A DNA stretch of 64,000 nt from Deltaproteobacteria bacterium (GTDB lineage Bacteria; Desulfobacterota; SM23-61). Where the stretch lies: NCBI GenBank assembly GCA_016875165.1, contig VGSF01000008.1, positions 1-64,000 on the forward strand, in the 5' to 3' direction. The position numbers and the translations under genes are program-made. Below the pieces are notes generated by a model that saw only the letters and a list, made by a program, of their open reading frames with translations, made no database searches and was not told the origin of the DNA. Below, one piece after another: positions 1-64,000 of this stretch; position 1 is the stretch's first letter; each line of letters opens with the position of its first letter.

Positions 1-1
1 G

Positions 2-157
2 GAAAAAGGGAAATTTCACCCGAAACTTGAGAAAAAAGCGGCCCTGGTGGCCATACGGAAGCTCAGAAAGAGAGATGTGAAAAAAATACTAACCTCCAGA
101 AGCGAAGAAGCAAAAAAGAAAAAGCCCCCAAAGCGTAAGACAAAAGCAAACAAATGA
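2..157 (+). CDS. C-terminal end of a lysine-rich protein (partial)
   Basis: Reading frame 2 is open from the window edge to a TGA at 155-157 and encodes 51 residues, too short for the ORF track. The end is extremely basic (runs such as KKKKPPKRKTK), as in C-terminal tails of nucleic-acid or ribosome-associated proteins, but no domain is recognisable. The opposite-strand ORF at 89-316 is Phe/Cys-rich and low-complexity and is its likely shadow. The TGA lies inside a family A repeat end (tgatctcgtaaaaagtc), so the repeat may have supplied the stop codon. Function unknown. Confidence 0.5.
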   Translation, partial: EKGKFHPKLEKKAALVAIRKLRKRDVKKILTSRSEEAKKKKPPKRKTKANK

Positions 158-290
158 TCTCGTAAAAAGTCTAAAAATACGCTTTTCGGTCAGTCCGGGA
201 AGCTTGTCCTCGTGAAAGCGGGGAGTTCGTAATAATTGTTTTTTAAACTCTGAGTCCTCTGTGGCTAATTTAATTGTATAGATTTTTTTT

Positions 291-564
291 GGACACGGAT
301 GTACACAGATTATCATAATAAAGAGGCAATTTAAAAATCCCCAAGATTGCTAATTATGAAATGCCTTTAAAATCAACTACTTATTCATTTTGGACTTCGT
401 GATCAACCCAAAATCATTGGGTTGATCGAACTGAAAAGGATTTTTCGAAAGGCTATATTTGTGTATAATTACAAGGAGTTAGGAGGCATTCCATAATTCT
501 TAAATTGCCTCAATAAACTAAAAAGAAAATAATTATCTGCGGTTAGCTGCATAAATCTGCGTCC
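291..564. repeat. Family D repeat, interrupted copy
   Basis: The outer arms ggacacggatgtacacagattat and ttatctgcggttagctgcataaatctgcgtcc form an imperfect palindrome. Copies at 14829-14908 and 24087-24162 are only about 75-80 bp long and have the same arms back to back, so this copy is enlarged by the insertion at 323-511. Confidence 0.75.
323..511. mobile_element. MITE-like 189-bp insertion with TIRs and target duplication
   Basis: The element starts GAGGCAATTTAA (323-334) and ends TTAAATTGCCTC (500-511), a perfect 12-bp terminal inverted repeat. It is flanked on both sides by AATAAA (317-322 and 512-517), consistent with a 6-bp target-site duplication. Removing it and one AATAAA restores a family D repeat like the other copies. 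Inside are a perfect 11-bp-stem hairpin (401-427), a TATAAT-like box near 463 and a Shine-Dalgarno-like aaggagttaggagg, but no ORF. A non-autonomous element is the best reading. Confidence 0.65.
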
Positions 565-580
565 TATTAAATTTTGCTAA

Positions 581-728
581 ACTCGTAGAAAGTCCTATTC
601 TTGTCATTGCGAGGAGTTCCACATTGGCGGGACGACGAAGCAATCTCGTATTTTCGGGCACTTAAAAAAACGAGATTGCTTCGCTGGCGCTCGCAATGAC
701 ACTTTCGCGATTTTTTACGGGATCATCA
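581..728. repeat. Family A repeat, copy 1
   Basis: Inverted ends (actcgtagaaagtcc and the degenerate ttttttacgggatcatc) enclose a long palindromic core, gtcattgcgaggagttcc paired with gctcgcaatgac and gcaatctcgt paired with acgagattgc. The RNA would fold into a strong hairpin. It stops 10 nt before the racemase ATG. Confidence 0.8.
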
Positions 729-738
729 AATTTTAGCT

Positions 739-1458
739 ATGAAAGAAAAAATCATCGGTATTCTGGGTGGTATGGGCCCGGAAGCAACGCTTTACATGTT
801 TGGGAGGATCCTGGCGAATACCCCGGCTTCCAAGGATCAGGAGCACCTCAGAGTGATAATCGATAACAACCCCAAAATCCCTGAAAGATTACCAGCCATA
901 CTTGGAGCGGGAGAAAATCCTGTCCCCATGATGGTGGAAAGCGCTTTATCTCTAAAAAGGGCCGGAGTTGATTTTATTGTAATTCCTTGTGTTTCTGCCC
1001 ACTTCTTTCTTAAAGAGCTTAAACAAGACATTAATATCCCCATTCTTTCCATTGTGGATAAGACCGCCGAATACGTAAAATTTGCCCATCCAAATATAAA
1101 AACCATCGGGCTTCTGGCAGCTGAAGGAGCTATTCGCGGTGAACTATTCCAGGATAGATTCGGAAGGGAGGCAATTAAAGTTTTGCTTCCAGAAGCCGCC
1201 GATTTGCAAAAACTCATGGCGGCCATCTTCCGCATTAAAAATACGAAAGCAGGACTCGACCGAAAAATAATAAAAGAGGAATTGATAGAAATTTCTTACC
1301 GACTCATTAACAGGGGAGCTGAAGGAATCGTTGTCGGATGCACCGAAGTATCAATTGTTGTCGGCCCTGGCGATTTAAAAGTGCCCATTTTCGACGTCTT
1401 AACAATTTTAGCCCGCGCGGCAATAGAAGAAGCAGGGATAAAGCCATGCGGGACTTGA
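739..1458 (+). CDS. Aspartate/glutamate racemase family protein
   Basis: A 239-residue PLP-independent amino-acid racemase of the Asp/Glu/hydantoin racemase superfamily, with two similar alpha/beta halves each donating a cysteine to one active site. Visible are the N-terminal GGMGPEAT signature (residues 10-17), the first cysteine in PCVSAH (near 84) and the second in GCTEVS (near 201). Family members usually have CNTAH at the first site; here Asn-Thr is replaced by Val-Ser, so substrate range may differ from classic aspartate racemase. It is a single gene between two family A repeats with no clear Shine-Dalgarno. Racemisation is inferred; the substrate is unknown. Next to aminotransferases and IorAB it could feed D-amino acids into catabolism. 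Confidence 0.85.
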   Translation: MKEKIIGILGGMGPEATLYMFGRILANTPASKDQEHLRVIIDNNPKIPERLPAILGAGENPVPMMVESALSLKRAGVDFIVIPCVSAHFFLKELKQDINIPILSIVDKTAEYVKFAHPNIKTIGLLAAEGAIRGELFQDRFGREAIKVLLPEAADLQKLMAAIFRIKNTKAGLDRKIIKEELIEISYRLINRGAEGIVVGCTEVSIVVGPGDLKVPIFDVLTILARAAIEEAGIKPCGT

Positions 1459-1574
1459 AATTTTTATTTACTTACAAAACGGGCGTGAGTAAATATTTTT
1501 TAACTTTGCATAAGTTTACATAATACATCTTATCGGGCCTTATTTGGAAATTGATAATTTTGCCGTACCTGAGG

Positions 1575-1734
1575 TTGATGAACTCGTAAAAAGCCCTGTT
1601 CCTGTCATTGCGAGAAGTTCCGCATTGGCGGGACGACGAGGCAATCTTGTATTTTTGTTTTCGGGCACTTATAAAAACGAGATTGCTTCGCTGGCGCTCG
1701 CAATGACCCTTTCGCGACTTTTTACGAGATCATT
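1575..1734. repeat. Family A repeat, copy 2
   Basis: Ends ttgatgaactcgtaaaaag and ctttttacgagatcat are inverted repeats. The core is the same caatgac/gtcattg palindrome as in copy 1. It lies between the racemase and the convergent aminotransferase and ends 15 nt from the latter's stop, so it may act as a bidirectional terminator-like hairpin. Confidence 0.8.
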
Positions 1735-1749
1735 ATTTGGCGCTAAATA

Positions 1750-2934
1750 TCAAGAATGTATTTTTCTGATAGCCCGGGCGAACCCGTCCATGGCCCCTTC
1801 GATGACTCGATCTTCCACGCAATACGCCAACCGAAAGTAACCAGGGCTTCCAAAGCCGGTCCCCGGCACAGCAAGGATGTTTTCTTTAAGAAGAGTCTGC
1901 ACAAAAAGGACATCATCTGGAACTGGGGATTTGGGAAATAAATAAAATGCCCCTTCAGGTTTGGTGAAAGAATACCCGGCATTGCCAAGGCCCTGGCAAA
2001 GGAGATCCCTTTTCCTGCGGTATTCCGATATATCCACTACCGCTCCCTGAACTCGTGGCAGAATACGCTGCATAAAAGCTGGGGCATTGACAAATCCTAA
2101 AACTCGATTGCTGAAAGTTAAACCATCGATTACCTGCTGGGTATTTTCCATGCGGGGGTTTACAGCAATAAATCCAATTCGTTCGCCGGGTAATGATAAG
2201 TCTTTGGAATAGGAAGTAATCAATAAACTATAAGGGTAAGCCTGAAGGACGCTGGGAACTTTCATCCCATCATAGACAAGTTTGCTGTATGGTTCATCCG
2301 AAAGTAAGTAAATAGGCCGACCAAATTTTTCCTTCATTCTTAGCAAAAATTCTCCTAATGCTCTCACGCTTTTCTCATCATAGAGGCGGCCAGAAGGATT
2401 ATTCGGGGAATTAATAATGATTGCTTTGGTTTTTTGGCTGATCCCGGCTTCTATCGCCATAATATTTAAAGAAAAGTCTTCATTAGTATTAACTAACTTA
2501 CCATTTCCATTGTGGTTATCGATATAAAATAAATATTCCACGAAATAAGGTTTAAGGACAATCACTTCATCCCCGGCATCCAGCAAAGTCTTCAGAGCCA
2601 CATTGAGGCCGCCTCCGGCCCCGCAGGTGATGATGATATTTTCCCATGATATTTTAATTCCGTGTTCTTGCGAAAGATAACTTCCCACTGCCTCCCGCGT
2701 TTCTCGCAAACCGGCATTGGGCATGTAAGCATGTTTGCCCGGGCGCTGATCTTCGACGATCTCCCGCATAGCCCGCTTAACTATTTCCGGCGGTTCCAGA
2801 TTGGGATTGCCCAGACTGAAATCAAAAACCTTATCCGCGCCGAATTTGCTTTTAAGCTCCAAACCCTGCTCAAACATCTTGCGGATCCAGGATGACCGCT
2901 CCATATAACCTTTGACTTTATCAGATATTGACAT
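1750..2934 (-). CDS. PLP-dependent class I/II aminotransferase (AspC-like)
   Basis: A 394-residue fold-type I aminotransferase, normal in length for the aspartate aminotransferase subgroup I family. It moves an amino group between an amino acid and a 2-oxoacid using pyridoxal phosphate. The PLP-phosphate loop region (CGAGGGLN), the NSPNNPSG motif, the LLSDEPYS aspartate stretch and the Schiff-base lysine in SYSKDLSLPGERIG are all present. The start is supported by a strong GGAGG about 8 nt upstream. It follows the HisC-like gene by 19 nt and is probably cotranscribed. The substrate cannot be read from sequence; with IorAB in the same window, aromatic or branched amino acids are plausible. Confidence 0.9.
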   Translation of the reverse strand: MSISDKVKGYMERSSWIRKMFEQGLELKSKFGADKVFDFSLGNPNLEPPEIVKRAMREIVEDQRPGKHAYMPNAGLRETREAVGSYLSQEHGIKISWENIIITCGAGGGLNVALKTLLDAGDEVIVLKPYFVEYLFYIDNHNGNGKLVNTNEDFSLNIMAIEAGISQKTKAIIINSPNNPSGRLYDEKSVRALGEFLLRMKEKFGRPIYLLSDEPYSKLVYDGMKVPSVLQAYPYSLLITSYSKDLSLPGERIGFIAVNPRMENTQQVIDGLTFSNRVLGFVNAPAFMQRILPRVQGAVVDISEYRRKRDLLCQGLGNAGYSFTKPEGAFYLFPKSPVPDDVLFVQTLLKENILAVPGTGFGSPGYFRLAYCVEDRVIEGAMDGFARAIRKIHS

Positions 2935-2953
2935 GCCTCCTCCTTTATAGATT

Positions 2954-4006
2954 TCAACGAAACTCGGGTAGGATTTCTTCCAGCACGCGCAAAACTTCGG
3001 CCATCTCCTGTCTCGTTCCGATAGTCATGCGCACCCCGTCCCGCAGGCCTTCCTCATCATAAAAACGGGTTAAAACTTTACGGGAAAAAAGAGCTTCATA
3101 AAATTTCACTCCCCTTCCCTTCTGCGGTTTGGGGAAAATAAAATTAGCCCGGGAAGGAATTATTCGATATCCAAGGGCAGCGGCTTCTTTGCTGAACCAG
3201 TCCCGCGTCTCGATAATCTGCCTGATATTTTTTTGGAAATATTCCTGATCTTCCAGCGCAGCCATGACCAGGGCCTGGGTCATTCTGGTAACATTGAACG
3301 GATCTTTAACTTTAAACATTTCCGAAATCAATTTTTCGTTTCCAATGGCATACCCAAAGCGCACTCCAGCCAGGGAATAAGATTTAGAAACGGTTCGGAC
3401 GATAATTACATTTGGGCAATTGCGGGCAATTTCCAAGGCGTTTTCATCGGCAAATTCAGCATAAGCTTCGTCGACCACAAAGACCCCTTTTATCTTCTGG
3501 GCCATTTGCAGGACCAGAGCTGTTGAATAGGCAAAACCAACCGGCGAATTGGGATTGGCCAGAAAAAAAACTCTCAAGCCCTCTAACAGAGGAGGCGGCT
3601 CTCCGTAAGGCTCAGCCACCGGCAAAGAAACAACCTTTGCTCCGTGGATTACTGCCAATACCCGGTACAGGGGAAAAGTGGGTTCGTAAAAACCCGCAGC
3701 CTCCCCGGGCGGGGTAAAGGTCCTAAGGATAATGTTCAAAATATCGTCGGAGCCATTGCCACAGATGATCTGACCCGGCGAAAACCCGTAAAGGGCCCCC
3801 AACTTTTGGCGCAGCTCCCAACTATCCGGATCCGGATAAAGCCGCAAGTCTTCATAGGAAAGGTTCTGAAGGATTTCTTTAACCCCGGGCGAAGGCGGAA
3901 AGGGGTTTTCATTACTATTTAATTTAATATAATTTTCCCTGGGGTCAGGCTGAAAACCTGGGACATAGCCCTTCATCGAAGCGATACAATTTCTGGCATA
4001 GTTCAT
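2954..4006 (-). CDS. hisC: Histidinol-phosphate aminotransferase-like protein
   Basis: A PLP-dependent class II aminotransferase of the HisC family, which normally converts imidazole-acetol phosphate plus glutamate to histidinol phosphate. Motifs include LNSNENPFPPSP, CGNGSDD, NPNSPVG, FVVDEAYAEF and the lysine in TVSKSYSLAGVRFGY. The ORF-track protein starts 44 residues further upstream, but that extension is translated family C repeat. I chose the ATG at 4006, preceded by GAGGGA with about 10-nt spacing, giving about 350 residues as usual for HisC. An ATG at 4024 is the alternative. No other his gene is nearby, so this may be a second, broad-specificity HisC serving aromatic amino acids. 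It heads a two-gene operon. Confidence 0.88.
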   Translation of the reverse strand: MNYARNCIASMKGYVPGFQPDPRENYIKLNSNENPFPPSPGVKEILQNLSYEDLRLYPDPDSWELRQKLGALYGFSPGQIICGNGSDDILNIILRTFTPPGEAAGFYEPTFPLYRVLAVIHGAKVVSLPVAEPYGEPPPLLEGLRVFFLANPNSPVGFAYSTALVLQMAQKIKGVFVVDEAYAEFADENALEIARNCPNVIIVRTVSKSYSLAGVRFGYAIGNEKLISEMFKVKDPFNVTRMTQALVMAALEDQEYFQKNIRQIIETRDWFSKEAAALGYRIIPSRANFIFPKPQKGRGVKFYEALFSRKVLTRFYDEEGLRDGVRMTIGTRQEMAEVLRVLEEILPEFR

Positions 4007-4029
4007 GGCTCTATATTCCCTCATTTTTA

Positions 4030-4296
4030 GTAACACTTTAGCTCTTTGAAAAAAGGTGTGTTGTAAGGGCCAAGGGATTCCAAGGGCCGGGGGCCAGACC
4101 GGAACGCTTGGAATCATAAGGCGCTGATTCCTCCGCATATGGGGCGGGCAAGAACCCCCGCCTCCTCCGGAGGAAAAGGTCTTCTGTCTTCGTGGCCAAG
4201 CGGAAACCCAACCAATGTTTCCGGCGCGTTCCGCTCTAACCCCCGGCCCTCAACTAAGGCTTTTATACCATTTTTTTAAAATCGCTAAACTGATAC
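4030..4296. repeat. Family C repeat, full-length copy
   Basis: Ends gtaacactttagct and cgctaaactgatac are inverted. The roughly 270-bp body holds several GC-rich palindromes (ccgcctcctccggaggaaaagg, ccgggggcc) and is shared, almost base for base, with the reverse-oriented copy at 13953-14218. The remaining gap up to 4435 holds a single E-type motif (tctctgcgatctctgtggtg) and no gene. Confidence 0.8.
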
Positions 4297-4435
4297 GAAT
4301 TTTTTAATTTTACCTATGCTTATCAGTGGTTACCTGTGTCTTAATTTTTTTTAAAATATTTCTTTATATCTCTGCGATCTCTGTGGTGAATAAATTTTGG
4401 TTGTAGCTCTGCCGTGCTGTGATGAATGAACCACA

Positions 4436-5737
4436 TTATCCCATGAAGCGAGCGGGAAGGAAAAGAGCAATCTGGGGAAATAAAAACAATAAAAAGGCGC
4501 AGACCGCCAGCGCGATTAAAAACGGGAAAACTCCCCTGTAAATAACCCCGAAGGGTACCCTGGTAATATTCTTTACCACAAAGACGTTGATGGCCACGGG
4601 CGGAATAACCACTCCGATCATCACCGTAATGGCAATCATCACGCCGAACCATATGGGGTCGAAGCCGAGTTTTATGATTGCCGGGTAAAAGATCGGGGTA
4701 GCCAGGATCATGAATGCCAGGTCATCTATAAAAGATCCGCCCAGAAGGTAAATCAAAGCGATGATGACCATCGTCAGGTTGCGGTCCAGGGGGAGCTGGA
4801 TGATCCAGTCGGCCGCCATCATGGGGATTTTGGTCACGGCCAGAAAATGGCCCAGGATGGTAGAACCGGCGATAAGCATAAGCACCATGCAGGCCGTGCG
4901 CAGGGATTCGCCCACTGATTTTACAAATCCTTTGAAATTCAGGTCTTTTTTCACAAGGGCGAGGAGGAGAACAGCGAATGTTCCCACGCTGCCAGCCTCT
5001 GTGGGGGTAAAAAAACCTTCCATCAATCCCCCGACTACCAGGAGAAAAACGATTCCCACCATAAGGACATCCGGCAGAGAGACAATTCGTTCCTTCCAGC
5101 TTGATTTTTGACCTCTCGGGCCCAGGCCAGGGTTAATCCGGCACCATGCATAGATGGTCAGGATAAAAAGGAAGGCAATGATCAAGCCCGGAATCAAACC
5201 GGCCAGAAATAACTTGCCGATGGATTGTTCCGTAATGATGCCGAAGACAATCAGCGTAACACTAGGGGGCATAAGAATCCCCAGGGTTCCCACGGAAGCC
5301 ACAATTCCGGTAGATAGCTTTTTACTGTATCCATACCGGTCCATCTCCGGAACTGCCACACTGGCAAAGGTCGCAGCCGTGGCCGGGGAAGACCCGCAGA
5401 TGGCCTTGAAGGCTGTCGCTCCAGCCACGGTGGCCATGGCCAGACCTCCGGGAATATGGCCCAAGAATTTATAGGCGGTATCGTACAATCTCTTGGCAAT
5501 ACCGGCGTTGAAGGCGATTTGGCCCATGAAGATAAAGAGCGGGATCACCGTAAAACCATACGAAGAAAAAACGTCAAATACGTCCTTGGCCAGCAGGTTT
5601 AACGCTGCTTTAACGGAGACGATATAACTGAATCCCACAAAGCCCACCAGGGCCATGGCAAAGCCCAGCTCGATGCCGGTGAAAAAAAGGGCTAAAACCA
5701 AAAACAATCCGATGAGGCCTGTCAGGATTTCATTCAT
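4436..5737 (-). CDS. dctM: TRAP transporter large permease DctM
   Basis: A 433-residue inner-membrane protein of the TRAP DctM family, the ion-coupled transport subunit with about 12 hydrophobic segments along the whole chain. The start MNEILTGLIGLFLVLALFF, the GxxxA-rich loops (GGLAMATVAGATAFKAICGSSPATAATF) and GGSFIDDLAFMILATPIF are typical. It overlaps dctQ by 8 nt, showing tight coupling, and is the last gene of dctP-dctQ-dctM. Such systems import carboxylates such as C4-dicarboxylates, 2-oxoacids or aryl acids using a sodium or proton gradient; the substrate here is not readable. Confidence 0.95.
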   Translation of the reverse strand: MNEILTGLIGLFLVLALFFTGIELGFAMALVGFVGFSYIVSVKAALNLLAKDVFDVFSSYGFTVIPLFIFMGQIAFNAGIAKRLYDTAYKFLGHIPGGLAMATVAGATAFKAICGSSPATAATFASVAVPEMDRYGYSKKLSTGIVASVGTLGILMPPSVTLIVFGIITEQSIGKLFLAGLIPGLIIAFLFILTIYAWCRINPGLGPRGQKSSWKERIVSLPDVLMVGIVFLLVVGGLMEGFFTPTEAGSVGTFAVLLLALVKKDLNFKGFVKSVGESLRTACMVLMLIAGSTILGHFLAVTKIPMMAADWIIQLPLDRNLTMVIIALIYLLGGSFIDDLAFMILATPIFYPAIIKLGFDPIWFGVMIAITVMIGVVIPPVAINVFVVKNITRVPFGVIYRGVFPFLIALAVCAFLLFLFPQIALFLPARFMG

Positions 5738-6212
5738 ACCGATCCCTGAATACCTTTACGATGTCGGCCAGCAGCACCAGAGTCTGAACAAAACAGCAAA
5801 CGCCGATTCCGTACACAATCGGGTAAAAAGGCATTTGCAGCGTAGGCGAAACCTCTCCGGACTTTAAAAGGTCTGTTCCCATGATCATTAAATTCCAACC
5901 AATCATCAAAAACAACCCAATTCCCAGAACCCGGGTGGCGGCATGGAAAACTTTTCTTATTGGCGAAGTGAATTTTTGCACGAAAAAATCCACGTAGATG
6001 TGCCCGCGCACCCAGGAGGTGAACGGGAGGGAGAACCCGATTACCACCGCTCCGGCAAAAGCCACGATTTCAAACGTTCCTACGATCGGCTTTCCCATGG
6101 ACCGCAAGATCACATCCGTTACAGTCAATAGCATCATAAGGGTAAGCGTAATCCCGGCAGTTACGTTGGCCCATTTACTGAGCCGAAAAATAATCCCGAT
6201 TAGTCCGTTCAT
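5730..6212 (-). CDS. dctQ: TRAP transporter small permease DctQ
   Basis: A 160-residue protein with four hydrophobic helices in the DctQ pattern. The conserved central region FEIVAFAGAVVIGFSLPFTSWVRGHIYVDFF is clear. It forms the membrane complex with DctM. It sits 36 nt after dctP and overlaps dctM by 8 nt, so all three form one operon read on the minus strand. Length is normal for the family. Confidence 0.92.
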   Translation of the reverse strand: MNGLIGIIFRLSKWANVTAGITLTLMMLLTVTDVILRSMGKPIVGTFEIVAFAGAVVIGFSLPFTSWVRGHIYVDFFVQKFTSPIRKVFHAATRVLGIGLFLMIGWNLMIMGTDLLKSGEVSPTLQMPFYPIVYGIGVCCFVQTLVLLADIVKVFRDRYE

Positions 6213-6248
6213 CTACTTATCTCAACTAAGGGCGAGGAGGTATTCTGG

Positions 6249-7256
6249 CTATTTCAGGTTCTCCAGGCAGAATTTCAATGCTTCTTCGCCTGGTAAATTT
6301 TTGGCCTTCATGCTGTTTACGTAATCATCGAGAATCGGCCTGGCAGCTCTGGACCATCTTTCGTTTTCTTCTCCGGAAAGAGAAATGATCTGGTTGCCCA
6401 ATTTTAATGTAAATGCCTTCCCGGATTTATCGATTTCATCCCATAATGTTCCAGTCTTCTCGATCCACTCCTGATTGACGCCTTCGATAATCCTCTGGAT
6501 TTCCGCTGGCAGCCCATTCCACTTCTCTTTGTTTATAACCACAAAGAAACCAGTGCTGTAAGAAGCTCCGAAACTCTCGGTGGTAAACTTCACAACTTCC
6601 CCCCATTTCCAGCCTTCCAGTGATTCTATGGGGGCCATTGAACCCTCGACCATTCCCCTCTTCAAAGCGTCATAAGTCTCTCCCATGGGCATGGCTACAG
6701 GAACTCCTCCGAGGGCAGACACCACTTTGGCGCTCAAACCTGTAGACCTAATTCTCGTTCCCTTGAGGTCTTCGAGCTTATGAACAGCTTTTTTCGTGTG
6801 CAAAATCCCCGGCCCGTGAGCATGCAGATAAAGAACCTGGACTTCGTCAAATTCTTTGGGTTTAAAGCGCAGAAAATATTGATTGATCAGCCTGGTGGCG
6901 GATATACCGCTCTTGTACCCCAGAGGCAAATCGATTACTTCGGTCAGAGGAAATTTCCCCCGGGTGTATCCCATAACAGACATGCCTATGTCGGAGATCC
7001 CCTTGACCACGCCGTCATAACACTTATCTGCCGGGGTTAAGGTGCCACCGGGAAATATGGTGATTTTCACCCTGCCGTTGGTCCGTTTCTCAATTTCTTT
7101 CGCCCACTCACCTGCCAGGACCGTATTTTTGTGGGGAGCCGGGAAGAAAATCGAATAAGTAAGCTCGATGGGTTTGGTCTGAGCCCAGGAAGAGGGAATG
7201 AAAAAAAACACCCCCGCCAGAGTGGCGAATAGCATAATTGAGTTCCATCGCTTCAT
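6249..7256 (-). CDS. dctP: TRAP transporter substrate-binding protein DctP
   Basis: A 335-residue periplasmic binding protein. It has an N-terminal signal peptide (hydrophobic stretch MLFATLAGVFFFIPSS, probable cleavage after SWA) followed by the DctP fold: IFFPAPHKNTVLAGEWAKEI, GRVKITIFPGG, LEDLKGTRIRSTG and a conserved arginine expected to bind the ligand carboxylate. The ATG has a good AGGAGG 8 nt upstream. First gene of dctPQM. A second, broken DctP lies at 41829-42248. Substrate unknown; TRAP ligands are nearly always organic acids. Confidence 0.93.
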   Translation of the reverse strand: MKRWNSIMLFATLAGVFFFIPSSWAQTKPIELTYSIFFPAPHKNTVLAGEWAKEIEKRTNGRVKITIFPGGTLTPADKCYDGVVKGISDIGMSVMGYTRGKFPLTEVIDLPLGYKSGISATRLINQYFLRFKPKEFDEVQVLYLHAHGPGILHTKKAVHKLEDLKGTRIRSTGLSAKVVSALGGVPVAMPMGETYDALKRGMVEGSMAPIESLEGWKWGEVVKFTTESFGASYSTGFFVVINKEKWNGLPAEIQRIIEGVNQEWIEKTGTLWDEIDKSGKAFTLKLGNQIISLSGEENERWSRAARPILDDYVNSMKAKNLPGEEALKFCLENLK

Positions 7257-7286
7257 CTCTTTGCCCTCCTTAATTTTTTTTTATTA

Positions 7287-7443
7287 GATGATCTCGTAAA
7301 AAGTCGTCACTCCGGTGAAAACCGGAGTCCAGAAAAATTATAACTATTTAAAAAAACTGATTTCCGGCTGGAGTTTATCCCGATGAAAATCGGGGCCGGA
7401 ATGACATAAAGACGCATTTCCAGACTTTTTACGAATTCATCAT
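7287..7443. repeat. Family A ends with a 'gtcattccgg'-type core
   Basis: Outer ends gatgatctcgtaaaaagtc and gactttttacgaattcatc are family A, but the core is the cactccggtgaaaaccggagtcc / ggccggaatgac type rather than the caatgac type of copies 1 and 2. It lies immediately upstream of dctP (30 nt from its start), so the dctP promoter must be inside or beyond it. Confidence 0.75.
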
Positions 7444-7467
7444 TAAATTAACCACAGAGAAGTATGC

Positions 7468-8766
7468 TTATTTTTTCCGTCGGTCGATTACTTTGGGAGC
7501 CTTTCCTTCTGGTGGCTGCAAACTCTCGGGGGCTACCAGCTTGACTTTGGCGCTAACCCCGATGATTTCCCGGATCTTACGTTCAATCTTTGCTGAAATA
7601 TTCTGTAGAATTTTTATTTCGTCCGAAAAAACTCCTTCGTTGACTTCGACTTTCACTTCCAGGATGTCTACCCCATCAAACCTGTCGGCGATAATCTGGT
7701 AGCGCGGCTCCACCCCCTCTACTTCCAGAAGGATGGCCTCAATCTGGGAGGGAAAAACATTTACTCCTTTGATTATAAGAATATCGTCGCTTCGCCCTAA
7801 CACTTTCTTTATGCGCACCAGGGTTCGGCCGCAGGGGCAAGGGGAATAATCCAGGGAAGTAATGTCCCGGGTCCGGTAACGAACCAGGGGGAAAGCCTCT
7901 TTGCTCAGAGTGGTCAGGACTAATTCTCCTTCTGCTCCGGGGGGGAGCGCCTTGAGTGTCAAAGGGTCGATGATCTCCGGGATAAAATGATCTTCATAGA
8001 GGTGCAGCCCGTTCTTAGCCTCGCACTCCGCAGCCACTCCCGGGCCCATAACTTCGCTTACGCCGTAGTTATCAGTGGCGCTTATGAACAGGCGCTCTTC
8101 GATCTCCTTGCGCATGGGTTCCGGACATGGCTCTCCGCCGAATAGTCCGAGTCTTAAGGATAAGGTTTTGGGGTCGATTCCTTCGGTTCCCATGTAGCGG
8201 GAGAGGAGCAGGGCATAAGAGGGAGTGCTCACCAACGCCGTAGTCTTGTAATCCTGCATGATCAAAACCTGCTTATGGGTGTTGCCGGTGGACATGGGGA
8301 TCACTGAAGCCCCGATAAGCTCCGCTCCATGATGCAGACCAAAAGCTCCGGTGAAAAGGCCATATTTGAAGGTAATCTGGACTACATCGTCTTTGGTTAC
8401 CCCTCCGGCGGTGAGAACTCTGGCCGTCAGCTGACTCCAGTGATGCAGGTCATTTCTGGTATAGCCGGTAACCGTAGGTTTTCCTGTAACTCCCGAGGAA
8501 GAGTGAATGCGCACCACCTCCCGCAAAGGAAGGGCAAACATGCCGTATGGGTAACTCTGGCGCAGGTCTTCCTTAGCAGTGAGAGGAATTTGACTTAGGT
8601 CCTTGATGGACTGGATTTCCTCCGGGAAAATCTTTAACAGATCAAACCGTTTTTTATAGAAGGAAACGTTGCGGAAGATCCGGTTTAAGGTGGATTGCAA
8701 GCGCTCTAACTGGAGCTGCTCCATCTCCTCCCGTTCCATGCATTCATACTTGCGGTCCCAGATCAT
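7468..8766 (-). CDS. paaK: Phenylacetate-CoA ligase family protein (first copy)
   Basis: A 432-residue ANL-superfamily AMP-forming acyl-CoA ligase that activates phenylacetate or a related aryl acid with ATP and CoA in the cytoplasm. Present are the P-loop-like HSSSGVTGKPT, the substrate/AMP region NYGVSEVMGPG, RYRTRDI and the C-terminal hinge [20 protein letters not shown] typical of PaaK. The ORF-track start is 9 residues upstream. The ATG at 8766 forms an ATGA overlap with the livF stop and has a GGGGGAAG element, so it is preferred. Coupling to the Liv transporter suggests the transporter imports an aryl acid or amino acid handled by this enzyme. About 60% similar by eye to the copy at 14990. 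Confidence 0.93.
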   Translation of the reverse strand: MIWDRKYECMEREEMEQLQLERLQSTLNRIFRNVSFYKKRFDLLKIFPEEIQSIKDLSQIPLTAKEDLRQSYPYGMFALPLREVVRIHSSSGVTGKPTVTGYTRNDLHHWSQLTARVLTAGGVTKDDVVQITFKYGLFTGAFGLHHGAELIGASVIPMSTGNTHKQVLIMQDYKTTALVSTPSYALLLSRYMGTEGIDPKTLSLRLGLFGGEPCPEPMRKEIEERLFISATDNYGVSEVMGPGVAAECEAKNGLHLYEDHFIPEIIDPLTLKALPPGAEGELVLTTLSKEAFPLVRYRTRDITSLDYSPCPCGRTLVRIKKVLGRSDDILIIKGVNVFPSQIEAILLEVEGVEPRYQIIADRFDGVDILEVKVEVNEGVFSDEIKILQNISAKIERKIREIIGVSAKVKLVAPESLQPPEGKAPKVIDRRKK

Positions 8767-9518
8767 ATCTTCCCCCCCTTCACTCCCTCCCATACCTCCC
8801 GGTATTCTTTGCCCAGATAAGCCCGTTGCACCTCTTTGTTATTCAACAGATCGTGCGTTTCGCCTTCGAGGATGATCCGGCCAGTCTCGATAACATAACC
8901 CCGGTCGGCAACTTTCAAAGCGGCGTTGGCATTCTGTTCCACCAAAAGGATAGTTGTGGCCCGGTCCCGCAAGGCCTGGATAGTTTTGAAAATGTCGGTC
9001 ACAATCTTGGGCGCCAGGCCCATCGATGGTTCATCCAAAAGAAGAAGTTTGGGCCGGGCCATCAGGGTCCGTCCGATAGCTACCATCTGCTGCTCTCCCC
9101 CGGAGAGAGTTCCGGCGCGTTGTTTCGCCCTTTCTTTCAAGATGGGAAAGAGCTCGAAGATGGAATCCATATCCTGCAGCACATTTTTTTTCCCTGCTCC
9201 TTTGAGCCGGACATAAGCGCCAAGGATAAGATTGTCCATCACGGTAAGCGGAGCAAAAATTTGCCGGCCTTCGGGAACCTGGCCAACTCCCAGGCGCAGA
9301 ATATGTTCGGCCGGTAATCCGGTGATATTCTGACCGCTGAACAATAACCTGCCTTTTGCCGGAGGGTGGATCCCGGATATGATTTTCAACAGGGTCGTCT
9401 TTCCCGCCCCGTTGGCCCCTAAAAGGGTGACGATCTCTCCGGGACTGACGTGGATGGACACATTCCGCAAGGCCTGGATGGCCCCGTAAAAGGCGCTGAT
9501 GCTCTCTACCCTAAGCAT
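8763..9518 (-). CDS. livF: Branched-chain amino-acid-type ABC transporter ATPase LivF
   Basis: An ABC ATPase with Walker A GANGAGKTT, the signature LSGGEQQMVAIGR and Walker B LLLLDEPSMGLAP. Order and the GQVPEGRQIFAPLTV region match LivF. The ORF track begins 36 residues earlier in a non-homologous stretch overlapping livG. The ATG at 9518 starts exactly at the conserved MLRVESISAFYG, carries GAGGAGGCGG upstream and overlaps the livG stop by 8 nt. About 15 residues longer at the C terminus than typical LivF. Supplies energy to LivHM for import of branched-chain amino acids, amides or aryl compounds. Confidence 0.93.
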   Translation of the reverse strand: MLRVESISAFYGAIQALRNVSIHVSPGEIVTLLGANGAGKTTLLKIISGIHPPAKGRLLFSGQNITGLPAEHILRLGVGQVPEGRQIFAPLTVMDNLILGAYVRLKGAGKKNVLQDMDSIFELFPILKERAKQRAGTLSGGEQQMVAIGRTLMARPKLLLLDEPSMGLAPKIVTDIFKTIQALRDRATTILLVEQNANAALKVADRGYVIETGRIILEGETHDLLNNKEVQRAYLGKEYREVWEGVKGGKI

Positions 9519-10287
9519 TACCCGCCTCCTCGCCAAGATAGGCGGCAATGACTTCAGGGGTCCGCTGGACGTCCCGGGGTGAGCCTTCAGCGATCTTTTT
9601 TCCGTAATTGAGGACGAGCACTTCATCCGAAATTTCCATGACCAGGCTCATATCATGTTCCACGAGCATTATTGTAATTCCCCGGTCGCGGATGCGCAGG
9701 ATTGTTTCAGAGAGTTTGACGGTCTCGCGCGTGTTCAAGCCGGCAGCCGGCTCATCGAGTAGAAGAAGCTTGGGCTGGGTGGCCAGGGCGCGGGCAATTT
9801 CCAACAATTTCTGCTCCCCCAGGGGAAGAGCTGAGGCGCTGAGCATCGCTCGATCCTCCAGCCCCATGAAGCGGAGTTCTTGCAAGGCATTTTCCCTAAT
9901 CTCTTTCTCCTCCCTGCGCATCCGGGGAAGACGAAGACCTGCGCTAAAAATACCCGAAGCAGTCTTTCCGTGTCTGCCCAGCATGACATTTTCCAGGACG
10001 GTCATGTTGCCGAATAGCTCTAAATGCTGAAAGGTCCGGGATATTCCTAAACGGGCAATTACATGGGGTTTTAGACCGTTCAATGATCTTCCGGCAAACT
10101 CCAATATTCCACCGGTAGGAGGAATAACCCCCGTAATCATGTTAAAAAGGGTGGTCTTCCCTGCCCCGTTCGGACCGATCACGGATTTCACTTTTCCTTC
10201 GGGCACAATAAAATCCAAAAAATCGATGGCCCGCAAACCGCCGAAAAATTTATGCAACCCCTTTCCTTTGAGCATTCCTCCGTCCAT
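9511..10287 (-). CDS. livG: Branched-chain amino-acid-type ABC transporter ATPase LivG
   Basis: A 258-residue ABC ATPase with Walker A GPNGAGKTT, the signature region LPLGEQKLLEIARALA (LSGGQ degenerated to LPLGE, normal for LivG) and Walker B LLLLDEPAAGLN, plus the LivG C-terminal VLNYGKKIAEGSP. The first ATG has GAGG at suitable spacing, whereas an internal ATG at 10275 has its GGAGGA directly adjacent. It pairs with LivF on the cytoplasmic face of LivHM. Part of livHMGF-paaK, 12 nt after livM. Confidence 0.94.
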   Translation of the reverse strand: MDGGMLKGKGLHKFFGGLRAIDFLDFIVPEGKVKSVIGPNGAGKTTLFNMITGVIPPTGGILEFAGRSLNGLKPHVIARLGISRTFQHLELFGNMTVLENVMLGRHGKTASGIFSAGLRLPRMRREEKEIRENALQELRFMGLEDRAMLSASALPLGEQKLLEIARALATQPKLLLLDEPAAGLNTRETVKLSETILRIRDRGITIMLVEHDMSLVMEISDEVLVLNYGKKIAEGSPRDVQRTPEVIAAYLGEEAGNA

Positions 10288-10299
10288 GGATCCTCGAAT

Positions 10300-11238
10300 C
10301 TACCTTTTTTTGCCAGCGAAGAGGCTGCGCACCCCGTGTAAAACCCCCTGCGGCATGAAGAGGAGGACGACCATCAGAATGGCCCCGTAAGCCAGCACTT
10401 CAAAATCTTCCAGCCCCCTTAGGTATTCCGGCAACAGAGTAAGAATCATGGCTCCCAGGAGGGCGCCCCAAATTGTCTCCGCCCCTCCCACAACCACCAT
10501 CATTAAAAGCAAGATAGAGAACATCAGACTGAACGAGCTGGGGCTGATGAAAGTGACAAAATGAGCATAAAGACTGCCGGCCATCGAAGCGTAAATAGCG
10601 CTTAAGACGAAAACCTGCACCTTATACCAGGAGGCATCCACCCCCATGGCGTTGGCCGCAACTTCACTACCGTGAACGGCCCGCAGGGCCCGCCCCACCC
10701 GGGAGTTGATTAAGTTCAGGGAGAAAAGGAGCAGGCTAATAACAAACCCCCAGACGAGGTAAAGGTATGTTGTCGCTTCCAGGAGGCGTCCGAAGAAAGT
10801 GAGGGTAGGAATGCCCGAGAGCCCGGAAGGCCCGCCGGTTAAAGGAGAAAGTTCGTTGAAGAAGATAAACAGGATCTCCCCAAAACCCAGGGTAGCCACG
10901 GCCATATAGTGGCCTTTGAGTCTGAGGGTGGGTTTACCGACCAGGAAAGCAATGACGGCTGAGAGGAAAATGCCGGCAAAAAAGGCCAAAATGGGATCGA
11001 AGGAATATTTCGTGGTCAGGATTCCGGAGGAATAGGCGCCGATCCCAAAGAATCCGGCATGTCCTAATGAAATCTGCCCGGCATAACCCATGAGCAGACT
11101 CAGCCCCATGGTGGCGATACTGTTGATGCCCATAAATACAAGGATGCTGATGAAGTATTGGTTGCCGCCGACGAGCCAGGGGAAAACGCCGATGGCCATG
11201 ACGATCATCAGAAGGGGATAAAAATCTTTTCTGCTCAT
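10300..11238 (-). CDS. livM: Branched-chain amino-acid-type ABC transporter permease LivM
   Basis: A 312-residue inner-membrane permease of the BPD_transp_2 family with about eight to nine hydrophobic segments. The conserved GLSLLMGYAGQISLGHAGFFGIGAY region and GALLGAMILTLLPEYL near the end are typical of LivM. Together with LivH it forms the translocation pore. It starts 10 nt after livH with AAGG upstream. Confidence 0.94.
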   Translation of the reverse strand: MSRKDFYPLLMIVMAIGVFPWLVGGNQYFISILVFMGINSIATMGLSLLMGYAGQISLGHAGFFGIGAYSSGILTTKYSFDPILAFFAGIFLSAVIAFLVGKPTLRLKGHYMAVATLGFGEILFIFFNELSPLTGGPSGLSGIPTLTFFGRLLEATTYLYLVWGFVISLLLFSLNLINSRVGRALRAVHGSEVAANAMGVDASWYKVQVFVLSAIYASMAGSLYAHFVTFISPSSFSLMFSILLLMMVVVGGAETIWGALLGAMILTLLPEYLRGLEDFEVLAYGAILMVVLLFMPQGVLHGVRSLFAGKKR

Positions 11239-11248
11239 CTTAACCTTA

Positions 11249-12142
11249 TCAGTATTTCTTCAATTGGCTCTCTTCGGCGCTTCCCAGGATGCCGCTCGGC
11301 TTCAACCATAGAATCACCAGAAGGACCAGGAGGGCGATGGCATCCTTGTATCCGGATGAAATTAGACCAGCGCCCATGGATTCCAGGATGCCAATAATAA
11401 AACCGGCAATGACAGCTCCGACCCCATTCCCCAGGCCTCCAAGAACTGCCGCCGCAAATCCTTTTATGGCCAGGAGGGGACCCCGGTCGTATTCCATAAG
11501 GGTTATGGGTGTGATAATGGCTCCGGCAACTGCTCCGATAGCTGCGCTCAAACCGAAAGAAAGCAGGACCATTTTACGCACATTTATGCCCACGAGCCTG
11601 GCAGCCACCGGGTTGAAAGAACAGGCAGTCATGGCTTTTCCGGTCAGGGTGCGGTTAAAAAAAATGCCAATCCCGAATACGGCAAGGGCGGTAATCCCCA
11701 GAATCCAGAATATTTGTGGTTGGAGGGTGGCTCCCAGGAGCTTAACAGATTGACCGCCGCTGAAGGTGGGTAAACCATAGGGATCTTTGCCCCATATGAA
11801 CATGGCTATACCCCGGAATAGAATGGAGCCGGCCAGAGTAATCATAATCAGGGTGATCAGTGAACCATTTTTTAATGGATTTATGGCCAAACGTTCGAAA
11901 ATGGCGCCCAGGGCCATGACCACAGCCACGGTTAGCAGAAAGGCAATCAGCAATGGGATTTTTAAGGTGGCCGTTAAGAAAACCATAATCAGGCCTCCCA
12001 GCATGACAAATTCTCCCTGGGCCAGGTTGATGATTCCGGTGGCTCTGTAGATCATCGTAAACCCCAGGGCAACAAGGGCATAGATGCTCCCGAGGGTTAG
12101 ACCGGAAAAAAGAAATTGGATAAGTTGACTGGACAAACGCAT
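11249..12142 (-). CDS. livH: Branched-chain amino-acid-type ABC transporter permease LivH
   Basis: A 297-residue permease with the LivH hallmarks LGSIYALVALGFTMIYRATGIINLAQGEF at the N terminus and FAAAVLGGLGNGVGAVIAGFIIGILE toward the C terminus, with about eight membrane helices. It is separated from livK by 416 nt holding a repeat and a strong hairpin with a T-run ending just before this start. Expression relative to livK is probably set there. The Shine-Dalgarno is weak. Confidence 0.94.
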   Translation of the reverse strand: MRLSSQLIQFLFSGLTLGSIYALVALGFTMIYRATGIINLAQGEFVMLGGLIMVFLTATLKIPLLIAFLLTVAVVMALGAIFERLAINPLKNGSLITLIMITLAGSILFRGIAMFIWGKDPYGLPTFSGGQSVKLLGATLQPQIFWILGITALAVFGIGIFFNRTLTGKAMTACSFNPVAARLVGINVRKMVLLSFGLSAAIGAVAGAIITPITLMEYDRGPLLAIKGFAAAVLGGLGNGVGAVIAGFIIGILESMGAGLISSGYKDAIALLVLLVILWLKPSGILGSAEESQLKKY

Positions 12143-12163
12143 TTTTTAAACCGTTTTTGCTGG

Positions 12164-12220
12164 ATAGAAAAAAAGCGCCTAAGGCCTTCAAAAAAGAACA
12201 TTGAAGGCCCCCGCGCTTTT
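12164..12220 (-). terminator. Intrinsic terminator or attenuator between livK and livH
   Basis: Read on the minus strand, AAAAGCGC and GGCCTTCAA pair with TTGAAGGCC and GCGCTTTT (8- and 9-bp stems, loop about 9 nt), followed at once by a run of seven T. This has the form of a rho-independent terminator for livK transcripts. Because the T-run ends about 20 nt before the livH ATG, it could also work as an attenuator giving more binding protein than permease. Confidence 0.7.
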
Positions 12221-12351
12221 AAAGATAATAATACTCGACAAAGGAATAGTATAGATTTTCTTTGCTCGTGGAATTAGCGAACAAAACGAAAGTAAAAATA
12301 TCCCATGATTGTATTTTACCTTTTGATATCATATAAATCTGCTTTTACCCT

Positions 12352-12503
12352 GAGCTTCTTGCAAAAGTCACTTACTCCGTCATTCCGGCGAAAGCCGTCC
12401 GCCTCAGGCGGACAGAATTTCTTAAAAATCCTGAATTCCGGGTCGCGCTTCGTTTGCCCGGAATGACGATTTCCTCTACTTTCAAGAGTTTTGCAAGAGC
12501 CTC
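12352..12503. repeat. Family B repeat with 'cattccgg' core
   Basis: Ends gagcttcttgcaaaagtc and ttttgcaagagcctc are inverted. The core cgtcattccggcgaaagcc pairs with cccggaatgacg, and a small cgtccgcctcaggcggac hairpin sits within. Nearly identical to 16367-16520. Located in the livK-livH gap. Confidence 0.8.
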
Positions 12504-12558
12504 CCTGGTTAGCTGGCAAACATCTAACAGGGTGAATCCGCCTGCAAAAGTTATTCTC

Positions 12559-13767
12559 TCAATCGGCGAAAGCCCAGTCGCCGTCTTTGACCGCGATCAT
12601 TTCGAAGGCGTCTTTTTTCAGTCCGGTGTGATCTTCCGCAGACATGTTAAAAACACCACCCGTTCCTGGCCAATTTTTGATCTTGGTCTCCAGGTAATCC
12701 CGGATTTTAGCCTTATTCGGGCCCACGGCCTTCAAGGCCTCCACGAGCATCATAGCGGCGTCATAGGCGTGACCGCCGAAGGTGCTCACCTCGGCCTTAA
12801 AAAGCTTTTCATACTCGGTTTTGTACTTCATAATTACTGGTTTTTGCGGGTGGTCGGCTTTAATTTTTTCAGCCACTACAAGCCGGCCCAGGGGACATAA
12901 AACACCTTCAGCAGCCCCTCCAGCCAGCTCGATATTCCTCTTTGACCCGAAACCATGGCTCTGATAGAGGGGTATATTCATGGATAGTTGCTTCCAGTTC
13001 TTGGTGACGATGACCTGGGGAGGTCCTACGGACCAGTTGACTATTGCCTGGGCGTCCATTCCTTTAATTTTTGTCAGTTGAGCGGTCATGTCGGAATCCC
13101 GGGGGCCATATCGCTCATCGGCCACGATGGAAATTCCGTAAGACGGCGCCACCCTTTTCAGTTCCTGGCGCCCGAAATCCCCGAACCCGGTAGTAACGGT
13201 GATGATGGCCACGCGGGAGATTCCTTTCTTCTTCATGTGGTCATAAATTGTTTCCACCGCAGCCGTGTCTGTCTGGGGTGTTTTGAATATCCAGTGATTC
13301 TGCTTCTTGGGCATCTCAAATGTCTTGGCCGCGAGGATTCGATCCAATTCTTCTTTGGGAGTGACAATCGATAGAGCCGCTGCGCAAGAGATTAAAGGGG
13401 TTTTAGCTTTTTCCATGATTGGAACCACGGCCATACTCTCTCCTGTGGTGGAGGGGCCGACGATGGCCAAGACTTTATCTTTCTCCAGAAGCCTTTGCAC
13501 CGACAAGACAGCTTGACTTTCTTCGCTTTTGCTGTCTTCCACAACAATTTTTAACGGATGACCATTGATACCCCCGGCGGCATTAACCCAATCTTCGATC
13601 ATTTTTACCGTATTTCGCTCAGGTTCACCAAGGAAAGACGCCGCTCCGGTGACGCTTAAAACCGCTCCGATCACATATGGCTTTTTCTCCGCCCATGAAG
13701 CGCCGGGACTTACCCCCAGAATCAGGAGGCAAACAACGATAATGGCCACAAAACATTTCCTCTTCAT
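12559..13767 (-). CDS. livK: ABC transporter substrate-binding protein (LivK family)
   Basis: A 402-residue periplasmic binding protein of peripla_BP_6 type. A signal peptide (IIVVCLLILGVSPGASWA) precedes the mature IGAVLSVTGAASFLGEPERN, with VNAAGGINGHPLKIVVEDSKS, the VLAIVGPSTTGESMAVVPI motif, GHAYDAA and the C-terminal HTGLKKDAF region. It captures the ligand for LivHMGF. Similar proteins bind amino acids, amides or aromatic acids, so the ligand is unclear; the coupled paaK points to aryl acids. First gene of the group, with an upstream gap of about 600 nt filled by repeats B and C. Confidence 0.93.
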   Translation of the reverse strand: MKRKCFVAIIVVCLLILGVSPGASWAEKKPYVIGAVLSVTGAASFLGEPERNTVKMIEDWVNAAGGINGHPLKIVVEDSKSEESQAVLSVQRLLEKDKVLAIVGPSTTGESMAVVPIMEKAKTPLISCAAALSIVTPKEELDRILAAKTFEMPKKQNHWIFKTPQTDTAAVETIYDHMKKKGISRVAIITVTTGFGDFGRQELKRVAPSYGISIVADERYGPRDSDMTAQLTKIKGMDAQAIVNWSVGPPQVIVTKNWKQLSMNIPLYQSHGFGSKRNIELAGGAAEGVLCPLGRLVVAEKIKADHPQKPVIMKYKTEYEKLFKAEVSTFGGHAYDAAMMLVEALKAVGPNKAKIRDYLETKIKNWPGTGGVFNMSAEDHTGLKKDAFEMIAVKDGDWAFAD

Positions 13768-13793
13768 AAGACCACCTCTTCTTCTTTTTTATT

Positions 13794-13923
13794 GAGCCTC
13801 TTGCAAAAGTATTTTTTGTGGTTCGACAAGCTCACCACGAACGGAAAAACTAAATAATTTCAACCTAAGCCCGTTCACCCTGAGCCTGTCGAAGGGTAAA
13901 TTACGGACTTTTGCAAGAAGCTC
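13794..13923. repeat. Family B ends with 'ttcgacaagctcacc' core
   Basis: Outer ends gagcctcttgcaaaagt and acttttgcaagaagctc are family B, but the core is gtggttcgacaagctcacc paired with gttcaccctgagcctgtcgaaggg, a different palindrome from that in the copies at 12352 and 16367. It lies directly upstream of livK. An enlarged relative is at 63743-63933. Confidence 0.78.
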
Positions 13924-13952
13924 TATTGTTTCGGAAATTAAAACAATCTTCC

Positions 13953-14218
13953 GTAACAGATTAGCGATTTGAAAAAATGGCATTAAAGCCTTTGTTGAGG
14001 GCCGGGGGTTAGAGCGGAACGCGCCGGAAGCATCGGTTGGGTTTCCGCATGGCCACGAAGACAGAAGATCTTTTCCTCCGGAGGAGGCGGGGGTTCTTGC
14101 CCGCCCCATATGCGGAGAAATAAGCGCCTTATGATTCCAAGCGTTCCGCTCTGGCCCCCGGCCCCTGGAATCCCTTGGCCTTTACAACACACCTTTTTTC
14201 AAAGAGCTAAAGTGTTAC
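13953..14218. repeat. Family C repeat, full-length, inverted relative to 4030-4296
   Basis: Reverse-complement counterpart of the copy at 4030-4296, with ends gtaacagattagcg and gctaaagtgttac. The GC-rich body matches closely, including the scars cctccggaggaggcggggg and gccccatatgcgg. The rest of the gap to 14366 has no ORF, only an AT-rich stretch with an 8-bp catggcaa/ttgccatg inverted repeat. Confidence 0.8.
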
Positions 14219-14366
14219 AATCTTCCTTTGTTCTTTTTGGCCGATAATCCATTTTAGCATCCGGCTATCATGGCAAAATTATCAATGGTCAATGATCAAT
14301 GAAAAATTGCCATGAAAAAAGACCTTGTTACGGGAACGGTTTATTGCTAAGGGTATCCCAGCTTTT

Positions 14367-14798
14367 TTAAAGCGCGTAAACTTTCTTCCCTTCTAAAATC
14401 CGCACTTTTTTCTCGGCCAGGACCGAGATGGCCCGGTCGGTTTCATCGAAGCGGAAAATAATAATGGCATTCTCCCCGCTCTGCTGGACAAAAGCATAAA
14501 GGTATTCCACGTTGATTGTGGCTTCGGCTAAAATTTTCAAAATGTCCGCCAATCCCCCGGGCCGGTCGGGAACTTCTACAGCGACCACTTCGGTCTTTCT
14601 CACCGTGAAACCCTTCGGCCCCAAGGCCTCTTTGGTTTTTTCGTTGTCGTTGACAATCAACCGCAGGATGCCAAAGTCTTTGGTGTCGGCCAAAGAAAGA
14701 GCCCGGATATTCACTCCCGCCTCGCCGATGATCCTGGTTACTTCGGCTAATGCCCCGGGCTTATTTTCCAGGAAAACAGATATCTGTTCGACTTTCAT
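14367..14798 (-). CDS. Tandem ACT-domain protein
   Basis: A 143-residue protein of two ACT domains: [33 protein letters not shown] (residues 2-34) and [33 protein letters not shown] (about 72-104). ACT domains bind amino acids and dimerise. No DNA-binding or catalytic part is present, so it is a stand-alone amino-acid sensor. It is preceded by a very strong GGAGGAAGG and lies downstream of paaK and iorAB, a neighbourhood in which such proteins recur in anaerobes. A regulatory role in aromatic or branched amino-acid metabolism is inferred. Confidence 0.85.
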
Positions 14799-14828
14799 GA
14801 CCTTCCTCCAAAATCAGAAACATTTATT

Positions 14829-14908
14829 GGGACACAGATTTTCACAGATAACCGCAGATAATTATTTTCTTTTTATTTTATCCCGATAATCTGTGTACAT
14901 CCGTGTCC
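14829..14908. repeat. Family D repeat, compact copy
   Basis: ggacacagattttcacagataaccgcagataa pairs imperfectly with ttatcccgataatctgtgtacatccgtgtcc. An aaaaaggaaattcctatacaatt motif (see findings) follows at once. Together they fill the gap between the ACT gene and the second paaK. Confidence 0.75.
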
Positions 14909-14989
14909 AAAAAGGAAATTCCTATACAATTAAATTCCTGTTTCGGCTTTTCTCCTGTCTTCTGACTCCTGTCTCCTGAATTCTCGCCT

Positions 14990-16291
14990 TTATATTTTCC
15001 GTTTATCGATTACCCGCTGAGCTTTCCCTTCACTGCGTTGAATACTCTTAGGTTCAACCAGCTTTACTTCGGCCGTAACTCCCAAAAGGTCTTTGATATC
15101 ATTCTCGATCTTCCGGGATATGACTTGAAGGTTTTTGATTTCATCCGAAAAGACTTTCTCGTTGACCTCCACCTGAGCCTCCAGGGTGTCCAGATTTCCC
15201 TTGCGGTCAACGATCAGCAGATAATGAGGTTCCACCCCTTCGATATTCATGAGGACACTTTCGATCTGGGAGGGGAAGACATTCACCCCCCGGATGATGA
15301 GCATGTCATCGCTACGCCCGCTAACCCGCTCCATACGCACATGCGTCCGCCCGCACTTGCAGGGCTCGGGATAAAGAACTGATATGTCGCGGGTGCGGTA
15401 ACGGATTAAGGGAAAGGCTTCCTTAGTAATAGTGGTGAAGACCAATTCCCCTTTTTCTCCATAAGGGAGTATTGCCCCAGTCTGCGGGTTGATAATTTCC
15501 GGGATAAAATGATCTTCGAAGACATGCAAGCCCTGCTTGGCTTCAAGGCACTCTATACTTACCCCAGGTCCAATGACTTCACTCAAGCCGTAAATGTCAA
15601 TGGCCTGGAGGTTGAGCTTCCGTTCAATTTCTTCGCGCATCTTCTCGGACCACGGTTCGGCGCCGAAGATGCCCACCCGCAATTTTAGTTTTTTTATGTC
15701 CACCCCCATCTCTTCGGCGGTCTCAGCCAAAAAAAGAGCATACGAGGGAGTGCAGGTCAGCACCGTGGAGCCAAAATCCTGCATAACAATAATCTGGCGT
15801 TTGCTGTTTCCACCGGATATGGGAATAACCGCCGCGCCCAATTTTTCCGCCCCGTAATGGACCCCCAGGCCTCCTGTAAAAAGCCCATACCCATAGGCGT
15901 TCTGGATAGTGTCATTTTTTTGCGCTCCAGCGGCCGCGAGGGAACGGGCCATCAGCTCTGCCCAGGTGTCAATGTCCTGGCGCGTATATCCAACCACGGT
16001 TTGTTTGCCTGTTGTTCCGGAGGAAGCATGGATGCGCACCACCTGTTCCATAGGCACAGCAAATAGGCCAAAAGGGTAATGATCACGCAGGTCTGTTTTC
16101 GTGGTAAAAGGGAGACGTTGCAGATCTTTTAAATATCTAATATCCGCAGGCTGGATGCCATCTTCGTCAAATTTTTTCTTGTAGAAAGGAACTGTGGCAT
16201 GGACTCTATCCGCGGTGGCCCTGAGGCGTTTTAGCTGTAAAGCCTCCAATTCTTCCCGCGGCAAAGTCTCCAACACTTCATTCCAGATCAT
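14990..16291 (-). CDS. paaK: Phenylacetate-CoA ligase family protein (second copy)
   Basis: A 433-residue AMP-forming aryl-CoA ligase with [50 protein letters not shown] and [21 protein letters not shown]. The ORF track adds 70 residues at the N terminus, which are translated family B repeat and spacer. The ATG at 16291 has GGAGGA 8 nt upstream and matches the start of the other copy. It lies downstream of iorAB; IorAB yields arylacetyl-CoA and PaaK can recycle free arylacetate, so the two are functionally linked. The order iorA-iorB-(TPR-yidD)-paaK-ACT is interrupted by the repeat at 16367. Confidence 0.93.
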
Positions 16292-16366
16292 GGAAAAGTC
16301 CTCCGGATTTGAATCATAGGTAATAAGTAATGGGTTTTGGGTAATAATCAATAACCCCTGTAACCT

Positions 16367-16520
16367 GAGCTTCTTGCAAAAGTCACTTACTCCGTCATTC
16401 CGGCGAAAGCCGTCCGCCTCAGGCGGACAGAATTTCTTAAAAATCCTGGATTCCGGGTCGCACTTCGCTTGCCCGGAATGACGATTTCCTCTACTTTTCA
16501 AGACTTTTGCAAGAGCCTCA
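16367..16520. repeat. Family B repeat, inserted directly upstream of paaK
   Basis: Nearly identical to 12352-12503, including the cgtccgcctcaggcggac hairpin. It has an open frame on the minus strand that joins the paaK frame, producing the false 70-residue extension in the ORF track. Confidence 0.82.
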
Positions 16521-16531
16521 CCTATAACCTA

Positions 16532-16966
16532 TTACCTATTTTTCCTATCCCACCAGAAATCGTTATTCTCTACTGGATCATAATAACGAAAAGAATCATT
16601 AATCTTTATCAAGGGGGCCCTGTGGATTTCATCTGATTCCTGGAGCAAGCGGCCGAAAGCCATTACCAGACCTACGAGAGACCCATGCTTGCGGACGGCT
16701 TCCAGAGCATATTGCGAACAGGTGGGATAACTCGGGCATCTATCTCCGTCCACCGGGCTAATGTAATTCTTGAAAAAACCAACTAATTCTTCTACCGCCC
16801 TTTGCGCCAGGAAAGACTCCTGTTCCACGTTCTTTTTGCCGGCCCGAGAAAATGAATTCTCCCAGGGTTCTCTGAAACGGCCTTCTTCGGCATAGCCCGC
16901 TTTCATACTAATGGTTTGAAAGAGAAGACCGATTAATAAAATAAAAGCCAACACCTTAAAAAGCAT
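16532..16966 (-). CDS. yidD: YidD-domain protein with N-terminal signal/anchor
   Basis: A 144-residue protein whose C-terminal half is the YidD domain (FFKNYISPVDGDRCPSYPTCSQYALEAVRKHG), with the three cysteine positions and the YPTCSQYALEA core intact. YidD helps insertion of inner-membrane proteins by YidC. The classical protein is about 75-90 residues; here a hydrophobic N-terminal segment (LFKVLAFILLIGLLFQ) and a charged linker are added, so the domain may face the periplasm. It does not lie in the rnpA-yidC locus but overlaps a TPR gene by 11 nt. A specialised role with that partner is inferred. Confidence 0.85.
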   Translation of the reverse strand: MLFKVLAFILLIGLLFQTISMKAGYAEEGRFREPWENSFSRAGKKNVEQESFLAQRAVEELVGFFKNYISPVDGDRCPSYPTCSQYALEAVRKHGSLVGLVMAFGRLLQESDEIHRAPLIKINDSFRYYDPVENNDFWWDRKNR

Positions 16967-17906
16967 AATTTATGGAAATCACAGGGCTCCTGCCAAAAAG
17001 AGAAATCCCAATAGAAGTCGGGCTTCCCCTCTCTAAGTAATCAAGGTATTCCTGTTTTTTTCTTTTGTTATATTTATGAGCGCTGGCTACCGCACTGTAG
17101 ATGTTCCCACTATACCATCCCAATTCAAAAAAGGTCAATATCCCGGCAACCACGTAATTTTTGCGCTCAAAAGCTTCCACCATTCCCCAGATAAAAGCTC
17201 CGTTGAGCAGGAAGGCTATGGTTGCATCCCTATACCGTTCGCAATATAGATGCCCCGAACCTGGAAGAACAGCAGCCAGAATTCCGGCAGTTTCCGGAGA
17301 TTTTTGGCGAATTTCATGAATCCGCTCCAACCCTTGAGCAAAGTGTTGGCTTTTTATGTATAATTTACTGTTTTTATTTATTTTATTATATTCGCTAACA
17401 GCTTCTTTCCATTTCTCTTCCAAAAGGTATGTGCTGGCGATCTGCCAGTGGGCTTCATCCTCGACAGGCGTCCCGGGAGATATTTTTCTAACTTTATAAA
17501 AAAAAAGGCGGGCCTGTGAATATTCTTTTTTTTCTTTAAAACAGAGACCAGTAAGCAGGAAGGCTTCCGCTGTTCGCTCTGAATCAGGGAATTTTTTTAA
17601 CAGGTAGTCGCTGGCAGAGATGGCCTCATCCCATTTCCTTCCGTTAAAATAGGATTTGGCTATTTTCCAGAGCGCTTCCTCGACGCTGACGCTCTGCGGA
17701 AAGAAAAAAAGGAACCGCTTGTACTCCGTGATCGCTCGATAATAATCTCCTTCTTTAAAAAAGTGGTCGGCCAGATCCATTTGCAGCTTTTCATCGATGA
17801 CCCTTTTCTCCCCCTCCTCAGCGGAAAAAACCAGGGGTGTGGAAAGGAAAAAAAATACCAGCAGAAAACATTGAGCCCGCCTGCTGGTTGCCGGCCATTT
17901 GCGCAT
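16956..17906 (-). CDS. Secreted TPR protein with C-terminal membrane segment
   Basis: About 316 residues when started at the ATG at 17906, ten bases after the iorB stop; the ORF-track start lies 48 residues earlier, inside iorB. A signal peptide (CFLLVFFFLSTPLVFSA) is followed by tetratricopeptide-like repeats (DLADHFFKEGDYYRAITEYKRFL, ALWKIAKSYFNGRKWDEAIS, AFLLTGLCFKEKKEYSQARLFF, AHWQIASTYLLEEKWKEAVSEY). A glycine-rich GILAAVLPGSGHLYCERYRDA and hydrophobic helices come next, ending in a beta-like tail. It precedes yidD with an 11-nt overlap. Envelope assembly is plausible; the function is unknown. Confidence 0.75.
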   Translation of the reverse strand: MRKWPATSRRAQCFLLVFFFLSTPLVFSAEEGEKRVIDEKLQMDLADHFFKEGDYYRAITEYKRFLFFFPQSVSVEEALWKIAKSYFNGRKWDEAISASDYLLKKFPDSERTAEAFLLTGLCFKEKKEYSQARLFFYKVRKISPGTPVEDEAHWQIASTYLLEEKWKEAVSEYNKINKNSKLYIKSQHFAQGLERIHEIRQKSPETAGILAAVLPGSGHLYCERYRDATIAFLLNGAFIWGMVEAFERKNYVVAGILTFFELGWYSGNIYSAVASAHKYNKRKKQEYLDYLERGSPTSIGISLFGRSPVISINYAF

Positions 17907-17916
17907 CGGCCTCAAT

Positions 17917-18495
17917 TCAGGCGCTCCTGCCCAGCTCAAAAGCCTCCAGGTTGACCTTTTGGGCTTGAGCAGGAAACCGGCTAAGGATGTTTTCCGTCCA
18001 GATTTTTTCGGATATAGGCAGGAAGGGCTGCAAAGCTCCCAGTAAGACAATATTCACGGCCCGAACATCTCCGACCTGCAAAGCCAGATCCCTGGCCGGT
18101 ATACCTTTGAATTTTTCCGCTCTCCGGGAAAGGATTTCGGCAGCGCCCTCCGGGTAGGCTTCATTCCCCAGGGAAACCGCAGGGGGATTAAGACGCTGTC
18201 GGTTTAAAAGGATGGTGGGTTTCGGGCCCAGGTAATGCAGGTAGCGAAGAGCCTCCAGCTCCTCAAAGGCCATAAAAATATCCACTTCCCCTTCTTTTAT
18301 CAAAGGTGAAAAAACCTTCGGGCCGAAGCGCACGTGGGTGGAGACGCTTCCCCCTCTCTGGGCCATGCCGTGCACTTCGCTCTTCTTCACGTCAAAACCC
18401 GCCTCCAAAAAAACATCGGCCATGATCTCTGAAACCATAATGATCCCCTGGCCGCCAACTCCTACTATCAAAATATTTGTAATCTTATTGTCCAT
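17917..18495 (-). CDS. iorB: Indolepyruvate:ferredoxin oxidoreductase beta subunit
   Basis: A 192-residue gamma-domain type subunit of the 2-oxoacid:ferredoxin oxidoreductase family. The N-terminal NILIVGVGGQGIIMVSEIMADV loop and SEVHGMAQRGGSVSTHVRFG motif identify it. With IorA it oxidatively decarboxylates arylpyruvates (indolepyruvate, phenylpyruvate, 4-hydroxyphenylpyruvate) to arylacetyl-CoA while reducing ferredoxin. It overlaps iorA by 11 nt. Typical of anaerobes fermenting aromatic amino acids. Confidence 0.94.
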   Translation of the reverse strand: MDNKITNILIVGVGGQGIIMVSEIMADVFLEAGFDVKKSEVHGMAQRGGSVSTHVRFGPKVFSPLIKEGEVDIFMAFEELEALRYLHYLGPKPTILLNRQRLNPPAVSLGNEAYPEGAAEILSRRAEKFKGIPARDLALQVGDVRAVNIVLLGALQPFLPISEKIWTENILSRFPAQAQKVNLEAFELGRSA

Positions 18496-20278
18496 TGGTT
18501 TCCTTTATCGCCGAGAATTTACAAACCTGTTCGCAGAGTGTGCAGCCGTTGCAGAGGAAATGATCGATCAGGGCTCTCCCTTTTCTTTTCTTCCCCCCGT
18601 CTTCATTTTCGTTTTCTTTCACCCACATGATTGCCGGACAACCCAAGCGCAGACAGGCCCGGCATCCTGTGCACAATTCGGAATTTATAAAAAATGGCTT
18701 TCCCGTAACTACTCTCTCCCTCCGCGAGAGAACACAGGGAGCCTGGGAAATAATCACGGACGGCTCCGGCCGTTTTACTTCTCTTTTGATAACTCGCTCG
18801 GTTGCTGCCAATTGATAAGGATTGACAACCTTCACATGTTTTACCCCCAGGGCCTTGGCCAGCTTGACCAGGTCCACCTTAAAAGCTTCCTCGCCCCGCA
18901 GGGTAAACCCTGTTCCCGGGTGGTCCTGCCTTCCAGTCATGGCGGTAGTGTGGTTGTCCAATATGATAAGGGTTACTGCCCCTTTGTTGTAGGCCATGTC
19001 CAGCAGTCCGGTGATTCCGGAGTGAAGGAAGGTTGAATCTCCGATTACGGCCACCACTTTCCCCAGGGCTTCTTTCCCCAGGGCTTTGTCCAGACCCAGG
19101 GCATTTCCAATTGAGGCGCCCATGCAGACACAGGTATCGATAGCGCTGAGGGGGGGAAGGAATCCCAGGGTATAGCATCCAATGTCCCCTGTAACGTACA
19201 ACTTCATTTTGCTAAGAATGGAGAAAATCCCCCGGTGAGGACATCCCGGGCACATGATCGGGGGGCGCGCGGGTAAATTCCGGGAAATTTCATCCACCGG
19301 CAGGGGCGAAAAACCTTTTAAACCTTTGGCCACCAGGGCAGGGGTAAGTTCTCCGCAAAGAGGAAAGGCTGCTTTTCCGGTAATGGCAATTCCCATGGCC
19401 CGCACCTGCTCTTCGATAAAGGGATCAAGGTCCTCCACAACGAAGAGTTTTTCCACGCGGGAGGCGAAAGAGCGGATTAATTCCTGGGGCAGAGGATAGA
19501 CCATCCCTAATTTCAAATAAGAGGCCTCGGGCTTGACTTCTTTGGCGTACTGGTAAGAAATACCGCTGGTGATGATTCCTATTTTATTCTCTCCCCATTC
19601 GATGCGGTTTTCCGGAAAGGTTTCGGCAAAGCGGGAAAGGTCTTCCATACGCTTTTCCACCACCGGGTGGCGTTTGCGGGCATTGCCCGGCAGCATAACG
19701 AATTTCAGAGGGTCTTTTACCAGCTTGGGCTCCGCAGTTTGTTCCGCAGGCTCTTTCAGGAGAACAATGGACTTCGAATGGGAAATCCGCGTGGTGGACC
19801 GCAACATCACGGGTGTGTCGAACCTTTCGGAAAGCTCTAAAGCCAGTCCGGTAAAATCTTTGGCCTCCTGGCTGTCGCTGGGCTCCAGCATGGGAACTTT
19901 GGCGAATTTGGCATAATTCCGGCTGTCTTGCTCGTTCTGGGAGCTGTGCATCTCCGGGTCGTCGGCCGTTACCAGAACCAGTCCTCCGCGCAAACCGGTG
20001 TAGGACATGGTGAAAAGCGGATCTGCGGCCACGTTGACCCCCACGTGTTTCATGGCCACCAGGGCCCGAGCTCCTGCGAAGGCCGCTCCCATTCCCATTT
20101 CCAGGGCTACTTTCTCATTCGGGGACCACTCGCCATATATTCCTTTGTAAGCCCTTATGTTTTCCAGTATCTCGGTGCTGGGTGTGCCTGGATAGGCGGC
20201 GGCTACTTTCACGCCGCTTTCGTACGCCCCGCGGGCAACTGCTTCATTTCCTGACAATAAGATGCGTTTTTCGTTCAT
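18485..20278 (-). CDS. iorA: Indolepyruvate:ferredoxin oxidoreductase alpha subunit
   Basis: A 597-residue catalytic subunit. The N-terminal pyrimidine-binding domain has LLSGNEAVARGAYESGVKVAAAYPGTPSTEI, and the middle carries MCPGCPHRG. The TPP domain shows GDIGCYTLG and GDSTFLHSGITGLLD. Two [4Fe-4S] motifs close the chain: CTGCRACLRLGC and CNGCTLCEQVC (residues about 540-590). The ATG at 20278 matches the conserved MNEKRILLSG start and is 7 codons inside the ORF-track start. First catalytic gene after the TPR gene at 20283, which it follows by 4 nt. Confidence 0.95.
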   Translation of the reverse strand: MNEKRILLSGNEAVARGAYESGVKVAAAYPGTPSTEILENIRAYKGIYGEWSPNEKVALEMGMGAAFAGARALVAMKHVGVNVAADPLFTMSYTGLRGGLVLVTADDPEMHSSQNEQDSRNYAKFAKVPMLEPSDSQEAKDFTGLALELSERFDTPVMLRSTTRISHSKSIVLLKEPAEQTAEPKLVKDPLKFVMLPGNARKRHPVVEKRMEDLSRFAETFPENRIEWGENKIGIITSGISYQYAKEVKPEASYLKLGMVYPLPQELIRSFASRVEKLFVVEDLDPFIEEQVRAMGIAITGKAAFPLCGELTPALVAKGLKGFSPLPVDEISRNLPARPPIMCPGCPHRGIFSILSKMKLYVTGDIGCYTLGFLPPLSAIDTCVCMGASIGNALGLDKALGKEALGKVVAVIGDSTFLHSGITGLLDMAYNKGAVTLIILDNHTTAMTGRQDHPGTGFTLRGEEAFKVDLVKLAKALGVKHVKVVNPYQLAATERVIKREVKRPEPSVIISQAPCVLSRRERVVTGKPFFINSELCTGCRACLRLGCPAIMWVKENENEDGGKKRKGRALIDHFLCNGCTLCEQVCKFSAIKETNGQ

Positions 20279-20282
20279 TCCT

Positions 20283-20975
20283 TTACCCCTTGAGCTCACT
20301 TACTTTTCTCTGGATGAATTCCGTCATCAATGACTTTGGATTATTAGCCAAAGCTTTTTGATAAACTTCCAGAGCTTTCTCTTTTTGATTCAGCGCTTCG
20401 TAACAACGGGCCGCGCCAAGTATCGCCTCCGCTTGATAAGGGCTGCGAAGTCCTTCCATGTTCTTTTGAAAATTTTCCAGAGCTTTGGCCCAATCCCCCT
20501 TGGCTTCATAGCAATGTCCCAGCCCATCGAGGGCCATGGCCCCAAAAGGACCCTCCAGACATAGAGAATAAGTTGCGATAGCCTGATCGTATTCTTTCAG
20601 AGCATACTGGCAATGGCCGATGTAAACCTGGGACACCTGGGAAACATTGCCCCGGCCGTAAACCGCAAGGGATTCGCGGAATTTTTCCAGGGCTTGGCGG
20701 TAACTTTCCTTCTCCTCTTCAGGGTTTGCAGCTTTAACGAAAGCTTCCTGGTATAACTGGAAAGCCTGCTGCTGGACTGCCTGGGCTTTCCCTTCCTGCC
20801 AGAGAAGGTAGGTATAACCGCCCAATACGGCAGCAATTACGGCAAGGGAAATCAAACCATATAACGTAACCTGGCGCCGATGATGGCGCAGGTATTGAAT
20901 GACTTTTCCGGTAGTTGAAATAAATTCGTCCGGCTCTTTCAGTAGTTTTTTCCGCGATATTTTTTTCCCGGCCAT
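20283..20975 (-). CDS. Membrane-anchored TPR protein (YfgM/DUF-type)
   Basis: A 230-residue protein. A basic cytoplasmic N terminus precedes one transmembrane helix (TLYGLISLAVIAAVLGGYTYLLW, residues 37-59), and the rest is helical with TPR units (YRQALEKFRESLAVYG, ALDGLGHCYEAKGDWAKALENFQKN, ILGAARCYEALNQKEKALEVYQKAL). The design resembles YfgM-like proteins that assist periplasmic folding at the translocon. It lies 4 nt before iorA and may be cotranscribed, but no metabolic link is visible. Confidence 0.8.
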   Translation of the reverse strand: MAGKKISRKKLLKEPDEFISTTGKVIQYLRHHRRQVTLYGLISLAVIAAVLGGYTYLLWQEGKAQAVQQQAFQLYQEAFVKAANPEEEKESYRQALEKFRESLAVYGRGNVSQVSQVYIGHCQYALKEYDQAIATYSLCLEGPFGAMALDGLGHCYEAKGDWAKALENFQKNMEGLRSPYQAEAILGAARCYEALNQKEKALEVYQKALANNPKSLMTEFIQRKVSELKG

Positions 20976-21012
20976 TGACCGTCTCTCCTCCTCACCTATA
21001 AAAAATAACCGT

Positions 21013-21364
21013 TTGATGGTCTCTTAAAAAGTCGTCACTCCAGTGAAAACCGGAGTCCATAGGTTTGATAAATCCTTAAAATAACTTGATTGTATAGGAA
21101 TTTGCTTTTCTATCCCCATCCCCCCAACCCCCTCCCGCCAGGGGAAAGGAGATACTGGGGGATCCAAAATTCCCTCCCCCTGGATGGGGGAGGGTTAGGG
21201 TGGGGGTGTTAATAACTTGATTGTATAGGAATTTGCTTTTTTATCCTTCCCCCTCACCCCGCCCTCTCCACCGTTTGCGGGGGAGAGGGGAAGGGTGAGG
21301 GGGGTTAACTTGATTCCGGCTTTCGCCGGAATGACGGGGAAAGTGGCTTTTTACGAATTCATCA
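21013..21364. repeat. Composite family A element with nested C/G-rich palindromes
   Basis: Family A ends (ttgatggtctcttaaaaagtc; gctttttacgaattcatc) and the gtcactccagtg / ccggaatgac core halves are spread apart by two nested modules. Each begins with a copy of aacttgattgtataggaatttgctttt followed by a pyrimidine/purine palindrome (ccccatccccccaaccccctccc with gggagggttagggtggggg; ccttccccctcacccc with ggggaagggtgagggggg). This accounts for most of the 486-nt gap 20976-21461; no gene is seen. Confidence 0.7.
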
Positions 21365-21395
21365 GTTTAGCCCTTTCAACGCGCTAAATTGTTAC
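21363..21395. repeat. Minimal family C element (ends only)
   Basis: cagtttagc and gcgctaaattgttac are the two family C termini joined with only a few bases between them, abutting the right end of the composite family A element. It looks like an internally deleted copy. Confidence 0.5.
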
Positions 21396-21461
21396 CCGAA
21401 AATAAACCCCTCCCCTTCTTGCGTTCCAGAAAAACTTTCCTGGGAATCTGCCGACTCGGCT

Positions 21462-21878
21462 TTACGGGTGGAAATTTATTGATTTCAGGTCCCGGGCCTC
21501 GATCTGGAAAGTTCCGAACTCTGCTTTGCCGTAAAACTTCGACTTCTGCCCTATTTTAATTTCGAAATTTTTAGGTTCACGCATTGAAATTACGGCCAGT
21601 ATCTCATTTCCTTCCAGTCCCTGAAATTGAACCTGGGAAATATTTTCGAAAGGAATTGTTACGTTTGCGCTTCCTCGTTTTCCCGTTATAATAACATGGC
21701 CATCGTGGCTGAATTGGGAAAGAGAGGTCTTGACCCCCTGGCGGTCAATCACTACCACGGTAAAATTTTTTTTCGGCTCAGGGATCTTATCAACCGGGGC
21801 AGTGCCGCCCAGTTCTCCCATGCCCATGAGGAACACAAAGGATATTAAAACCACTGTCGAGGCGAAACAATTTTTCAT
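21462..21878 (-). CDS. Small secreted protein of unknown function
   Basis: 138 residues from the ATG at 21878; the ORF-track start is 21 residues upstream and charged. An N-terminal signal-like helix (STVVLISFVFLMGMGELGG) is followed by a beta-rich domain: NFTVVVIDRQGVKTSLSQFS, GHVIITGKRGSANVTIPFENISQVQF, and FEIKIGQKSKFYGKAEFGTFQIEARDLKSINF. The second half resembles small beta-barrel domains that describe a value set against an internal scale (I see alternating strands but no catalytic motif). Single gene, divergent from recJ. Function unknown. Confidence 0.65.
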   Translation of the reverse strand: MKNCFASTVVLISFVFLMGMGELGGTAPVDKIPEPKKNFTVVVIDRQGVKTSLSQFSHDGHVIITGKRGSANVTIPFENISQVQFQGLEGNEILAVISMREPKNFEIKIGQKSKFYGKAEFGTFQIEARDLKSINFHP

Positions 21879-21993
21879 ATCCACGCCCCCATCTTGTCGC
21901 CCGTCCCAGTCTTTCTGAATGCTGGCTGATCGGGCCGGCAATTTAATTTTGTTATTTCATACCATTTTTTTAAAAAAATGACAATCACAAATA

Positions 21994-22140
21994 TTGATGA
22001 TCTCGTAAAAAGTCCCAAAAGTGGTCATTGCGAGCGGAGCGAAGCAATCTCGTATTTCGTAAGTGCTTGATTTCATGGGATTGCTTCGTCGCTACGCTCC
22101 TCGCAAGGACATGTGGTTGGACTTTTTACGAAGCCATCAA
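21994..22140. repeat. Family A repeat in the divergent gap before recJ
   Basis: Ends ttgatgatctcgtaaaaagtcc and ggactttttacgaagccatcaa enclose a gtcattgcgagcggagcgaagcaatc / gattgcttcgtcgctacgctcctcgcaa palindrome. Its open plus-strand frame produces the false N terminus of the recJ ORF. Confidence 0.8.
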
Positions 22141-22231
22141 TATTAAATTGACAGAAAAGGGTCCGTTCCGTTATTTTGTTTGTAACATTCCGTTGCAGTT
22201 GAACGAAGAAAATACCGCGGAGAAATGCTGT

Positions 22232-23953
22232 TTGAACAATCGGGTTAAGAAAAGGTGGGAAGTCTGTTCTTTCGATGGTTTTGACGACTCATCTCTTAAA
22301 GAGTTGGGAATCTCACCCCTTACGGCCCAGATTTTATCCAACCGCGGGATATCTAATCTGGATCAGGCAAAACGTTTTCTCTCCCCTGCCCTTTCTGACC
22401 TTCCAGATCCTTTCACCATGAAAAACATAGACCAGGCAGTAGCCCGCATTGAGAAAGCCGTCCGCCATCAAGAAAAAATCACCATCTTCGGGGATTATGA
22501 CGTGGATGGCGCAACAGCCACAGCCGTGCTGCTGCTTTTTCTGAAAAGCCTGGGCGCCAGTGTTGACTTTTACATTCCCCACCGGTTGCAGGAAGGATAT
22601 GGATTAAACATCGAGGCGGTTAAAAAAATCCAAGCCGAGGGCGCGAAACTGCTGATTACGGCGGATTGCGGGATCAGTAATCCCGAAGAGGTCCGCTGGG
22701 CAGTTGGGCGCGGAATGGATGTCATTGTTAGCGACCATCACGAAATTCCTGAAACCCTCCCCCCTGCTCTGGCTATCCTAAACCCGAAGCAAAAGGATTG
22801 CCCCTATCCCTTCAAGGAATTGGCCGGGGTGGGAGTGGCCTTCAACCTGGTCATCGCCCTGCGCAGCCGTCTCCGGCAGAACGGAACCTGGCAAGGGCTC
22901 ACAGTTCCCAACCTGAAAGAATATCTGGACCTGGTGGCCCTGGGGACGGTAGCTGACGTAGTGCCGCTAATTGGAGTCAACCGCATCCTGGTTCAATTTG
23001 GTCTTATACAATTGGCTCGTTCTACCCGTCCGGGAATTTCCGCTTTGAAAGAAATTTCGAAAATGGGCGAGATGCCCCTCGATACCACCGGAATTAATTT
23101 TCGTTTGTCCCCCCGGATTAACGCTGCCGGGCGTATGGAGGACGCTGGCCAGGCAGTCCGCTTGCTCACAGCGGATGATGAAAGAGAAACCCGCCTTATC
23201 GCCGCCCATCTGGACCATTTGAATTCCCTGCGTCAGAGGCTCGAAGAAAAAATACTTATAGACGCCAGGAAAATGATTGAGTCGCCCTCCGGGATATCGA
23301 CGACGAAATCCCTCGTCCTTGCTTCCCTGGATTGGCACCCCGGTGTCATTGGTATTGTGGCTTCGCGCTTGGCCGAGGAATATTACCGCCCAACCATATT
23401 GATTGCCCTGAAAGAAAACCTGGGAAAAGGATCAGGCCGCTCCATCGGCCCTTTCCCGCTCTACCAGGGGCTGAAAGCCTGCCAAAACTTGGTGGAAAGA
23501 TTTGGGGGGCACGCGCAGGCCGCCGGCCTTGTCATCCGACCGGAGTGCATTCCTGATTTTTCCAAAGCCTTTGAAGAAGTCGTCCATTCACTGCTAACAG
23601 AGGAGGATTTCATTCCCCGCCTCTCCATTGACACCTTTACCAAGTTGGATCAGATGAACGAATCATTTCTCTCTGAGCTCGACTCCCTTTCCCCTTTTGG
23701 GATAGGAAACCCGGAACCTGTCCTGGCCGTAGCAGATCTAACGGTTCTGGATTCGCAGCTGGTCGGGAAAAACCACATGCGCCTGCGCCTTAAAGAAGGC
23801 CGGGGGACCCGCAGCGCCATCGGCTTCCAGATGGCCTCCTGGCACCCTATGGCTGGCGAGCACATGCAGATGGCCTTTTCACCCCAGGTCGGCTTTTTTC
23901 AGGGTAAGAAGACTCTGCAATTAAAAATCATCGACCTTAAGCCGGCGGGATAG
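22232..23953 (+). CDS. recJ: Single-stranded-DNA-specific exonuclease RecJ
   Basis: A DHH-family 5'-3' ssDNA exonuclease acting in recombination and mismatch repair. Motifs: DYDVDG (residues 88-93), TADCGIS, SDHHE (DHH at 168-170), GVGVAFNL, and in the DHHA1 half GSGRSIG and ERFGGHAQAAG, then a C-terminal OB-like domain. The ORF-track frame starts 68 codons upstream inside a family A repeat. I propose the TTG at 22232, which has GGAG 9 nt upstream and gives 573 residues, the usual RecJ length. Another TTG at about 22199 is possible. Promoter elements are not clear. Confidence 0.9.
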   Translation: MNNRVKKRWEVCSFDGFDDSSLKELGISPLTAQILSNRGISNLDQAKRFLSPALSDLPDPFTMKNIDQAVARIEKAVRHQEKITIFGDYDVDGATATAVLLLFLKSLGASVDFYIPHRLQEGYGLNIEAVKKIQAEGAKLLITADCGISNPEEVRWAVGRGMDVIVSDHHEIPETLPPALAILNPKQKDCPYPFKELAGVGVAFNLVIALRSRLRQNGTWQGLTVPNLKEYLDLVALGTVADVVPLIGVNRILVQFGLIQLARSTRPGISALKEISKMGEMPLDTTGINFRLSPRINAAGRMEDAGQAVRLLTADDERETRLIAAHLDHLNSLRQRLEEKILIDARKMIESPSGISTTKSLVLASLDWHPGVIGIVASRLAEEYYRPTILIALKENLGKGSGRSIGPFPLYQGLKACQNLVERFGGHAQAAGLVIRPECIPDFSKAFEEVVHSLLTEEDFIPRLSIDTFTKLDQMNESFLSELDSLSPFGIGNPEPVLAVADLTVLDSQLVGKNHMRLRLKEGRGTRSAIGFQMASWHPMAGEHMQMAFSPQVGFFQGKKTLQLKIIDLKPAG

Positions 23954-23968
23954 AACCTTGGAATTTTT

Positions 23969-24221
23969 CACCGCTGAGATCGCAGAGACCGCAGAGATGG
24001 GAATCATGTAAAAACTGAAAAAGGAAAAGGAAAAATATCTCTATTTTTAGCTTTTGATAATTTGATTTTATAGGAATTTCCTTATTGGACACGGATGAAC
24101 ACAGGTTATTAGGACAAACAAAAAAAATAATTATCTGAGGTTATCTGCGAAAATCTGTGTCCAAATTAATTTAAGCCGTTCACGCTATTATCCTCTGCGG
24201 TCTCTGCGTGCTCTGCGGTAA
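23969..24221. repeat. Family E arms flanking a family D repeat
   Basis: caccgctgagatcgcagagaccgcagaga (23969-23997) is the inverse of tctgcggtctctgcgtgctctgcggta (about 24194-24220). Between them lie a gattttataggaatttcc motif and a compact family D copy (24087-24162; ggacacggatgaacacagg ... aaaatctgtgtcc). The 289-nt gap between recJ and the next gene holds nothing else. Confidence 0.65.
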
Positions 24222-24242
24222 AAGATTTATTAAGAGGGAAAA

Positions 24243-25514
24243 ATGAACAAGAAAAATAAGGCTGTAAAGAAAAAAATGGATCCGCTTTTCCCCCAGGCTG
24301 AAACCCTCCTTCAAGAAACAGAAGACAACGCCGAATTATGGATAAAAGATGCCGATCCGCTGTTGCAAAAGCTTCGGTCTCTTTCTTCTAATCAGCAAGA
24401 AATTTTTTTTCTCTCCTTTATTAAGAAAAATAACGAGCAGCTTCCCCTGCTGCTGGAAGCGCTTTGCGGTAAAGAAGAAGGACTTGATCTCGCTTTGGCC
24501 GCCAGCCTGGGACAATGGAGATCTCCGCACGCGGCTGATATTCTTAAGCGGATGGCTGCGGCAAACCCTTCCAAGGCCCTGTTCAAAACGATCCGTAAAT
24601 CCATTTTTCGCCTGCAGAGCATGGGCATATCTGTTAAGGAGATTAGCGACCGGTCTCAAGCGGTCTTTCACCCTACGCGGCTTGCCCCCTCAGAAGGATT
24701 TTTAAGCCCGATCGACCCTTTCGGAAATAGATTCATTATGCTGTTCAAGCCCCAAATTCCCCAGGGGGTCGCTTTATTTAACACCCTGATCAGCGATATG
24801 GACGGGATTATTGATTTTAACGCGATAGAAACATCTCGCAAGAATGCCGATGAATACCTGAGCGCATTTCAACAGGAATATTCTTTTAAGCTCGTAGAAG
24901 CTGGCCCGGATTATTGTCTTCGCTTGATTGCCGAGTCTTACGAGCTCGGGCAAAAAATAGGGAAGACTCCTCCGGCTGATTTTTTAAAATTGCGCCCTTT
25001 GATGGGTTCATCTCCTCCATTCCCACTTAGGCCCTTTATTTATAAGCATTTAATAGAAGAAGAGATAAAATCGCGCCCGGACCTTTTGGATCAATCGGTT
25101 TCCCTTTTCCAGACGCCCTTTTTTGAGGACTGGTTTCTCAAGAAGGAGGAGTGTCAAAAATACCTCGACCATTTTAAGGAGGCTAATGCCTCCAGATTAG
25201 TTCTTACCCCTTATCAGAAGGAGGGCCGGCTTTTGGACATATACCGCCAGGCAGTTCATGAGATCTTCGACGAATCGAAACGGATGATTTACCGGCGCAG
25301 GCTGGAGGAGATGGCTTATTATCTCTGGAAAGCAGGGCAGGAAAATGAAGCGCGGATGAGCCTGGCCGCTGCATTGGCGTTGCGCGAAGAAAGCAGGCTT
25401 CTCTCTCCTAATCCTTTTCTTCTCGAACTCGTAAAAAGAAGCTTAAACGATCTGATGAAGGAAGAAGAGGAGGAGAAAAAAAGGAAAGAAGAGGAATTGA
25501 TTATCAAACCGTAA
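24243..25514 (+). CDS. Conserved-looking helical protein of unknown function
   Basis: A 423-residue soluble protein with no signal peptide. It starts with a basic tail (MNKKNKAVKKK) and ends with an acidic/basic coiled segment (KEEEEEKKRKEEE). The N-terminal 120 residues look like HEAT-type alpha repeats (PLLLEALCGKEEGLDLALAASLG, SPHAADILKRMAAANPSKALFKTIRKSI). A central part with PIDPFGNRFIMLFKPQ and a C-terminal helical part (YRRRLEEMAYYLWKAGQENEARMSLAAALAL) follow. I do not recognise a family. The start has GAGGG 5 nt upstream. A family A repeat begins directly at the stop codon. Confidence 0.7.
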   Translation: MNKKNKAVKKKMDPLFPQAETLLQETEDNAELWIKDADPLLQKLRSLSSNQQEIFFLSFIKKNNEQLPLLLEALCGKEEGLDLALAASLGQWRSPHAADILKRMAAANPSKALFKTIRKSIFRLQSMGISVKEISDRSQAVFHPTRLAPSEGFLSPIDPFGNRFIMLFKPQIPQGVALFNTLISDMDGIIDFNAIETSRKNADEYLSAFQQEYSFKLVEAGPDYCLRLIAESYELGQKIGKTPPADFLKLRPLMGSSPPFPLRPFIYKHLIEEEIKSRPDLLDQSVSLFQTPFFEDWFLKKEECQKYLDHFKEANASRLVLTPYQKEGRLLDIYRQAVHEIFDESKRMIYRRRLEEMAYYLWKAGQENEARMSLAAALALREESRLLSPNPFLLELVKRSLNDLMKEEEEEKKRKEEELIIKP

Positions 25515-25668
25515 TTGATGGATTCGTAAAAAGTCCTATTCCTGTCATTGCGAGGAGTTCCGCATTGGCAGGACGACGAAGCAATCTTCTCTTTTCGGGC
25601 GCCTATAAAAACGAGATTGCTTCGCTGGCGCTCGCAATGACCCTTTCGCGACTTTTTACGAGATCATC
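25515..25668. repeat. Family A repeat abutting a stop codon
   Basis: Left end ttgatggattcgtaaaaagtcc begins at the base after the TAA of the preceding gene; right end ggg/gactttttacgagatcatc-like. Core as in copy 1. About 100 gene-free bases follow before the DUF3553 gene. Confidence 0.8.
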
Positions 25669-25768
25669 GTAATTACTTCACCGCAAAATTATATTTTGGG
25701 ATTTTGATTTTTTTAATACGCTCTGCGGCGAACGACTTTTTTAATGGATAAGTAAATTGTGGAACGGT

Positions 25769-25990
25769 TTAGCGGCGGCGGATTCCGGCATGGTAGCAGC
25801 AGGTGGCATTTTTGAAATTGTTGTCAAAGATGCGCGTCTGGCCGTCTCTAAACATTACTTTTACATAGGATAATCCCCCTTGAACGAGAGAGTTCTTCTC
25901 CTCTACTACAAGACCCGAACCCCACTCAGGGTAGCGGTGGTGCACAACCCAATCACCGACCTTTAAATACAAAAACCTCGTCTCCTCCAT
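25769..25990 (-). CDS. Small Tudor/SH3-like protein (DUF3553 type)
   Basis: A 73-residue protein with the pattern LKVGDWVVHHRYPEWGSGLVVE ... YVKVMFRDGQTRIFDNNFKNA. This resembles the Tudor-like domain at the C terminus of UvrD/PcrA helicases and the N terminus of CarD, both of which contact RNA polymerase. As a free-standing domain it may bind polymerase or nucleic acid, but this is inferred from fold similarity only. Single gene 160 nt downstream of the helicase gene at 26152; cotranscription with the defence operon is possible. Confidence 0.7.
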   Translation of the reverse strand: MEETRFLYLKVGDWVVHHRYPEWGSGLVVEEKNSLVQGGLSYVKVMFRDGQTRIFDNNFKNATCCYHAGIRRR

Positions 25991-26151
25991 ATTTTGCTTT
26001 ATACCAAACTATTTCCGGAAAGGCAATTTGAAAACACTTTCTCCATCAATTAAGCCGCGTCCTCCACATCCACGCTTTCTGTTTTATGGCCATTTTTATG
26101 AATACCTAATTCCCTAAGCCCAACCTTAAACTGATTAAAAAGCAGCTGTAT

Positions 26152-29100
26152 TCAGACAAATGCTTCGCTACAGACGATACGGGGAATAGACCTGTCCTCG
26201 AATTCCAGGCTTCGCCGGGACGTCACGTCTTTCAGATTGTGCTGGTCGTAGATTCGGATCAGATTTTTGTAGAGTGCCTCGCCAGCGATGGCATTCCGCC
26301 GCAAATGGTTCAACTCGCGCTTGACCGCTCCGGTCAAAGCGCCTCTGAAAGCCTTTTCCAGAATGTTAACGTTAGCCTTGATCTCTTCTTCTATCGTGGC
26401 TTCAAAAAGGATCCTGAGTTCACGAAGAGCATAGAGTTGACCGTGCGTTAGATTGAAGGTATGCTTGCGCTCGGCTTCCCGGTGTTTGACTTCCTCGGCA
26501 AATGTCCGTTGAACGGCCATGACCGCCTTGTTGTACCCGTCCGGCAGGTCGGCGGCCTTTGCATCGGGAGCGCATTTGACTGTACCGACAACCCTCGGAA
26601 CATCGCGGGAAACAACAGCGCCTTTATCATCGAGCAGGAAGAGCTGCTGAAAGCGGCCAGCCTGGCAGAAAACAAAAAAGCCTTTTTGCAGAGAAGGTCG
26701 CGCCGTTCGGATGCCATCGCGCAGAGTGGCAATACGTTCAAACTCCGCAGGGTCTTCTTTCCGCAACTGTCGTAAAATTTCTTCGGCTTCGTTCAGGTCC
26801 AGAAATTCGTCTTCCGGTTTACCCCAGAGCTCCAACTGCACCGGGCCGCCTCCCTGTGTTTCGTAAATGGCATACATCGCCTCGGGGTTCAGCCGTTCGG
26901 TCTCGTCAAGGATGTTGGAGTCTTCCCCAATGGTGTCGTGAATCTCTTGAATCCGGTTGTGCAACTTATCGTACAGCTTCAGATTCTTCTCGATTCCCAC
27001 TTCCGGCAAGAAGTTAAAAGCAAAGATAACCTCATGTTCCGATCCGATACGGTCTATGCGCCCGAAGCGTTGAATCAGCCGCACCGGGTTCCAGTGCAGA
27101 TCGTAATTGATGATGTTGTCGCAGTCCTGGAGGTTAAGACCTTCGGCCAGAACGTCGGTGGCGACGACGGTCATGAGCTCCGCTTCGCCTTTGGCAAAGC
27201 GATACTCCGGGTTGGCTTTCGGTGCGAACCGTCCGACCACGCGCGCTTTGCTCTTGTCCCCGCTGTAGATGACCTCCATGTCGGGGAAGCGGTCGCCGGG
27301 GTTCAGATTGGCATAGAGATACTTCGCCGTGTCGGCGTACTGCGTGAAGATCAACCGTTTCGTACCCTTCAAAGGCTTGTCGGTTAGGCGCGTTTTGAGC
27401 GTTTGGAGTTTGGCGTCTTTTTCGGGGGTGATGGGTGCAACCAGTTTCTGGACGGTCTTCAAAAGCTCGATGTCGTGCGCGATGTGTTGGCGCAGGGTAT
27501 CCGTGTCGAAGTCTTTTGCATCGTAGCGTTGCGATACCGCACGCAAGGCGTCCATGAAGTCGGCCTCTTCGAGCGTATCGCTTCCATAGAGGATGTACTG
27601 CGCTTCCTCGCCCGCCGGGATAAAACCCTCGTCAATGGATTTGAGAAATGATTCGTGAATATTGAGCAACCGGCGGATGGTCTCCTGAAAGGCGTAAACA
27701 CTCGACTCAAACCGCTTGAACAAGAGAACCCGCATCAGGCCGCGCAGATTGGCCCCGGCCCGGTGCAGGCTGATGTACGGTTCTTTCTTCTGTTTATCAG
27801 CGTGTACGTAGTGCCACAGGCCATAGCGCGCGTAGGTCAGTTCCCCTGCCGTAGCTTTGGCCGGTTTGCCCTTCCGGGACTTGCCAAGAAAGCCGCGCAA
27901 CTGCTGGTAAAGTCCCTGGTAGGTGTCTTCGATGCTGTAGGCAATGGTTTGAAGGTTCCGCTGCAAGAAGAACTGGTGCTTCCCGCCAACGAGCACATAG
28001 GCTTTCCGTTTACCGTCCAAGTATTCCTGAAAACGGCAGGGGTCAACCGGCTCGTGCGTCTCCGCGTCGAAACCATACCAACGCAAGATATGGTTGCGCG
28101 TGCGCCGGATAAGGATATTGGCCAGCAAGTCGGGCAGTTTCTTTTCCCCGCGCTCAATCAGTTTGAAGAACTCTTTCAAATTCGGCGGATCAATGGGCAG
28201 GTCCGTCCGGTCGTCCTGATGGAAAAGCTTGATCTGGTGATAAACGTCCCACGCGCTTTTGTTTCGGGGCGTGGCGGTCAGGAAACAGCAACGGCGGCCG
28301 GTTGAAAGGAAAGTTTGAACTACCTTATAGCGCTGGGTGTCGGGATGCCTAAAGTTGTGGCTTTCGTCCACCAGTACAAAATCACGGTCTTTGTAGTGGA
28401 AATCCTTCAGAAGCTTGGTCACGCCGTCGTTATCGTCTTCCCGGAGGTACCCCATGGAAAGGACTCGGGCGTTGAGTTGGTAAACCTCATTGTACCGTTC
28501 CCACATTTCCTTGAGCGGGGCGGGACAAATGACCACGGGGCGTGAGTGGTCCGTACGCTCAAAATGCTTCACGATGGCCGCGCCGATGTAGCTCTTGCCA
28601 AGGCCGACTACGTCCGCAACAAACCCGCCGCCGAAATCCCGGATCATCTGAATCGACTGCCGGACGGCGACCTTTTGGAAATTCGCCAGTTTGCGGAATA
28701 TCTCGTCATCCCAAAGGAGTTCTTGTTCTTCCTCGCCCTCCAGCCGATCTTTTACGAGGGCAAAGAGCGTCTTCATGTAGATGTCGTACGGTCTCACCCG
28801 CGCCGCCGCCCAGGATTCCTTGAGTTCCACCATCAGCGTTTCGTCGAATTCCTGTGCTTCCTTCCAAAGATCATCGAACCAGCGAACAAGCTCCTGGTGG
28901 TTCTGGTTCCCCTGAACGATCACATTCAACTCGGTGTTGTGAGTCAACCCAGCCAGGGTCAAGTTGGAAGATCCCACAACCGCAATACCCTTTTCGTGGC
29001 GTTCAATCTCTTTGCCAACCAGATCAAACACTTTACCGTAATCGCAAATGTATGCTTTCGCGTGGAGTCGTCCTTTCGTATAAACGCGGACCTTCAGGCG

Positions 29101-29496
29101 CTTGTCCTGGATCATCTGAATCAGTCCGGCAATCAACGCTTCCGCTTCGTCCGTCTGGTCCATCAACTCGACTGAGTTCCGCAGATTCCCGGCTGTCTCC
29201 TGGGCCATCTTCCCGGCCTCCGTGCGCTTGGGGTAAGCCTGTCGCTCGACCTCTTCCGCCGCGAGATCAAGGCGGCGATAGCCTTCCGCCAGCATTTCAA
29301 CCGTCTCGCGGTTGGTCGTGTTTCCAATGAGGAGCCGGAGTTCTTTAAGGTTCAAGAGACGTTTGGCGACACTCGTTAACCCGGATAGGAAAAGGTAGCC
29401 AACGGCAAACCGTGCCCGTTCGCTGGATCCGAGCATCTGGCCGAGGTGGTCAACCAGTTTCTCTGTTCGATTGTCGATGATGTCATGGGCGGGCAT
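26152..29496 (-). CDS. PLD-nuclease/SNF2-type helicase fusion protein
   Basis: A 1114-residue defence-type protein. The N terminus (about 1-225) is a phospholipase D-like domain with one HKD motif, HAKAYICD (145-152), and the following GSSNLT (176-180). A superfamily 2 SNF2/RapA-like motor follows: motif I ADVVGLGKSY (about 294-303), DESH in place of DEAH (377-380), TATP (407-410), and the C-terminal lobe ATDVLAEGLNLQDCDNIINYDLHWNPVRLIQRFGRIDRIG with motifs V/VI. A 250-residue helical tail closes it. Related PLD-helicases occur beside Eco57I-type methylases in restriction or DISARM-like systems. It starts 3 nt after the MNT gene and ends the operon. DNA translocation and cleavage are inferred. 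Confidence 0.88.
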   Translation of the reverse strand: MPAHDIIDNRTEKLVDHLGQMLGSSERARFAVGYLFLSGLTSVAKRLLNLKELRLLIGNTTNRETVEMLAEGYRRLDLAAEEVERQAYPKRTEAGKMAQETAGNLRNSVELMDQTDEAEALIAGLIQMIQDKRLKVRVYTKGRLHAKAYICDYGKVFDLVGKEIERHEKGIAVVGSSNLTLAGLTHNTELNVIVQGNQNHQELVRWFDDLWKEAQEFDETLMVELKESWAAARVRPYDIYMKTLFALVKDRLEGEEEQELLWDDEIFRKLANFQKVAVRQSIQMIRDFGGGFVADVVGLGKSYIGAAIVKHFERTDHSRPVVICPAPLKEMWERYNEVYQLNARVLSMGYLREDDNDGVTKLLKDFHYKDRDFVLVDESHNFRHPDTQRYKVVQTFLSTGRRCCFLTATPRNKSAWDVYHQIKLFHQDDRTDLPIDPPNLKEFFKLIERGEKKLPDLLANILIRRTRNHILRWYGFDAETHEPVDPCRFQEYLDGKRKAYVLVGGKHQFFLQRNLQTIAYSIEDTYQGLYQQLRGFLGKSRKGKPAKATAGELTYARYGLWHYVHADKQKKEPYISLHRAGANLRGLMRVLLFKRFESSVYAFQETIRRLLNIHESFLKSIDEGFIPAGEEAQYILYGSDTLEEADFMDALRAVSQRYDAKDFDTDTLRQHIAHDIELLKTVQKLVAPITPEKDAKLQTLKTRLTDKPLKGTKRLIFTQYADTAKYLYANLNPGDRFPDMEVIYSGDKSKARVVGRFAPKANPEYRFAKGEAELMTVVATDVLAEGLNLQDCDNIINYDLHWNPVRLIQRFGRIDRIGSEHEVIFAFNFLPEVGIEKNLKLYDKLHNRIQEIHDTIGEDSNILDETERLNPEAMYAIYETQGGGPVQLELWGKPEDEFLDLNEAEEILRQLRKEDPAEFERIATLRDGIRTARPSLQKGFFVFCQAGRFQQLFLLDDKGAVVSRDVPRVVGTVKCAPDAKAADLPDGYNKAVMAVQRTFAEEVKHREAERKHTFNLTHGQLYALRELRILFEATIEEEIKANVNILEKAFRGALTGAVKRELNHLRRNAIAGEALYKNLIRIYDQHNLKDVTSRRSLEFEDRSIPRIVCSEAFV

Positions 29497-29499
29497 GGG

Positions 29500-29835
29500 T
29501 TATGCGTCTTCTGTAATGGTGATCGGCTGTCCCTCACGCCGGGCGATCTCAATGATTGCGCTGGATTCATCCTCGCGCCATTGCCGCTCTCCACAGGGGA
29601 TCGGTTCGATGCGATTATCCGTCCTCGCCGCAACACGCCAAAGAAGGTCAATATCTGCGCGATCCCGCATGTCATCGAACCGGGGAGAAACAACCAATAA
29701 ATCGATATCGCTCCATGAACCCGGTATACCTCTGACCTGTGATCCGAAAACCACCCCGAAGTTGATGATCAGTCCCTGATCCTGCAAGGCCCGGAGGTAG
29801 TCTCTGACGCCTTTCACAACAGATTTGTCAACCAC
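29500..29835 (-). CDS. MNT-type nucleotidyltransferase domain protein
   Basis: A 111-residue minimal nucleotidyltransferase. The signature GSQVRGIPGSWSDIDLLVV (GSx9DxD) is intact near residues 31-49, with a third acidic candidate in RIEPIP. The GTG start at 29835 has GGAGG 7 nt upstream and overlaps the HEPN gene by 22 nt. In HEPN/MNT (type VII) toxin-antitoxin pairs MNT acts as antitoxin by nucleotidylating the HEPN toxin. Here the pair is embedded between the methylase remnant and the helicase, all in one direction, so it may be a regulator or an abortive arm of the defence operon. Confidence 0.85.
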   Translation of the reverse strand: MVDKSVVKGVRDYLRALQDQGLIINFGVVFGSQVRGIPGSWSDIDLLVVSPRFDDMRDRADIDLLWRVAARTDNRIEPIPCGERQWREDESSAIIEIARREGQPITITEDA

Positions 29836-30194
29836 CGGAACACCTCCTCTGCCCGTTTCATATACCGGGCTGCTTCCTCGCTCGTTGGCGGCTTCGTCAA
29901 CATTTCGGGGTAGCGTCCTTCAATATGGAATGCATTCATTTCAGCCAGTATGTCAGTCTGCACCAAACTCGAAACAACACCCGCCAAATCAATCAGGCGA
30001 TTCAGATTGTGGATGCGAGGCGCCAAATCACCCGTATTTTTGCAAACAAGTGCCTTGAGCATCTTTTCCAGGGCCAGATGAGCGAAAAACAAACCGTGGC
30101 GGGTTCGACCGCTTTCAAGAAGCTGCTGAGCTACCGCCCAATCTTCTTCGGCGTTTTCCTTCCAACAGGAGATCTGTTTTTTGATATCAACCAT
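29814..30194 (-). CDS. HEPN-domain protein
   Basis: A 126-residue helical protein. NAEEDWAVAQQLLESGRTRHGLFFAHLALEKMLKALV (residues about 12-48) and PRIHNLNRLIDLAGV are the HEPN core, and the FHIEGRYPEM segment is typical of PF05168. The ATG at 30194 has GGGGA 9 nt upstream; the ORF-track start is an upstream TTG. A canonical Rx4-6H RNase motif is not visible, so toxic RNase activity is uncertain. It overlaps the MNT gene by 22 nt, as in HEPN/MNT pairs. Confidence 0.85.
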   Translation of the reverse strand: MVDIKKQISCWKENAEEDWAVAQQLLESGRTRHGLFFAHLALEKMLKALVCKNTGDLAPRIHNLNRLIDLAGVVSSLVQTDILAEMNAFHIEGRYPEMLTKPPTSEEAARYMKRAEEVFRWLTNLL

Positions 30195-30369
30195 AATTAT
30201 TTTCCCCAAACAGAATTATGGAATCTTAGGTTAATAAATTCAACATATTTCTAAGAAGTTGCGCAACCGCATCCCCCATTAACCCGTACAGTTGCAACAC
30301 GGCTCTTTCCCATCCAAACCTGCCGCTTGCCCATCGCCATATCCTCCTGCCGGCTTGCCCGGCAGGAGA

Positions 30370-31314
30370 TTACGACCGCCTGCCAATGCGCCGAATGACG
30401 TCCAAATCATACTCACTGAACGTTCCCACGTAAAACCTATCCTGCCACACCCGGCACCCCGCGGCCCTCGCCAGCCCATTCTGAAACGTCAATGCAATCT
30501 CTTCCGGCGACCGCGCGATATTCCCGCGCAACGCCATATGGACATGGTCCGGCATCACCGACAAGGCTGCGATCCGGTGGCCGCCCTCCGCCGCCACGTC
30601 CAAAGCCGCGTCGCACATCCGTCCGAGCTGCTCGCGGGCGCTAATCCTGAACCGATCCGCCGTCACTAACACGAGATGGAGGTCGTACCAATACCGCCCG
30701 CTGTTAGATTCCGACGGTTCAGCCAGCCGCACATCGTCGGCGACAACCGTGAAGCTGCGCATGGTCTCTCGAAAACGCGGGTCGGCGAAGTCCCCTTTCC
30801 CGATCTGGCCGCGAATATACCTCTGGACCACGTCGGAGGTGTTCTCGCCGAGACTGCGGAAGGATACTTTGCGGCTGAAATCCACCGGCGTGCCGTGCTT
30901 GCGCAGCGCGTGCTGCAGGCGCCCTTTTACGCGCATGCAGAAGAACGTCGGGCTCACCTGCGGGGTGACGCTGAAAAGAATCTGCACCTTTTCAGCCGTG
31001 GCGTGGGGTTGAAGCAGGCTCAGGCCGTCTTTTTCCCACAAGGACGCGGTTTCGCGCGCAACGGCGGCGCTCTGCGGGGGCAACGTCGCGCCGGCGGTCG
31101 GCCAGCCGGTCCAGTCGTAGTGGAGCAGGAAAGCCGGTTTGAGGTTGTGGCCGGTGTATAGGGCTTGCGGCGACCTTGTGCCGCCAGGGCCGAATTTTTG
31201 TGTCCGGCGACGCAAGATCGCCGGGACGCCGGTCTCATTCGTTCCCGGTGATCTCGTCGGCTGGGCGTTGGCCTCATGGGCTCCTGGTGATCTCGTCGTC
31301 GGGGCGCTAGTCAC
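30370..31314 (-). CDS. REP-associated tyrosine transposase (RAYT, Y1/IS200-like)
   Basis: A 314-residue ORF, of which about residues 52-314 look like protein. It has a central VKGRLQHALRKHG/VQRYIRGQ region, SGRYWYDLHLVLVTADR, the metal-binding HUH motif in MPDHVHMAL (HVH 257-259) and YVGTFSEYDLD with the candidate catalytic tyrosine. RAYTs are single-strand transposases that act on REP hairpins. The first 50 residues (repeated TRSPG) are translated REP sequence, so the true start is probably near 31165, though no strong ATG is visible. The formal GTG start forms a GTGA overlap with the methylase stop. It sits at the point where the methylase is cut off. Confidence 0.8.
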   Translation of the reverse strand: MTSAPTTRSPGAHEANAQPTRSPGTNETGVPAILRRRTQKFGPGGTRSPQALYTGHNLKPAFLLHYDWTGWPTAGATLPPQSAAVARETASLWEKDGLSLLQPHATAEKVQILFSVTPQVSPTFFCMRVKGRLQHALRKHGTPVDFSRKVSFRSLGENTSDVVQRYIRGQIGKGDFADPRFRETMRSFTVVADDVRLAEPSESNSGRYWYDLHLVLVTADRFRISAREQLGRMCDAALDVAAEGGHRIAALSVMPDHVHMALRGNIARSPEEIALTFQNGLARAAGCRVWQDRFYVGTFSEYDLDVIRRIGRRS

Positions 31315-31390
31315 CTCCGCTCCCGGTGACCATGCGTCACCGGGGCCGAAATTTCGCTTCCGGTGACCCGAGGTCGCCGGGAAGCATCAA
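31150..31390. repeat. REP hairpin cluster at the RAYT 5' side
   Basis: At least four short GC-rich hairpins lie in tandem. One is cccggtgac-catgc-gtcaccggg (9-bp perfect stem). Others are ttccggtgac-ccgag-gtcgccgggaa, gtccggcgac-gcaa-gatcgccgggac and ggcgac-cttgt-gccgcc. Degenerate gttcccggtgatctcgtcg units lie between. They are unlike the A-D families elsewhere in the window and belong with the adjacent RAYT. Confidence 0.72.
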
Positions 31391-32795
31391 AACCTTTCAG
31401 AGCCGTGCCCAAAAATGCCACCAACGCTTCGTCCACCATGTACTCCACGATCTCGCGCGGGGTGTAGAACGAGCCGGTCTGTTTTCTGGCGGTGGCGCCG
31501 GTTTCAGGATTATAGGCGGCAAGCAGGTTTTCGAACACCTTGCCGGAAAGCTCCGGATCGAGGGCGACTTCCTGCTCGAAGGGCGTGTTTTCCTCAATCG
31601 TGAAATGGTACTGTTGGAGAGTATGGATCAGCCCGCGCACCCGGACCTTTCTGAACTTCCTGTCGCCATAATCCGCGCTGAGGTCTTCTTCGCGCTCAGG
31701 TCCAAAGAACAGGAAATCCGGCACAACCGGCTGGCTGTCCGGCCGTCGGGAGAATCCGTCAATGCGCACATAACGGGGCCTGGCGTTTTCGCCCAGATCC
31801 TTATCCAGGCACTCGAACAGGCCGCCATTGAGGAATGGGATGTTCTTGAACAGCGCCAGCGCATCGCCGGGCTTCTTAAAAAAATCGCGATGGCGGTAAA
31901 GACTGTGCGCCATAAAGTTCTGCTCGTCCCGCGCCCAGCCGCGCTTGTCCATTTCCGTGTTCAACGTGGCGAAGAACAGATTCTGCAGGATCGCCTTGTA
32001 GAAGACGGAGTCCTTCCCGGCATCCTTGTCTGTCGCGAACCCATCGAGCAGTCCAGCCAGGCGTCGCTCATCAAACAGCACCTCCGGAATCAGGCCTTTT
32101 TCCTTCACGAACCAGCAAAAAATCAACCGCGTGATCATGCGGATCACGCCGATATGGTCGTGCCCGTCAGCCTCCTTGGGTGCGTCCTTGGGGAAACGAA
32201 CATGCTTCAGCGCCCAGAAATACCAGTTGGCGAGCTCCTTGTAGAACGCTTTGGTGACCGACTCGACATCAAAGGCGTCATCGTGGCGTTTTTGAATCTC
32301 CAGCGCGGGGATGCCGAACAGGTCTTTCCCCATCAACGCGAGATCCATCATCTGCAGCCGCTCGGCGGCCGTGCGCAAACCGCTGTCGGCTCGCACGGTA
32401 ATCCGGCGGAAAAGTCGCCGCTTCTCTGCCTTCTCGTCATACTTGATGTTCAGAAAATGCCAGGCGGATTGCGCCTTGTCGGAAAAAACGAACAGGCAGT
32501 AAGGATGTTCGCGGATCAACTGGTTGACGATGGGCCGCTCAAGGTTCCTCTGAAGGCTGGCGGAGGCCAGGCGGCAATACACCATATGAAACGCACTATC
32601 CTCGCCGCCGCTCGCGAACAGGATGGGATCATCGACCAGCGCCTTGCGGGCGGAATCCGGCCAGCCGCGCATGCTGAGCGGCTTGTTTTCGCGCTCGTAG
32701 TTCAGTTCCTCCCAGAAAAGCTTTTTAAGGCCGCCCAGATCCCGCAAGTTCCGAAGGATATTCAGAACCATCTGTTGTCTTTCAATCTGGCCCAT
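31311..32795 (-). pseudogene. Eco57I-like restriction-modification methylase, 3'-truncated
   Basis: 494 codons remain of a protein family usually over 1000 residues. The N-terminal specificity/helical region (RRLFRRITVRADSGL, HIGVIRMITRLIFCWFVKEKGLIPE, IPFLNGGLFECLDKD) runs into GSFYTPREIVEYMVDEAL (about 441-458), the segment just before the S-adenosylmethionine site of Eco57I-type N6-adenine methylases. The catalytic DPxxGSG and NPPY motifs should follow but are absent here and anywhere else in the window. The last 25 residues (ASRRPRVTGSEISAPVTHGHRERR) are translated REP hairpins. The methylase is therefore probably inactive. First gene of the defence operon. Confidence 0.82.
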
Positions 32796-32999
32796 TCATC
32801 ACGCTCATTTTGGAAGACGTTGATTCTTTATGGTTGTAAGGAAAATCCGGAATTTACCGCATCATAGCAAAAACTATTTACAAGGTCAAAACCTTAAAAT
32901 CAAGGCTAACTATCCCTTCTTTTTTGAGAATATCTCTGGAATAGGACCCTGGTTTTTTCAATTTCTTGGGCAGAGTGGTCGAAAGCCGTTTGGTATTCT

Positions 33000-33167
33000 T
33001 CAAGGAATTTTGAGACCGGGAAAGTTTTTCTTAGGTCTCTTTTTTCTGCTAAATTTTTCAATCTTCTTCCCACACTTCCAGCACTTCAGTGGTTTTTTCT
33101 TAATCAAACACAAACGCGCCTTTGTGGCAAAATTTTGCGTGTGACAATGGGAACAAGAATAAATCAT
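33000..33167 (-). CDS. Small zinc-ribbon protein (MJ0042-like), missed by the ORF track
   Basis: A 55-codon ATG-to-TGA ORF, below the length cut-off of the track. It contains CSHC (residues 5-8) and CWKC (29-32) separated by 20 residues, then GKKIEKF and a basic tail (KKRPKKNFPGLK). This layout matches the MJ0042-type zinc ribbon, CxxC-x~20-CxxCG. No Shine-Dalgarno is visible and a family D repeat starts 10 nt upstream, so expression is uncertain. It lies 205 nt upstream of the methylase remnant on the same strand. The intact cysteine spacing makes chance less likely. Function unknown; zinc-ribbon proteins of this size often bind nucleic acids. Confidence 0.5.
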   Translation of the reverse strand: MIYSCSHCHTQNFATKARLCLIKKKPLKCWKCGKKIEKFSRKKRPKKNFPGLKIP

Positions 33168-33176
33168 TTTTTGTGT

Positions 33177-33312
33177 GGGACACAGATAAACGCAGATTTC
33201 CAGGATTGCAAAAATACTATATTAAAAAGCGATTCAACAGTTCAATATATAAATATTTTTAAATCATTTAAAAGAAGTTATATCCGCGTTTATCTGCGTC
33301 AATCTGCGTCCC
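33177..33312. repeat. Family D repeat, extended copy
   Basis: gggacacagataaacgcagattt pairs with tatctgcgtcaatctgcgtccc. The 90 bases between are AT-rich without an ORF. The stretch 32796-32999, between this and the methylase, holds nothing recognisable. Confidence 0.65.
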
Positions 33313-33381
33313 AAAATATTTTTACTGCGAGCTATTTATTCCGCAATCCCCATTCCCCATTCCGCATTCTGGAATGTGCAC

Positions 33382-35079
33382 TCAGAAGTCCATCTCGGCA
33401 ATTTTTTTTAGGCCCAGGCGCATGGGGATGATCACGGCCGCGCCCATCAATACAGCCACACCCGTAAAAGAGAGGGCGATGCCAGCCCAATCCGATAGCG
33501 CAAGGTCCCGCTGATGAAATGCGGCCATGAATATCGTATAGACCGGCCAGGCTTCCAAAACGACTACCGCCCCTATAAAAATCATACTTAAAATCATGTA
33601 AAAAATCCCCCCGAATCCTGAGACTATTTGCGCGGCGTTTTCCACCCGGAAGCGGGGATAAATCGCCCCCAGCCCCACTCCCAGGCCGACTATCCCAAAG
33701 GTCATAAAGAAGATGGTCACCGCAGAAAGGACCATCATGAAGGGGGTGACCTGGAGAAAACGGTTAGACAGATAAATCAAAACTTCGGCAAAAATTAGCA
33801 GAGGGACGAGGTTTGACCAGAATTTACTCCAGAGAAAGCTTTGCATGGATACCGGCGAAGCGCGGATGATCCAGAAGGAATATCCTTCCTGGCTCACGGC
33901 CGGAAAGACGAATCGGCCAGCTATTGCCGATAAGACAAACCCGGCCAGGCCCATGTTGAGGAAAGAGATCAAGTTTGTAAGAAAAAAAGTGGGCATGGGG
34001 GATTTATCCAGGGGAAGGACGCTAAAGTTGTAAAGGTAAACCACTACCAGGGCTGTGAGCAGGATAAGTTGAGACCACTGGGTAGTATCCCGGAAAAAAC
34101 TCTTAAAGTCCTTAATCGTAAGAGCTCTTATCCGGGAATTCAACGGGCGGCTCATACTGCGCAAGACTCGATTGATCAGGGGCTTTTGGGTGAAACGGGT
34201 TTTGCGGGCTTCCTGGGATTTGCTCCATCCACTGAAAAACAGGGCCCGGGAAGCCCAGTTTCCCAAAACAACTGTTGCCCCGGCTGTGGACCAGAGCAGT
34301 CCTAAATAAAATATGCTGTCAGCTCGTTCTCCTAAATAATAAGGGAGCAGCGCCTCGGAGACCCAGAAACTGGGGAGGAGGGGCCAGGATGGGGTGTTCA
34401 GGGCAGTGAAATATTCTACCAGGTGAGCGAAGGAATCGGGGTTGACCAAACGTTCCGGCTGCAAGAACCGCAAAAGAAAATACAGAGCAATGACTAAAAA
34501 AATGGAAAGAAGGAAGAGGACTTCTTTGGTCCGGCGAGCCGGGAAATTATTCACTAAGGCCACGGATAACAATGTCCCTAAGGCTGCCGGAATGATTAAA
34601 AAGGGAATGAAAGCGCCGATGAAAACCAGGTAGTAATCGAGGGAAGAACTATACACCCAGGCATAGGCAAAAAATACCGGCAGCCCGAAAAGAATTACCA
34701 TCCAGGAGCTGTGGAACATGGTTTCCGTCAGTCGAGCATAATAGAGACTATCAAGGGAGACCGGGCGAGAAAGGACCAGGTTTAAATCCTCAGCAAGGAA
34801 AAAAGTGGAAAGGGAAGAGATTACGTTGCTGAAGAGCAGGACGGAAAAAAAGGTGAGAAGGGTCATGGACATGAGTCTTGCGGCCAGAAGGTCTCCGAAA
34901 AGCTCCACGCTACGAAAATAAACCAGAACCCGCTGAAAAACAAAAAACGTCAAGAACCAGAACCCAAGGGCCAGGCCGGCCAGGATCAATGGTTTCAGGA
35001 GGGAACGTTTGTCGGGGCGGCGCAGGCGGTTTTGCAGGGCGGTGATTTTGGGCTGAAGCAGGGTCATCCATGCTTTCAT
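33382..35079 (-). CDS. ABC-2-type exporter permease
   Basis: A 565-residue membrane protein with about 12-14 hydrophobic segments and no ABC cassette. Segments such as FFLAEDLNLVLSRPVSLDSLYYARLTETMFHSSWMVILFG and QEGYSFWIIRASPVSMQSFLWSKFWSNLVPLLIFAEVLIY are characteristic of large bacterial ABC exporter permeases paired with a single ATPase. It lies 160 nt downstream of the ATPase gene on the same strand, separated by an AT-rich gap with an aattcctttt motif and an E-type arm. Substrate unknown. Confidence 0.88.
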   Translation of the reverse strand: MKAWMTLLQPKITALQNRLRRPDKRSLLKPLILAGLALGFWFLTFFVFQRVLVYFRSVELFGDLLAARLMSMTLLTFFSVLLFSNVISSLSTFFLAEDLNLVLSRPVSLDSLYYARLTETMFHSSWMVILFGLPVFFAYAWVYSSSLDYYLVFIGAFIPFLIIPAALGTLLSVALVNNFPARRTKEVLFLLSIFLVIALYFLLRFLQPERLVNPDSFAHLVEYFTALNTPSWPLLPSFWVSEALLPYYLGERADSIFYLGLLWSTAGATVVLGNWASRALFFSGWSKSQEARKTRFTQKPLINRVLRSMSRPLNSRIRALTIKDFKSFFRDTTQWSQLILLTALVVVYLYNFSVLPLDKSPMPTFFLTNLISFLNMGLAGFVLSAIAGRFVFPAVSQEGYSFWIIRASPVSMQSFLWSKFWSNLVPLLIFAEVLIYLSNRFLQVTPFMMVLSAVTIFFMTFGIVGLGVGLGAIYPRFRVENAAQIVSGFGGIFYMILSMIFIGAVVVLEAWPVYTIFMAAFHQRDLALSDWAGIALSFTGVAVLMGAAVIIPMRLGLKKIAEMDF

Positions 35080-35240
35080 CGGAATTCTCGTCTATCGTGA
35101 TTGTATAGGAAATTCCTTTTTGGCGCCTTTTAGCATCATCATTAATTTTAGGCTCTTAACGCGTATTCTTTATTTATCCTTAATTAGCGTTTTTGAAACT
35201 CGGTGATCTCTGTGCCCTTTGTGGCTAATTTAGCGATTCA

Positions 35241-35999
35241 TTAACGCCCGGCTTCCGGAAATTCGCGCACTCCCCCATCCTCTGTCAATTTGAGAAAGAG
35301 GGACTCCAGCCGTTCATCGGTTGTTCTTGCTTGTTTCCGCAGCTCCGGCATGGTGCCGAGGGCAATCACTCGGCCTTCGTTTATGATTCCTATGCGCTGG
35401 CACACCTCTTCGGCCAGTTCCAGGGTATGTGTGGACATAAAAATCGCTGCCCCTGATTTGGCCAGATCTTTAAATAGGTTCTTCACCAGTTTAGCGCCTT
35501 TCGGGTCCAACCCCACCATCGGCTCATCGACGATGAGAACTTTGGGACGGTGCAGTAAAGCAGCGGCAATGACCAACCGCTGGCGCATTCCATGGGAATA
35601 GCTTTCAATCAATTCCTGGCTCCAGGATAGGAGGTCATAAAAATTCAAAAGCTCGTCAATCCGTCTCTCTCTTTTATCGCCGGAATCGAGAGCATGCAGG
35701 TCAGCAATGAACTCCAGAAACTCCCGGCCGGTTAGTTTCTCGTATAGATACGGCTTGTCCGGGATGAATCCTAAAATGGACTTCGCTTCCTCTGGCTGCC
35801 GGAAGACATCTTTCCCGTCAAGGAGCACCTGCCCGGAAGTCGGTTTCATCAAGCCAGCCATCATGCGGATGGTGGTGGTCTTGCCCGCGCCGTTCGGACC
35901 TAAAAATCCAAAGACTTCCCCGGGCGGAATATGCAACGTTACGTCCCGGACTGCCGGGAACTTCCCAAAGCTCTTGCAAAGCCGAAAAAGTTCTATCAC
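35241..35999 (-). CDS. ABC exporter ATP-binding protein (CcmA/NatA type)
   Basis: A 252-residue ATPase with Walker A GPNGAGKTT (residues 34-42), the signature ESYSHGMRQRLVIAAALL (LSGGQ altered to YSHGM), Walker B VLIVDEPMVGLDP and the H-loop STHTLE. It drives the permease encoded downstream. It overlaps the transglutaminase gene by 4 nt (ATGA), so these three genes form one unit. The exported compound is not predictable. Confidence 0.93.
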   Translation of the reverse strand: MIELFRLCKSFGKFPAVRDVTLHIPPGEVFGFLGPNGAGKTTTIRMMAGLMKPTSGQVLLDGKDVFRQPEEAKSILGFIPDKPYLYEKLTGREFLEFIADLHALDSGDKRERRIDELLNFYDLLSWSQELIESYSHGMRQRLVIAAALLHRPKVLIVDEPMVGLDPKGAKLVKNLFKDLAKSGAAIFMSTHTLELAEEVCQRIGIINEGRVIALGTMPELRKQARTTDERLESLFLKLTEDGGVREFPEAGR

Positions 36000-37519
36000 C
36001 GCACCTCCAGTATCTCAACCTTCAGGCGGCCAATGACTTTAACGATATCCATCTGTTGATCCAGGTCGCCCTCAACCAGGCGGATATGCGTGGCGTCTGC
36101 CGGAACCTGGTTAAGGAGGGGGTCTACGGAAATCCATGAACCCAGGTGAACTTTGACCCAGGCATGGTAGAAAAAATTTCCTTCTTGATAAATGATGCCG
36201 GCCTGTATTTCTGCAGGAATCCCCACGGCCCGGGCCAGGGCCGTAAATAAAACCGCGTGTTCATTACAGTCTCCGGCCTTCTGGCGAAGGACTTCGACCG
36301 CGCTGGGGATGCTTACCACCGGACGTTTTTCCAGTTCCCCGTAGACCCAGGCGGCAAGCCGTCGCACTTTTTCAGCGGGATCCTCAACCCCTTTTACAAT
36401 GGCTGCGGCCTGGCGCTTAATCTCCGGGTCGTCGCTCTGGATGAAAGGAGTTGGACGCAAAGCCATCTTTAGTTCTTCAGGTGAAATGGTTTTGTATTCA
36501 GAGGGCGGCGGCGGGAATTTTTCCTTCCGGACAACCACCTCGTTTCCCTGGCGGACTTGACGGTCTCCTTCGATTTTCAGGCCGCCCAGGGCAGAGGATA
36601 AAAGTTTCGCCCGCAAATAATATGCCTCCCGCGGGTCTTCAATCTGGCGATTCACCGGGATGGCCGTGAGGGCGATCAAGTCAACAATCTTGGCCGGGTT
36701 CCAATTTTTATGCATGGCCGCATCTTTACTTTCCCGGATTAACATAAAGCCGAGGGGGCTCTCCTCTTTCCAGATTTCTCCCTGGCCATCTATCCATGAT
36801 TTGACCACGATTCCTCGAAACTCTTCCCCCACCCGGTACAAAACCCTCTCATCTCCGCCGATGTTTAAACGCTCCACGCCTAAAACTTCAGCAGTCATCA
36901 TGGCCGTGCTGAGGGTTGCCGGATCAAAAGCTGGAATAAGGTATTTCTTCCCAACTTCCAAACCCTGAGAAAGCAAGTAGGGCTTGGCCTGGCTCAGGAT
37001 GTACGGAGCTTCTTTCAAGAAAATTTCCTGTGTCCGTTCTTTTCCTCCCGAATGCACCTGGAAGCTAAGCTGCTTGCCCGCTCCGGATGTCCGGTCTTCA
37101 ATGCGGCCAGCCAGCCGAAATTGGAGCAACCCGGACTTCAAAGAAAATGAAAATGAATTTAGAGTTAGGTCCGGATGCAAATGGTAATTTAGAGTCTGTT
37201 CAATATTCTGGGGGATGCCCAGGACGTTTAACTTCAACCAAACCTTTTCTGCCATGGAAACTTTTTCCGCTTGTTGCTCCTGGGCTGTTACGGCATATCC
37301 GATCTTTTCCCCTTTCCAGTAGATTCCCCACCAGTTTTCCCCGACTTTCAACCTCTCCCTGGCCAGGACCGGGGTGATTTTTATTGCTGCGGGCTTGAGA
37401 AAGGTTCTTTCCACCAGCAGGCCTATCATCGTCAGCCAGGAAAGGACGATGGTCATTTGCCAGATAAGACCCCTCCGGTAGTTCAGTATTTTTTTCCATC
37501 TACTCCAGGACCGACTCAT
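35996..37519 (-). CDS. Membrane-anchored transglutaminase-like protein
   Basis: A 507-residue protein. One N-terminal helix (IWQMTIVLSWLTMIGLLV, about 19-36) anchors a large beta-rich part (residues about 50-330), followed by a transglutaminase-core domain. Catalytic residues are visible: Cys in GDCNEHAVLF (about 417), His in FFYHAWVKV and Asp in SWISVDPLL. Such papain-like domains often act as proteases or in peptidoglycan or protein modification. The ATG has AGGAG 5 nt upstream. Translational coupling with the ABC ATPase is unusual and suggests the enzyme matures or handles an exported substrate. Confidence 0.85.
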   Translation of the reverse strand: MSRSWSRWKKILNYRRGLIWQMTIVLSWLTMIGLLVERTFLKPAAIKITPVLARERLKVGENWWGIYWKGEKIGYAVTAQEQQAEKVSMAEKVWLKLNVLGIPQNIEQTLNYHLHPDLTLNSFSFSLKSGLLQFRLAGRIEDRTSGAGKQLSFQVHSGGKERTQEIFLKEAPYILSQAKPYLLSQGLEVGKKYLIPAFDPATLSTAMMTAEVLGVERLNIGGDERVLYRVGEEFRGIVVKSWIDGQGEIWKEESPLGFMLIRESKDAAMHKNWNPAKIVDLIALTAIPVNRQIEDPREAYYLRAKLLSSALGGLKIEGDRQVRQGNEVVVRKEKFPPPPSEYKTISPEELKMALRPTPFIQSDDPEIKRQAAAIVKGVEDPAEKVRRLAAWVYGELEKRPVVSIPSAVEVLRQKAGDCNEHAVLFTALARAVGIPAEIQAGIIYQEGNFFYHAWVKVHLGSWISVDPLLNQVPADATHIRLVEGDLDQQMDIVKVIGRLKVEILEVR

Positions 37520-37627
37520 CCCGACTCCTATAATACTTTACTGGCTGGATAGTAAGAATTACATTGAAAATAGCCTTCAAATCTCCCCATTCCCATTCTT
37601 TAAAACTCCCAGCTCCCTACTTACTCT

Positions 37628-38323
37628 TTAATCTTTTCTGGTTTTCGGCATCCCGAGATGCAAAGCCAAAGAAGGGATGAGGTCGCGTAAATCCTCGCTG
37701 TGGATGGAAAAAGTTGCCAGGGATTCCACTCGCGGGGAAAGAGGGTTGAAGGCGATGGAGAGACCGGACATCTGGAACATGTCAATGTCTCCGGCGCTGT
37801 CGCCGACAGCCAGAACTTCTTCATTACGGACGTTGAATTGGCGCTTTGCCTCCTCCACCCATTCTCCTTTACGGTCGTAATGGACGTTGATTTTGATTTC
37901 TCCTGTTAAGCAACCGTCAGCCACGCGAAGCTCATTGGCGACAGTATAATCGAAACCATATTTCTTCCCCACCCAATCCGCCAGAAGTGAAAGACCCGAG
38001 GAGATAATTCCCAAATTCATCCCCAGGGAACGAAGGTATTCCAGAAGGTCCTCTAGGCCATCATGGAAGGGAATTTCTTTCAGGATCAGCGCCAGGTCCG
38101 CAACCTTCATCCCCTTCCAAATTTCAGCGTCGAGCTGGCAGAAGCGTTCGTAATTGATTTCTCCCTGCAAGAATGCTTCCTGAAATTTATCGGCATATCC
38201 TTCCCAGACCCCCAACCGTCTGTGGAGGTATTCCCAGGCGCTTCGCTCTTTGGTCAGGGTGCCATCCAGATCAAAAAGAGCTAATTTAATTGTATAAGAA
38301 TTTCCTTTTTTAATTTTAGGCAT
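37628..38323 (-). CDS. HAD-family phosphatase (SerB-like)
   Basis: A 231-residue HAD hydrolase, subfamily IB. Motif I LFDLDGTL (nucleophile Asp18, acid Asp20), motif II IISSG, motif III Lys in YDRKGEWV and motif IV GDSAGDIDMF are all present, with the C1 cap between I and II. It resembles phosphoserine phosphatase, but family members also hydrolyse other phosphomonoesters. The first ~14 residues (KKGNSYTIK) are encoded by a dispersed aattgtataagaatttcc repeat motif, and no internal Met precedes motif I. Either this repeat now supplies the start or a non-ATG codon is used. Confidence 0.85.
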   Translation of the reverse strand: MPKIKKGNSYTIKLALFDLDGTLTKERSAWEYLHRRLGVWEGYADKFQEAFLQGEINYERFCQLDAEIWKGMKVADLALILKEIPFHDGLEDLLEYLRSLGMNLGIISSGLSLLADWVGKKYGFDYTVANELRVADGCLTGEIKINVHYDRKGEWVEEAKRQFNVRNEEVLAVGDSAGDIDMFQMSGLSIAFNPLSPRVESLATFSIHSEDLRDLIPSLALHLGMPKTRKD

Positions 38324-38455
38324 TTTTAAATCAGCCTTTCGCAGGATTCAACATTCCGTTGGCTTCCGTAAAAACCATAAATTTCTTTTTGGAATATATC
38401 GGCGAGAAGAGTAAAAAAATCGATTATTTAAGGGGCTGGAGGGCAGAACAAGCCG

Positions 38456-38938
38456 TCACATTTCTGACTTGAAGTCTTCGGGTTTCAGTTTATCGAAGAG
38501 GTCGTCAATCCATTTATCCGAAGTTTCCTGTTTGGTCTTTGGTTCCATATGGCCGGCGGATTCCAGCACTTTTTCGGCGACAAAGATGGGCGCTTTGGCC
38601 CTTAAAGCCAGGGCGATGGCATCACTCGGTCTTGAATCGATTTCCACCACCCGTCCATCCACTTCCAGCGAGATGATGGCGTAAAAAGTGTTGGAGCGAA
38701 GATCATTCACGGTAATCTTGCGGACGATTCCGTCCATCCCATCAATTATGTTTTTTATCAGGTCATGGGTCATGGGCCGGGGAGTCCAGGTGTGTTCGAT
38801 GCCCATGGTGATGGCATTCGCTTCGAAGAGCCCCACCCAAATGGGTAAGGTTCTCCCTGTTGCTTCATCCTTTAAGACGACGATGGATTGATTCGTCTCC
38901 GAATCAAAAAATAACCCCTGAACTTTCATCTCCACCAT
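38456..38938 (-). CDS. Bifunctional nuclease family protein (DUF151)
   Basis: A 160-residue protein of the BFN/DUF151 family: VQGLFFDSETNQSIVVLKDEATGRTLPIWVG, TMGIEHTWTPRPMTHDLIKNII and the highly conserved EIDSRPSDAIALALRAKAPIFVAEKVLE. Plant and mycobacterial relatives show DNase/RNase activity, but the role in most bacteria is unclear. The C-terminal 35 residues form a charged helix. Start MVEMK has GGGGGAG upstream. Alone between the HAD phosphatase and Sir2 genes, with gaps of about 80-130 nt on either side that hold nothing recognisable. Confidence 0.9.
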   Translation of the reverse strand: MVEMKVQGLFFDSETNQSIVVLKDEATGRTLPIWVGLFEANAITMGIEHTWTPRPMTHDLIKNIIDGMDGIVRKITVNDLRSNTFYAIISLEVDGRVVEIDSRPSDAIALALRAKAPIFVAEKVLESAGHMEPKTKQETSDKWIDDLFDKLKPEDFKSEM

Positions 38939-39021
38939 GGTCTCCCCCTTTGCCTGGATAACTCACGGCCTTTAGGATTTATTATAAGAGGGCCATACAT
39001 AAAAAGCCAGTTTTTTCTTGA

Positions 39022-39780
39022 TCAGCTTTTTTCTATCGCTACTACTTCCATAAGGAGGGCGTGCAGGATGAGGCTGGCTGACCCTTTCAGGATCCAGGCG
39101 GAAATATAGCGGGTAAGCTGGGTCTCCTCCAGGTTTATTTCCACGATGGTCGCTCCGGCCCTCTTGGCAATTGCCGGCAAATCGCAGGCCGGCGAGACCA
39201 CTGCGGATGTTCCGATTACTAACATCAGTCCGCAGTTGCCCGCTTCCTCCCTGGCTTCCAGGTGCGCTCCCCAGGGGATCGGTTCACCGAAAAACACAAT
39301 GTTAGGCTTCAGCACGCCGTTGCAGGAACAACGCGGCGGAAGAGTGTCCAGTTTGACTTCCTGGCGCTCGTACATGCGGCTGCAAATCATGCAGATCAAT
39401 CTCTGGCCGCTGCCGTGAAACTCGATTACTCGTTTGCTGCCGGCAGCCTGGTGCAGGTTATCAATATTTTGGGTAACGACCGAGTGGAGATAGCCCATCT
39501 CTTCAAGTTTAGCCAGGGAGATATGAGCGGGATTCGGTTTGGATTTTTCCAGCAGGCTGCCCATCTCTTTGAGCATGGCCCAAACTTTTTTAGGATTGGC
39601 GGAAAAAGCTTCGATGGTGGCGTATTCCATGGGGTCAAACTTTTCCCAAATTCCTGCGGGGCCGCGAAAGTCAGGAATTCCGCTTTCCACGGAAATCCCG
39701 GCTCCGGTTAAGGCCACCACTTTTTTAGCGTGGCGGATGGCCTGAGCAGTTTTTTTGATCAGGTCCTTGTCCACACCCAT
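39022..39780 (-). CDS. cobB: NAD-dependent protein deacylase, Sir2 family
   Basis: A 252-residue sirtuin that removes acyl groups from lysine with NAD+ as cosubstrate. Motifs: GAGISVESGIPDFRG, TQNIDNLHQAAG, the catalytic His in EFHGSG, zinc ligands in CMIC and CSCNG, KPNIVFFGE and GTSAVVSPA. The ORF-track start is a TTG 22 codons upstream; the ATG at 39780 has AAAGG close by and fits family length. The presence of a tyrosine/arginine pair typical of desuccinylases is not obvious, so deacetylation is the default assumption. Confidence 0.92.
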   Translation of the reverse strand: MGVDKDLIKKTAQAIRHAKKVVALTGAGISVESGIPDFRGPAGIWEKFDPMEYATIEAFSANPKKVWAMLKEMGSLLEKSKPNPAHISLAKLEEMGYLHSVVTQNIDNLHQAAGSKRVIEFHGSGQRLICMICSRMYERQEVKLDTLPPRCSCNGVLKPNIVFFGEPIPWGAHLEAREEAGNCGLMLVIGTSAVVSPACDLPAIAKRAGATIVEINLEETQLTRYISAWILKGSASLILHALLMEVVAIEKS

Positions 39781-40199
39781 TACCTTTCTATCCTTGAAAA
39801 TGTTGGATTTTTCCGAAAATTCTACCAGAATTAAATATTTTGGCAAGGATAAACGAAAACTTGCCTTTTAATGGGTGCCCACCTTCACTTTTTATTTTCG
39901 TTCATGATTTCAGAATGGTGGTCATGACGCGGCCCGGACGGCAGGGGGAATCTCTCGGGAACACAAGGCGGTATTTCTTTCATGAAAAAGGGCGGGGCTT
40001 TCGCCCATGATGCCCTGCTTTCCTTCGATCCCGCCTTTTCTTGGCGGAAAAAAAGCACGGGTTATTTTCAAATCTATTTCCCGCCGGTGCTCCCTCTTTC
40101 ATCCCCCTCCCTTCCGGGCTTCGCCGATCACTGTGAATTATTAAATTTATTCAAAAGTGACGGGTGAAAGAGATTGGCCGGTATTTTAAGCGGGAGCCG
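39781..40199. other. Gene-free region downstream of the Sir2 start
   Basis: About 420 bases with no convincing ORF. A hairpin gggcggggctttcgccc lies near 39990. The two overlapping ORFs listed here are low-complexity, with no family resemblance. Confidence 0.5.
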
Positions 40200-40334
40200 A
40201 TGACGATAAGTTTTGGGGTGAGAAAGATTGAGAATCTGCTTCAGCGAGATAGGGGTATAGCCCAAAGAGTGGAGGCCATGGAACTTAATTTGAGAAAGAG
40301 GGGAAAAAAGAAATACTTTATTACGATTGCCTGA
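40200..40334 (+). pseudogene. 44-codon ORF, probable C-terminal remnant of a transposase-type HTH protein
   Basis: An ATG-to-TGA ORF below track length, with GGGAG just upstream. The peptide (FGVRKIENLLQRDRG, AQRVEAMELNLRKR) resembles the C-terminal DnaA-type helix-turn-helix tail found on some RAYT transposases. The frame upstream is closed by a TAA, so only a fragment remains. It ends in the first of two tgaccccaaagattgca direct repeats. The assignment rests on remembered family resemblance and is tentative. Confidence 0.35.
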
Positions 40335-40364
40335 CCCCAAAGATTGCATGACCCCAAAGATTGC
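40331..40364. repeat. 17-bp tandem duplication
   Basis: tgaccccaaagattgca occurs twice head to tail (approximately 40332-40348 and 40349-40365). It adjoins the transposase-like remnant and may be an end sequence of the lost element. Confidence 0.55.
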
Positions 40365-40470
40365 AGTACCTGGAAAGGGCAGCCGCTGCCCCACCTCCTT
40401 TTCCCGGCCGCATCGCCAGTCCCTGCTTTTCGACGCAAAATATCTCCATTGACAAGCAAAATCGGACCCT

Positions 40471-40547
40471 CTATACTTCATCTCATCGAAAGCAATGTCT
40501 TATCAAACCCCTATACTTCATCTCATCGAAAGCAATGTCTTATCAAA
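40471..40547. repeat. Two copies of a 37-bp direct repeat, 40-bp period
   Basis: A 37-base unit beginning ctatacttcatctcatcg and ending atgtcttatcaaa is present exactly twice, separated by 3 bases. It lies about 120 bases upstream of the alcohol dehydrogenase start, so it may be a duplicated operator or a simple tandem duplication. Confidence 0.7.
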
Positions 40548-40664
40548 AAATATCAAACAAACAAATTGTCGATGAAACTGCCTGATTGTACATTTTCAGC
40601 GACTCGGTTTCTAAGTGTTGTTTTGCCGACTACGCGACTCTGCAATATAAAGGGGGAGCTGAAT

Positions 40665-41783
40665 ATGAAAATGGGAAAAGCAGCAGTGATGGTTGATTTC
40701 GATAAGCCTTTTGAAGTCCGTAACTATCCGTTGCCGGATAAGGTTGAACAGGGGGCCGTTCTTGTGAAGATGGTCATGGCCGGAATCTGCGGGACCGACG
40801 TTCATACCTGGTTAGGCCATACGGGCGGAAAGATCCTCAACTTTCCTGTCATCCTCGGCCACGAAAATGTGGGAGAGATTGTGGAGCTGGGTGGAGAGGT
40901 GAAGGACTGGAACGGAATCCCTTTGAAGAAGGGGGATCGGATTACGTGGCCCACGACGATCGGGACTTATTGCTATCAATGCTTCAACTGTACGGTCGCC
41001 GGGATTCCCAACAAGTGTTTGCAAAGAAAAACTTATGGAGCCGGTATTACCTCAGAGCAGTCTCCCCACTTCCTCGGAGGGTGGGCTGAGTACTGTTATC
41101 TCTATCCCCGGACTTCCCTCTTCAAGCTGCCCGATGGCCTTCCCGCTGAGGCTCTGGTCGCCTCAGGCTGTGCCGCGCCGACCATGGTGCACGCTTCTGA
41201 GAAAGCGGATATCCATGTGGGGGATACGGTCGTGGTTCAGGGGAGTGGTCCCGTGGGGTTATTTGGCTTGATCGTCGCACGAGAAAACGGCGCTGGCAAA
41301 GTGATCGTTGTGGGTGGACCGACAGAGCGCCTCGATCTTGCCCGGAGATGGGGGGCCGATGCCACCATCGATATCTCGGAAGTAAAGGATCCCAAGGATC
41401 GCGTGCAACTGGTGAAGGAGAAGAGCCTTTCGAAGTATGGAGCGGATGTCGTCTTCGAATGCAGCGGCGTGCCTGCGGCTTTTGCCGAAGGCGCTCAGTA
41501 TGCCCGGGATGGAGGGAGGTACGTGATCGTGGGCCAATTCATGGATGCAGGCCCCTCGGAGACCTTTCATCCGTTCTGGATCACCTTCAAGGAGCTGACG
41601 GTGATGGGCTCTTATTCCTGGGAGCCCAAGCACACAGGGAGGGCCGTGGCTCTGATCGACCGGATCAAAGATAAATATTCCCTGAAGGATATCGTTACGG
41701 ACCGATTCAAGCTGGAACAGACCACGGAGGCTATCCAGGCGGTTCGAGACTGGAAGACCATCAAGGCTGTTCTGGTCCCATAA
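40665..41783 (+). CDS. Zinc-dependent alcohol dehydrogenase family protein
   Basis: A 372-residue medium-chain dehydrogenase. Catalytic zinc ligands are Cys in GICGTDVHTW and the His/Glu of ILGHENVGEI. The structural zinc site is CYQCFNCTVAGIPNKC, and the Rossmann motif GSGPVGLFGLIVAREN precedes VVFECSG. It probably oxidises or reduces an alcohol/aldehyde or a hydroxyacyl-CoA with NAD(P). The ORF-track start is 107 codons upstream in non-coding sequence; the ATG at 40665 has GGGGGAG 6 nt upstream. A TRAP binding-protein fragment follows 45 nt later, so the original operon likely coupled uptake and oxidation of one compound. Confidence 0.92.
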   Translation: MKMGKAAVMVDFDKPFEVRNYPLPDKVEQGAVLVKMVMAGICGTDVHTWLGHTGGKILNFPVILGHENVGEIVELGGEVKDWNGIPLKKGDRITWPTTIGTYCYQCFNCTVAGIPNKCLQRKTYGAGITSEQSPHFLGGWAEYCYLYPRTSLFKLPDGLPAEALVASGCAAPTMVHASEKADIHVGDTVVVQGSGPVGLFGLIVARENGAGKVIVVGGPTERLDLARRWGADATIDISEVKDPKDRVQLVKEKSLSKYGADVVFECSGVPAAFAEGAQYARDGGRYVIVGQFMDAGPSETFHPFWITFKELTVMGSYSWEPKHTGRAVALIDRIKDKYSLKDIVTDRFKLEQTTEAIQAVRDWKTIKAVLVP

Positions 41784-41828
41784 GTCCAAGAGGATGCCTG
41801 AAAAATCAAATCTGAGAGGAAATTTACT

Positions 41829-42248
41829 ATGAAACGAACAGTATTTTCCATTTTTTTGAAAGTACTCTTGGGAGTTTTCTGGATTCATGGTGAAGGGGCC
41901 TTCGGCCAGACACCGGTGAAGCTCAAATGGGCGGCGGTGATGGCTTCCCCGGGTGTATCTCCATCAGGGGACATCGCAAAAAGCTTTCAGGAAGAGGTGA
42001 CCAATCGGACGAAAGGGGCCATCACGTTTGAAAGCTTCTGGGGAGCTTCGATGGGCGCTCCTGCAGAACATATCGAGATGCTCAAGAATAATGTGGTACA
42101 GATCACTCAAACGCATCAGTGGTATACCCCCACCAAGATGCCTTTTGGTGATTTTGAATTCGTCTTTCCTTTTGGTCCAACGGACTATGTATCTTCCGGT
42201 GAAAACCGGTTGACAAAGAAGGATTGGAAAGGTAATCTTTGGGCATAA
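41829..42248 (+). pseudogene. TRAP substrate-binding protein DctP, 3'-truncated
   Basis: 139 codons corresponding to the first third of a DctP protein (usually about 330-350 residues). It has a signal peptide (FSIFLKVLLGVFWIHGEGAFG), VKLKWAAVMASPGVSP, FQEEVTNRTKGAITFESFWGASMG and EFVFPFGPTDY. Homology stops after GPTDY, and the remaining 22 codons are unrelated. No downstream fragment and no dctQM are present, pointing to a deletion between this gene and the thiolase 45 nt downstream. The binding-protein fragment would not fold. A complete TRAP set exists at 4436-7256. Confidence 0.8.
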
Positions 42249-42292
42249 TTTTCCCTTATGCAATAACTCCAATAATTCGGTTGGGAGGAGCT

Positions 42293-43471
42293 ATGGAGGA
42301 AGTGGTCATTGTCAGTGCGGTCCGGACGGCCATTGGCGCTTTTAATGGCGCTTTGAGTAATATTCCGGCCACAACCCTCGGAGCTTGGGTAATCAACGAG
42401 GCGATACGCCGGGCCGGGATTTCCGATAAAGATGTGGATGAAGTCATTATGGGAAATGTCCTTCCTGCCGGATTAGGACAGAACCCCGCCCGCCAGGCCA
42501 GCCTTAAGGCGAAACTCCCCTTCGAAAGCGGAGCGATTACTGTTAATAAAGTATGCGGTTCAGGTTTGAAAGCGGTGATGTTGGCTGCTCAGGCCATTCA
42601 AACCGGAGACGCCGATGTAGTGGTGGCCGGAGGAATGGAAAACATGAATCTGGCCCCCTATTATCTCGAACGCGCCCGGACAGGCTACCGGATGGGCGAT
42701 GGAAAGGTAGTCGATGGGTTGGTCCACGATGGACTCTGGGATTTAAACAATGATTTTCACATGGGTTATAGCGCGGAGCTATGCGCCGGTAAATATGGGA
42801 TCAGTCGCGAAGAACAGGACCGTTATGCCTTCCGCTCATACCAGCGATCCCTGAAGTCGATTGCCGAAGGAAAATTCCGGGCCGAAATCTTTCCGGTGGA
42901 GATTCCGGCCAAGAAAGGCGCGCCTGTGCTTTTCCAGATGGATGAGGCGCCCCGGGAAACCTCCCTGGAAGCGCTTTCCGCTCTTCCTCCGGCTTTTGGC
43001 AAAGATGGTTCGGTTACAGCCGGAAATTCTTCCAAGATCAGCGATGGGGCCGCGGCATTGGTCCTTATGTCGTTGTCGCGGGCAAGGCAGATGAAAAACC
43101 AGTCCATGGTGCGCATAGTTGCGAAGGGAGCGGCTGGGATCGATCCTAAGTATGTGCTGGTCGCCCCTATCTACTCCATCCCGAAAGTACTGAAAAAAGC
43201 GGGTTTAAAAATTGAAGACATTGACCTTCATGAAGTTAACGAGGCTTTTGCCTCTTCCACGCTGGCCGTTATTAAAGAATTGCGGATTGACCTGGAACGC
43301 TGCAATGTTCGCGGAGGATCCATTTCCCTGGGCCATCCCATAGGAGCCAGCGGCGCCCGGGTCCTCACCACCCTGATTTATGCCATGGAAGAATACCGGG
43401 CGAAACGGGGAATGGCTTCTTTATGCCTGGGTGGAGGGGAGGCGGTTTCACTGATTGTCGAAAAAATGTGA
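42293..43471 (+). CDS. Acetyl-CoA acetyltransferase (thiolase)
   Basis: A 392-residue type II thiolase condensing or cleaving acyl-CoA units (2 acetyl-CoA to acetoacetyl-CoA, or 3-oxoacyl-CoA thiolysis). The acylated Cys88 lies in VNKVCGSGLKAV, the catalytic His in NEAF and GHPIGASGAR, and the second Cys in SLCLGGGEAVS, where the usual GGGQG has become GGGEA. The ATG at 42293 has GGGAGGAG directly upstream, whereas the ORF-track start is 18 codons earlier in the deletion junction. Degradative or biosynthetic direction cannot be decided. Confidence 0.94.
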   Translation: MEEVVIVSAVRTAIGAFNGALSNIPATTLGAWVINEAIRRAGISDKDVDEVIMGNVLPAGLGQNPARQASLKAKLPFESGAITVNKVCGSGLKAVMLAAQAIQTGDADVVVAGGMENMNLAPYYLERARTGYRMGDGKVVDGLVHDGLWDLNNDFHMGYSAELCAGKYGISREEQDRYAFRSYQRSLKSIAEGKFRAEIFPVEIPAKKGAPVLFQMDEAPRETSLEALSALPPAFGKDGSVTAGNSSKISDGAAALVLMSLSRARQMKNQSMVRIVAKGAAGIDPKYVLVAPIYSIPKVLKKAGLKIEDIDLHEVNEAFASSTLAVIKELRIDLERCNVRGGSISLGHPIGASGARVLTTLIYAMEEYRAKRGMASLCLGGGEAVSLIVEKM

Positions 43472-43640
43472 AAAAATATATTCGGGTCAATTAGCCACAG
43501 AGGGCACAGTGCAGCGTAGCCGCAACCAAAAGAAAGCATTTAGCTTGTAGCCAAATTTTTTCTTAATAGAATTTCAAGATTTTACACGTTAGTAGTACAG
43601 AAGTTGAAAGATCATGATTAAGAAAAGGTAAAAGATAAGT
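43472..43640. other. Gene-free spacer before a family B repeat
   Basis: AT-rich, with a single E-type motif (agccacagagggcacag near 43492). No ORF. The whole gap from thiolase to the RAM gene is 399 nt, the rest being the repeat at 43641-43794. Confidence 0.5.
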
Positions 43641-43794
43641 GAGCTTCTTGCAAAACTCTTGAAAGCAAGAGGAAAGCAAGAGGAAGTCGTCATTCCGGGC
43701 AAGCGAAGCGCGACCCGGAATCCAGGATTTTCGAGCAATTCTGGATTCCGGCTTTCGCCGGAATGACGGAGTAAGCGACTTTTGCAAGAAGCTC
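43641..43794. repeat. Family B repeat, copy with variant ends
   Basis: Left end gagcttcttgcaaaactc, right end gacttttgcaagaagctc, core cgtcattccgggcaagcg with cggaatgacgg. It lies 77 bases upstream of the RAM-domain gene; a ggaaattcctacttcag motif and GGAGG follow. Confidence 0.78.
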
Positions 43795-43870
43795 AAGTGT
43801 CAAGTGACTAAAGTGCCCAAAATTGTAAAAAGGAAATTCCTACTTCAGCAATTCCCTAAGGAGGTAGGCC

Positions 43871-44110
43871 ATGGCTATTTCCGCGTACATATTTATCGAG
43901 ACGACTCAGGGTAAGGCCCGGATGATAGCCCGGGAGATCGCGCAGATCCCGGGGGTCAAGTCAGCTCACACCGTCACCGGCCCGTATGACGTGGTAACCT
44001 TTGTGGCGGCTGATTCCATAAGCGTACTGGGGGACTTCATCGTCTCCAAAATTCAGGCTACACCAGGAGTCCTGCGCACTTTGACCAACGTGGTAATTGA
44101 TGCTGAATGA
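43871..44110 (+). CDS. Stand-alone Lrp/AsnC ligand-binding (RAM) domain protein
   Basis: A 79-residue protein that is only the RAM/ACT-like effector domain of the Lrp/AsnC family: AYIFIETTQGKARMIAREIAQIPGVKSAHTVTGPYDVV ... GDFIVSKIQATPGVLRTLTNVVI. No DNA-binding helix-turn-helix is present, which is normal for this subgroup. It likely senses an amino acid and oligomerises, possibly modulating a full-length Lrp elsewhere. Strong AAGGAGG upstream. Convergent with the comEA-like gene, only 13 nt between stops. Confidence 0.88.
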   Translation: MAISAYIFIETTQGKARMIAREIAQIPGVKSAHTVTGPYDVVTFVAADSISVLGDFIVSKIQATPGVLRTLTNVVIDAE

Positions 44111-44123
44111 AGAAACCGGGCCC

Positions 44124-44708
44124 TTACTGGACGGTGATGCGTGACCGGATAGCTGCCAGCTTCTTCGGCCCGATGCCGCGCACTTGCAGAAGGTCTTCCG
44201 GGGAGGAAAATTTTTCACCCTGTTCTCGATATTCAATGATGGCCAGGGCGGTTTTCGGTCCAATTCCGGGCAAGGTAATTAGCTCTTCCGGAGTTGCCGT
44301 GTTAATATTGATGGGGATGAAAAGAACCGGAAGCTTTTGCGGGTCTAAGGATTCCAGCGATATCCTGCCTTTTTCTTTCTCTTCCGCAAGGACATTGATA
44401 CGGCAGTTCTTCTCTATTCTGGCCAGGACGATCTCGGGCGGGAGCGAAAGATTCCCTTTAATCCCCCCGGCCTTCTCGATTACGTCCATGACACTCATAC
44501 CCATTTCAACCGTGTAAACCCCCTTCCGGTTGACATTTCCGTCCACTTCGACCATGATCTCTCCACTCGCAGATTTATTCTTTGAAAAATCGCCCCCGAC
44601 TGTCGCGGGAAACGATTGCGGCAAAGGAGCAGGGGGGGATGTTAAGAAAAAGAAAAGGACCAACAAAAAACAGAGGAAGAGGACGATTCCTTGTTGTTCT
44701 CTGGTCAT
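44124..44708 (-). CDS. comEA: ComEA-like protein (SLBB + helix-hairpin-helix)
   Basis: A 194-residue protein from the ATG at 44708; the ORF-track extension of 24 residues runs into a family A repeat. An N-terminal anchor (GIVLFLCFLLVLFFFLT) precedes an SLBB domain (VEVDGNVNRKGVYTVEMGMSVMDVIEKAGGIK) and a C-terminal HhH pair (ININTATPEELITLPGIGPKTALAII ... LLQVRGIGPKKLAAIR). ComEA binds double-stranded DNA at the cell surface during natural transformation. The repeat starts within 6 nt of this start codon, so the promoter lies inside or beyond it. Competence function is inferred; no other com gene is nearby. Confidence 0.88.
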   Translation of the reverse strand: MTREQQGIVLFLCFLLVLFFFLTSPPAPLPQSFPATVGGDFSKNKSASGEIMVEVDGNVNRKGVYTVEMGMSVMDVIEKAGGIKGNLSLPPEIVLARIEKNCRINVLAEEKEKGRISLESLDPQKLPVLFIPININTATPEELITLPGIGPKTALAIIEYREQGEKFSSPEDLLQVRGIGPKKLAAIRSRITVQ

Positions 44709-44713
44709 TTTTC

Positions 44714-44873
44714 GATGGACTCGTAAAAAGTCAATATTTGATGAATTCGTAAAAAGCCCGCATATCCCCTTTTCCGTCATTCCGGCGAAAGCCGGAATCC
44801 GGTTAATTCAAGCAGTTCTGGACTCCTGCTTTCGCAGGAGTGACGACTTTTCTGACTTTTTACGAAACCATCA
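44714..44873. repeat. Family A element with a duplicated left end
   Basis: Two left ends in tandem (gatggactcgtaaaaagtc and gatgaattcgtaaaaagcc) precede a cgtcattccggcgaaagccgg / ctgctttcgcaggagtgacg core and one right end (gactttttacgaaaccatc). It looks like insertion of one element into the end of another. Confidence 0.75.
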
Positions 44874-44887
44874 ATATTTGGGTGGCC

Positions 44888-45062
44888 GTAACACTTTAGC
44901 TCTTTGAAAAAAAGGGTGTTTTAAGGGCCAAGGGATTCCAGGGACCGGAGGCCAGACCGAAACGCTTGGAATCATAAGGCGCTGATGCTTCCGGCGCGTT
45001 TCGCTCTAACCCCCGGCCCTCAACAAAGGCTTTAATACCATTTATTAAATCGCTAAACTGAC
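44888..45062. repeat. Family C repeat with internal deletion
   Basis: Ends gtaacactttagc and cgctaaactgac as in 4030-4296, but about 95 bp of the central body (the cctccggaggaa part) is missing between ggcgctgat and gcttccggcgcg. It ends within 2 bases of the cimA stop codon. Confidence 0.78.
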
Positions 45063-45063
45063 C

Positions 45064-46658
45064 TCAATTTTTGGGCTTCTCGTCTTTCAAAAGTTTGTAG
45101 TTTAGGGAATCTACCAGGGCCTGCCAGCTGGCTTCAATGATGTTTTCCGAAACTCCAACAGTTCCCCATTTGTCCTTATTGTCCCCGGATTCCACAAGCA
45201 CCCGGACTTTCGACCCGGTCCCTTTGCCCGTGGAAAGAACGCGCACTTTGTAATCCACCAGTTTCATATCGTCTAACTGCGGGTAGAATTTTTCCAGGGC
45301 TTTACGGATGGCATTGTCCAGGGCATTCACCGGGCCGTTGCCCGTGGCCGCGGTGTGTTCTACCCGCCCTCCAACTTTGATCATGATGGTCGCTTCAGTG
45401 ATCGGAGCCCGCTCCTCCCGGAGTTTTTCAGAGAGGATACGGAACCCGATCAGCTCGAAGTATTTCTTTTGAGCGCCCATTGCTTTTTTCATCAGCAGCT
45501 CAAAAGATGCTTCGGCTCCTTCGAACTGGTAACCCTGGTTTTCCATTTCTTTCAGGGTGGTGAGTATCTCGTGAGTCAATGGGTCTTTCCGGTTCAGGTT
45601 GATGTGGTATTCCGCTGCTTTTTGCAGGATATTGCTCTTACCGGCCAGGTCCGAGACCAAAACCCGGCGATGGTTCCCCACGTTTTCCGGGGGAATGTGT
45701 TCGTAAGTTTGCGGGTTTTTTTCAATGGCGCTGACATGAACTCCCCCCTTATGGGCAAAGGCGCTCGACCCTACGTAGGGCTGATGTTTATTAGGTTGGA
45801 GGTTGGCCAATTCCGCCACGAAATGGGAGATCTCCCGCAATTTGGCCATCTGCGCTTCGCTAAGGCAGTCTATTTTAAGCTTGTACTTCAGGTTGGGAAT
45901 GATGGAACAAAGGTTGGCATTGCCGCAGCGTTCGCCGTACCCATTGATCGTTCCCTGGATGTGGCCTACCCCTAACTGCACGGCAGCGATAGTATTGGCC
46001 ACAGCCATATCGGCATCGTTGTGGACGTGGATGCCCAGGGGAAGGGTGATCTTTTCCTGGACCGCCCGGATGATTTCGTTAATTTCGCTTGGCAGGGTTC
46101 CGCCGTTGGTGTCGCAAAGAACGATGGCGGCAACTCCCGCCTCTTCCGCTGCTTTCAGCGTGGCCAAAGCATATTCAGGGTTCCCTTTAAAACCGTCGAA
46201 AAAATGTTCAGCATCATAATACACTTCCGGGGCGGCCGTCATCAGGTACTTTAATGAATCGCGGATCAAGGTTACGTTCTGCTCCAGGGAAATCCTCAGG
46301 GCATCCCGCACGTGCACATCCCAGGATTTGCCAAAGATGGTTACTGCCCTGGTCTTGGCCCCAAGCAAGGCTTTGATGTTGACATCGGCCTCAGGCGCGG
46401 TGCGCGCTTTTAAAGTGGAGCCGAAGGCTGCTATCGTGGCCGTTTTCAGGGAATAATTTCGGATCTCCCGGAAAAAAGCCATGTCTTTGGGGTTCGAGCC
46501 TGGCCATCCGCCTTCGATATAATTGACACCCAGCTCATCGAGGCGCAAGGCGATGCGCACTTTGTCTTCTACGGAAAAGGAGATGTCTTCAGCCTGAGTG
46601 CCGTCCCTCAGGGTCGTATCGTAAATGATGATTTTTCCTTCCGGTCGTTTTCTTCGGT

Positions 46659-46662
<4 letters not shown>
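45064..46662 (-). CDS. cimA: Citramalate synthase
   Basis: A 532-residue enzyme of the HMGL/LeuA family. The catalytic barrel shows [47 protein letters not shown] and [17 protein letters not shown]-terminal LeuA regulatory dimer domain (about 410-525) follows. It condenses acetyl-CoA with pyruvate to (R)-citramalate, the threonine-independent entry to isoleucine. The GWPGSNPKD and [11 protein letters not shown] patterns and length fit CimA better than 2-isopropylmalate synthase. Coupled to lysC by an ATGA overlap. Feedback inhibition by isoleucine is usual for the family. Confidence 0.93.
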
Positions 46663-47894
<1,232 letters not shown>

Positions 47895-47895
47895 T

Positions 47896-48408
47896 TCATT
47901 CCTCCTTCATCCATTTTTCACCGAGGCCTTGCACCAAACCCCTGACTGCCTGGCCTTTACCGATAAACGCCAATTTTCGCTCAACGACGCCCACCCATTC
48001 TAAGTGAACTTCGATCCTTTCTCCGGGCAAAAGCCCTGAGACTTTTTCGGCCCATTCCACCAGAGTCACCCCGGGAGCGGAAATCAATTCTTCCCAGCCC
48101 AAATCCTCTACCTCAGCGGATTTTTCCACGCGGTAAAGATCAACGTGAAAAACCGGAACCCGACCCAGGTATTCATTCACCAGGACAAACGTAGGGCTGG
48201 TGACATCTCTCTCATCCGCCACCCCGAGTCCCCTGGCCACTCCTTTGACAAAAACCGTCTTCCCCGTGCCCAGATCACCCATCAAAGCTATGACTGTGCT
48301 TTCCGAAAGCATTGCCCCCAAAAGCTGGCCGAGGCGAAAGGTTTCATCCGGACTATTCGACTTAACGCTCCAGGTTTCTTCTGCTTGTTTTTCTTGGTTC
48401 TTCGCCAT
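47896..48408 (-). CDS. tsaE: tRNA threonylcarbamoyladenosine biosynthesis ATPase TsaE
   Basis: A 170-residue P-loop ATPase needed, with TsaB and TsaD, for t6A37 modification of ANN-decoding tRNAs. Walker A GDLGTGKT (44-51), the [11 protein letters not shown] switch, FHVDLYR and VTLVEWAEK are all present. The start shares one base with the nnr stop (TAATG), showing coupling. Confidence 0.94.
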
Positions 48409-50012
48409 TAAAAAATAATTTCGGGAGAAAGCCGGAAGGAGAAATCATCGATCTGTTCCTGCCCCAAGGCCAGCGCCCTAAGAACCCTGGGGGTTTCTTC
48501 GATCAGGTCCATAGCGGCCATTCCCTTTTCTCCTTTTTTGTGGGCCACGAAATCTCCGGTTAATCCATGTAAGAATACGCCAAGCTGCGCGGCCTTAAGC
48601 GGAGGCAACCCCTGGGATAGAAATCCTCCAACCATGCCGGTAAGAACATCCCCCATCCCACCGGAGGCCATTCCCGGGTTTCCCGTGGGATTGATAAACA
48701 CTTCTCCTTCAGGGCTGGCCACGATGGACCTTGCTCCTTTAAGAATCAGGATTAGACCGTATTCCTCGGCAAACTTCCGGGCCAACTGGATCCTGTCCTG
48801 CTGAACTTCCCGTACAGGAATTCCCAGGAGCCGGGCCATCTCTCCCGGATGAGGTGAGAAAATGACAGAACCCTTGTTTTTCCTGATCAAATCCATCTTG
48901 CCCGCGAAGGCGCTCAGGCCGTCGGCATCGACGATAGTAGGAAGACTTGTTTTAAGGACAATCTTGCGGATCAACCGCGCCGTCTCATGGTTCAGGGAAA
49001 GACCTGGGCCGATGGCCAGGGCATTCTTGCGCAGGATCAAATCGTTGATTTTTTTTTGAGCTTTAAAAGCCAGAGTTTTCTCTTTTGTTTCCGGCAGCGG
49101 CTCGGTCATGGCCTCCGTGATTTTTACTTCGAGGATAGGGTTTAGACTTTCGGGAATGCCCAGAGTAACCAGTCCAGTTCCGACCCTTACCGCAGCCTGA
49201 CAGACCATGGCCGCTGCTCCGGTTTTTCCCGGCGACCCGGAAAGAACTAATAGATGACCAAAGTCGCCTTTATGGGCGCTGGGGTCTCTAAGAGGAAGCA
49301 GATGATAGAACTCATTCCCCTCTATGAGATAATCTTTAACCGGCTCTGCTTCGACAGCCGCTGCCGGGATGGAAATATCCGCGATTATAAGTTTTCCGCT
49401 CAATCGAGCCCCGGGCTGCACCACAAGACCCCTTTTGCCCAGCCCAAAAGTGACTGTCAGAAAGGCCTGAATGCATGTGCCCAGTATTTGGCCGCTGTCT
49501 GAGTCCAATCCCGAAGGGATGTCGATTGCAACCACCGGAAGGCCGAGGGAATTGATGAATTCGATAACCTCCTGGTAAAACCCCTTTACGGGCCCTTTCA
49601 GACCAGTGCCCAATATGCCGTCAACCAGAAGGTCATTCCCGGCAATCTGTTCCTTAAGGGTTTTCAGCTCCCCGGCGTTCAGAATTCTGGAAATATCTCC
49701 ACCCATCCGGTTAAGAATTTTTAGGTTTGTAGCGGCGTCCCCCTGAACTTCTTCAGGGGCTGTAAGAAGGTATACCCTGCAGGCCAAACCACGATTAAGC
49801 AGGTAACGGGCCACGGCAAAAGCGTCTCCCCCGTTGTTGCCCCGGCCGGCAAATATTCCCACCCGCCTGGTTAAAAGGTCGGGAAAATAGCGGAACATTG
49901 CGCTAACTATGGCTCTGGCCGCATTCTCCATCAACACCATTCCCGGAATGCCGAAATCCTCGATAGCCCTTCGGTCCAATCTTCTCATGATTTCCGCAGT
50001 GGCTAGCTTCAT
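48408..50012 (-). CDS. nnr: Bifunctional NAD(P)H-hydrate epimerase/dehydratase
   Basis: A 534-residue fusion repairing damaged NAD(P)H. The N-terminal YjeF_N epimerase (GRGNNGGDAFAVARYL, DGILGTGLKGPV, AIDIPSGLDSDSG) is joined to a C-terminal ribokinase-like ADP-dependent dehydratase (GHLLVLSGSPGKTGAAAM, GPGLSLNHET, VDADGLSAFAG, FSPHPGEMARLL, NPTGNPGMASGGMGDVLTGM). The ATG at 50012 has AAGGA 6 nt upstream; the ORF-track start, 34 codons further, is spurious. A degenerate E-type motif (ccgccgagagcgcagag) lies in the 49-nt gap to acpS. Confidence 0.94.
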   Translation of the reverse strand: MKLATAEIMRRLDRRAIEDFGIPGMVLMENAARAIVSAMFRYFPDLLTRRVGIFAGRGNNGGDAFAVARYLLNRGLACRVYLLTAPEEVQGDAATNLKILNRMGGDISRILNAGELKTLKEQIAGNDLLVDGILGTGLKGPVKGFYQEVIEFINSLGLPVVAIDIPSGLDSDSGQILGTCIQAFLTVTFGLGKRGLVVQPGARLSGKLIIADISIPAAAVEAEPVKDYLIEGNEFYHLLPLRDPSAHKGDFGHLLVLSGSPGKTGAAAMVCQAAVRVGTGLVTLGIPESLNPILEVKITEAMTEPLPETKEKTLAFKAQKKINDLILRKNALAIGPGLSLNHETARLIRKIVLKTSLPTIVDADGLSAFAGKMDLIRKNKGSVIFSPHPGEMARLLGIPVREVQQDRIQLARKFAEEYGLILILKGARSIVASPEGEVFINPTGNPGMASGGMGDVLTGMVGGFLSQGLPPLKAAQLGVFLHGLTGDFVAHKKGEKGMAAMDLIEETPRVLRALALGQEQIDDFSFRLSPEIIF

Positions 50013-50061
50013 CTTTTTTCCTTTTATGTTCACCGCCGAGAGCGCAGAGAACATAGTAAAA

Positions 50062-50448
50062 TTATTCGTCCTTTGCTTCCAATACGACGATGGCGCTGCT
50101 GTATTCGCGATCATGGGTAAGGCTCACAAAGACGCCGGCGATTTTCTCTTTCGCACATACTTGTAAGGCCTGGCCGCTCAATCTCAATACGGGCTTGCCC
50201 AGCGGTCCGCGAGTAACCTCAACATCTTTCCAGTGAATTCCCCTTCTTATTCCTATGCCCAGAGCCTTGACAAAAGCTTCCTTGGCCGCAAAGCGGGCAG
50301 CGAAATTGGGGGAAGGGGTTTTCTTTTTTAAACAATAGTCTATTTCGCCGGGGGTAAAAACTTTTTGGGTAAACCGTTCTCCCCATCGCTCAAGGTCTTG
50401 TTCGATCCGCTTAATCTGGACAATGTCAATGCCAATGCCGTAGATCAT
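50062..50448 (-). CDS. acpS: Holo-[acyl-carrier-protein] synthase
   Basis: A 128-residue 4'-phosphopantetheinyl transferase that activates acyl carrier protein with CoA. GIDIVQIKRIE (Mg-binding Asp8), RFAAKEAFVKALG (Glu near 57) and FVSLTHDREYSSAIVV are the family signatures. Usual neighbour of pdxJ and nnr. The 83-nt gap to pdxJ contains tandem 'agaagacagaatacagaagtcaga'-like AT/GA repeats. Confidence 0.94.
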   Translation of the reverse strand: MIYGIGIDIVQIKRIEQDLERWGERFTQKVFTPGEIDYCLKKKTPSPNFAARFAAKEAFVKALGIGIRRGIHWKDVEVTRGPLGKPVLRLSGQALQVCAKEKIAGVFVSLTHDREYSSAIVVLEAKDE

Positions 50449-50531
50449 GATGCTTAGAATTCAGAAGACAGAATACAGAAGTCAGAGATCAGAAGTCAGA
50501 ATAAAAAAACTCATTTTACTCATTAGGCCTT

Positions 50532-51263
50532 CTATCGTCCATCGTCCATCGGGCTTATCAATCTCTTCATCTCCCGCACCGCCCGATCCAGGCCCACCAG
50601 GACTGCCCTGGAGATAATGCTGTGTCCGATGCTGTAGTCCTCAATTCCCGGGATAGCGGTAAAGGGATGAACGTTTTGGTAATCCAGTCCGTGTCCGATG
50701 TTGACCCTAAGGCCAAGGCGTCGGGCTTGGCGGATGCCCCGGGCAATTTGCTGAAATTCTTTCTGCTTTGTTTTTTCATCGAGGGCATCGGCATATTTTC
50801 CGGTATGGATTTCTACGAAATCGGCCCCTACCCTTTTACTGGCCTTAATCTGATAGGGATCGGCATTTATGAAAAGACTGGTTTTAATGCCGGCTTTCTT
50901 AAGTTTCTGGATGTTCTTTGTAAGGGGGGCCTGGTTGGCCAGAACATCCAACCCTCCTTCAGTGGTCAGCTCCTGGCGTCTCTCCGGCACAAAAGTAACC
51001 AAATCAGGTTTGACCTTCAGGGCTATTTGCATGATTTCTTCGGTGTTGGCCATTTCCAGGTTGAGGCGGGTTTTGATAGTTTTACGTAAAAGTTCCAAAT
51101 CCCGATCCTGGATATGCCTTCGATCCTCCCGCAGATGAACAATTATTCCATCGGCTCCGGCGAGTTCCGCAATCATGGCAGCGGCGACGGGATCCGGTTG
51201 TTTTCCGCCCCGGGCCTGCCGCAGAGTGGCCACGTGATCTACATTCACCGAGAGTTCGGGCAC
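50532..51263 (-). CDS. pdxJ: Pyridoxine 5'-phosphate synthase
   Basis: A 243-residue TIM-barrel enzyme closing the pyridine ring of vitamin B6 from deoxyxylulose 5-phosphate and 3-amino-2-oxopropyl phosphate. [69 protein letters not shown] and [16 protein letters not shown] are all present. The ORF-track start is a TTG; the GTG at 51263, with AAGGAGG 6 nt upstream, gives the usual length of about 240 residues. The upstream 370-nt gap holds a family A repeat where cdaA, ybbR and glmM stand in related genomes. Confidence 0.94.
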
Positions 51264-51368
51264 AAACGCCTCCTTATAAATAATAGGTTCACGACCCAAG
51301 GCTAATTGTTCAAGGTGCGGGGTTTATGGTTGATCGTTCATTGCTCATTAATAAGTGACCATTGAAAA

Positions 51369-51527
51369 TTGATGAACTCGTAAAAAGTCCAACCACAGGT
51401 CATTGCGAGGAGCGTAGCGACTAAGCAATCCCATGAAATCAAGCACTTACGAAATACGAGATTGCTTCGTCACGCCCATGGCGTGACTCGCAATGACTAC
51501 TTTTGGGACTTTTTACGAGACCGTCAA
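51369..51527. repeat. Family A repeat between folP and pdxJ
   Basis: Ends ttgatgaactcgtaaaaagtcc and ggactttttacgagaccgtcaa. The core gtcattgcgaggagcgtagcgactaagcaatc pairs with gattgcttcgtcacg ... gactcgcaatgac. Remaining bases to folP (51528-51632) hold an E-type motif (ctctgtgtcctctgtagctgattta) only. Confidence 0.82.
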
Positions 51528-51632
51528 TTAAGATATTTTTCTCGTTTTTTTGCGTTCTTCTGTTTTCTAAATTGCTTTTTGTTCTAAAGATTTTGCCTAT
51601 AACTCTGTGTCCTCTGTAGCTGATTTATCTGC

Positions 51633-52481
51633 TTAGCAGCGCACAATCGCATCGACCACCTGGACAACCCGGCGCATTCTTTCCACTTCGTGCACTCGAA
51701 CGATATTCGCGCCGTTGATAATGGCCACAGCCACCGTGGCCATGGTTCCTTCTTCCCTGTCCTTTGGCGGCAGCCCCAGTATTTTACCGATGAAAGCCTT
51801 TCTGGAGGTTCCGACCAGCAATGGTTTCCCTAAGACTTTAAACCGTTGTAGATTTTTCAAAATGATCAGGTTATGCGATTCTTCCAGGGATTTTCCAAAC
51901 CCGATCCCCGGGTCTAAAATGATGTTTTCCGCGGAAATGCCGCAGGATTCGGCATGGGCCACGCGTTCCTTGAAGAAACTTAGGATCTCTCCCATCAGGT
52001 CATCATAATGTGTGTTAAGTTGCATGGTTTCCGGATTTCCGCGCATGTGCATCAGCACTACAGGGACCTTCTTTTGGGCAATGACCGTGGCCATGCTTTC
52101 ATCAAACCTAAGCGAGCTGATGTCGTTGATCATCGCAGCCCCGGCTTCCAGGGCCCTTTCCGCTATGGGCGACTTTCGTGTATCCACGGATATGGGGATA
52201 TCGATTTGTTGGCTTAAGGAACGAACTACCGGAATGATCCGCCGGGCTTCTTCTTCCTCCTCTAACGGTTCGGCCCCCGGCCGGGTCGATTCCCCGCCGA
52301 TGTCCAGAATGTCTGCTCCGCCCTCGGCTAATCGCAGCCCCTGTTCCACTGCTTTCTCTGAATCGAAAAAGCGGCCTCCGTCGGAAAAGGAATCCGGCGT
52401 GACATTAATAGCGCCCATAATGAGCGTGCGCTGGGAGAGGTCATAGCTTTTGTTGCGAAAGCGGAGAAAAGGGCATTTCAT
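51633..52481 (-). CDS. folP: Dihydropteroate synthase
   Basis: A 282-residue TIM-barrel enzyme condensing p-aminobenzoate with the hydroxymethyl-dihydropterin pyrophosphate in folate synthesis. Signatures are MGAINVTPDSFSDGGRF, DIGGESTRPGAEPL, ISVDTRK, NDISSLR, LDPGIGFGKS and GTSRKAFIG. The ATG at 52481 has AAGGG 5 nt upstream; the ORF-track start is 12 codons further and lies in an E-type repeat arm. Follows ftsH with a terminator between. Confidence 0.94.
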   Translation of the reverse strand: MKCPFLRFRNKSYDLSQRTLIMGAINVTPDSFSDGGRFFDSEKAVEQGLRLAEGGADILDIGGESTRPGAEPLEEEEEARRIIPVVRSLSQQIDIPISVDTRKSPIAERALEAGAAMINDISSLRFDESMATVIAQKKVPVVLMHMRGNPETMQLNTHYDDLMGEILSFFKERVAHAESCGISAENIILDPGIGFGKSLEESHNLIILKNLQRFKVLGKPLLVGTSRKAFIGKILGLPPKDREEGTMATVAVAIINGANIVRVHEVERMRRVVQVVDAIVRC

Positions 52482-52551
52482 AAAAACCCTTAACCTCAGA
52501 GCGCGTTGAGAACGCATAGAAGCGCTCTCTGCGCGCTTGGCGGTGAAAAAT

Positions 52552-52623
52552 TAAAAAGGGCCAAAGGTCAAGAAACAAGGGCACAGGAAAAGACCCAACC
52601 CTTGGCCCTTGATCTTTGCCCCT
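52552..52623 (-). terminator. Probable intrinsic terminator after ftsH
   Basis: On the minus strand gggcaaagatcaagggccaaggg pairs imperfectly with cccttgtttcttgacctttggccc, followed by TTTTTAATTTTT. It sits 3 nt after the ftsH stop and separates ftsH from folP. An E-type arm (gcgctctctgcgcgcttggcggtg) follows immediately. Confidence 0.65.
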
Positions 52624-52626
52624 CTT

Positions 52627-54483
52627 TTAAAAAAGTCTCCCTTCCTGAACAAATTCTTTTTGAGGGACTTCGGGAATAAATGGTTTTAGACCCAGTACCT
52701 GGTCAATTTCTTCTCCGGCAAGTACTTCCCTCTCCAGAAGGGCTGAGGCCAGGCGATGGAGTCGCTCCAGGTGCTGGACGATAATATCTTTGGCCCGGCT
52801 ATAATTTTCCAGGACGATGCGCTTGATTTCGGTATCAATGTCCACTGCGGTCTTTTCACTGTAGTCCTTATGCTGGGCTATCTCCCGACCGAGAAAGATA
52901 TGTTCTTCCTTTTTTCCGAAAGTAAGGGGTCCCAATTTATCGCTCATTCCGAAGTCGCAGACCATTTTCCTGGCCCATTCCGTGGCCATTTCCAGGTCAT
53001 TTCCGGCCCCGGTAGTTTGGGTATTTAAGATCAGTTCTTCCGCAGCCCGACCTCCTAAAAAAATGGCGATTTTGTTGATGATGTATTCTTTAGAAAGGGT
53101 GTGCTTGTCTTCGGCGGGAAGCTGTTGGGTAATTCCCAAGGCCCGCCCTCGGGGGATGATGGTTACTTTGTGGATAGGGTCGGCGCTGGGGAGAAATTTG
53201 GCCACCAGGGTATGCCCGGCTTCATGATAGGCGGTGAGGCGCTTCTCTTCTTCGCTGATAATCATCGTGCGGCGCTCAACCCCCATGAGAACCTTATCTT
53301 TCGATGCCTCGAAATCAGCCATCTCCAGTTTTGTTTTGCCCAGGCGCGCTGCCAGGAGGGCTGCTTCATTGACCAGGTTTTCCAGGTCTGCACCTGTAAA
53401 GCCCGGGGTGCCCCGGGAAATCAGGGCCAGGATGACGTCATCAGCGAGAGGAGTTTTGCGAGTATGGACTTTTAAGATTTCTTCCCGCCCTTTCACGTCG
53501 GGCCGGGGAACCACCACCTGCCGGTCAAACCTGCCCGGACGCAGGAGCGCCGGGTCCAAAACATCAGGCCGGTTCGTAGCCGCAACGATAATCACTCCTT
53601 CGTTAGATTCAAATCCGTCCATTTCAACCAAAAGCTGGTTGAGAGTCTGCTCCCGCTCGTCGTGCCCTCCTCCGAGTCCAGCTCCCCGGTGGCGGCCGAC
53701 CGCGTCAATTTCATCGATAAAGATGATGCAGGGAGCATGCTTTTTTCCCTGAATGAAAAGGTCCCGGACCCTGGAGGCGCCCACGCCCACGAACATCTCC
53801 ACAAAATCTGAACCGCTTATGGAGAAAAAAGGAACGTTGGCCTCGCCGGCAATAGCCCGGGCCAGAAGCGTCTTGCCGGTTCCCGGAGCGCCCACCAGCA
53901 GAACCCCCTTGGGAATCCGCCCGCCCAGTCTGGTGAATTTTTTCGGATCCCGGAGAAATGCGATGATTTCCTGCAGCTCTTCCTTCGACTCTTCAATCCC
54001 GGCTACATCCAGAAAAGTAACCTTTTGCTGTTTTTCCGTGAGCAGTTTGGCCTTGGCTTTTCCGAAAGACATGGCTTTGGTGCCGCCGGCCTGCATCTGG
54101 CGCATGAAAAAGATCCAGAATCCAATCAGGAGCAACATCGGAAACCAGGAGATGAGTATGGTCATGTACCAGGGGGATTCATCCTCGGGTTTTGCCGAAA
54201 TCTGCACATCTTTTTCCCTCAAGAACTTGACCAGCTCAGGATAATTGGGAGCGTAGGTTTTGAATTCCTTGCGGTTGGCCAGGCGGCCATGAAGGTTTGG
54301 TCCCTGAACGGTGACTTCCCTCACTTCTCCCTTTTCCAACGCGGCCAAAAAATCACTGAAGATTATTTTATCCTGGGTGGAACGAGGCTGGCTGAAAAGG
54401 TTAAAGAGGAGAATCATCATCACGCTTATGACCAGCCAGAGGGCTAAGTTTTTGTAAAAGGGGCTCAGTTTTTTCTCCCCCAT
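52627..54483 (-). CDS. ftsH: ATP-dependent zinc metalloprotease FtsH
   Basis: A 618-residue membrane-bound AAA+ protease for quality control and regulated turnover. Two transmembrane helices (about 12-30 and 106-126) flank a small periplasmic domain. The AAA module has Walker A GAPGTGKT (198-205), Walker [13 protein letters not shown], the pore motif FVEMFVG and the second-region-of-homology [18 protein letters not shown]. The zinc protease has HEAGH (near 420). Length and order are normal. Located after tilS with repeats A and C in the gap. Confidence 0.97.
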
Positions 54484-54536
54484 AAGCTTTTTCCCCGAGA
54501 ATTAATGAAGATGGATTTAAAAATTTATGGTGAATA

Positions 54537-54701
54537 TTGATGGTCTCGTAAAAAGTCGCGAAAGGGTCATTGCGAGTCCGCCTAAGGCGGACGAAGCAAT
54601 CTCGTTTTTATAAGTGCCCGAAAAGACAAGATTGCTTCGTCGTCCCGCCAATGCGGAACTCCTCGCAATGACAGGCACAGGACTTTTTACGAATCCATCA
54701 A
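54537..54701. repeat. Family A repeat between tilS and ftsH
   Basis: Ends ttgatggtctcgtaaaaagtcg and ggactttttacgaatccatcaa. The core gtcattgcgagtccgcctaaggcgg ... gaagcaatc pairs with gattgcttcgtcgtcccgcc ... ctcgcaatgac. Inverted relative to copies 1, 2 and 25515. Confidence 0.82.
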
Positions 54702-54775
54702 TATTGGAGGTTTATTTATAGCATAAAAGAAAGTTTTCAACAATGAAAAAAGCAGATGGCCGATTAAGATTAGAG

Positions 54776-54898
54776 GAAAAAATCTTTTGTCCTCGTGGCC
54801 AAGCAGAAACCCAACCGATGCTTCCGGCGCGTTCCGCTCTAACCCCTGGCCCTCAACAAAGGCTTTAATACCATTTTTTCAAATCGCTAAACTGTTAC
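54776..54898. repeat. Family C repeat, 5'-truncated
   Basis: Only the right portion of the family C body (cctcgtggccaagcagaaaccc onward) and the right end cgctaaactgttac remain. It ends 2 bases before the tilS stop codon. The remainder of the 417-nt gap is the family A copy and AT-rich spacer. Confidence 0.75.
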
Positions 54899-54900
54899 GA

Positions 54901-56286
54901 TTAAAGAAGTTCAACGCGCAGGGCTTTTTTTGTTTCCGGCTTCAGACGTATTCGATGATCGAGGCGGACGCCGGCAACCCAGAGGAGTTGATCCTCCTTG
55001 AAAAGTAAAGGAATTCTTTTGCGCTGGGGTGCGGGAATTTTACAATCGATGAAAAGGTCTTTGACTTTTTTCGCCCCCTCCATCCCCAGTGGTTGGAGGC
55101 GGTCTCCAGGCCGAAAGGAGCGAACGGTCAGGGGAAAATCAATATCGTCGAAATCCAGCAGGGCAATGTTGGAAATGTTTTGGGGCCTTATCCGGGGCGC
55201 CTGGGTTGCTAACATCTTGAAGCGCATTTCCCGGCCGATTTCCGGAATTTCCAGACAACCCTCCCCCGAAACAGAATATTCAAAAGGGATAATCTCTTTC
55301 AGGGACTTGGCAAAGGTAAGGGCCCGGTAGGCCTTAGCCACGCATAGCCCTTGAGGAAGCTTAAGGGTTTTATTGGGGTCCGGGCTCTGCAGGATATTCT
55401 CGATGGTCAGGATATGATTGAATCCCACCCGCCTAAGGTGGCCCAGTATTTTTTCAATGGCATACCGGAAAGATCGCAGCCGGATGGGTAACGACTGGGC
55501 GAGCAGGGAGGGGATGTCCAGGGTTATGGATTCCTTTTTCTGATTCCGGACCAGCGCCGGAAATCTTTCTTCCAAGAGGTTTTGCCAGCAGGCTTCTTCC
55601 GCCCGGAAGAGATCAGCCATTTGCGCCAGGGTCTGCCGCAACCGGGGATTATACTGCTCAAGGACAGGAAGGAGATCATGGCGTATCCGGTTGCGCAGAA
55701 ACTTAAGGGAACGATTGGTCGGATCGGTCAGGAAAGCCACTTTCTTTTCAAAAAGGAAGGCTTCAATTTCTTCCCGCCAGGATTCAATCAGCGGCCGGAT
55801 AAAAAAATCGCCGCGCACAGGAGGGATCCCCGATAGTCCGCGGGTTCCGGAACCACGGAGGATACGCATGATCATGGATTCGGCCTGGTCATCGGCCGTA
55901 TGTCCCAGGGCAATCTTCGCGGCCTTCTGACTCATAGCTGCTTCCAGCAGAAAGGAGTACCGGGCTTCCCTGGCAGCTTCCTGCAGAGTGAGACGTTGTT
56001 CTTTTTGCTTGGCCCGTATATCCACCTGGCGAGTTATGAAAGGTATTCCCAGGTCCGCTGAGGCTTTGCGCACAAAAGATTTTTCTTCTTCCCCTTCCGG
56101 GCGAAGTCCATGGTTCAAATGGGCAACCACCAGGGAAAGATGAAATTCCCGGCGCAGGTCCCAGAGCACATGGAGAAGAGCCATGGAGTCAGCCCCTCCG
56201 GAAACGGCGACCACTAGGCGTTCTCCGGGCTGGAGCATCTCATATTTTTTGATTGTTTTTAAGACATTCAGGACAAAGGGTTGCAT
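54901..56286 (-). CDS. tilS: tRNA(Ile)-lysidine synthase
   Basis: A 461-residue N-type PP-loop ATPase that converts C34 of tRNA-Ile(CAU) to lysidine. Motifs: VAVSGGADSMALLHVL, VVAHLNHGLRPE, GHTADDQAESMIMRILRGSG, RPLIESWREEIEAF and FLTDPTNRSLKFLRNRIRHDLLP. A substrate-binding C-terminal region follows (GDRLQPLGMEGAKKVKDLFIDCKIP). ATG preceded by AGGAAAAG. It overlaps the adenosyltransferase gene by 19 nt. Confidence 0.94.
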   Translation of the reverse strand: MQPFVLNVLKTIKKYEMLQPGERLVVAVSGGADSMALLHVLWDLRREFHLSLVVAHLNHGLRPEGEEEKSFVRKASADLGIPFITRQVDIRAKQKEQRLTLQEAAREARYSFLLEAAMSQKAAKIALGHTADDQAESMIMRILRGSGTRGLSGIPPVRGDFFIRPLIESWREEIEAFLFEKKVAFLTDPTNRSLKFLRNRIRHDLLPVLEQYNPRLRQTLAQMADLFRAEEACWQNLLEERFPALVRNQKKESITLDIPSLLAQSLPIRLRSFRYAIEKILGHLRRVGFNHILTIENILQSPDPNKTLKLPQGLCVAKAYRALTFAKSLKEIIPFEYSVSGEGCLEIPEIGREMRFKMLATQAPRIRPQNISNIALLDFDDIDFPLTVRSFRPGDRLQPLGMEGAKKVKDLFIDCKIPAPQRKRIPLLFKEDQLLWVAGVRLDHRIRLKPETKKALRVELL

Positions 56287-56804
56287 GGCTTTTCCTGACT
56301 TTCCTCGTACCTGGCCAGCGTGAAAAGTAAATCGGCAAGACGGTTCAGGAACCTAAGCACTTCGATATTGGCGATGATTTTTTCCTGTAGCAATCGGACG
56401 GCTTTCCGTTCGGCCCGGCGGATGATGGCCCTGGCTAAGTCAACGGAGGCTGAAGCGATTGTCTCTCCGGGTAAAATGAACTCTTCTTTTAGGACAACCT
56501 CCTTCTGTATCTCGGAGAGGAGGCGTTCCAGCCGGTCAACTTGTTCGGTGGTAATCCGGTAGGGATACTTTTGGACGTCTTCAGTGGCAGTGGCTAGCTC
56601 GGCGCCAAGGATGAGCAAGTCTCTTTGTATGGTCAGGATAATCTCCTTGGTCTTCGGCCGGGTTGCCGCCGCTCTGGCGATCCCCAGCGCAGAACTGGCC
56701 TCGTCCAGGGTCCCGTAGGCTTCGGGCCTGGGCCCGGATTTGGATATCCTCTGGCCGCCCATAAGGCTGGTCATGCCCCGATCTCCCTTCTTAGAAAACT
56801 TCAT
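56268..56804 (-). CDS. Cob(I)alamin adenosyltransferase, PduO type
   Basis: A 178-residue enzyme making adenosylcobalamin from cob(I)alamin and ATP. The N-terminal KKGDRGMTSLMGGQRISKSGPRPEAYGTLDEASSALG binds ATP. RAIIRRAERKAVRLLQ and VLRFLNRLADLLFTLARYEE are the PduO-family helices. It implies B12-dependent metabolism in the host (for example methylmalonyl-CoA mutase). It follows the pseudouridine synthase gene by 18 nt. Confidence 0.92.
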   Translation of the reverse strand: MKFSKKGDRGMTSLMGGQRISKSGPRPEAYGTLDEASSALGIARAAATRPKTKEIILTIQRDLLILGAELATATEDVQKYPYRITTEQVDRLERLLSEIQKEVVLKEEFILPGETIASASVDLARAIIRRAERKAVRLLQEKIIANIEVLRFLNRLADLLFTLARYEESQEKPCNPLS

Positions 56805-56822
56805 GGAACCCCTTCCCTGCTT

Positions 56823-57596
56823 TTACTTTTTTTTTGGTGGAGTCACCTCAGATGCGCCGGGCGATAAATGTTTGGCCAAAAGGTCTTTTAGCCTTTGCAC
56901 TTCGCTTGGCCGAAGGTAACGGTATTCCCCGGGTTTAAGCCTTCCGATACTAAGCCCGGCAAAGGCCACCCGCTTAAGCTTTAATACCGGGTAGCCCAGC
57001 TTTTCCCACATCCTTTTCACCTGGCGATTTCTGCCTTCATGTAAAACCATTTCCAGCCAGAGGTTATCTTCTGTCTCCTGGAAGGGCCTGATGCGGCAGG
57101 GCGCCGTGGGTCCGTCTTCCAGGCGGATGCCCCGGCTTAATCTGCTGATTTCTTCGGGACCGGGTTTCCCTTTCACTTTCACCCGGTAAATACGGGAGAT
57201 GCCATAGGAAGGATGGGATAAACGATGGGCCATGGCCCCATCGTCGGTCAAGAGGAGGAAACCCTCGGCATCAAAGTCAAGCCGGCCCACCGGAAACAGC
57301 CGGGGTTTCGTTTCCTTTATTAGATCCAGGACCGTTGGTCTTCCTTCCGGGTCGGCCACGGTCGTCACCGTACCCTTAGGCTTGTTTAGCAGCAGGTAAA
57401 CTTTTGCGGAGGAAGACAGGGATATTCGCCGTCCGTCAACCTTGATATGGTCATGAAAAGGATCCGCTTTATCTCCGACCTGGGCGAGGCGTCCATTGAC
57501 CGTGACTCGCGCTTCCCGGATCAAATCTTCAGCCTTGCGCCGGGAAGCAACCCCAGATTCAGAAAGAATCTTTTGCAGCCTCTGCAGGTGGCTCAT
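56823..57596 (-). CDS. Ribosomal large-subunit pseudouridine synthase (RluB/RsuA family)
   Basis: A 257-residue pseudouridine synthase. An N-terminal S4 RNA-binding domain (LQRLQKILSESGVASRRKAEDLIREARVTVNG) is followed by the catalytic domain: LLNKPKGTVTTVADPEGRPTVLDLI, FPVGRLDFDAEGFLLLTDDGAMAH with the catalytic Asp, and EGRNRQVKRMWEKLGYPVLKLKRVAFAGL. It matches RluB/E/RsuA; the precise rRNA site cannot be chosen. I selected the ATG at 57596 with GGAG 7 nt upstream; 57608 and 57614 (GTG) are alternatives. It overlaps scpB by at least 38 nt. Confidence 0.92.
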   Translation of the reverse strand: MSHLQRLQKILSESGVASRRKAEDLIREARVTVNGRLAQVGDKADPFHDHIKVDGRRISLSSSAKVYLLLNKPKGTVTTVADPEGRPTVLDLIKETKPRLFPVGRLDFDAEGFLLLTDDGAMAHRLSHPSYGISRIYRVKVKGKPGPEEISRLSRGIRLEDGPTAPCRIRPFQETEDNLWLEMVLHEGRNRQVKRMWEKLGYPVLKLKRVAFAGLSIGRLKPGEYRYLRPSEVQRLKDLLAKHLSPGASEVTPPKKK

Positions 57597-58227
57597 CGAT
57601 TTCTCCATCCTCACCTAACTGAATTGCCAACCGGGGATCTGAATTTGTTCCCATCTCTCCTTCGGCTTGCTCGCCGAAAGGCAAAAGCGATTCTGCCGCA
57701 GGGGGCCCCAATCCTTCTATGTCCTTAAGGGTGGGAAGGCTGGACAGGTCTTTTAATCCGAACATTTCCAGGAACTGTCGGGAAGTGCCATATACCAGCG
57801 GTTTACCCGGAACATCTTTCTTACCGAGGATTTTTATCAGTTTCTTATCCAATAGGGTTCGCAAAACGCCCCCGGAATCCACCCCCCGGATTTTTTCTAT
57901 TTCCCCGCGCACAAGGGGTTGTTTGTAGGCTATAATGGCCAGAGTCTCCAATGCCGGCTGGCTGAGATGAGCCGGCTTGCCCTTCTTCAATTTCTTTATC
58001 CATTCGGCGTGCTCGGGGCGGGTTCGGAATTGGTATCCTTCAGCCACTTCAACCAGAGTAAAACCGCGCTTCGCTTGGTTGTACTCTTCCGCCATCTCGG
58101 CCAGCAGCCGCTGGATTTCCTTTTTGCTAACCTCGCCCAGAACTTCTTTGATCCGGTCCAGACTTAGGGGGTTCTCCGAGACGAAGATTAATGATTCCAC
58201 TATGGCCTTCCGTTTATTATCATCCAC
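57559..58227 (-). CDS. scpB: Segregation and condensation protein B
   Basis: A 222-residue winged-helix kleisin partner of SMC/ScpA, needed for chromosome condensation. KRKAIVESLIFVSENPLSLDRIKEVLG, LVEVAEGYQFRTRPEHAEWI, LSQPALETLAIIAYKQPLVRGEIEKIRGVDSGGVLRTLL and YGTSRQFLEMFGLKDLSSLP identify it. The GTG at 58227 begins 1 nt after the scpA stop with AAGGA upstream; the ORF-track start is inside scpA. A low-complexity acidic C terminus is present. Confidence 0.92.
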   Translation of the reverse strand: MDDNKRKAIVESLIFVSENPLSLDRIKEVLGEVSKKEIQRLLAEMAEEYNQAKRGFTLVEVAEGYQFRTRPEHAEWIKKLKKGKPAHLSQPALETLAIIAYKQPLVRGEIEKIRGVDSGGVLRTLLDKKLIKILGKKDVPGKPLVYGTSRQFLEMFGLKDLSSLPTLKDIEGLGPPAAESLLPFGEQAEGEMGTNSDPRLAIQLGEDGEIDEPPAEAAKDSF

Positions 58228-58228
58228 T

Positions 58229-59056
58229 TCACAGAATCCTTTCTTCGATCTTCTTCTGGCCTTCTTCCCGTCCCATCGGCGAGAAAATCCTGATGGGCCC
58301 AAAAGATTCGGCTTGAAACACGTTTATCATGCGCAGGCGCATTAGCTCCAGGATGGCTAAAAAGGTTACGATAATCTCGCCGCGAGAAGCCAATGAAGTA
58401 AAAAGCTCTTTAAAGGTCAGGCTCTCCGTTTCCCAGAGCCGCTCCATGATCTGGTTGATTTTGTCTTTGATACTCAGATGATCAAGGGAGATTTCCTGAA
58501 ACTCCTCAGGGGGGATTCCCTGGAGGACTTTCTTAATAGCCTCCAGCAGGTCGTACAAGGTAACTTCTCCGGTCAAAGCGTCCTCGGTTTCTTCCAGAAG
58601 TTTTTCCGCAAAAAATTTACGGGCAAAGACTTCCCGGTCCAGCAGGCAACCTTTGGCCAAGTCGGAAGCCGCCTCTTTGAAGCGCTGGTATTCTAAGAGC
58701 CGGCGGACCAATTCGGCCCTGGGGTCTTCTAACTCCCCTTCTTGATCCTCTCCCGAGGGCTCTTCCTCCGAGGGGGGCAAGAGCATCTTAGATTTAATGT
58801 GCAACAGAGTAGCCGCCATCAGCAGAAACTCGCCGGCCACGTCCAGATTCAAAGTTTTCATCATCTCCAGGTATTCCATGTACTGCTGGGTGATCACCAA
58901 AATGGGAATGTCATAAATATCAATCTCATTTTTTTTGATCAGGTGCAGCAGAAGGTCCAGAGGGCCCTCAAATATTTCCAGCTTGACCTGAAGAGGCAAT
59001 TCCGGCTGCGCATATTCGTTGCTCAGGTGATTTGGTTCCATAGATTCTCTTAACAT
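58229..59056 (-). CDS. scpA: Segregation and condensation protein A
   Basis: A 275-residue kleisin linking SMC heads. The N-terminal KLEIFEGPLDLLLHLIKKNEIDIYDIPI and EYLEMMKTLNLDVAGEFLLMAATLLHIKSKMLLP are highly typical. A C-terminal winged helix (FLAILELMRLRMINVFQAESFGPI) completes it. Start with GAGGA 9 nt upstream. First of scpA-scpB-rlu, 12 nt after trpS. Confidence 0.94.
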   Translation of the reverse strand: MLRESMEPNHLSNEYAQPELPLQVKLEIFEGPLDLLLHLIKKNEIDIYDIPILVITQQYMEYLEMMKTLNLDVAGEFLLMAATLLHIKSKMLLPPSEEEPSGEDQEGELEDPRAELVRRLLEYQRFKEAASDLAKGCLLDREVFARKFFAEKLLEETEDALTGEVTLYDLLEAIKKVLQGIPPEEFQEISLDHLSIKDKINQIMERLWETESLTFKELFTSLASRGEIIVTFLAILELMRLRMINVFQAESFGPIRIFSPMGREEGQKKIEERIL

Positions 59057-59068
59057 GAACGATCTTCC

Positions 59069-60055
59069 TCAGGTTATTTTCATGGCCGCGCGCACTTCTT
59101 CCATGGTCCGCGAGGCGACCAACCGAGCTCTCTGGCAGCCATCTTCCAGCACTTCATCCACCAGGCAAGGGTTTTGCAGGTAACGGCTTCGTTGCTCATG
59201 GATAGGAGTTAAATAAGCCACAATGTTCTCGGCCAGATTCTTTTTATCCTCCACGCAGCCAATCGCCCCCCGCCGGCAATCTACCCGGACCTGTTCAACG
59301 GCCTCCGGCGAGCTGTAAACCCGGTGGAAGGCGAAGACGTTGCAGATGTCCGGGTTGCCGGGGTCGCCCCGCTTGATGCGGTTGGGGTCGGTGAACATCT
59401 GGGCCACCTTTTGCCGGATTTCCTGGGGAGGGTCGGATATGTAAATGGCGTTATCATAGCTCTTGCTCATCTTGCGCCCGTCGATGCCTAAAACCTTGGG
59501 AACCTCCGTCAGCATCGGCTCCGGATGCGGAAAGACCGGGGCGTATAAAAAATTGAACCGGCGGGTAATTTCCCGGGAGAGTTCCACATGGGGAACCTGG
59601 TCTATGCCTACCGGGACCTTGTGGGCTTTGTAAATAATAATGTCGGCGGTCTGAAGCAGTGGGTAGCCCAGAAAACCGTAGGTGGATAGGTCTCGGTTGG
59701 TTATTTCCTGTTGCTGCTCCTTGTAAGTGGGCACGCGCTCCAGCCAGGCAAGGGGCGTGATCATCGAAAGAAGCAGATGGAGTTCAGCGTGCTCCTTGAT
59801 CCGGGACTGGACAAAGAGAACGCATTTTTCCGGAGAAAGGCCGACGCTCAGCCAATCGGTGGTCATTTCCCGGATGCTTTCCTGGATGCTCTCCGTGCTA
59901 TTGTATTCCGTCGTCAGGGCATGCCAGTCCGCCGCAAAGAAAAAACAGTCGTAATCCTCCTGGAGTTTTTTCCAGTTTTCTAAGGCTCCGACCAAATTAC
60001 CCAGGTGAAGTTTCCCCGATGGCCGCATTCCACTAAGCACACGCTGCTTGGACAT
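59069..60055 (-). CDS. trpS: Tryptophanyl-tRNA synthetase
   Basis: A 328-residue class I aminoacyl-tRNA synthetase. The HIGH-type motif is GKLHLGN (residues 14-20) and the KMSKS motif is GRKMSKSYDN. Specific features are SGMRPSGKLHLGNLVGALENW and VPVGIDQVPHVELSREITRRFN. Normal length. It follows the A-adding enzyme by 35 nt and precedes scpA. Confidence 0.96.
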   Translation of the reverse strand: MSKQRVLSGMRPSGKLHLGNLVGALENWKKLQEDYDCFFFAADWHALTTEYNSTESIQESIREMTTDWLSVGLSPEKCVLFVQSRIKEHAELHLLLSMITPLAWLERVPTYKEQQQEITNRDLSTYGFLGYPLLQTADIIIYKAHKVPVGIDQVPHVELSREITRRFNFLYAPVFPHPEPMLTEVPKVLGIDGRKMSKSYDNAIYISDPPQEIRQKVAQMFTDPNRIKRGDPGNPDICNVFAFHRVYSSPEAVEQVRVDCRRGAIGCVEDKKNLAENIVAYLTPIHEQRSRYLQNPCLVDEVLEDGCQRARLVASRTMEEVRAAMKIT

Positions 60056-60090
60056 TCGCTTATCTATATCTCCTTTCTCTTAATTTAATA

Positions 60091-62739
60091 CTATACCCTC
60101 AATCTGGTTTCTTGTTTAGAAAATTTCTGCTGGACGTATTCGACTTCCTCCTGCTGGCTGTGCAATTTTCCGTCGAGCCGGGCCCTTAAAAGATCCTGGA
60201 AGATTTCTGTGTAGATCGGCCCGGGAGGATAGCCCATCCGGTTCAGGTCTTTACCACTCAAGGAAACTTTGGTAGGCTTCAGGCCGGTAAAGTAGAGGGA
60301 AAGGGCCTTTTTAACCTCCTCGGAATCGGTCTTCCCCATGGCGAAAAGCAAAAAATCCGTGGGCAGGGGATTTAAGAGAAAATAAATTTCGCTGCGGCGA
60401 AGGAAAGATAAACGGGCCATGCGGTCTACCACCTGGTTGGCCATCCGCCGGTGCTGCAGGAGCGCGGCCCGAAATTTTTCGGAGAGAGAAAGCCGGCTGA
60501 GAAGCTCCTGGAGTTCTTTCTCCGTCAAATTGTCCACCAGCCCGAGGAAGACCACCAACCACCTCTCGTAACGCTCTCCGGTAAATAAAAGATTATACCA
60601 GGAGAGCACGCTCTCCAGCCTCTGGAACAGATTCTCAACCCCCCGATCGGTTTTCAGCTTGGGATGGAAAAATTTCAGCAAACCATAATCGGCCAGTCTC
60701 TTGATCACGGCAAACGGCTTTTCTTCCTTGAGGCAGAGCACCAGCTCCTGGAAAAGTCTCTTGCCGGAAAGCCGGCCGAATAGTTCCATGCGCACCGCGT
60801 TCTCCATGAGCATATGGGTATGTTTGGCGATTTGAAAGCCGATGCGTTGTTCGAAACGAAGAGCCCGGAAGATGCGGGTAGGATCTTCTACGAAACTCAG
60901 GTTATGGAGCACCCGGATGCGCCGCTCTTTGATATCTTTCTGACCGCCAAAAAAATCAATTAGCTCTCCGAAGTTTTGGGGATTTAAATGGACGGCCAGG
61001 GCGTTCACCGTAAAGTCCCTGCGGAAGAGATCCAGCTTGATGGAGCTGTGCTCAACGCGGGGAAGGGCAGCCGGGTGATCATAATATTCCAGGCGGGCCG
61101 TGGCCACGTCCAGCCGGCGCCCCTGGGGGAAAAAGAGGGTGGCTGTCCCGAATTTTTTGTGCGCCTGGATTTCGCATTTCCCCTCTTCAGCCAGGGCTTG
61201 GGCCAATTGTATGCCCTCGCCTTCTACCACTACGTCGATGTCGTAGTTTTCGTATCGCAATATCAGGTCGCGCACAAATCCGCCCACCGTATAAACCTGG
61301 AAACCCATCTCTTGAGATTTTTCCCCGATGGTCTTGAGCAAAGCGAGTACCCCTAAGGGTAGCCGTTCCTCCATGAGCTGGAGGATCCATTTCTTTTTTG
61401 GTTGGATCGAGGAAAGGTCTTGTTCGACCAGGGTGTGGGGCGGCCGGTTGGCGCTGGTATAGAGCCAGCGCAACAAATCCGTGCGGGTGATGGCTCCAAC
61501 CAAATTGTCCTTCTCCAGCACCGGGAGAAATCGCTGGTTGTTCCCCACGATAAGATCTTGAACTTTAGACAGGGCTGTACGGGGATGGACCGCGGCAAAC
61601 TCACTGCTCATATAATCCCTTATGGGTGAGTTTTTGAACCCGTGAAAGGCGGCTTTCTCGATGACTTGCCGGGAGATCAAGCCGGCAATTTTTCCTTTGT
61701 CCATTACCGGCAGGACATTTATGTTATAACGGGTTAAAAGCTCCCCTGCCCGCTCGATGGTCTCCGTGGCCTCCACGCTCTTAACCGGAAAGGACATCAG
61801 GTCGCGAGCCAGCCTAACCGGGTGTACCCGTCCTTCCAGGTAGCTCAACAGTTTTTCTTCCACCTGGGGGAGGTTCAGGCCCTTGATGGTCGCCGAAGCA
61901 GCCGTGGGATGCCCTCCTCCGCCGAAGGCAGCGGCAATCTCTCCCACGTTGACTTCTTCCAGGTTGCTCCGGGCAACTAAATAAATCCGGTCTTCCATCT
62001 CAGCCAGGGCGAAAAGGACGTTAATATTTTCCATATCCCTCAATTTGTGGACTAATAGGGCAAAATCTCCCACGTATTTGTTGGAGGAGGCTTTGGCGAT
62101 AACCACCTCCACCCCTTTCACCGTGTAGCGGGTGGCGGTTTGGATCAATTCGTTAAGCAGGGAAATCTGCTCGGAAGTTATCTCCCGGGTGATCAGGCTT
62201 GATACGGTATTCAAGTTGGCTCCCTGGGAGAGTAAAAAAGCGGCAGCTTCATAATCTTCAGTAGTGGTGGAAGAGAATGTGAAAGACCCGGTATCCTCAT
62301 AAAGGCCCAGAGCCATGACCGTGGCCTCTTCGGCAAAAAGGGGAATCTTTTTTTCCTTTAAGATATGGGCCAGAATGGTCATGGTCGCCCCCACTTCGCG
62401 GATGTGCTCCACTTTGCCCCGAAGATCATCTGGCGAAGCCGGGTGGTGATCAAAAATATGCACTTCCACTCCCGGGCGCTGGGCTAACTTGGCCAACTTC
62501 CCGATTCGCCCGGGTTGGCGGGTGTCCACCAGAATCAAGCGCCGAACATCATCTAAATTGATATTTTTGATCCGTTCTGTTTCAAAAACATAGAAAGTGG
62601 ATTGGATGAAAAAATCCCGTAAATTTTTTTCCTGGGACCCGGGAAAAACCAGGACAGCCTGAGGGTAGAGCTTCTTGGCCGCCAGCATGGAGGCCAGGGA
62701 GTCGAAGTCGGCGTTGACGTGGGTGGTAATTACGTCCAT
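60091..62739 (-). CDS. DHH-CBS-poly(A) polymerase fusion (A-adding tRNA nucleotidyltransferase)
   Basis: An 882-residue class II nucleotidyltransferase. An N-terminal DHH phosphoesterase region (HVNADFDSLASM, LVDTRQPG, IFDHHPA near 97, GLYEDTGSFTF, GGGGHPTAASA) is followed by two CBS domains (about 312-430) and the polymerase head (VGGFVRDLILRYENYDIDVVVEG near 490, RRDFTVNALAVHL, EDPTRIFRALRFEQRIGF) and helical tail. Such fusions in Aquifex and cyanobacteria add only the terminal A of CCA, so a separate CC-adding enzyme should exist elsewhere. It follows xerD by 4 nt. Confidence 0.9.
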   Translation of the reverse strand: MDVITTHVNADFDSLASMLAAKKLYPQAVLVFPGSQEKNLRDFFIQSTFYVFETERIKNINLDDVRRLILVDTRQPGRIGKLAKLAQRPGVEVHIFDHHPASPDDLRGKVEHIREVGATMTILAHILKEKKIPLFAEEATVMALGLYEDTGSFTFSSTTTEDYEAAAFLLSQGANLNTVSSLITREITSEQISLLNELIQTATRYTVKGVEVVIAKASSNKYVGDFALLVHKLRDMENINVLFALAEMEDRIYLVARSNLEEVNVGEIAAAFGGGGHPTAASATIKGLNLPQVEEKLLSYLEGRVHPVRLARDLMSFPVKSVEATETIERAGELLTRYNINVLPVMDKGKIAGLISRQVIEKAAFHGFKNSPIRDYMSSEFAAVHPRTALSKVQDLIVGNNQRFLPVLEKDNLVGAITRTDLLRWLYTSANRPPHTLVEQDLSSIQPKKKWILQLMEERLPLGVLALLKTIGEKSQEMGFQVYTVGGFVRDLILRYENYDIDVVVEGEGIQLAQALAEEGKCEIQAHKKFGTATLFFPQGRRLDVATARLEYYDHPAALPRVEHSSIKLDLFRRDFTVNALAVHLNPQNFGELIDFFGGQKDIKERRIRVLHNLSFVEDPTRIFRALRFEQRIGFQIAKHTHMLMENAVRMELFGRLSGKRLFQELVLCLKEEKPFAVIKRLADYGLLKFFHPKLKTDRGVENLFQRLESVLSWYNLLFTGERYERWLVVFLGLVDNLTEKELQELLSRLSLSEKFRAALLQHRRMANQVVDRMARLSFLRRSEIYFLLNPLPTDFLLFAMGKTDSEEVKKALSLYFTGLKPTKVSLSGKDLNRMGYPPGPIYTEIFQDLLRARLDGKLHSQQEEVEYVQQKFSKQETRLRV

Positions 62740-62743
62740 GATT

Positions 62744-63643
62744 TCAACCCCGGGGATGGTATTTCTGATGGATTTGCTTCAGGTGGTCCCGGGAAACATG
62801 GGTATATATCTGGGTGGTGGCAATATCTACATGTCCGAGCAGGGATTGAACGGACCTTAAATCCGCCCCGCCTTCCAAAAGGTGGGTGGCGAATGAATGG
62901 CGGAGTATATGGGGGGTCAGGCGTTTGGGAATGCCTGCCGACGTGGCATACTTCTTAATGATTTTCCAGAACCCCTGGCGGGTGATTCCCCTTCCTCCCT
63001 TTCCGAGAAAAAGGGTAGCGTCGGACGATTTCATGGCCAAAAGGATCCGCGGTCCTCTCAGGTAACCTAACAACGCCTGCCGGGCCGCCATGCCGATGGG
63101 CACAATTCGCTCTTTCGATCCTTTCCCCCGGGTGCGCAGATACCCCACTTCCAGGTTCACGTCGTTTAACGAGAGATGAATCAATTCCGAAACGCGCAGG
63201 CCGGTAGCGTAAAGAAGTTCCAGCATAGCCCGGTCCCGAATCCCCAAAGGCTGCAGAGGATCAGGCTGTCGCAATAAATCCTCCACCTCAACGGAGGTCA
63301 ATACCGAAGGAAGCTTGGGGACAACCCGGGGGGTGCGCAGGCGATTCAGGGGGTTTTCTTCTATAGCGCGCTCCTGGAGCAGAAATTTATGAAAACCCTT
63401 CAGGGCTGAAAGGGTACGAGCCTGGCTTCTTGCCGAAAAGCCTTTTCCCCGCAGGTGCTTAAAGTATTTCAAGGTATGGTCGGCCGAGCTGCCTCCGATA
63501 TGGGATATTCCCTGCTCCATCAAAAAAATGGCATACCCCTGAAGATCATGGGCATAAGCTTCGAGAGTATTCCGGCTCAACCCTTTTTCTACGGTTACGT
63601 AGTGTAAATAACTATCTATCCAGTTATCGAAGTTATCGGCCAT
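62744..63643 (-). CDS. xerD: Tyrosine recombinase XerD/XerC
   Basis: A 299-residue site-specific recombinase resolving chromosome dimers. The N-terminal SAM-like core-binding domain (WIDSYLHYVTVEKGLSRNTLEAYAHDLQGY) precedes the catalytic domain with Arg in ATGLRVSELI, Lys in RGKGSKER, HILRHSFATHLL, GHVDIATTQIYTHV and the tyrosine nucleophile in IYTHVS. XerD is favoured by SSADHTLKYFKHLRGKGFS and LLEGGADLRSVQSLLGH, though XerC cannot be excluded. The ATG has GGAGAAG 9 nt upstream. Confidence 0.93.
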   Translation of the reverse strand: MADNFDNWIDSYLHYVTVEKGLSRNTLEAYAHDLQGYAIFLMEQGISHIGGSSADHTLKYFKHLRGKGFSARSQARTLSALKGFHKFLLQERAIEENPLNRLRTPRVVPKLPSVLTSVEVEDLLRQPDPLQPLGIRDRAMLELLYATGLRVSELIHLSLNDVNLEVGYLRTRGKGSKERIVPIGMAARQALLGYLRGPRILLAMKSSDATLFLGKGGRGITRQGFWKIIKKYATSAGIPKRLTPHILRHSFATHLLEGGADLRSVQSLLGHVDIATTQIYTHVSRDHLKQIHQKYHPRG

Positions 63644-63742
63644 TATAAAAAATCTTCTCCATGCGCATTCTATTCTAACACATCGGGTTCTTTTTTCAAT
63701 TTCTTTCTCCTTGGCCCGTCTCTCACCAATTCTTGGTATCAG

Positions 63743-63933
63743 GAGCCACTTGCAAAAGTATTTTTTGGTGGTTCGACAAGCTTGTCCTGAGCGAACCGTT
63801 CACCCTTCGAGAACCTCAGGGCGATGGGTGAGTCGAAGGGCTCACCACGAACGGAAAAACTAAATAATTTCAACCTAAGCCCGTTCACCCTGAGCCTGTC
63901 GAAGGGTAAATTACGGACTTTTGCAAGAAGCTC
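63743..63933. repeat. Family B ends with enlarged 'ttcgacaagctt' core
   Basis: Same ends as 13794-13923, but the core is longer, holding extra gttcgacaagcttgtcctgagcga and cgatgggtgagtcgaagggctcacc units that are copies of the core itself. The right 130 bases match 13794-13923 almost exactly. It reads as one core module inserted into another. Confidence 0.78.
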
Positions 63934-63935
63934 AT

Positions 63936-64000
63936 CAGTTTAGCAATTTTTAAAAAATGGTATTAAAGCCTTTGTTGAGGGCCGGGGGTTAGAGCGGAAC
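63936..64000. repeat. Family C repeat, cut by the window edge
   Basis: cagtttagcaatttttaaaaaatggtattaaagcc through gagggccgggggttagagcggaac matches the 13953-14218 copy from its left end and runs off the window. The gap 63644-63742 upstream of xerD holds no gene. Confidence 0.75.

Follow-up and report, generated by a model that had tools for sequence, protein, structure and literature searches.

Gene organization of the locus

We analysed a 64,000-nt window of contig VGSF01000008.1 (assembly GCA_016875165.1, a deltaproteobacterium). On its minus strand lie, in order, a methylase stump, a transposase gene, a HEPN gene, a minimal nucleotidyltransferase (MNT) gene and a helicase gene. The truncated methylase ORF (31311-32795, 494 aa) begins with 462 codons (31410..32795) shared with the relatives L005-L009, which run to just past motif X (GSFYTP). 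It closes with a 32-residue tail and a stop codon (31311..31409) that are encoded by REP sequence, with hairpins CCGGTGACGCATGGTCACCGGGAGCG and similar. A cluster of REP palindromes and 39-nt repeats (31163..31385; repeat families D1 and D2, inverted repeats) lies upstream of the transposase gene (30370..31314, 314 aa), the product of which is a RAYT-like Y1/HUH transposase with an HVH motif. At the 3' end of this gene is a palindrome, CTCCTGCCGG..CCGGCAGGAG (30344..30368), and a homologous region follows the transposase gene of G053, a second genome described below. The adjacent HEPN (29814..30194; Pfam HEPN, 73 bits) and MNT (29500..29835; Pfam NTP_transf_2) genes are predicted to encode a toxin-type and an antitoxin-type protein. 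They are 91% and 94% identical, respectively, in the relative L008, where HEPN likewise lies just upstream of the helicase. The PLD-SNF2 helicase/nuclease gene (26152..29496; PLDc_2, SNF2-rel_dom and Helicase_C) is intact, as originally predicted: its 1114 aa are uninterrupted, and HKD, Walker A, DESH and QRFGRIDR are all present.

The transposase start codon overlaps the methylase stop (GTGA), the HEPN and MNT genes overlap, and only 3 bases separate MNT from the helicase; hence the genes still resemble a single operon. A sigma-70-like site with an extended -10 precedes the methylase and a weaker one precedes HEPN, both as consensus matches only. A terminator scan of the locus gave a signal no better than that of shuffled sequences. 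The transposase scores above the cut-off for Pfam Y1_Tnp (54.5 bits) and below it for NCBIfam REP_Tyr_transpos (19.6; cut-off, 80) and IS200 (50.6; cut-off, 55). REP palindromes flank it as hairpins, and the single-strand fold of their cluster has a z of -2.7. We found no further RAYT or REP copies in the window genome, and the block is therefore single-copy.

The break in the methylase gene

Across residues 1-462, the stump is 86-90% identical to the L005-L009 proteins, and beyond that there is no identity. The final 32 residues are common to no relative and are REP-derived, as the original prediction held. DNA homology to the relatives stops at 31410 (residue 462), the remaining 99 bases being REP palindromes, and L008 matches again from about 30243, just before HEPN. 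In L008, these two ends lie 7 kb apart and enclose the rest of the methylase, a 619-aa protein, TcmP, an SPL-like radical SAM protein and a RelBE-like pair (a label read from sequence). By this comparison, the window lacks the C-terminal 700 residues of the methylase and any ancestral cargo.

Since the homologous part of the stump ends shortly past GSFYTP (FYTPREIVEYMVDEALVAFL), motif X is retained. Motifs I and IV and the TaqI_C-like recognition domain (residues 1026-1115 of L008, within the lost half) are gone. A six-frame scan found no MTase motif I, and NPPY-like strings occurred only in stop-broken frames or outside the methylase locus, in keeping with the reported absence of DPxxGSG and NPPY. 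The window ORF stops after motif X and is not a complete N6-adenine methylase (motifs X, I and IV and recognition domain), and the stump cannot methylate. The gene had been described as cut just before its catalytic motifs. This is correct for motifs I and IV, but motif X is kept and the recognition domain is lost too. We confirm that the catalytic half of the methylase was lost at the REP/RAYT element and that the helicase is intact. In the AlphaFold model of L008 (pLDDT 83, pTM 0.79), the break falls at the end of helix 447-463, before loop 464-470.

Might homologues naturally end here? The relatives are single ORFs of 1134-1227 aa with DPAxGSG and NPPY, and they run on past the window break as one ORF with DPAVGSGAFP and NPPY. 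Motif I lies downstream of motif X in the same ORF in 58 of 59 distinct relatives' ORFs with motif X, after a linker of 53-101 residues in 53 of the 58 and of 292-401 residues in 5. The only exception, L016, is a frameshifted copy. These counts rule out a natural end at the break. A protein search of the window's own assembly did not find the missing C-terminal half: the best matches (43-51% identity; contigs C130, C127 and C11) belong to other systems, which rules out a split gene with its catalytic half elsewhere.

The full methylase matches the Eco57I, N6_Mtase and TaqI_C models, and the L008 model matches structures of CamA, M.BseCI, PglX/BrxX and MmeI. The system is an N6-adenine methylase (PglX/MmeI/CamA-like, Type IIG-like) together with a PLD-SNF2 helicase, the gene for which lies in the same operon in the window. 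The methylase adjoins the helicase in relatives with enough flank. The order is methylase-cargo-helicase in the close clade and helicase-methylase in more distant relatives. In L006-L014, the slot between the two genes holds exchangeable defence genes: Shedu (L006), an Avs3a-like protein (L007), TcmP with HEPN/MNT (L008), RT-UG21 (L009), an AAA ATPase with Schlafen-AlbA_2 (L010) and HEAT-CxxC-PDDEXK (L012); L013 has little cargo. Besides this locus, the window genome has three others that pair a methylase with a PLD-SNF2 helicase, with an identity of about 30% (contigs C124, C127 and C130). In L048 (7566-17054), the methylase lies within a 3163-aa open frame that may be a large fusion.

In G053, a genome from another family of the same phylum, this system, more decayed than in the window, also contains the REP-RAYT block. 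Its locus, which spans two contigs overlapping by 44 nt, retains methylase residues 1-229, the REPs and, directly before the helicase, a RAYT that has lost its N terminus; the helicase itself lacks its middle part. The two RAYTs share 87% nucleotide identity over 438 bases. Because its methylase breaks elsewhere, G053 supports the presence of the block at this locus, not the exact junction seen in the window.

RAYT domains in the same loop of related methylases

In seven Verrucomicrobia methylases of this family, a RAYT occupies the same loop, the site corresponding in the L008 model to loop 464-470 between helices 447-463 and 471-482. Six are in frame and one is split just after the insert. 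In L015 (1387 aa; 696-4859) and L021 (1506 aa; 7374-11894), the Y1/RAYT domain follows in frame directly after MVDEALxAxL; the other in-frame cases are L105 (1502 aa), L106 (1663 aa), L107 (1610 aa) and L108 (1638 aa). In L109/L143, a first ORF (791 aa) stops just before motif I and a second (803 aa) holds the rest. The insert flanks look REP-derived (TGIPAC, GQTFLSA and TGMSA), and a full-length helicase lies near L107 (1139 aa), L106 (1130 aa) and L143 (1121 aa). Six of the seven came from a search of L015's phylum, in which 49 of 388 genomes had methylase relatives; among those 49, the RAYT was in frame at the loop in 5, L015's included, and the gene was split just after the RAYT in G775. 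L021 is the seventh. In the L143 region (5329-10212), a frameshift or stop interrupts the gene after the RAYT and just before motif I, possibly an intermediate to the window's state.

In a maximum-likelihood tree of 64 RAYT domains, the seven methylase RAYTs fall in at least three places, implying at least three changes on well-supported branches. The window RAYT is only about 25-30% similar to them over 40-70 residues and belongs to a different subfamily. Together, these observations rule out a single shared origin. The loop RAYTs of Verrucomicrobia thus have at least three origins. Because its RAYT is of another subfamily, the window would add one more independent case at this site, provided that the RAYT entered there. 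The loop looks like a natural landing site.

Origin of the truncated locus

With a probability of roughly 0.78, we consider the locus to be what remains, after a recent break, of a two-gene defence system resembling restriction-modification, produced by a REP/RAYT insertion into the loop and a later deletion. A REP/RAYT-like element would have entered the inter-helix loop that separates motif X from motif I, the arrangement found in the related methylases. A deletion downstream of the element would then have removed the catalytic core, the TaqI_C-like domain and any genes up to just before HEPN/MNT, an extent suggested by the relatives; we infer this order of events for the window. With recognition and methylation lost together, the helicase-nuclease would most likely not be directed to sites in the host genome, and the cell would tolerate the loss. 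The helicase would still be intact because too little time has passed for it to decay. It is most likely part of an anti-virus system disabled not long ago and, judging from its architecture, presumably inert without the methylase.

Alternatively, the RAYT may have been a cargo gene between methylase and helicase, with a deletion running from the methylase loop to the REPs and the match to the landing site a coincidence. G053 counts against loop insertion in this respect: its RAYT adjoins the helicase and its methylase breaks at residue 229 instead, so the RAYT could be a cargo-slot neighbour with the methylase eaten back by deletion. However, the window breakpoint lies within a few residues of the loop in which the seven other RAYTs sit, and we estimate that a random breakpoint in about 1,160 residues would match it with roughly a 2% chance. 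We regard the cargo route as doubtful, though it is the strongest of the alternatives.

If loop insertion and deletion did create the remnant, when did this happen? We counted lineage-specific substitutions, leaving out the mis-framed L062 rows. In the stump, the window branch carries 37 synonymous and 16 nonsynonymous changes (L005 branch, 41 and 11); in the helicase, it carries 68 and 13 (L005 branch, 57 and 15). Neither gene shows a clear sign of relaxed selection on the window branch. Hence, either the break is recent relative to the window-L005 split (dS 0.48) or the products are still constrained. From these sequence counts, the truncation is probably recent, which is simpler than continued constraint. 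The original prediction had offered continued selection or a very recent event; the latter fits the counts better, although the two are not fully separable. Between the window and G053, the RAYT dS is 0.35 and the methylase dS is 0.62, so a RAYT was probably at the locus well before the window methylase was lost. This points to an earlier stage with a RAYT present and a working methylase, the RAYT being either in frame or a cargo gene.

We doubt that the helicase-nuclease instead works without the methylase and is kept by selection, as a modification-dependent enzyme (Type IV-like; compare SauUSI) or as a damage sensor with HEPN/MNT. The helicase, HEPN and MNT ORFs are all intact, helicase dN/dS is low (0.06-0.09) and the promoter-like site before HEPN sits in sequence conserved with L008. 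A recent break predicts the same constraint, however; G053, which also lacks the methylase, has a gutted helicase, and the relatives with enough flank keep a methylase beside theirs. We judge a self-sufficient helicase improbable.

Loss of the methylase had been expected to be lethal unless the nuclease was inactive, silenced or differently triggered. We do not find this paradox compelling. In Type I systems, loss of M or S abolishes restriction. Here the catalytic and recognition domains were removed together, and therefore the loss need not be lethal; a helicase-nuclease without a recognition domain presumably cannot be directed to sites, which would make the truncation tolerable. Either gene also decays independently among the relatives: L005 has lost the methylase end and the helicase start, the L016 methylase is frameshifted, L026 is broken in both genes and G053 is gutted. 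Some of these could be assembly faults, but as a group they make a lethal dependency unlikely.

An assembly misjoin at the REP repeats of a genome with an intact methylase is very unlikely: the assembly is of metagenome type (234 contigs, 7% contamination), but it holds no second REP/RAYT block and no stray methylase C-terminal half, the single-copy RAYT and REPs leave a misjoin without an obvious repeat substrate, and a similar REP-RAYT arrangement occurs in the independent genome G053. On the evidence available, neither assembly error nor naturally ending homologues hold, and the break is real.

Whole RAYT domains in frame in other proteins

We searched 388 genomes from the phylum to which L021's genome belongs; of the 95 RAYT matches listed, 49 fall within ORFs of 430 aa or more. 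We assembled a set of 45 embedded RAYTs from 40 of those 49 and five from G100; many of the surveyed genomes are probably metagenome-assembled. The HUH histidines are invariant across the 45 ORFs and the tyrosine nearly so. Pfam identified the hosts as HSDR_N proteins (type I R subunits; 5), MmeI-type methylases (4), Eco57I (3), Leu/Val-tRNA synthetases (5), PriA (4), radical SAM/B12 proteins (4-5) and MgsA (2). In-frame RAYTs occur in LeuRS of L204, L210, L226 and L233, PriA of L201, L202, L207 and L219, HsdR of L133, L134 and L229, and MmeI of L212. Eight hosts were checked singly; among them, LeuRS, PriA, MmeI and HsdR have their own domains both before and after the insert. A few of the 45 ORFs end with the RAYT, which may reflect simple read-through. 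With flanks read by eye, the LeuRS, PriA and PglX-like inserts apparently recur at the same place in different genomes. Most other Y1 transposases in these genomes are encoded by stand-alone ORFs of 130-430 aa. All G100 matches lie in restriction-modification genes, which suggested defence-specific targeting; the LeuRS, ValRS, PriA, radical SAM and MgsA hosts rule this out.

We propose tentatively, at somewhat under even odds, that RAYT/HUH transposases are intein-like mobile elements embedded in proteins. They would insert into loops between the domains of conserved enzymes (restriction methylases, HsdR, MmeI, LeuRS and PriA) in frame with stop-free REPs and be tolerated there, with catalytic residues conserved and the same sites recurring. 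The window would then be a failed case in which the host gene lost its other half.

Taken alone, the window locus is an ordinary decayed defence system; the point of interest is the landing-site pattern. In Verrucomicrobia, one methylase loop has taken up transposases on at least three occasions, and the same seems to have happened in the unrelated lineage of the window; essential and defence enzymes, too, contain entire RAYT domains in frame. Expression of the fusions, if it occurs, would open testable questions about RAYT spread, host activity and the silencing or loss of restriction genes. In addition, the relatives provide a record of a two-gene system with exchangeable defence genes as cargo.

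Comparison with known systems

In a literature search that left most subscription journals outside its reach, we found no named two-gene MTase/PLD-SNF2 system and no report of whole RAYTs in frame. Type IIG/IIL enzymes (MmeI, Eco57I class), BREX PglX/BrxX and CamA resemble our methylase in the N-terminal region, motif X, motif I, NPPY and TaqI-like recognition domain. It differs in having no N-terminal PD-(D/E)XK motif recognizable by eye and in its PLD-SNF2 helicase partner, and its scores against PglX models lie far below cut-off. Class 1 DISARM (DrmD, DrmMI and DrmC) also combines a SNF2 helicase, a PLD protein and an adenine methylase, and our helicase matches DrmD models. In our system, however, PLD and SNF2 form one protein, and the DrmD score is 136 against a cut-off of 610. 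The NCBIfam DrmD and phospholipD_antiphage models, like those for DrmC, fall below cut-off (the first two well below it for the helicase), and the best PADLOC model is C3a139 'HKD+Snf2' (261 bits), with DrmD, BrxH and others weaker. No DrmA or DrmB occurs in the scanned inter-gene slots or among the window neighbours, and the neighbours at 24243-25514 and 33382-35999 have no Drm match; the Class 1 gene set is absent here. Hma (helicase, methylase, ATPase; PMC8565338) is likewise a helicase plus methylase operon, but HmaB is an m5C methylase and ours is an N6-adenine methylase.

As for the embedded RAYTs, the literature describes short intragenic REPs, and the verrucomicrobium O. terrae is among the organisms that have them. 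Intragenic REPs and Rickettsia palindromic elements (PMC3733652) are similar in being palindromes in frame within genes, many of them DNA repair genes. Theirs are short (20-82 residues), whereas ours span an entire transposase domain, about 190 residues long, in which the HUH and tyrosine are conserved. A large TnpA-Y1 survey excluded 'unexpectedly long' proteins, taking them for fusions or errors of annotation (PMC6006769), and hence the in-frame pattern may have been filtered from view. Inteins and homing elements share with the embedded RAYTs residence at the same sites in conserved proteins that act on nucleic acids; the RAYT inserts, in contrast, have no visible splicing domain and appear to stay in the protein.
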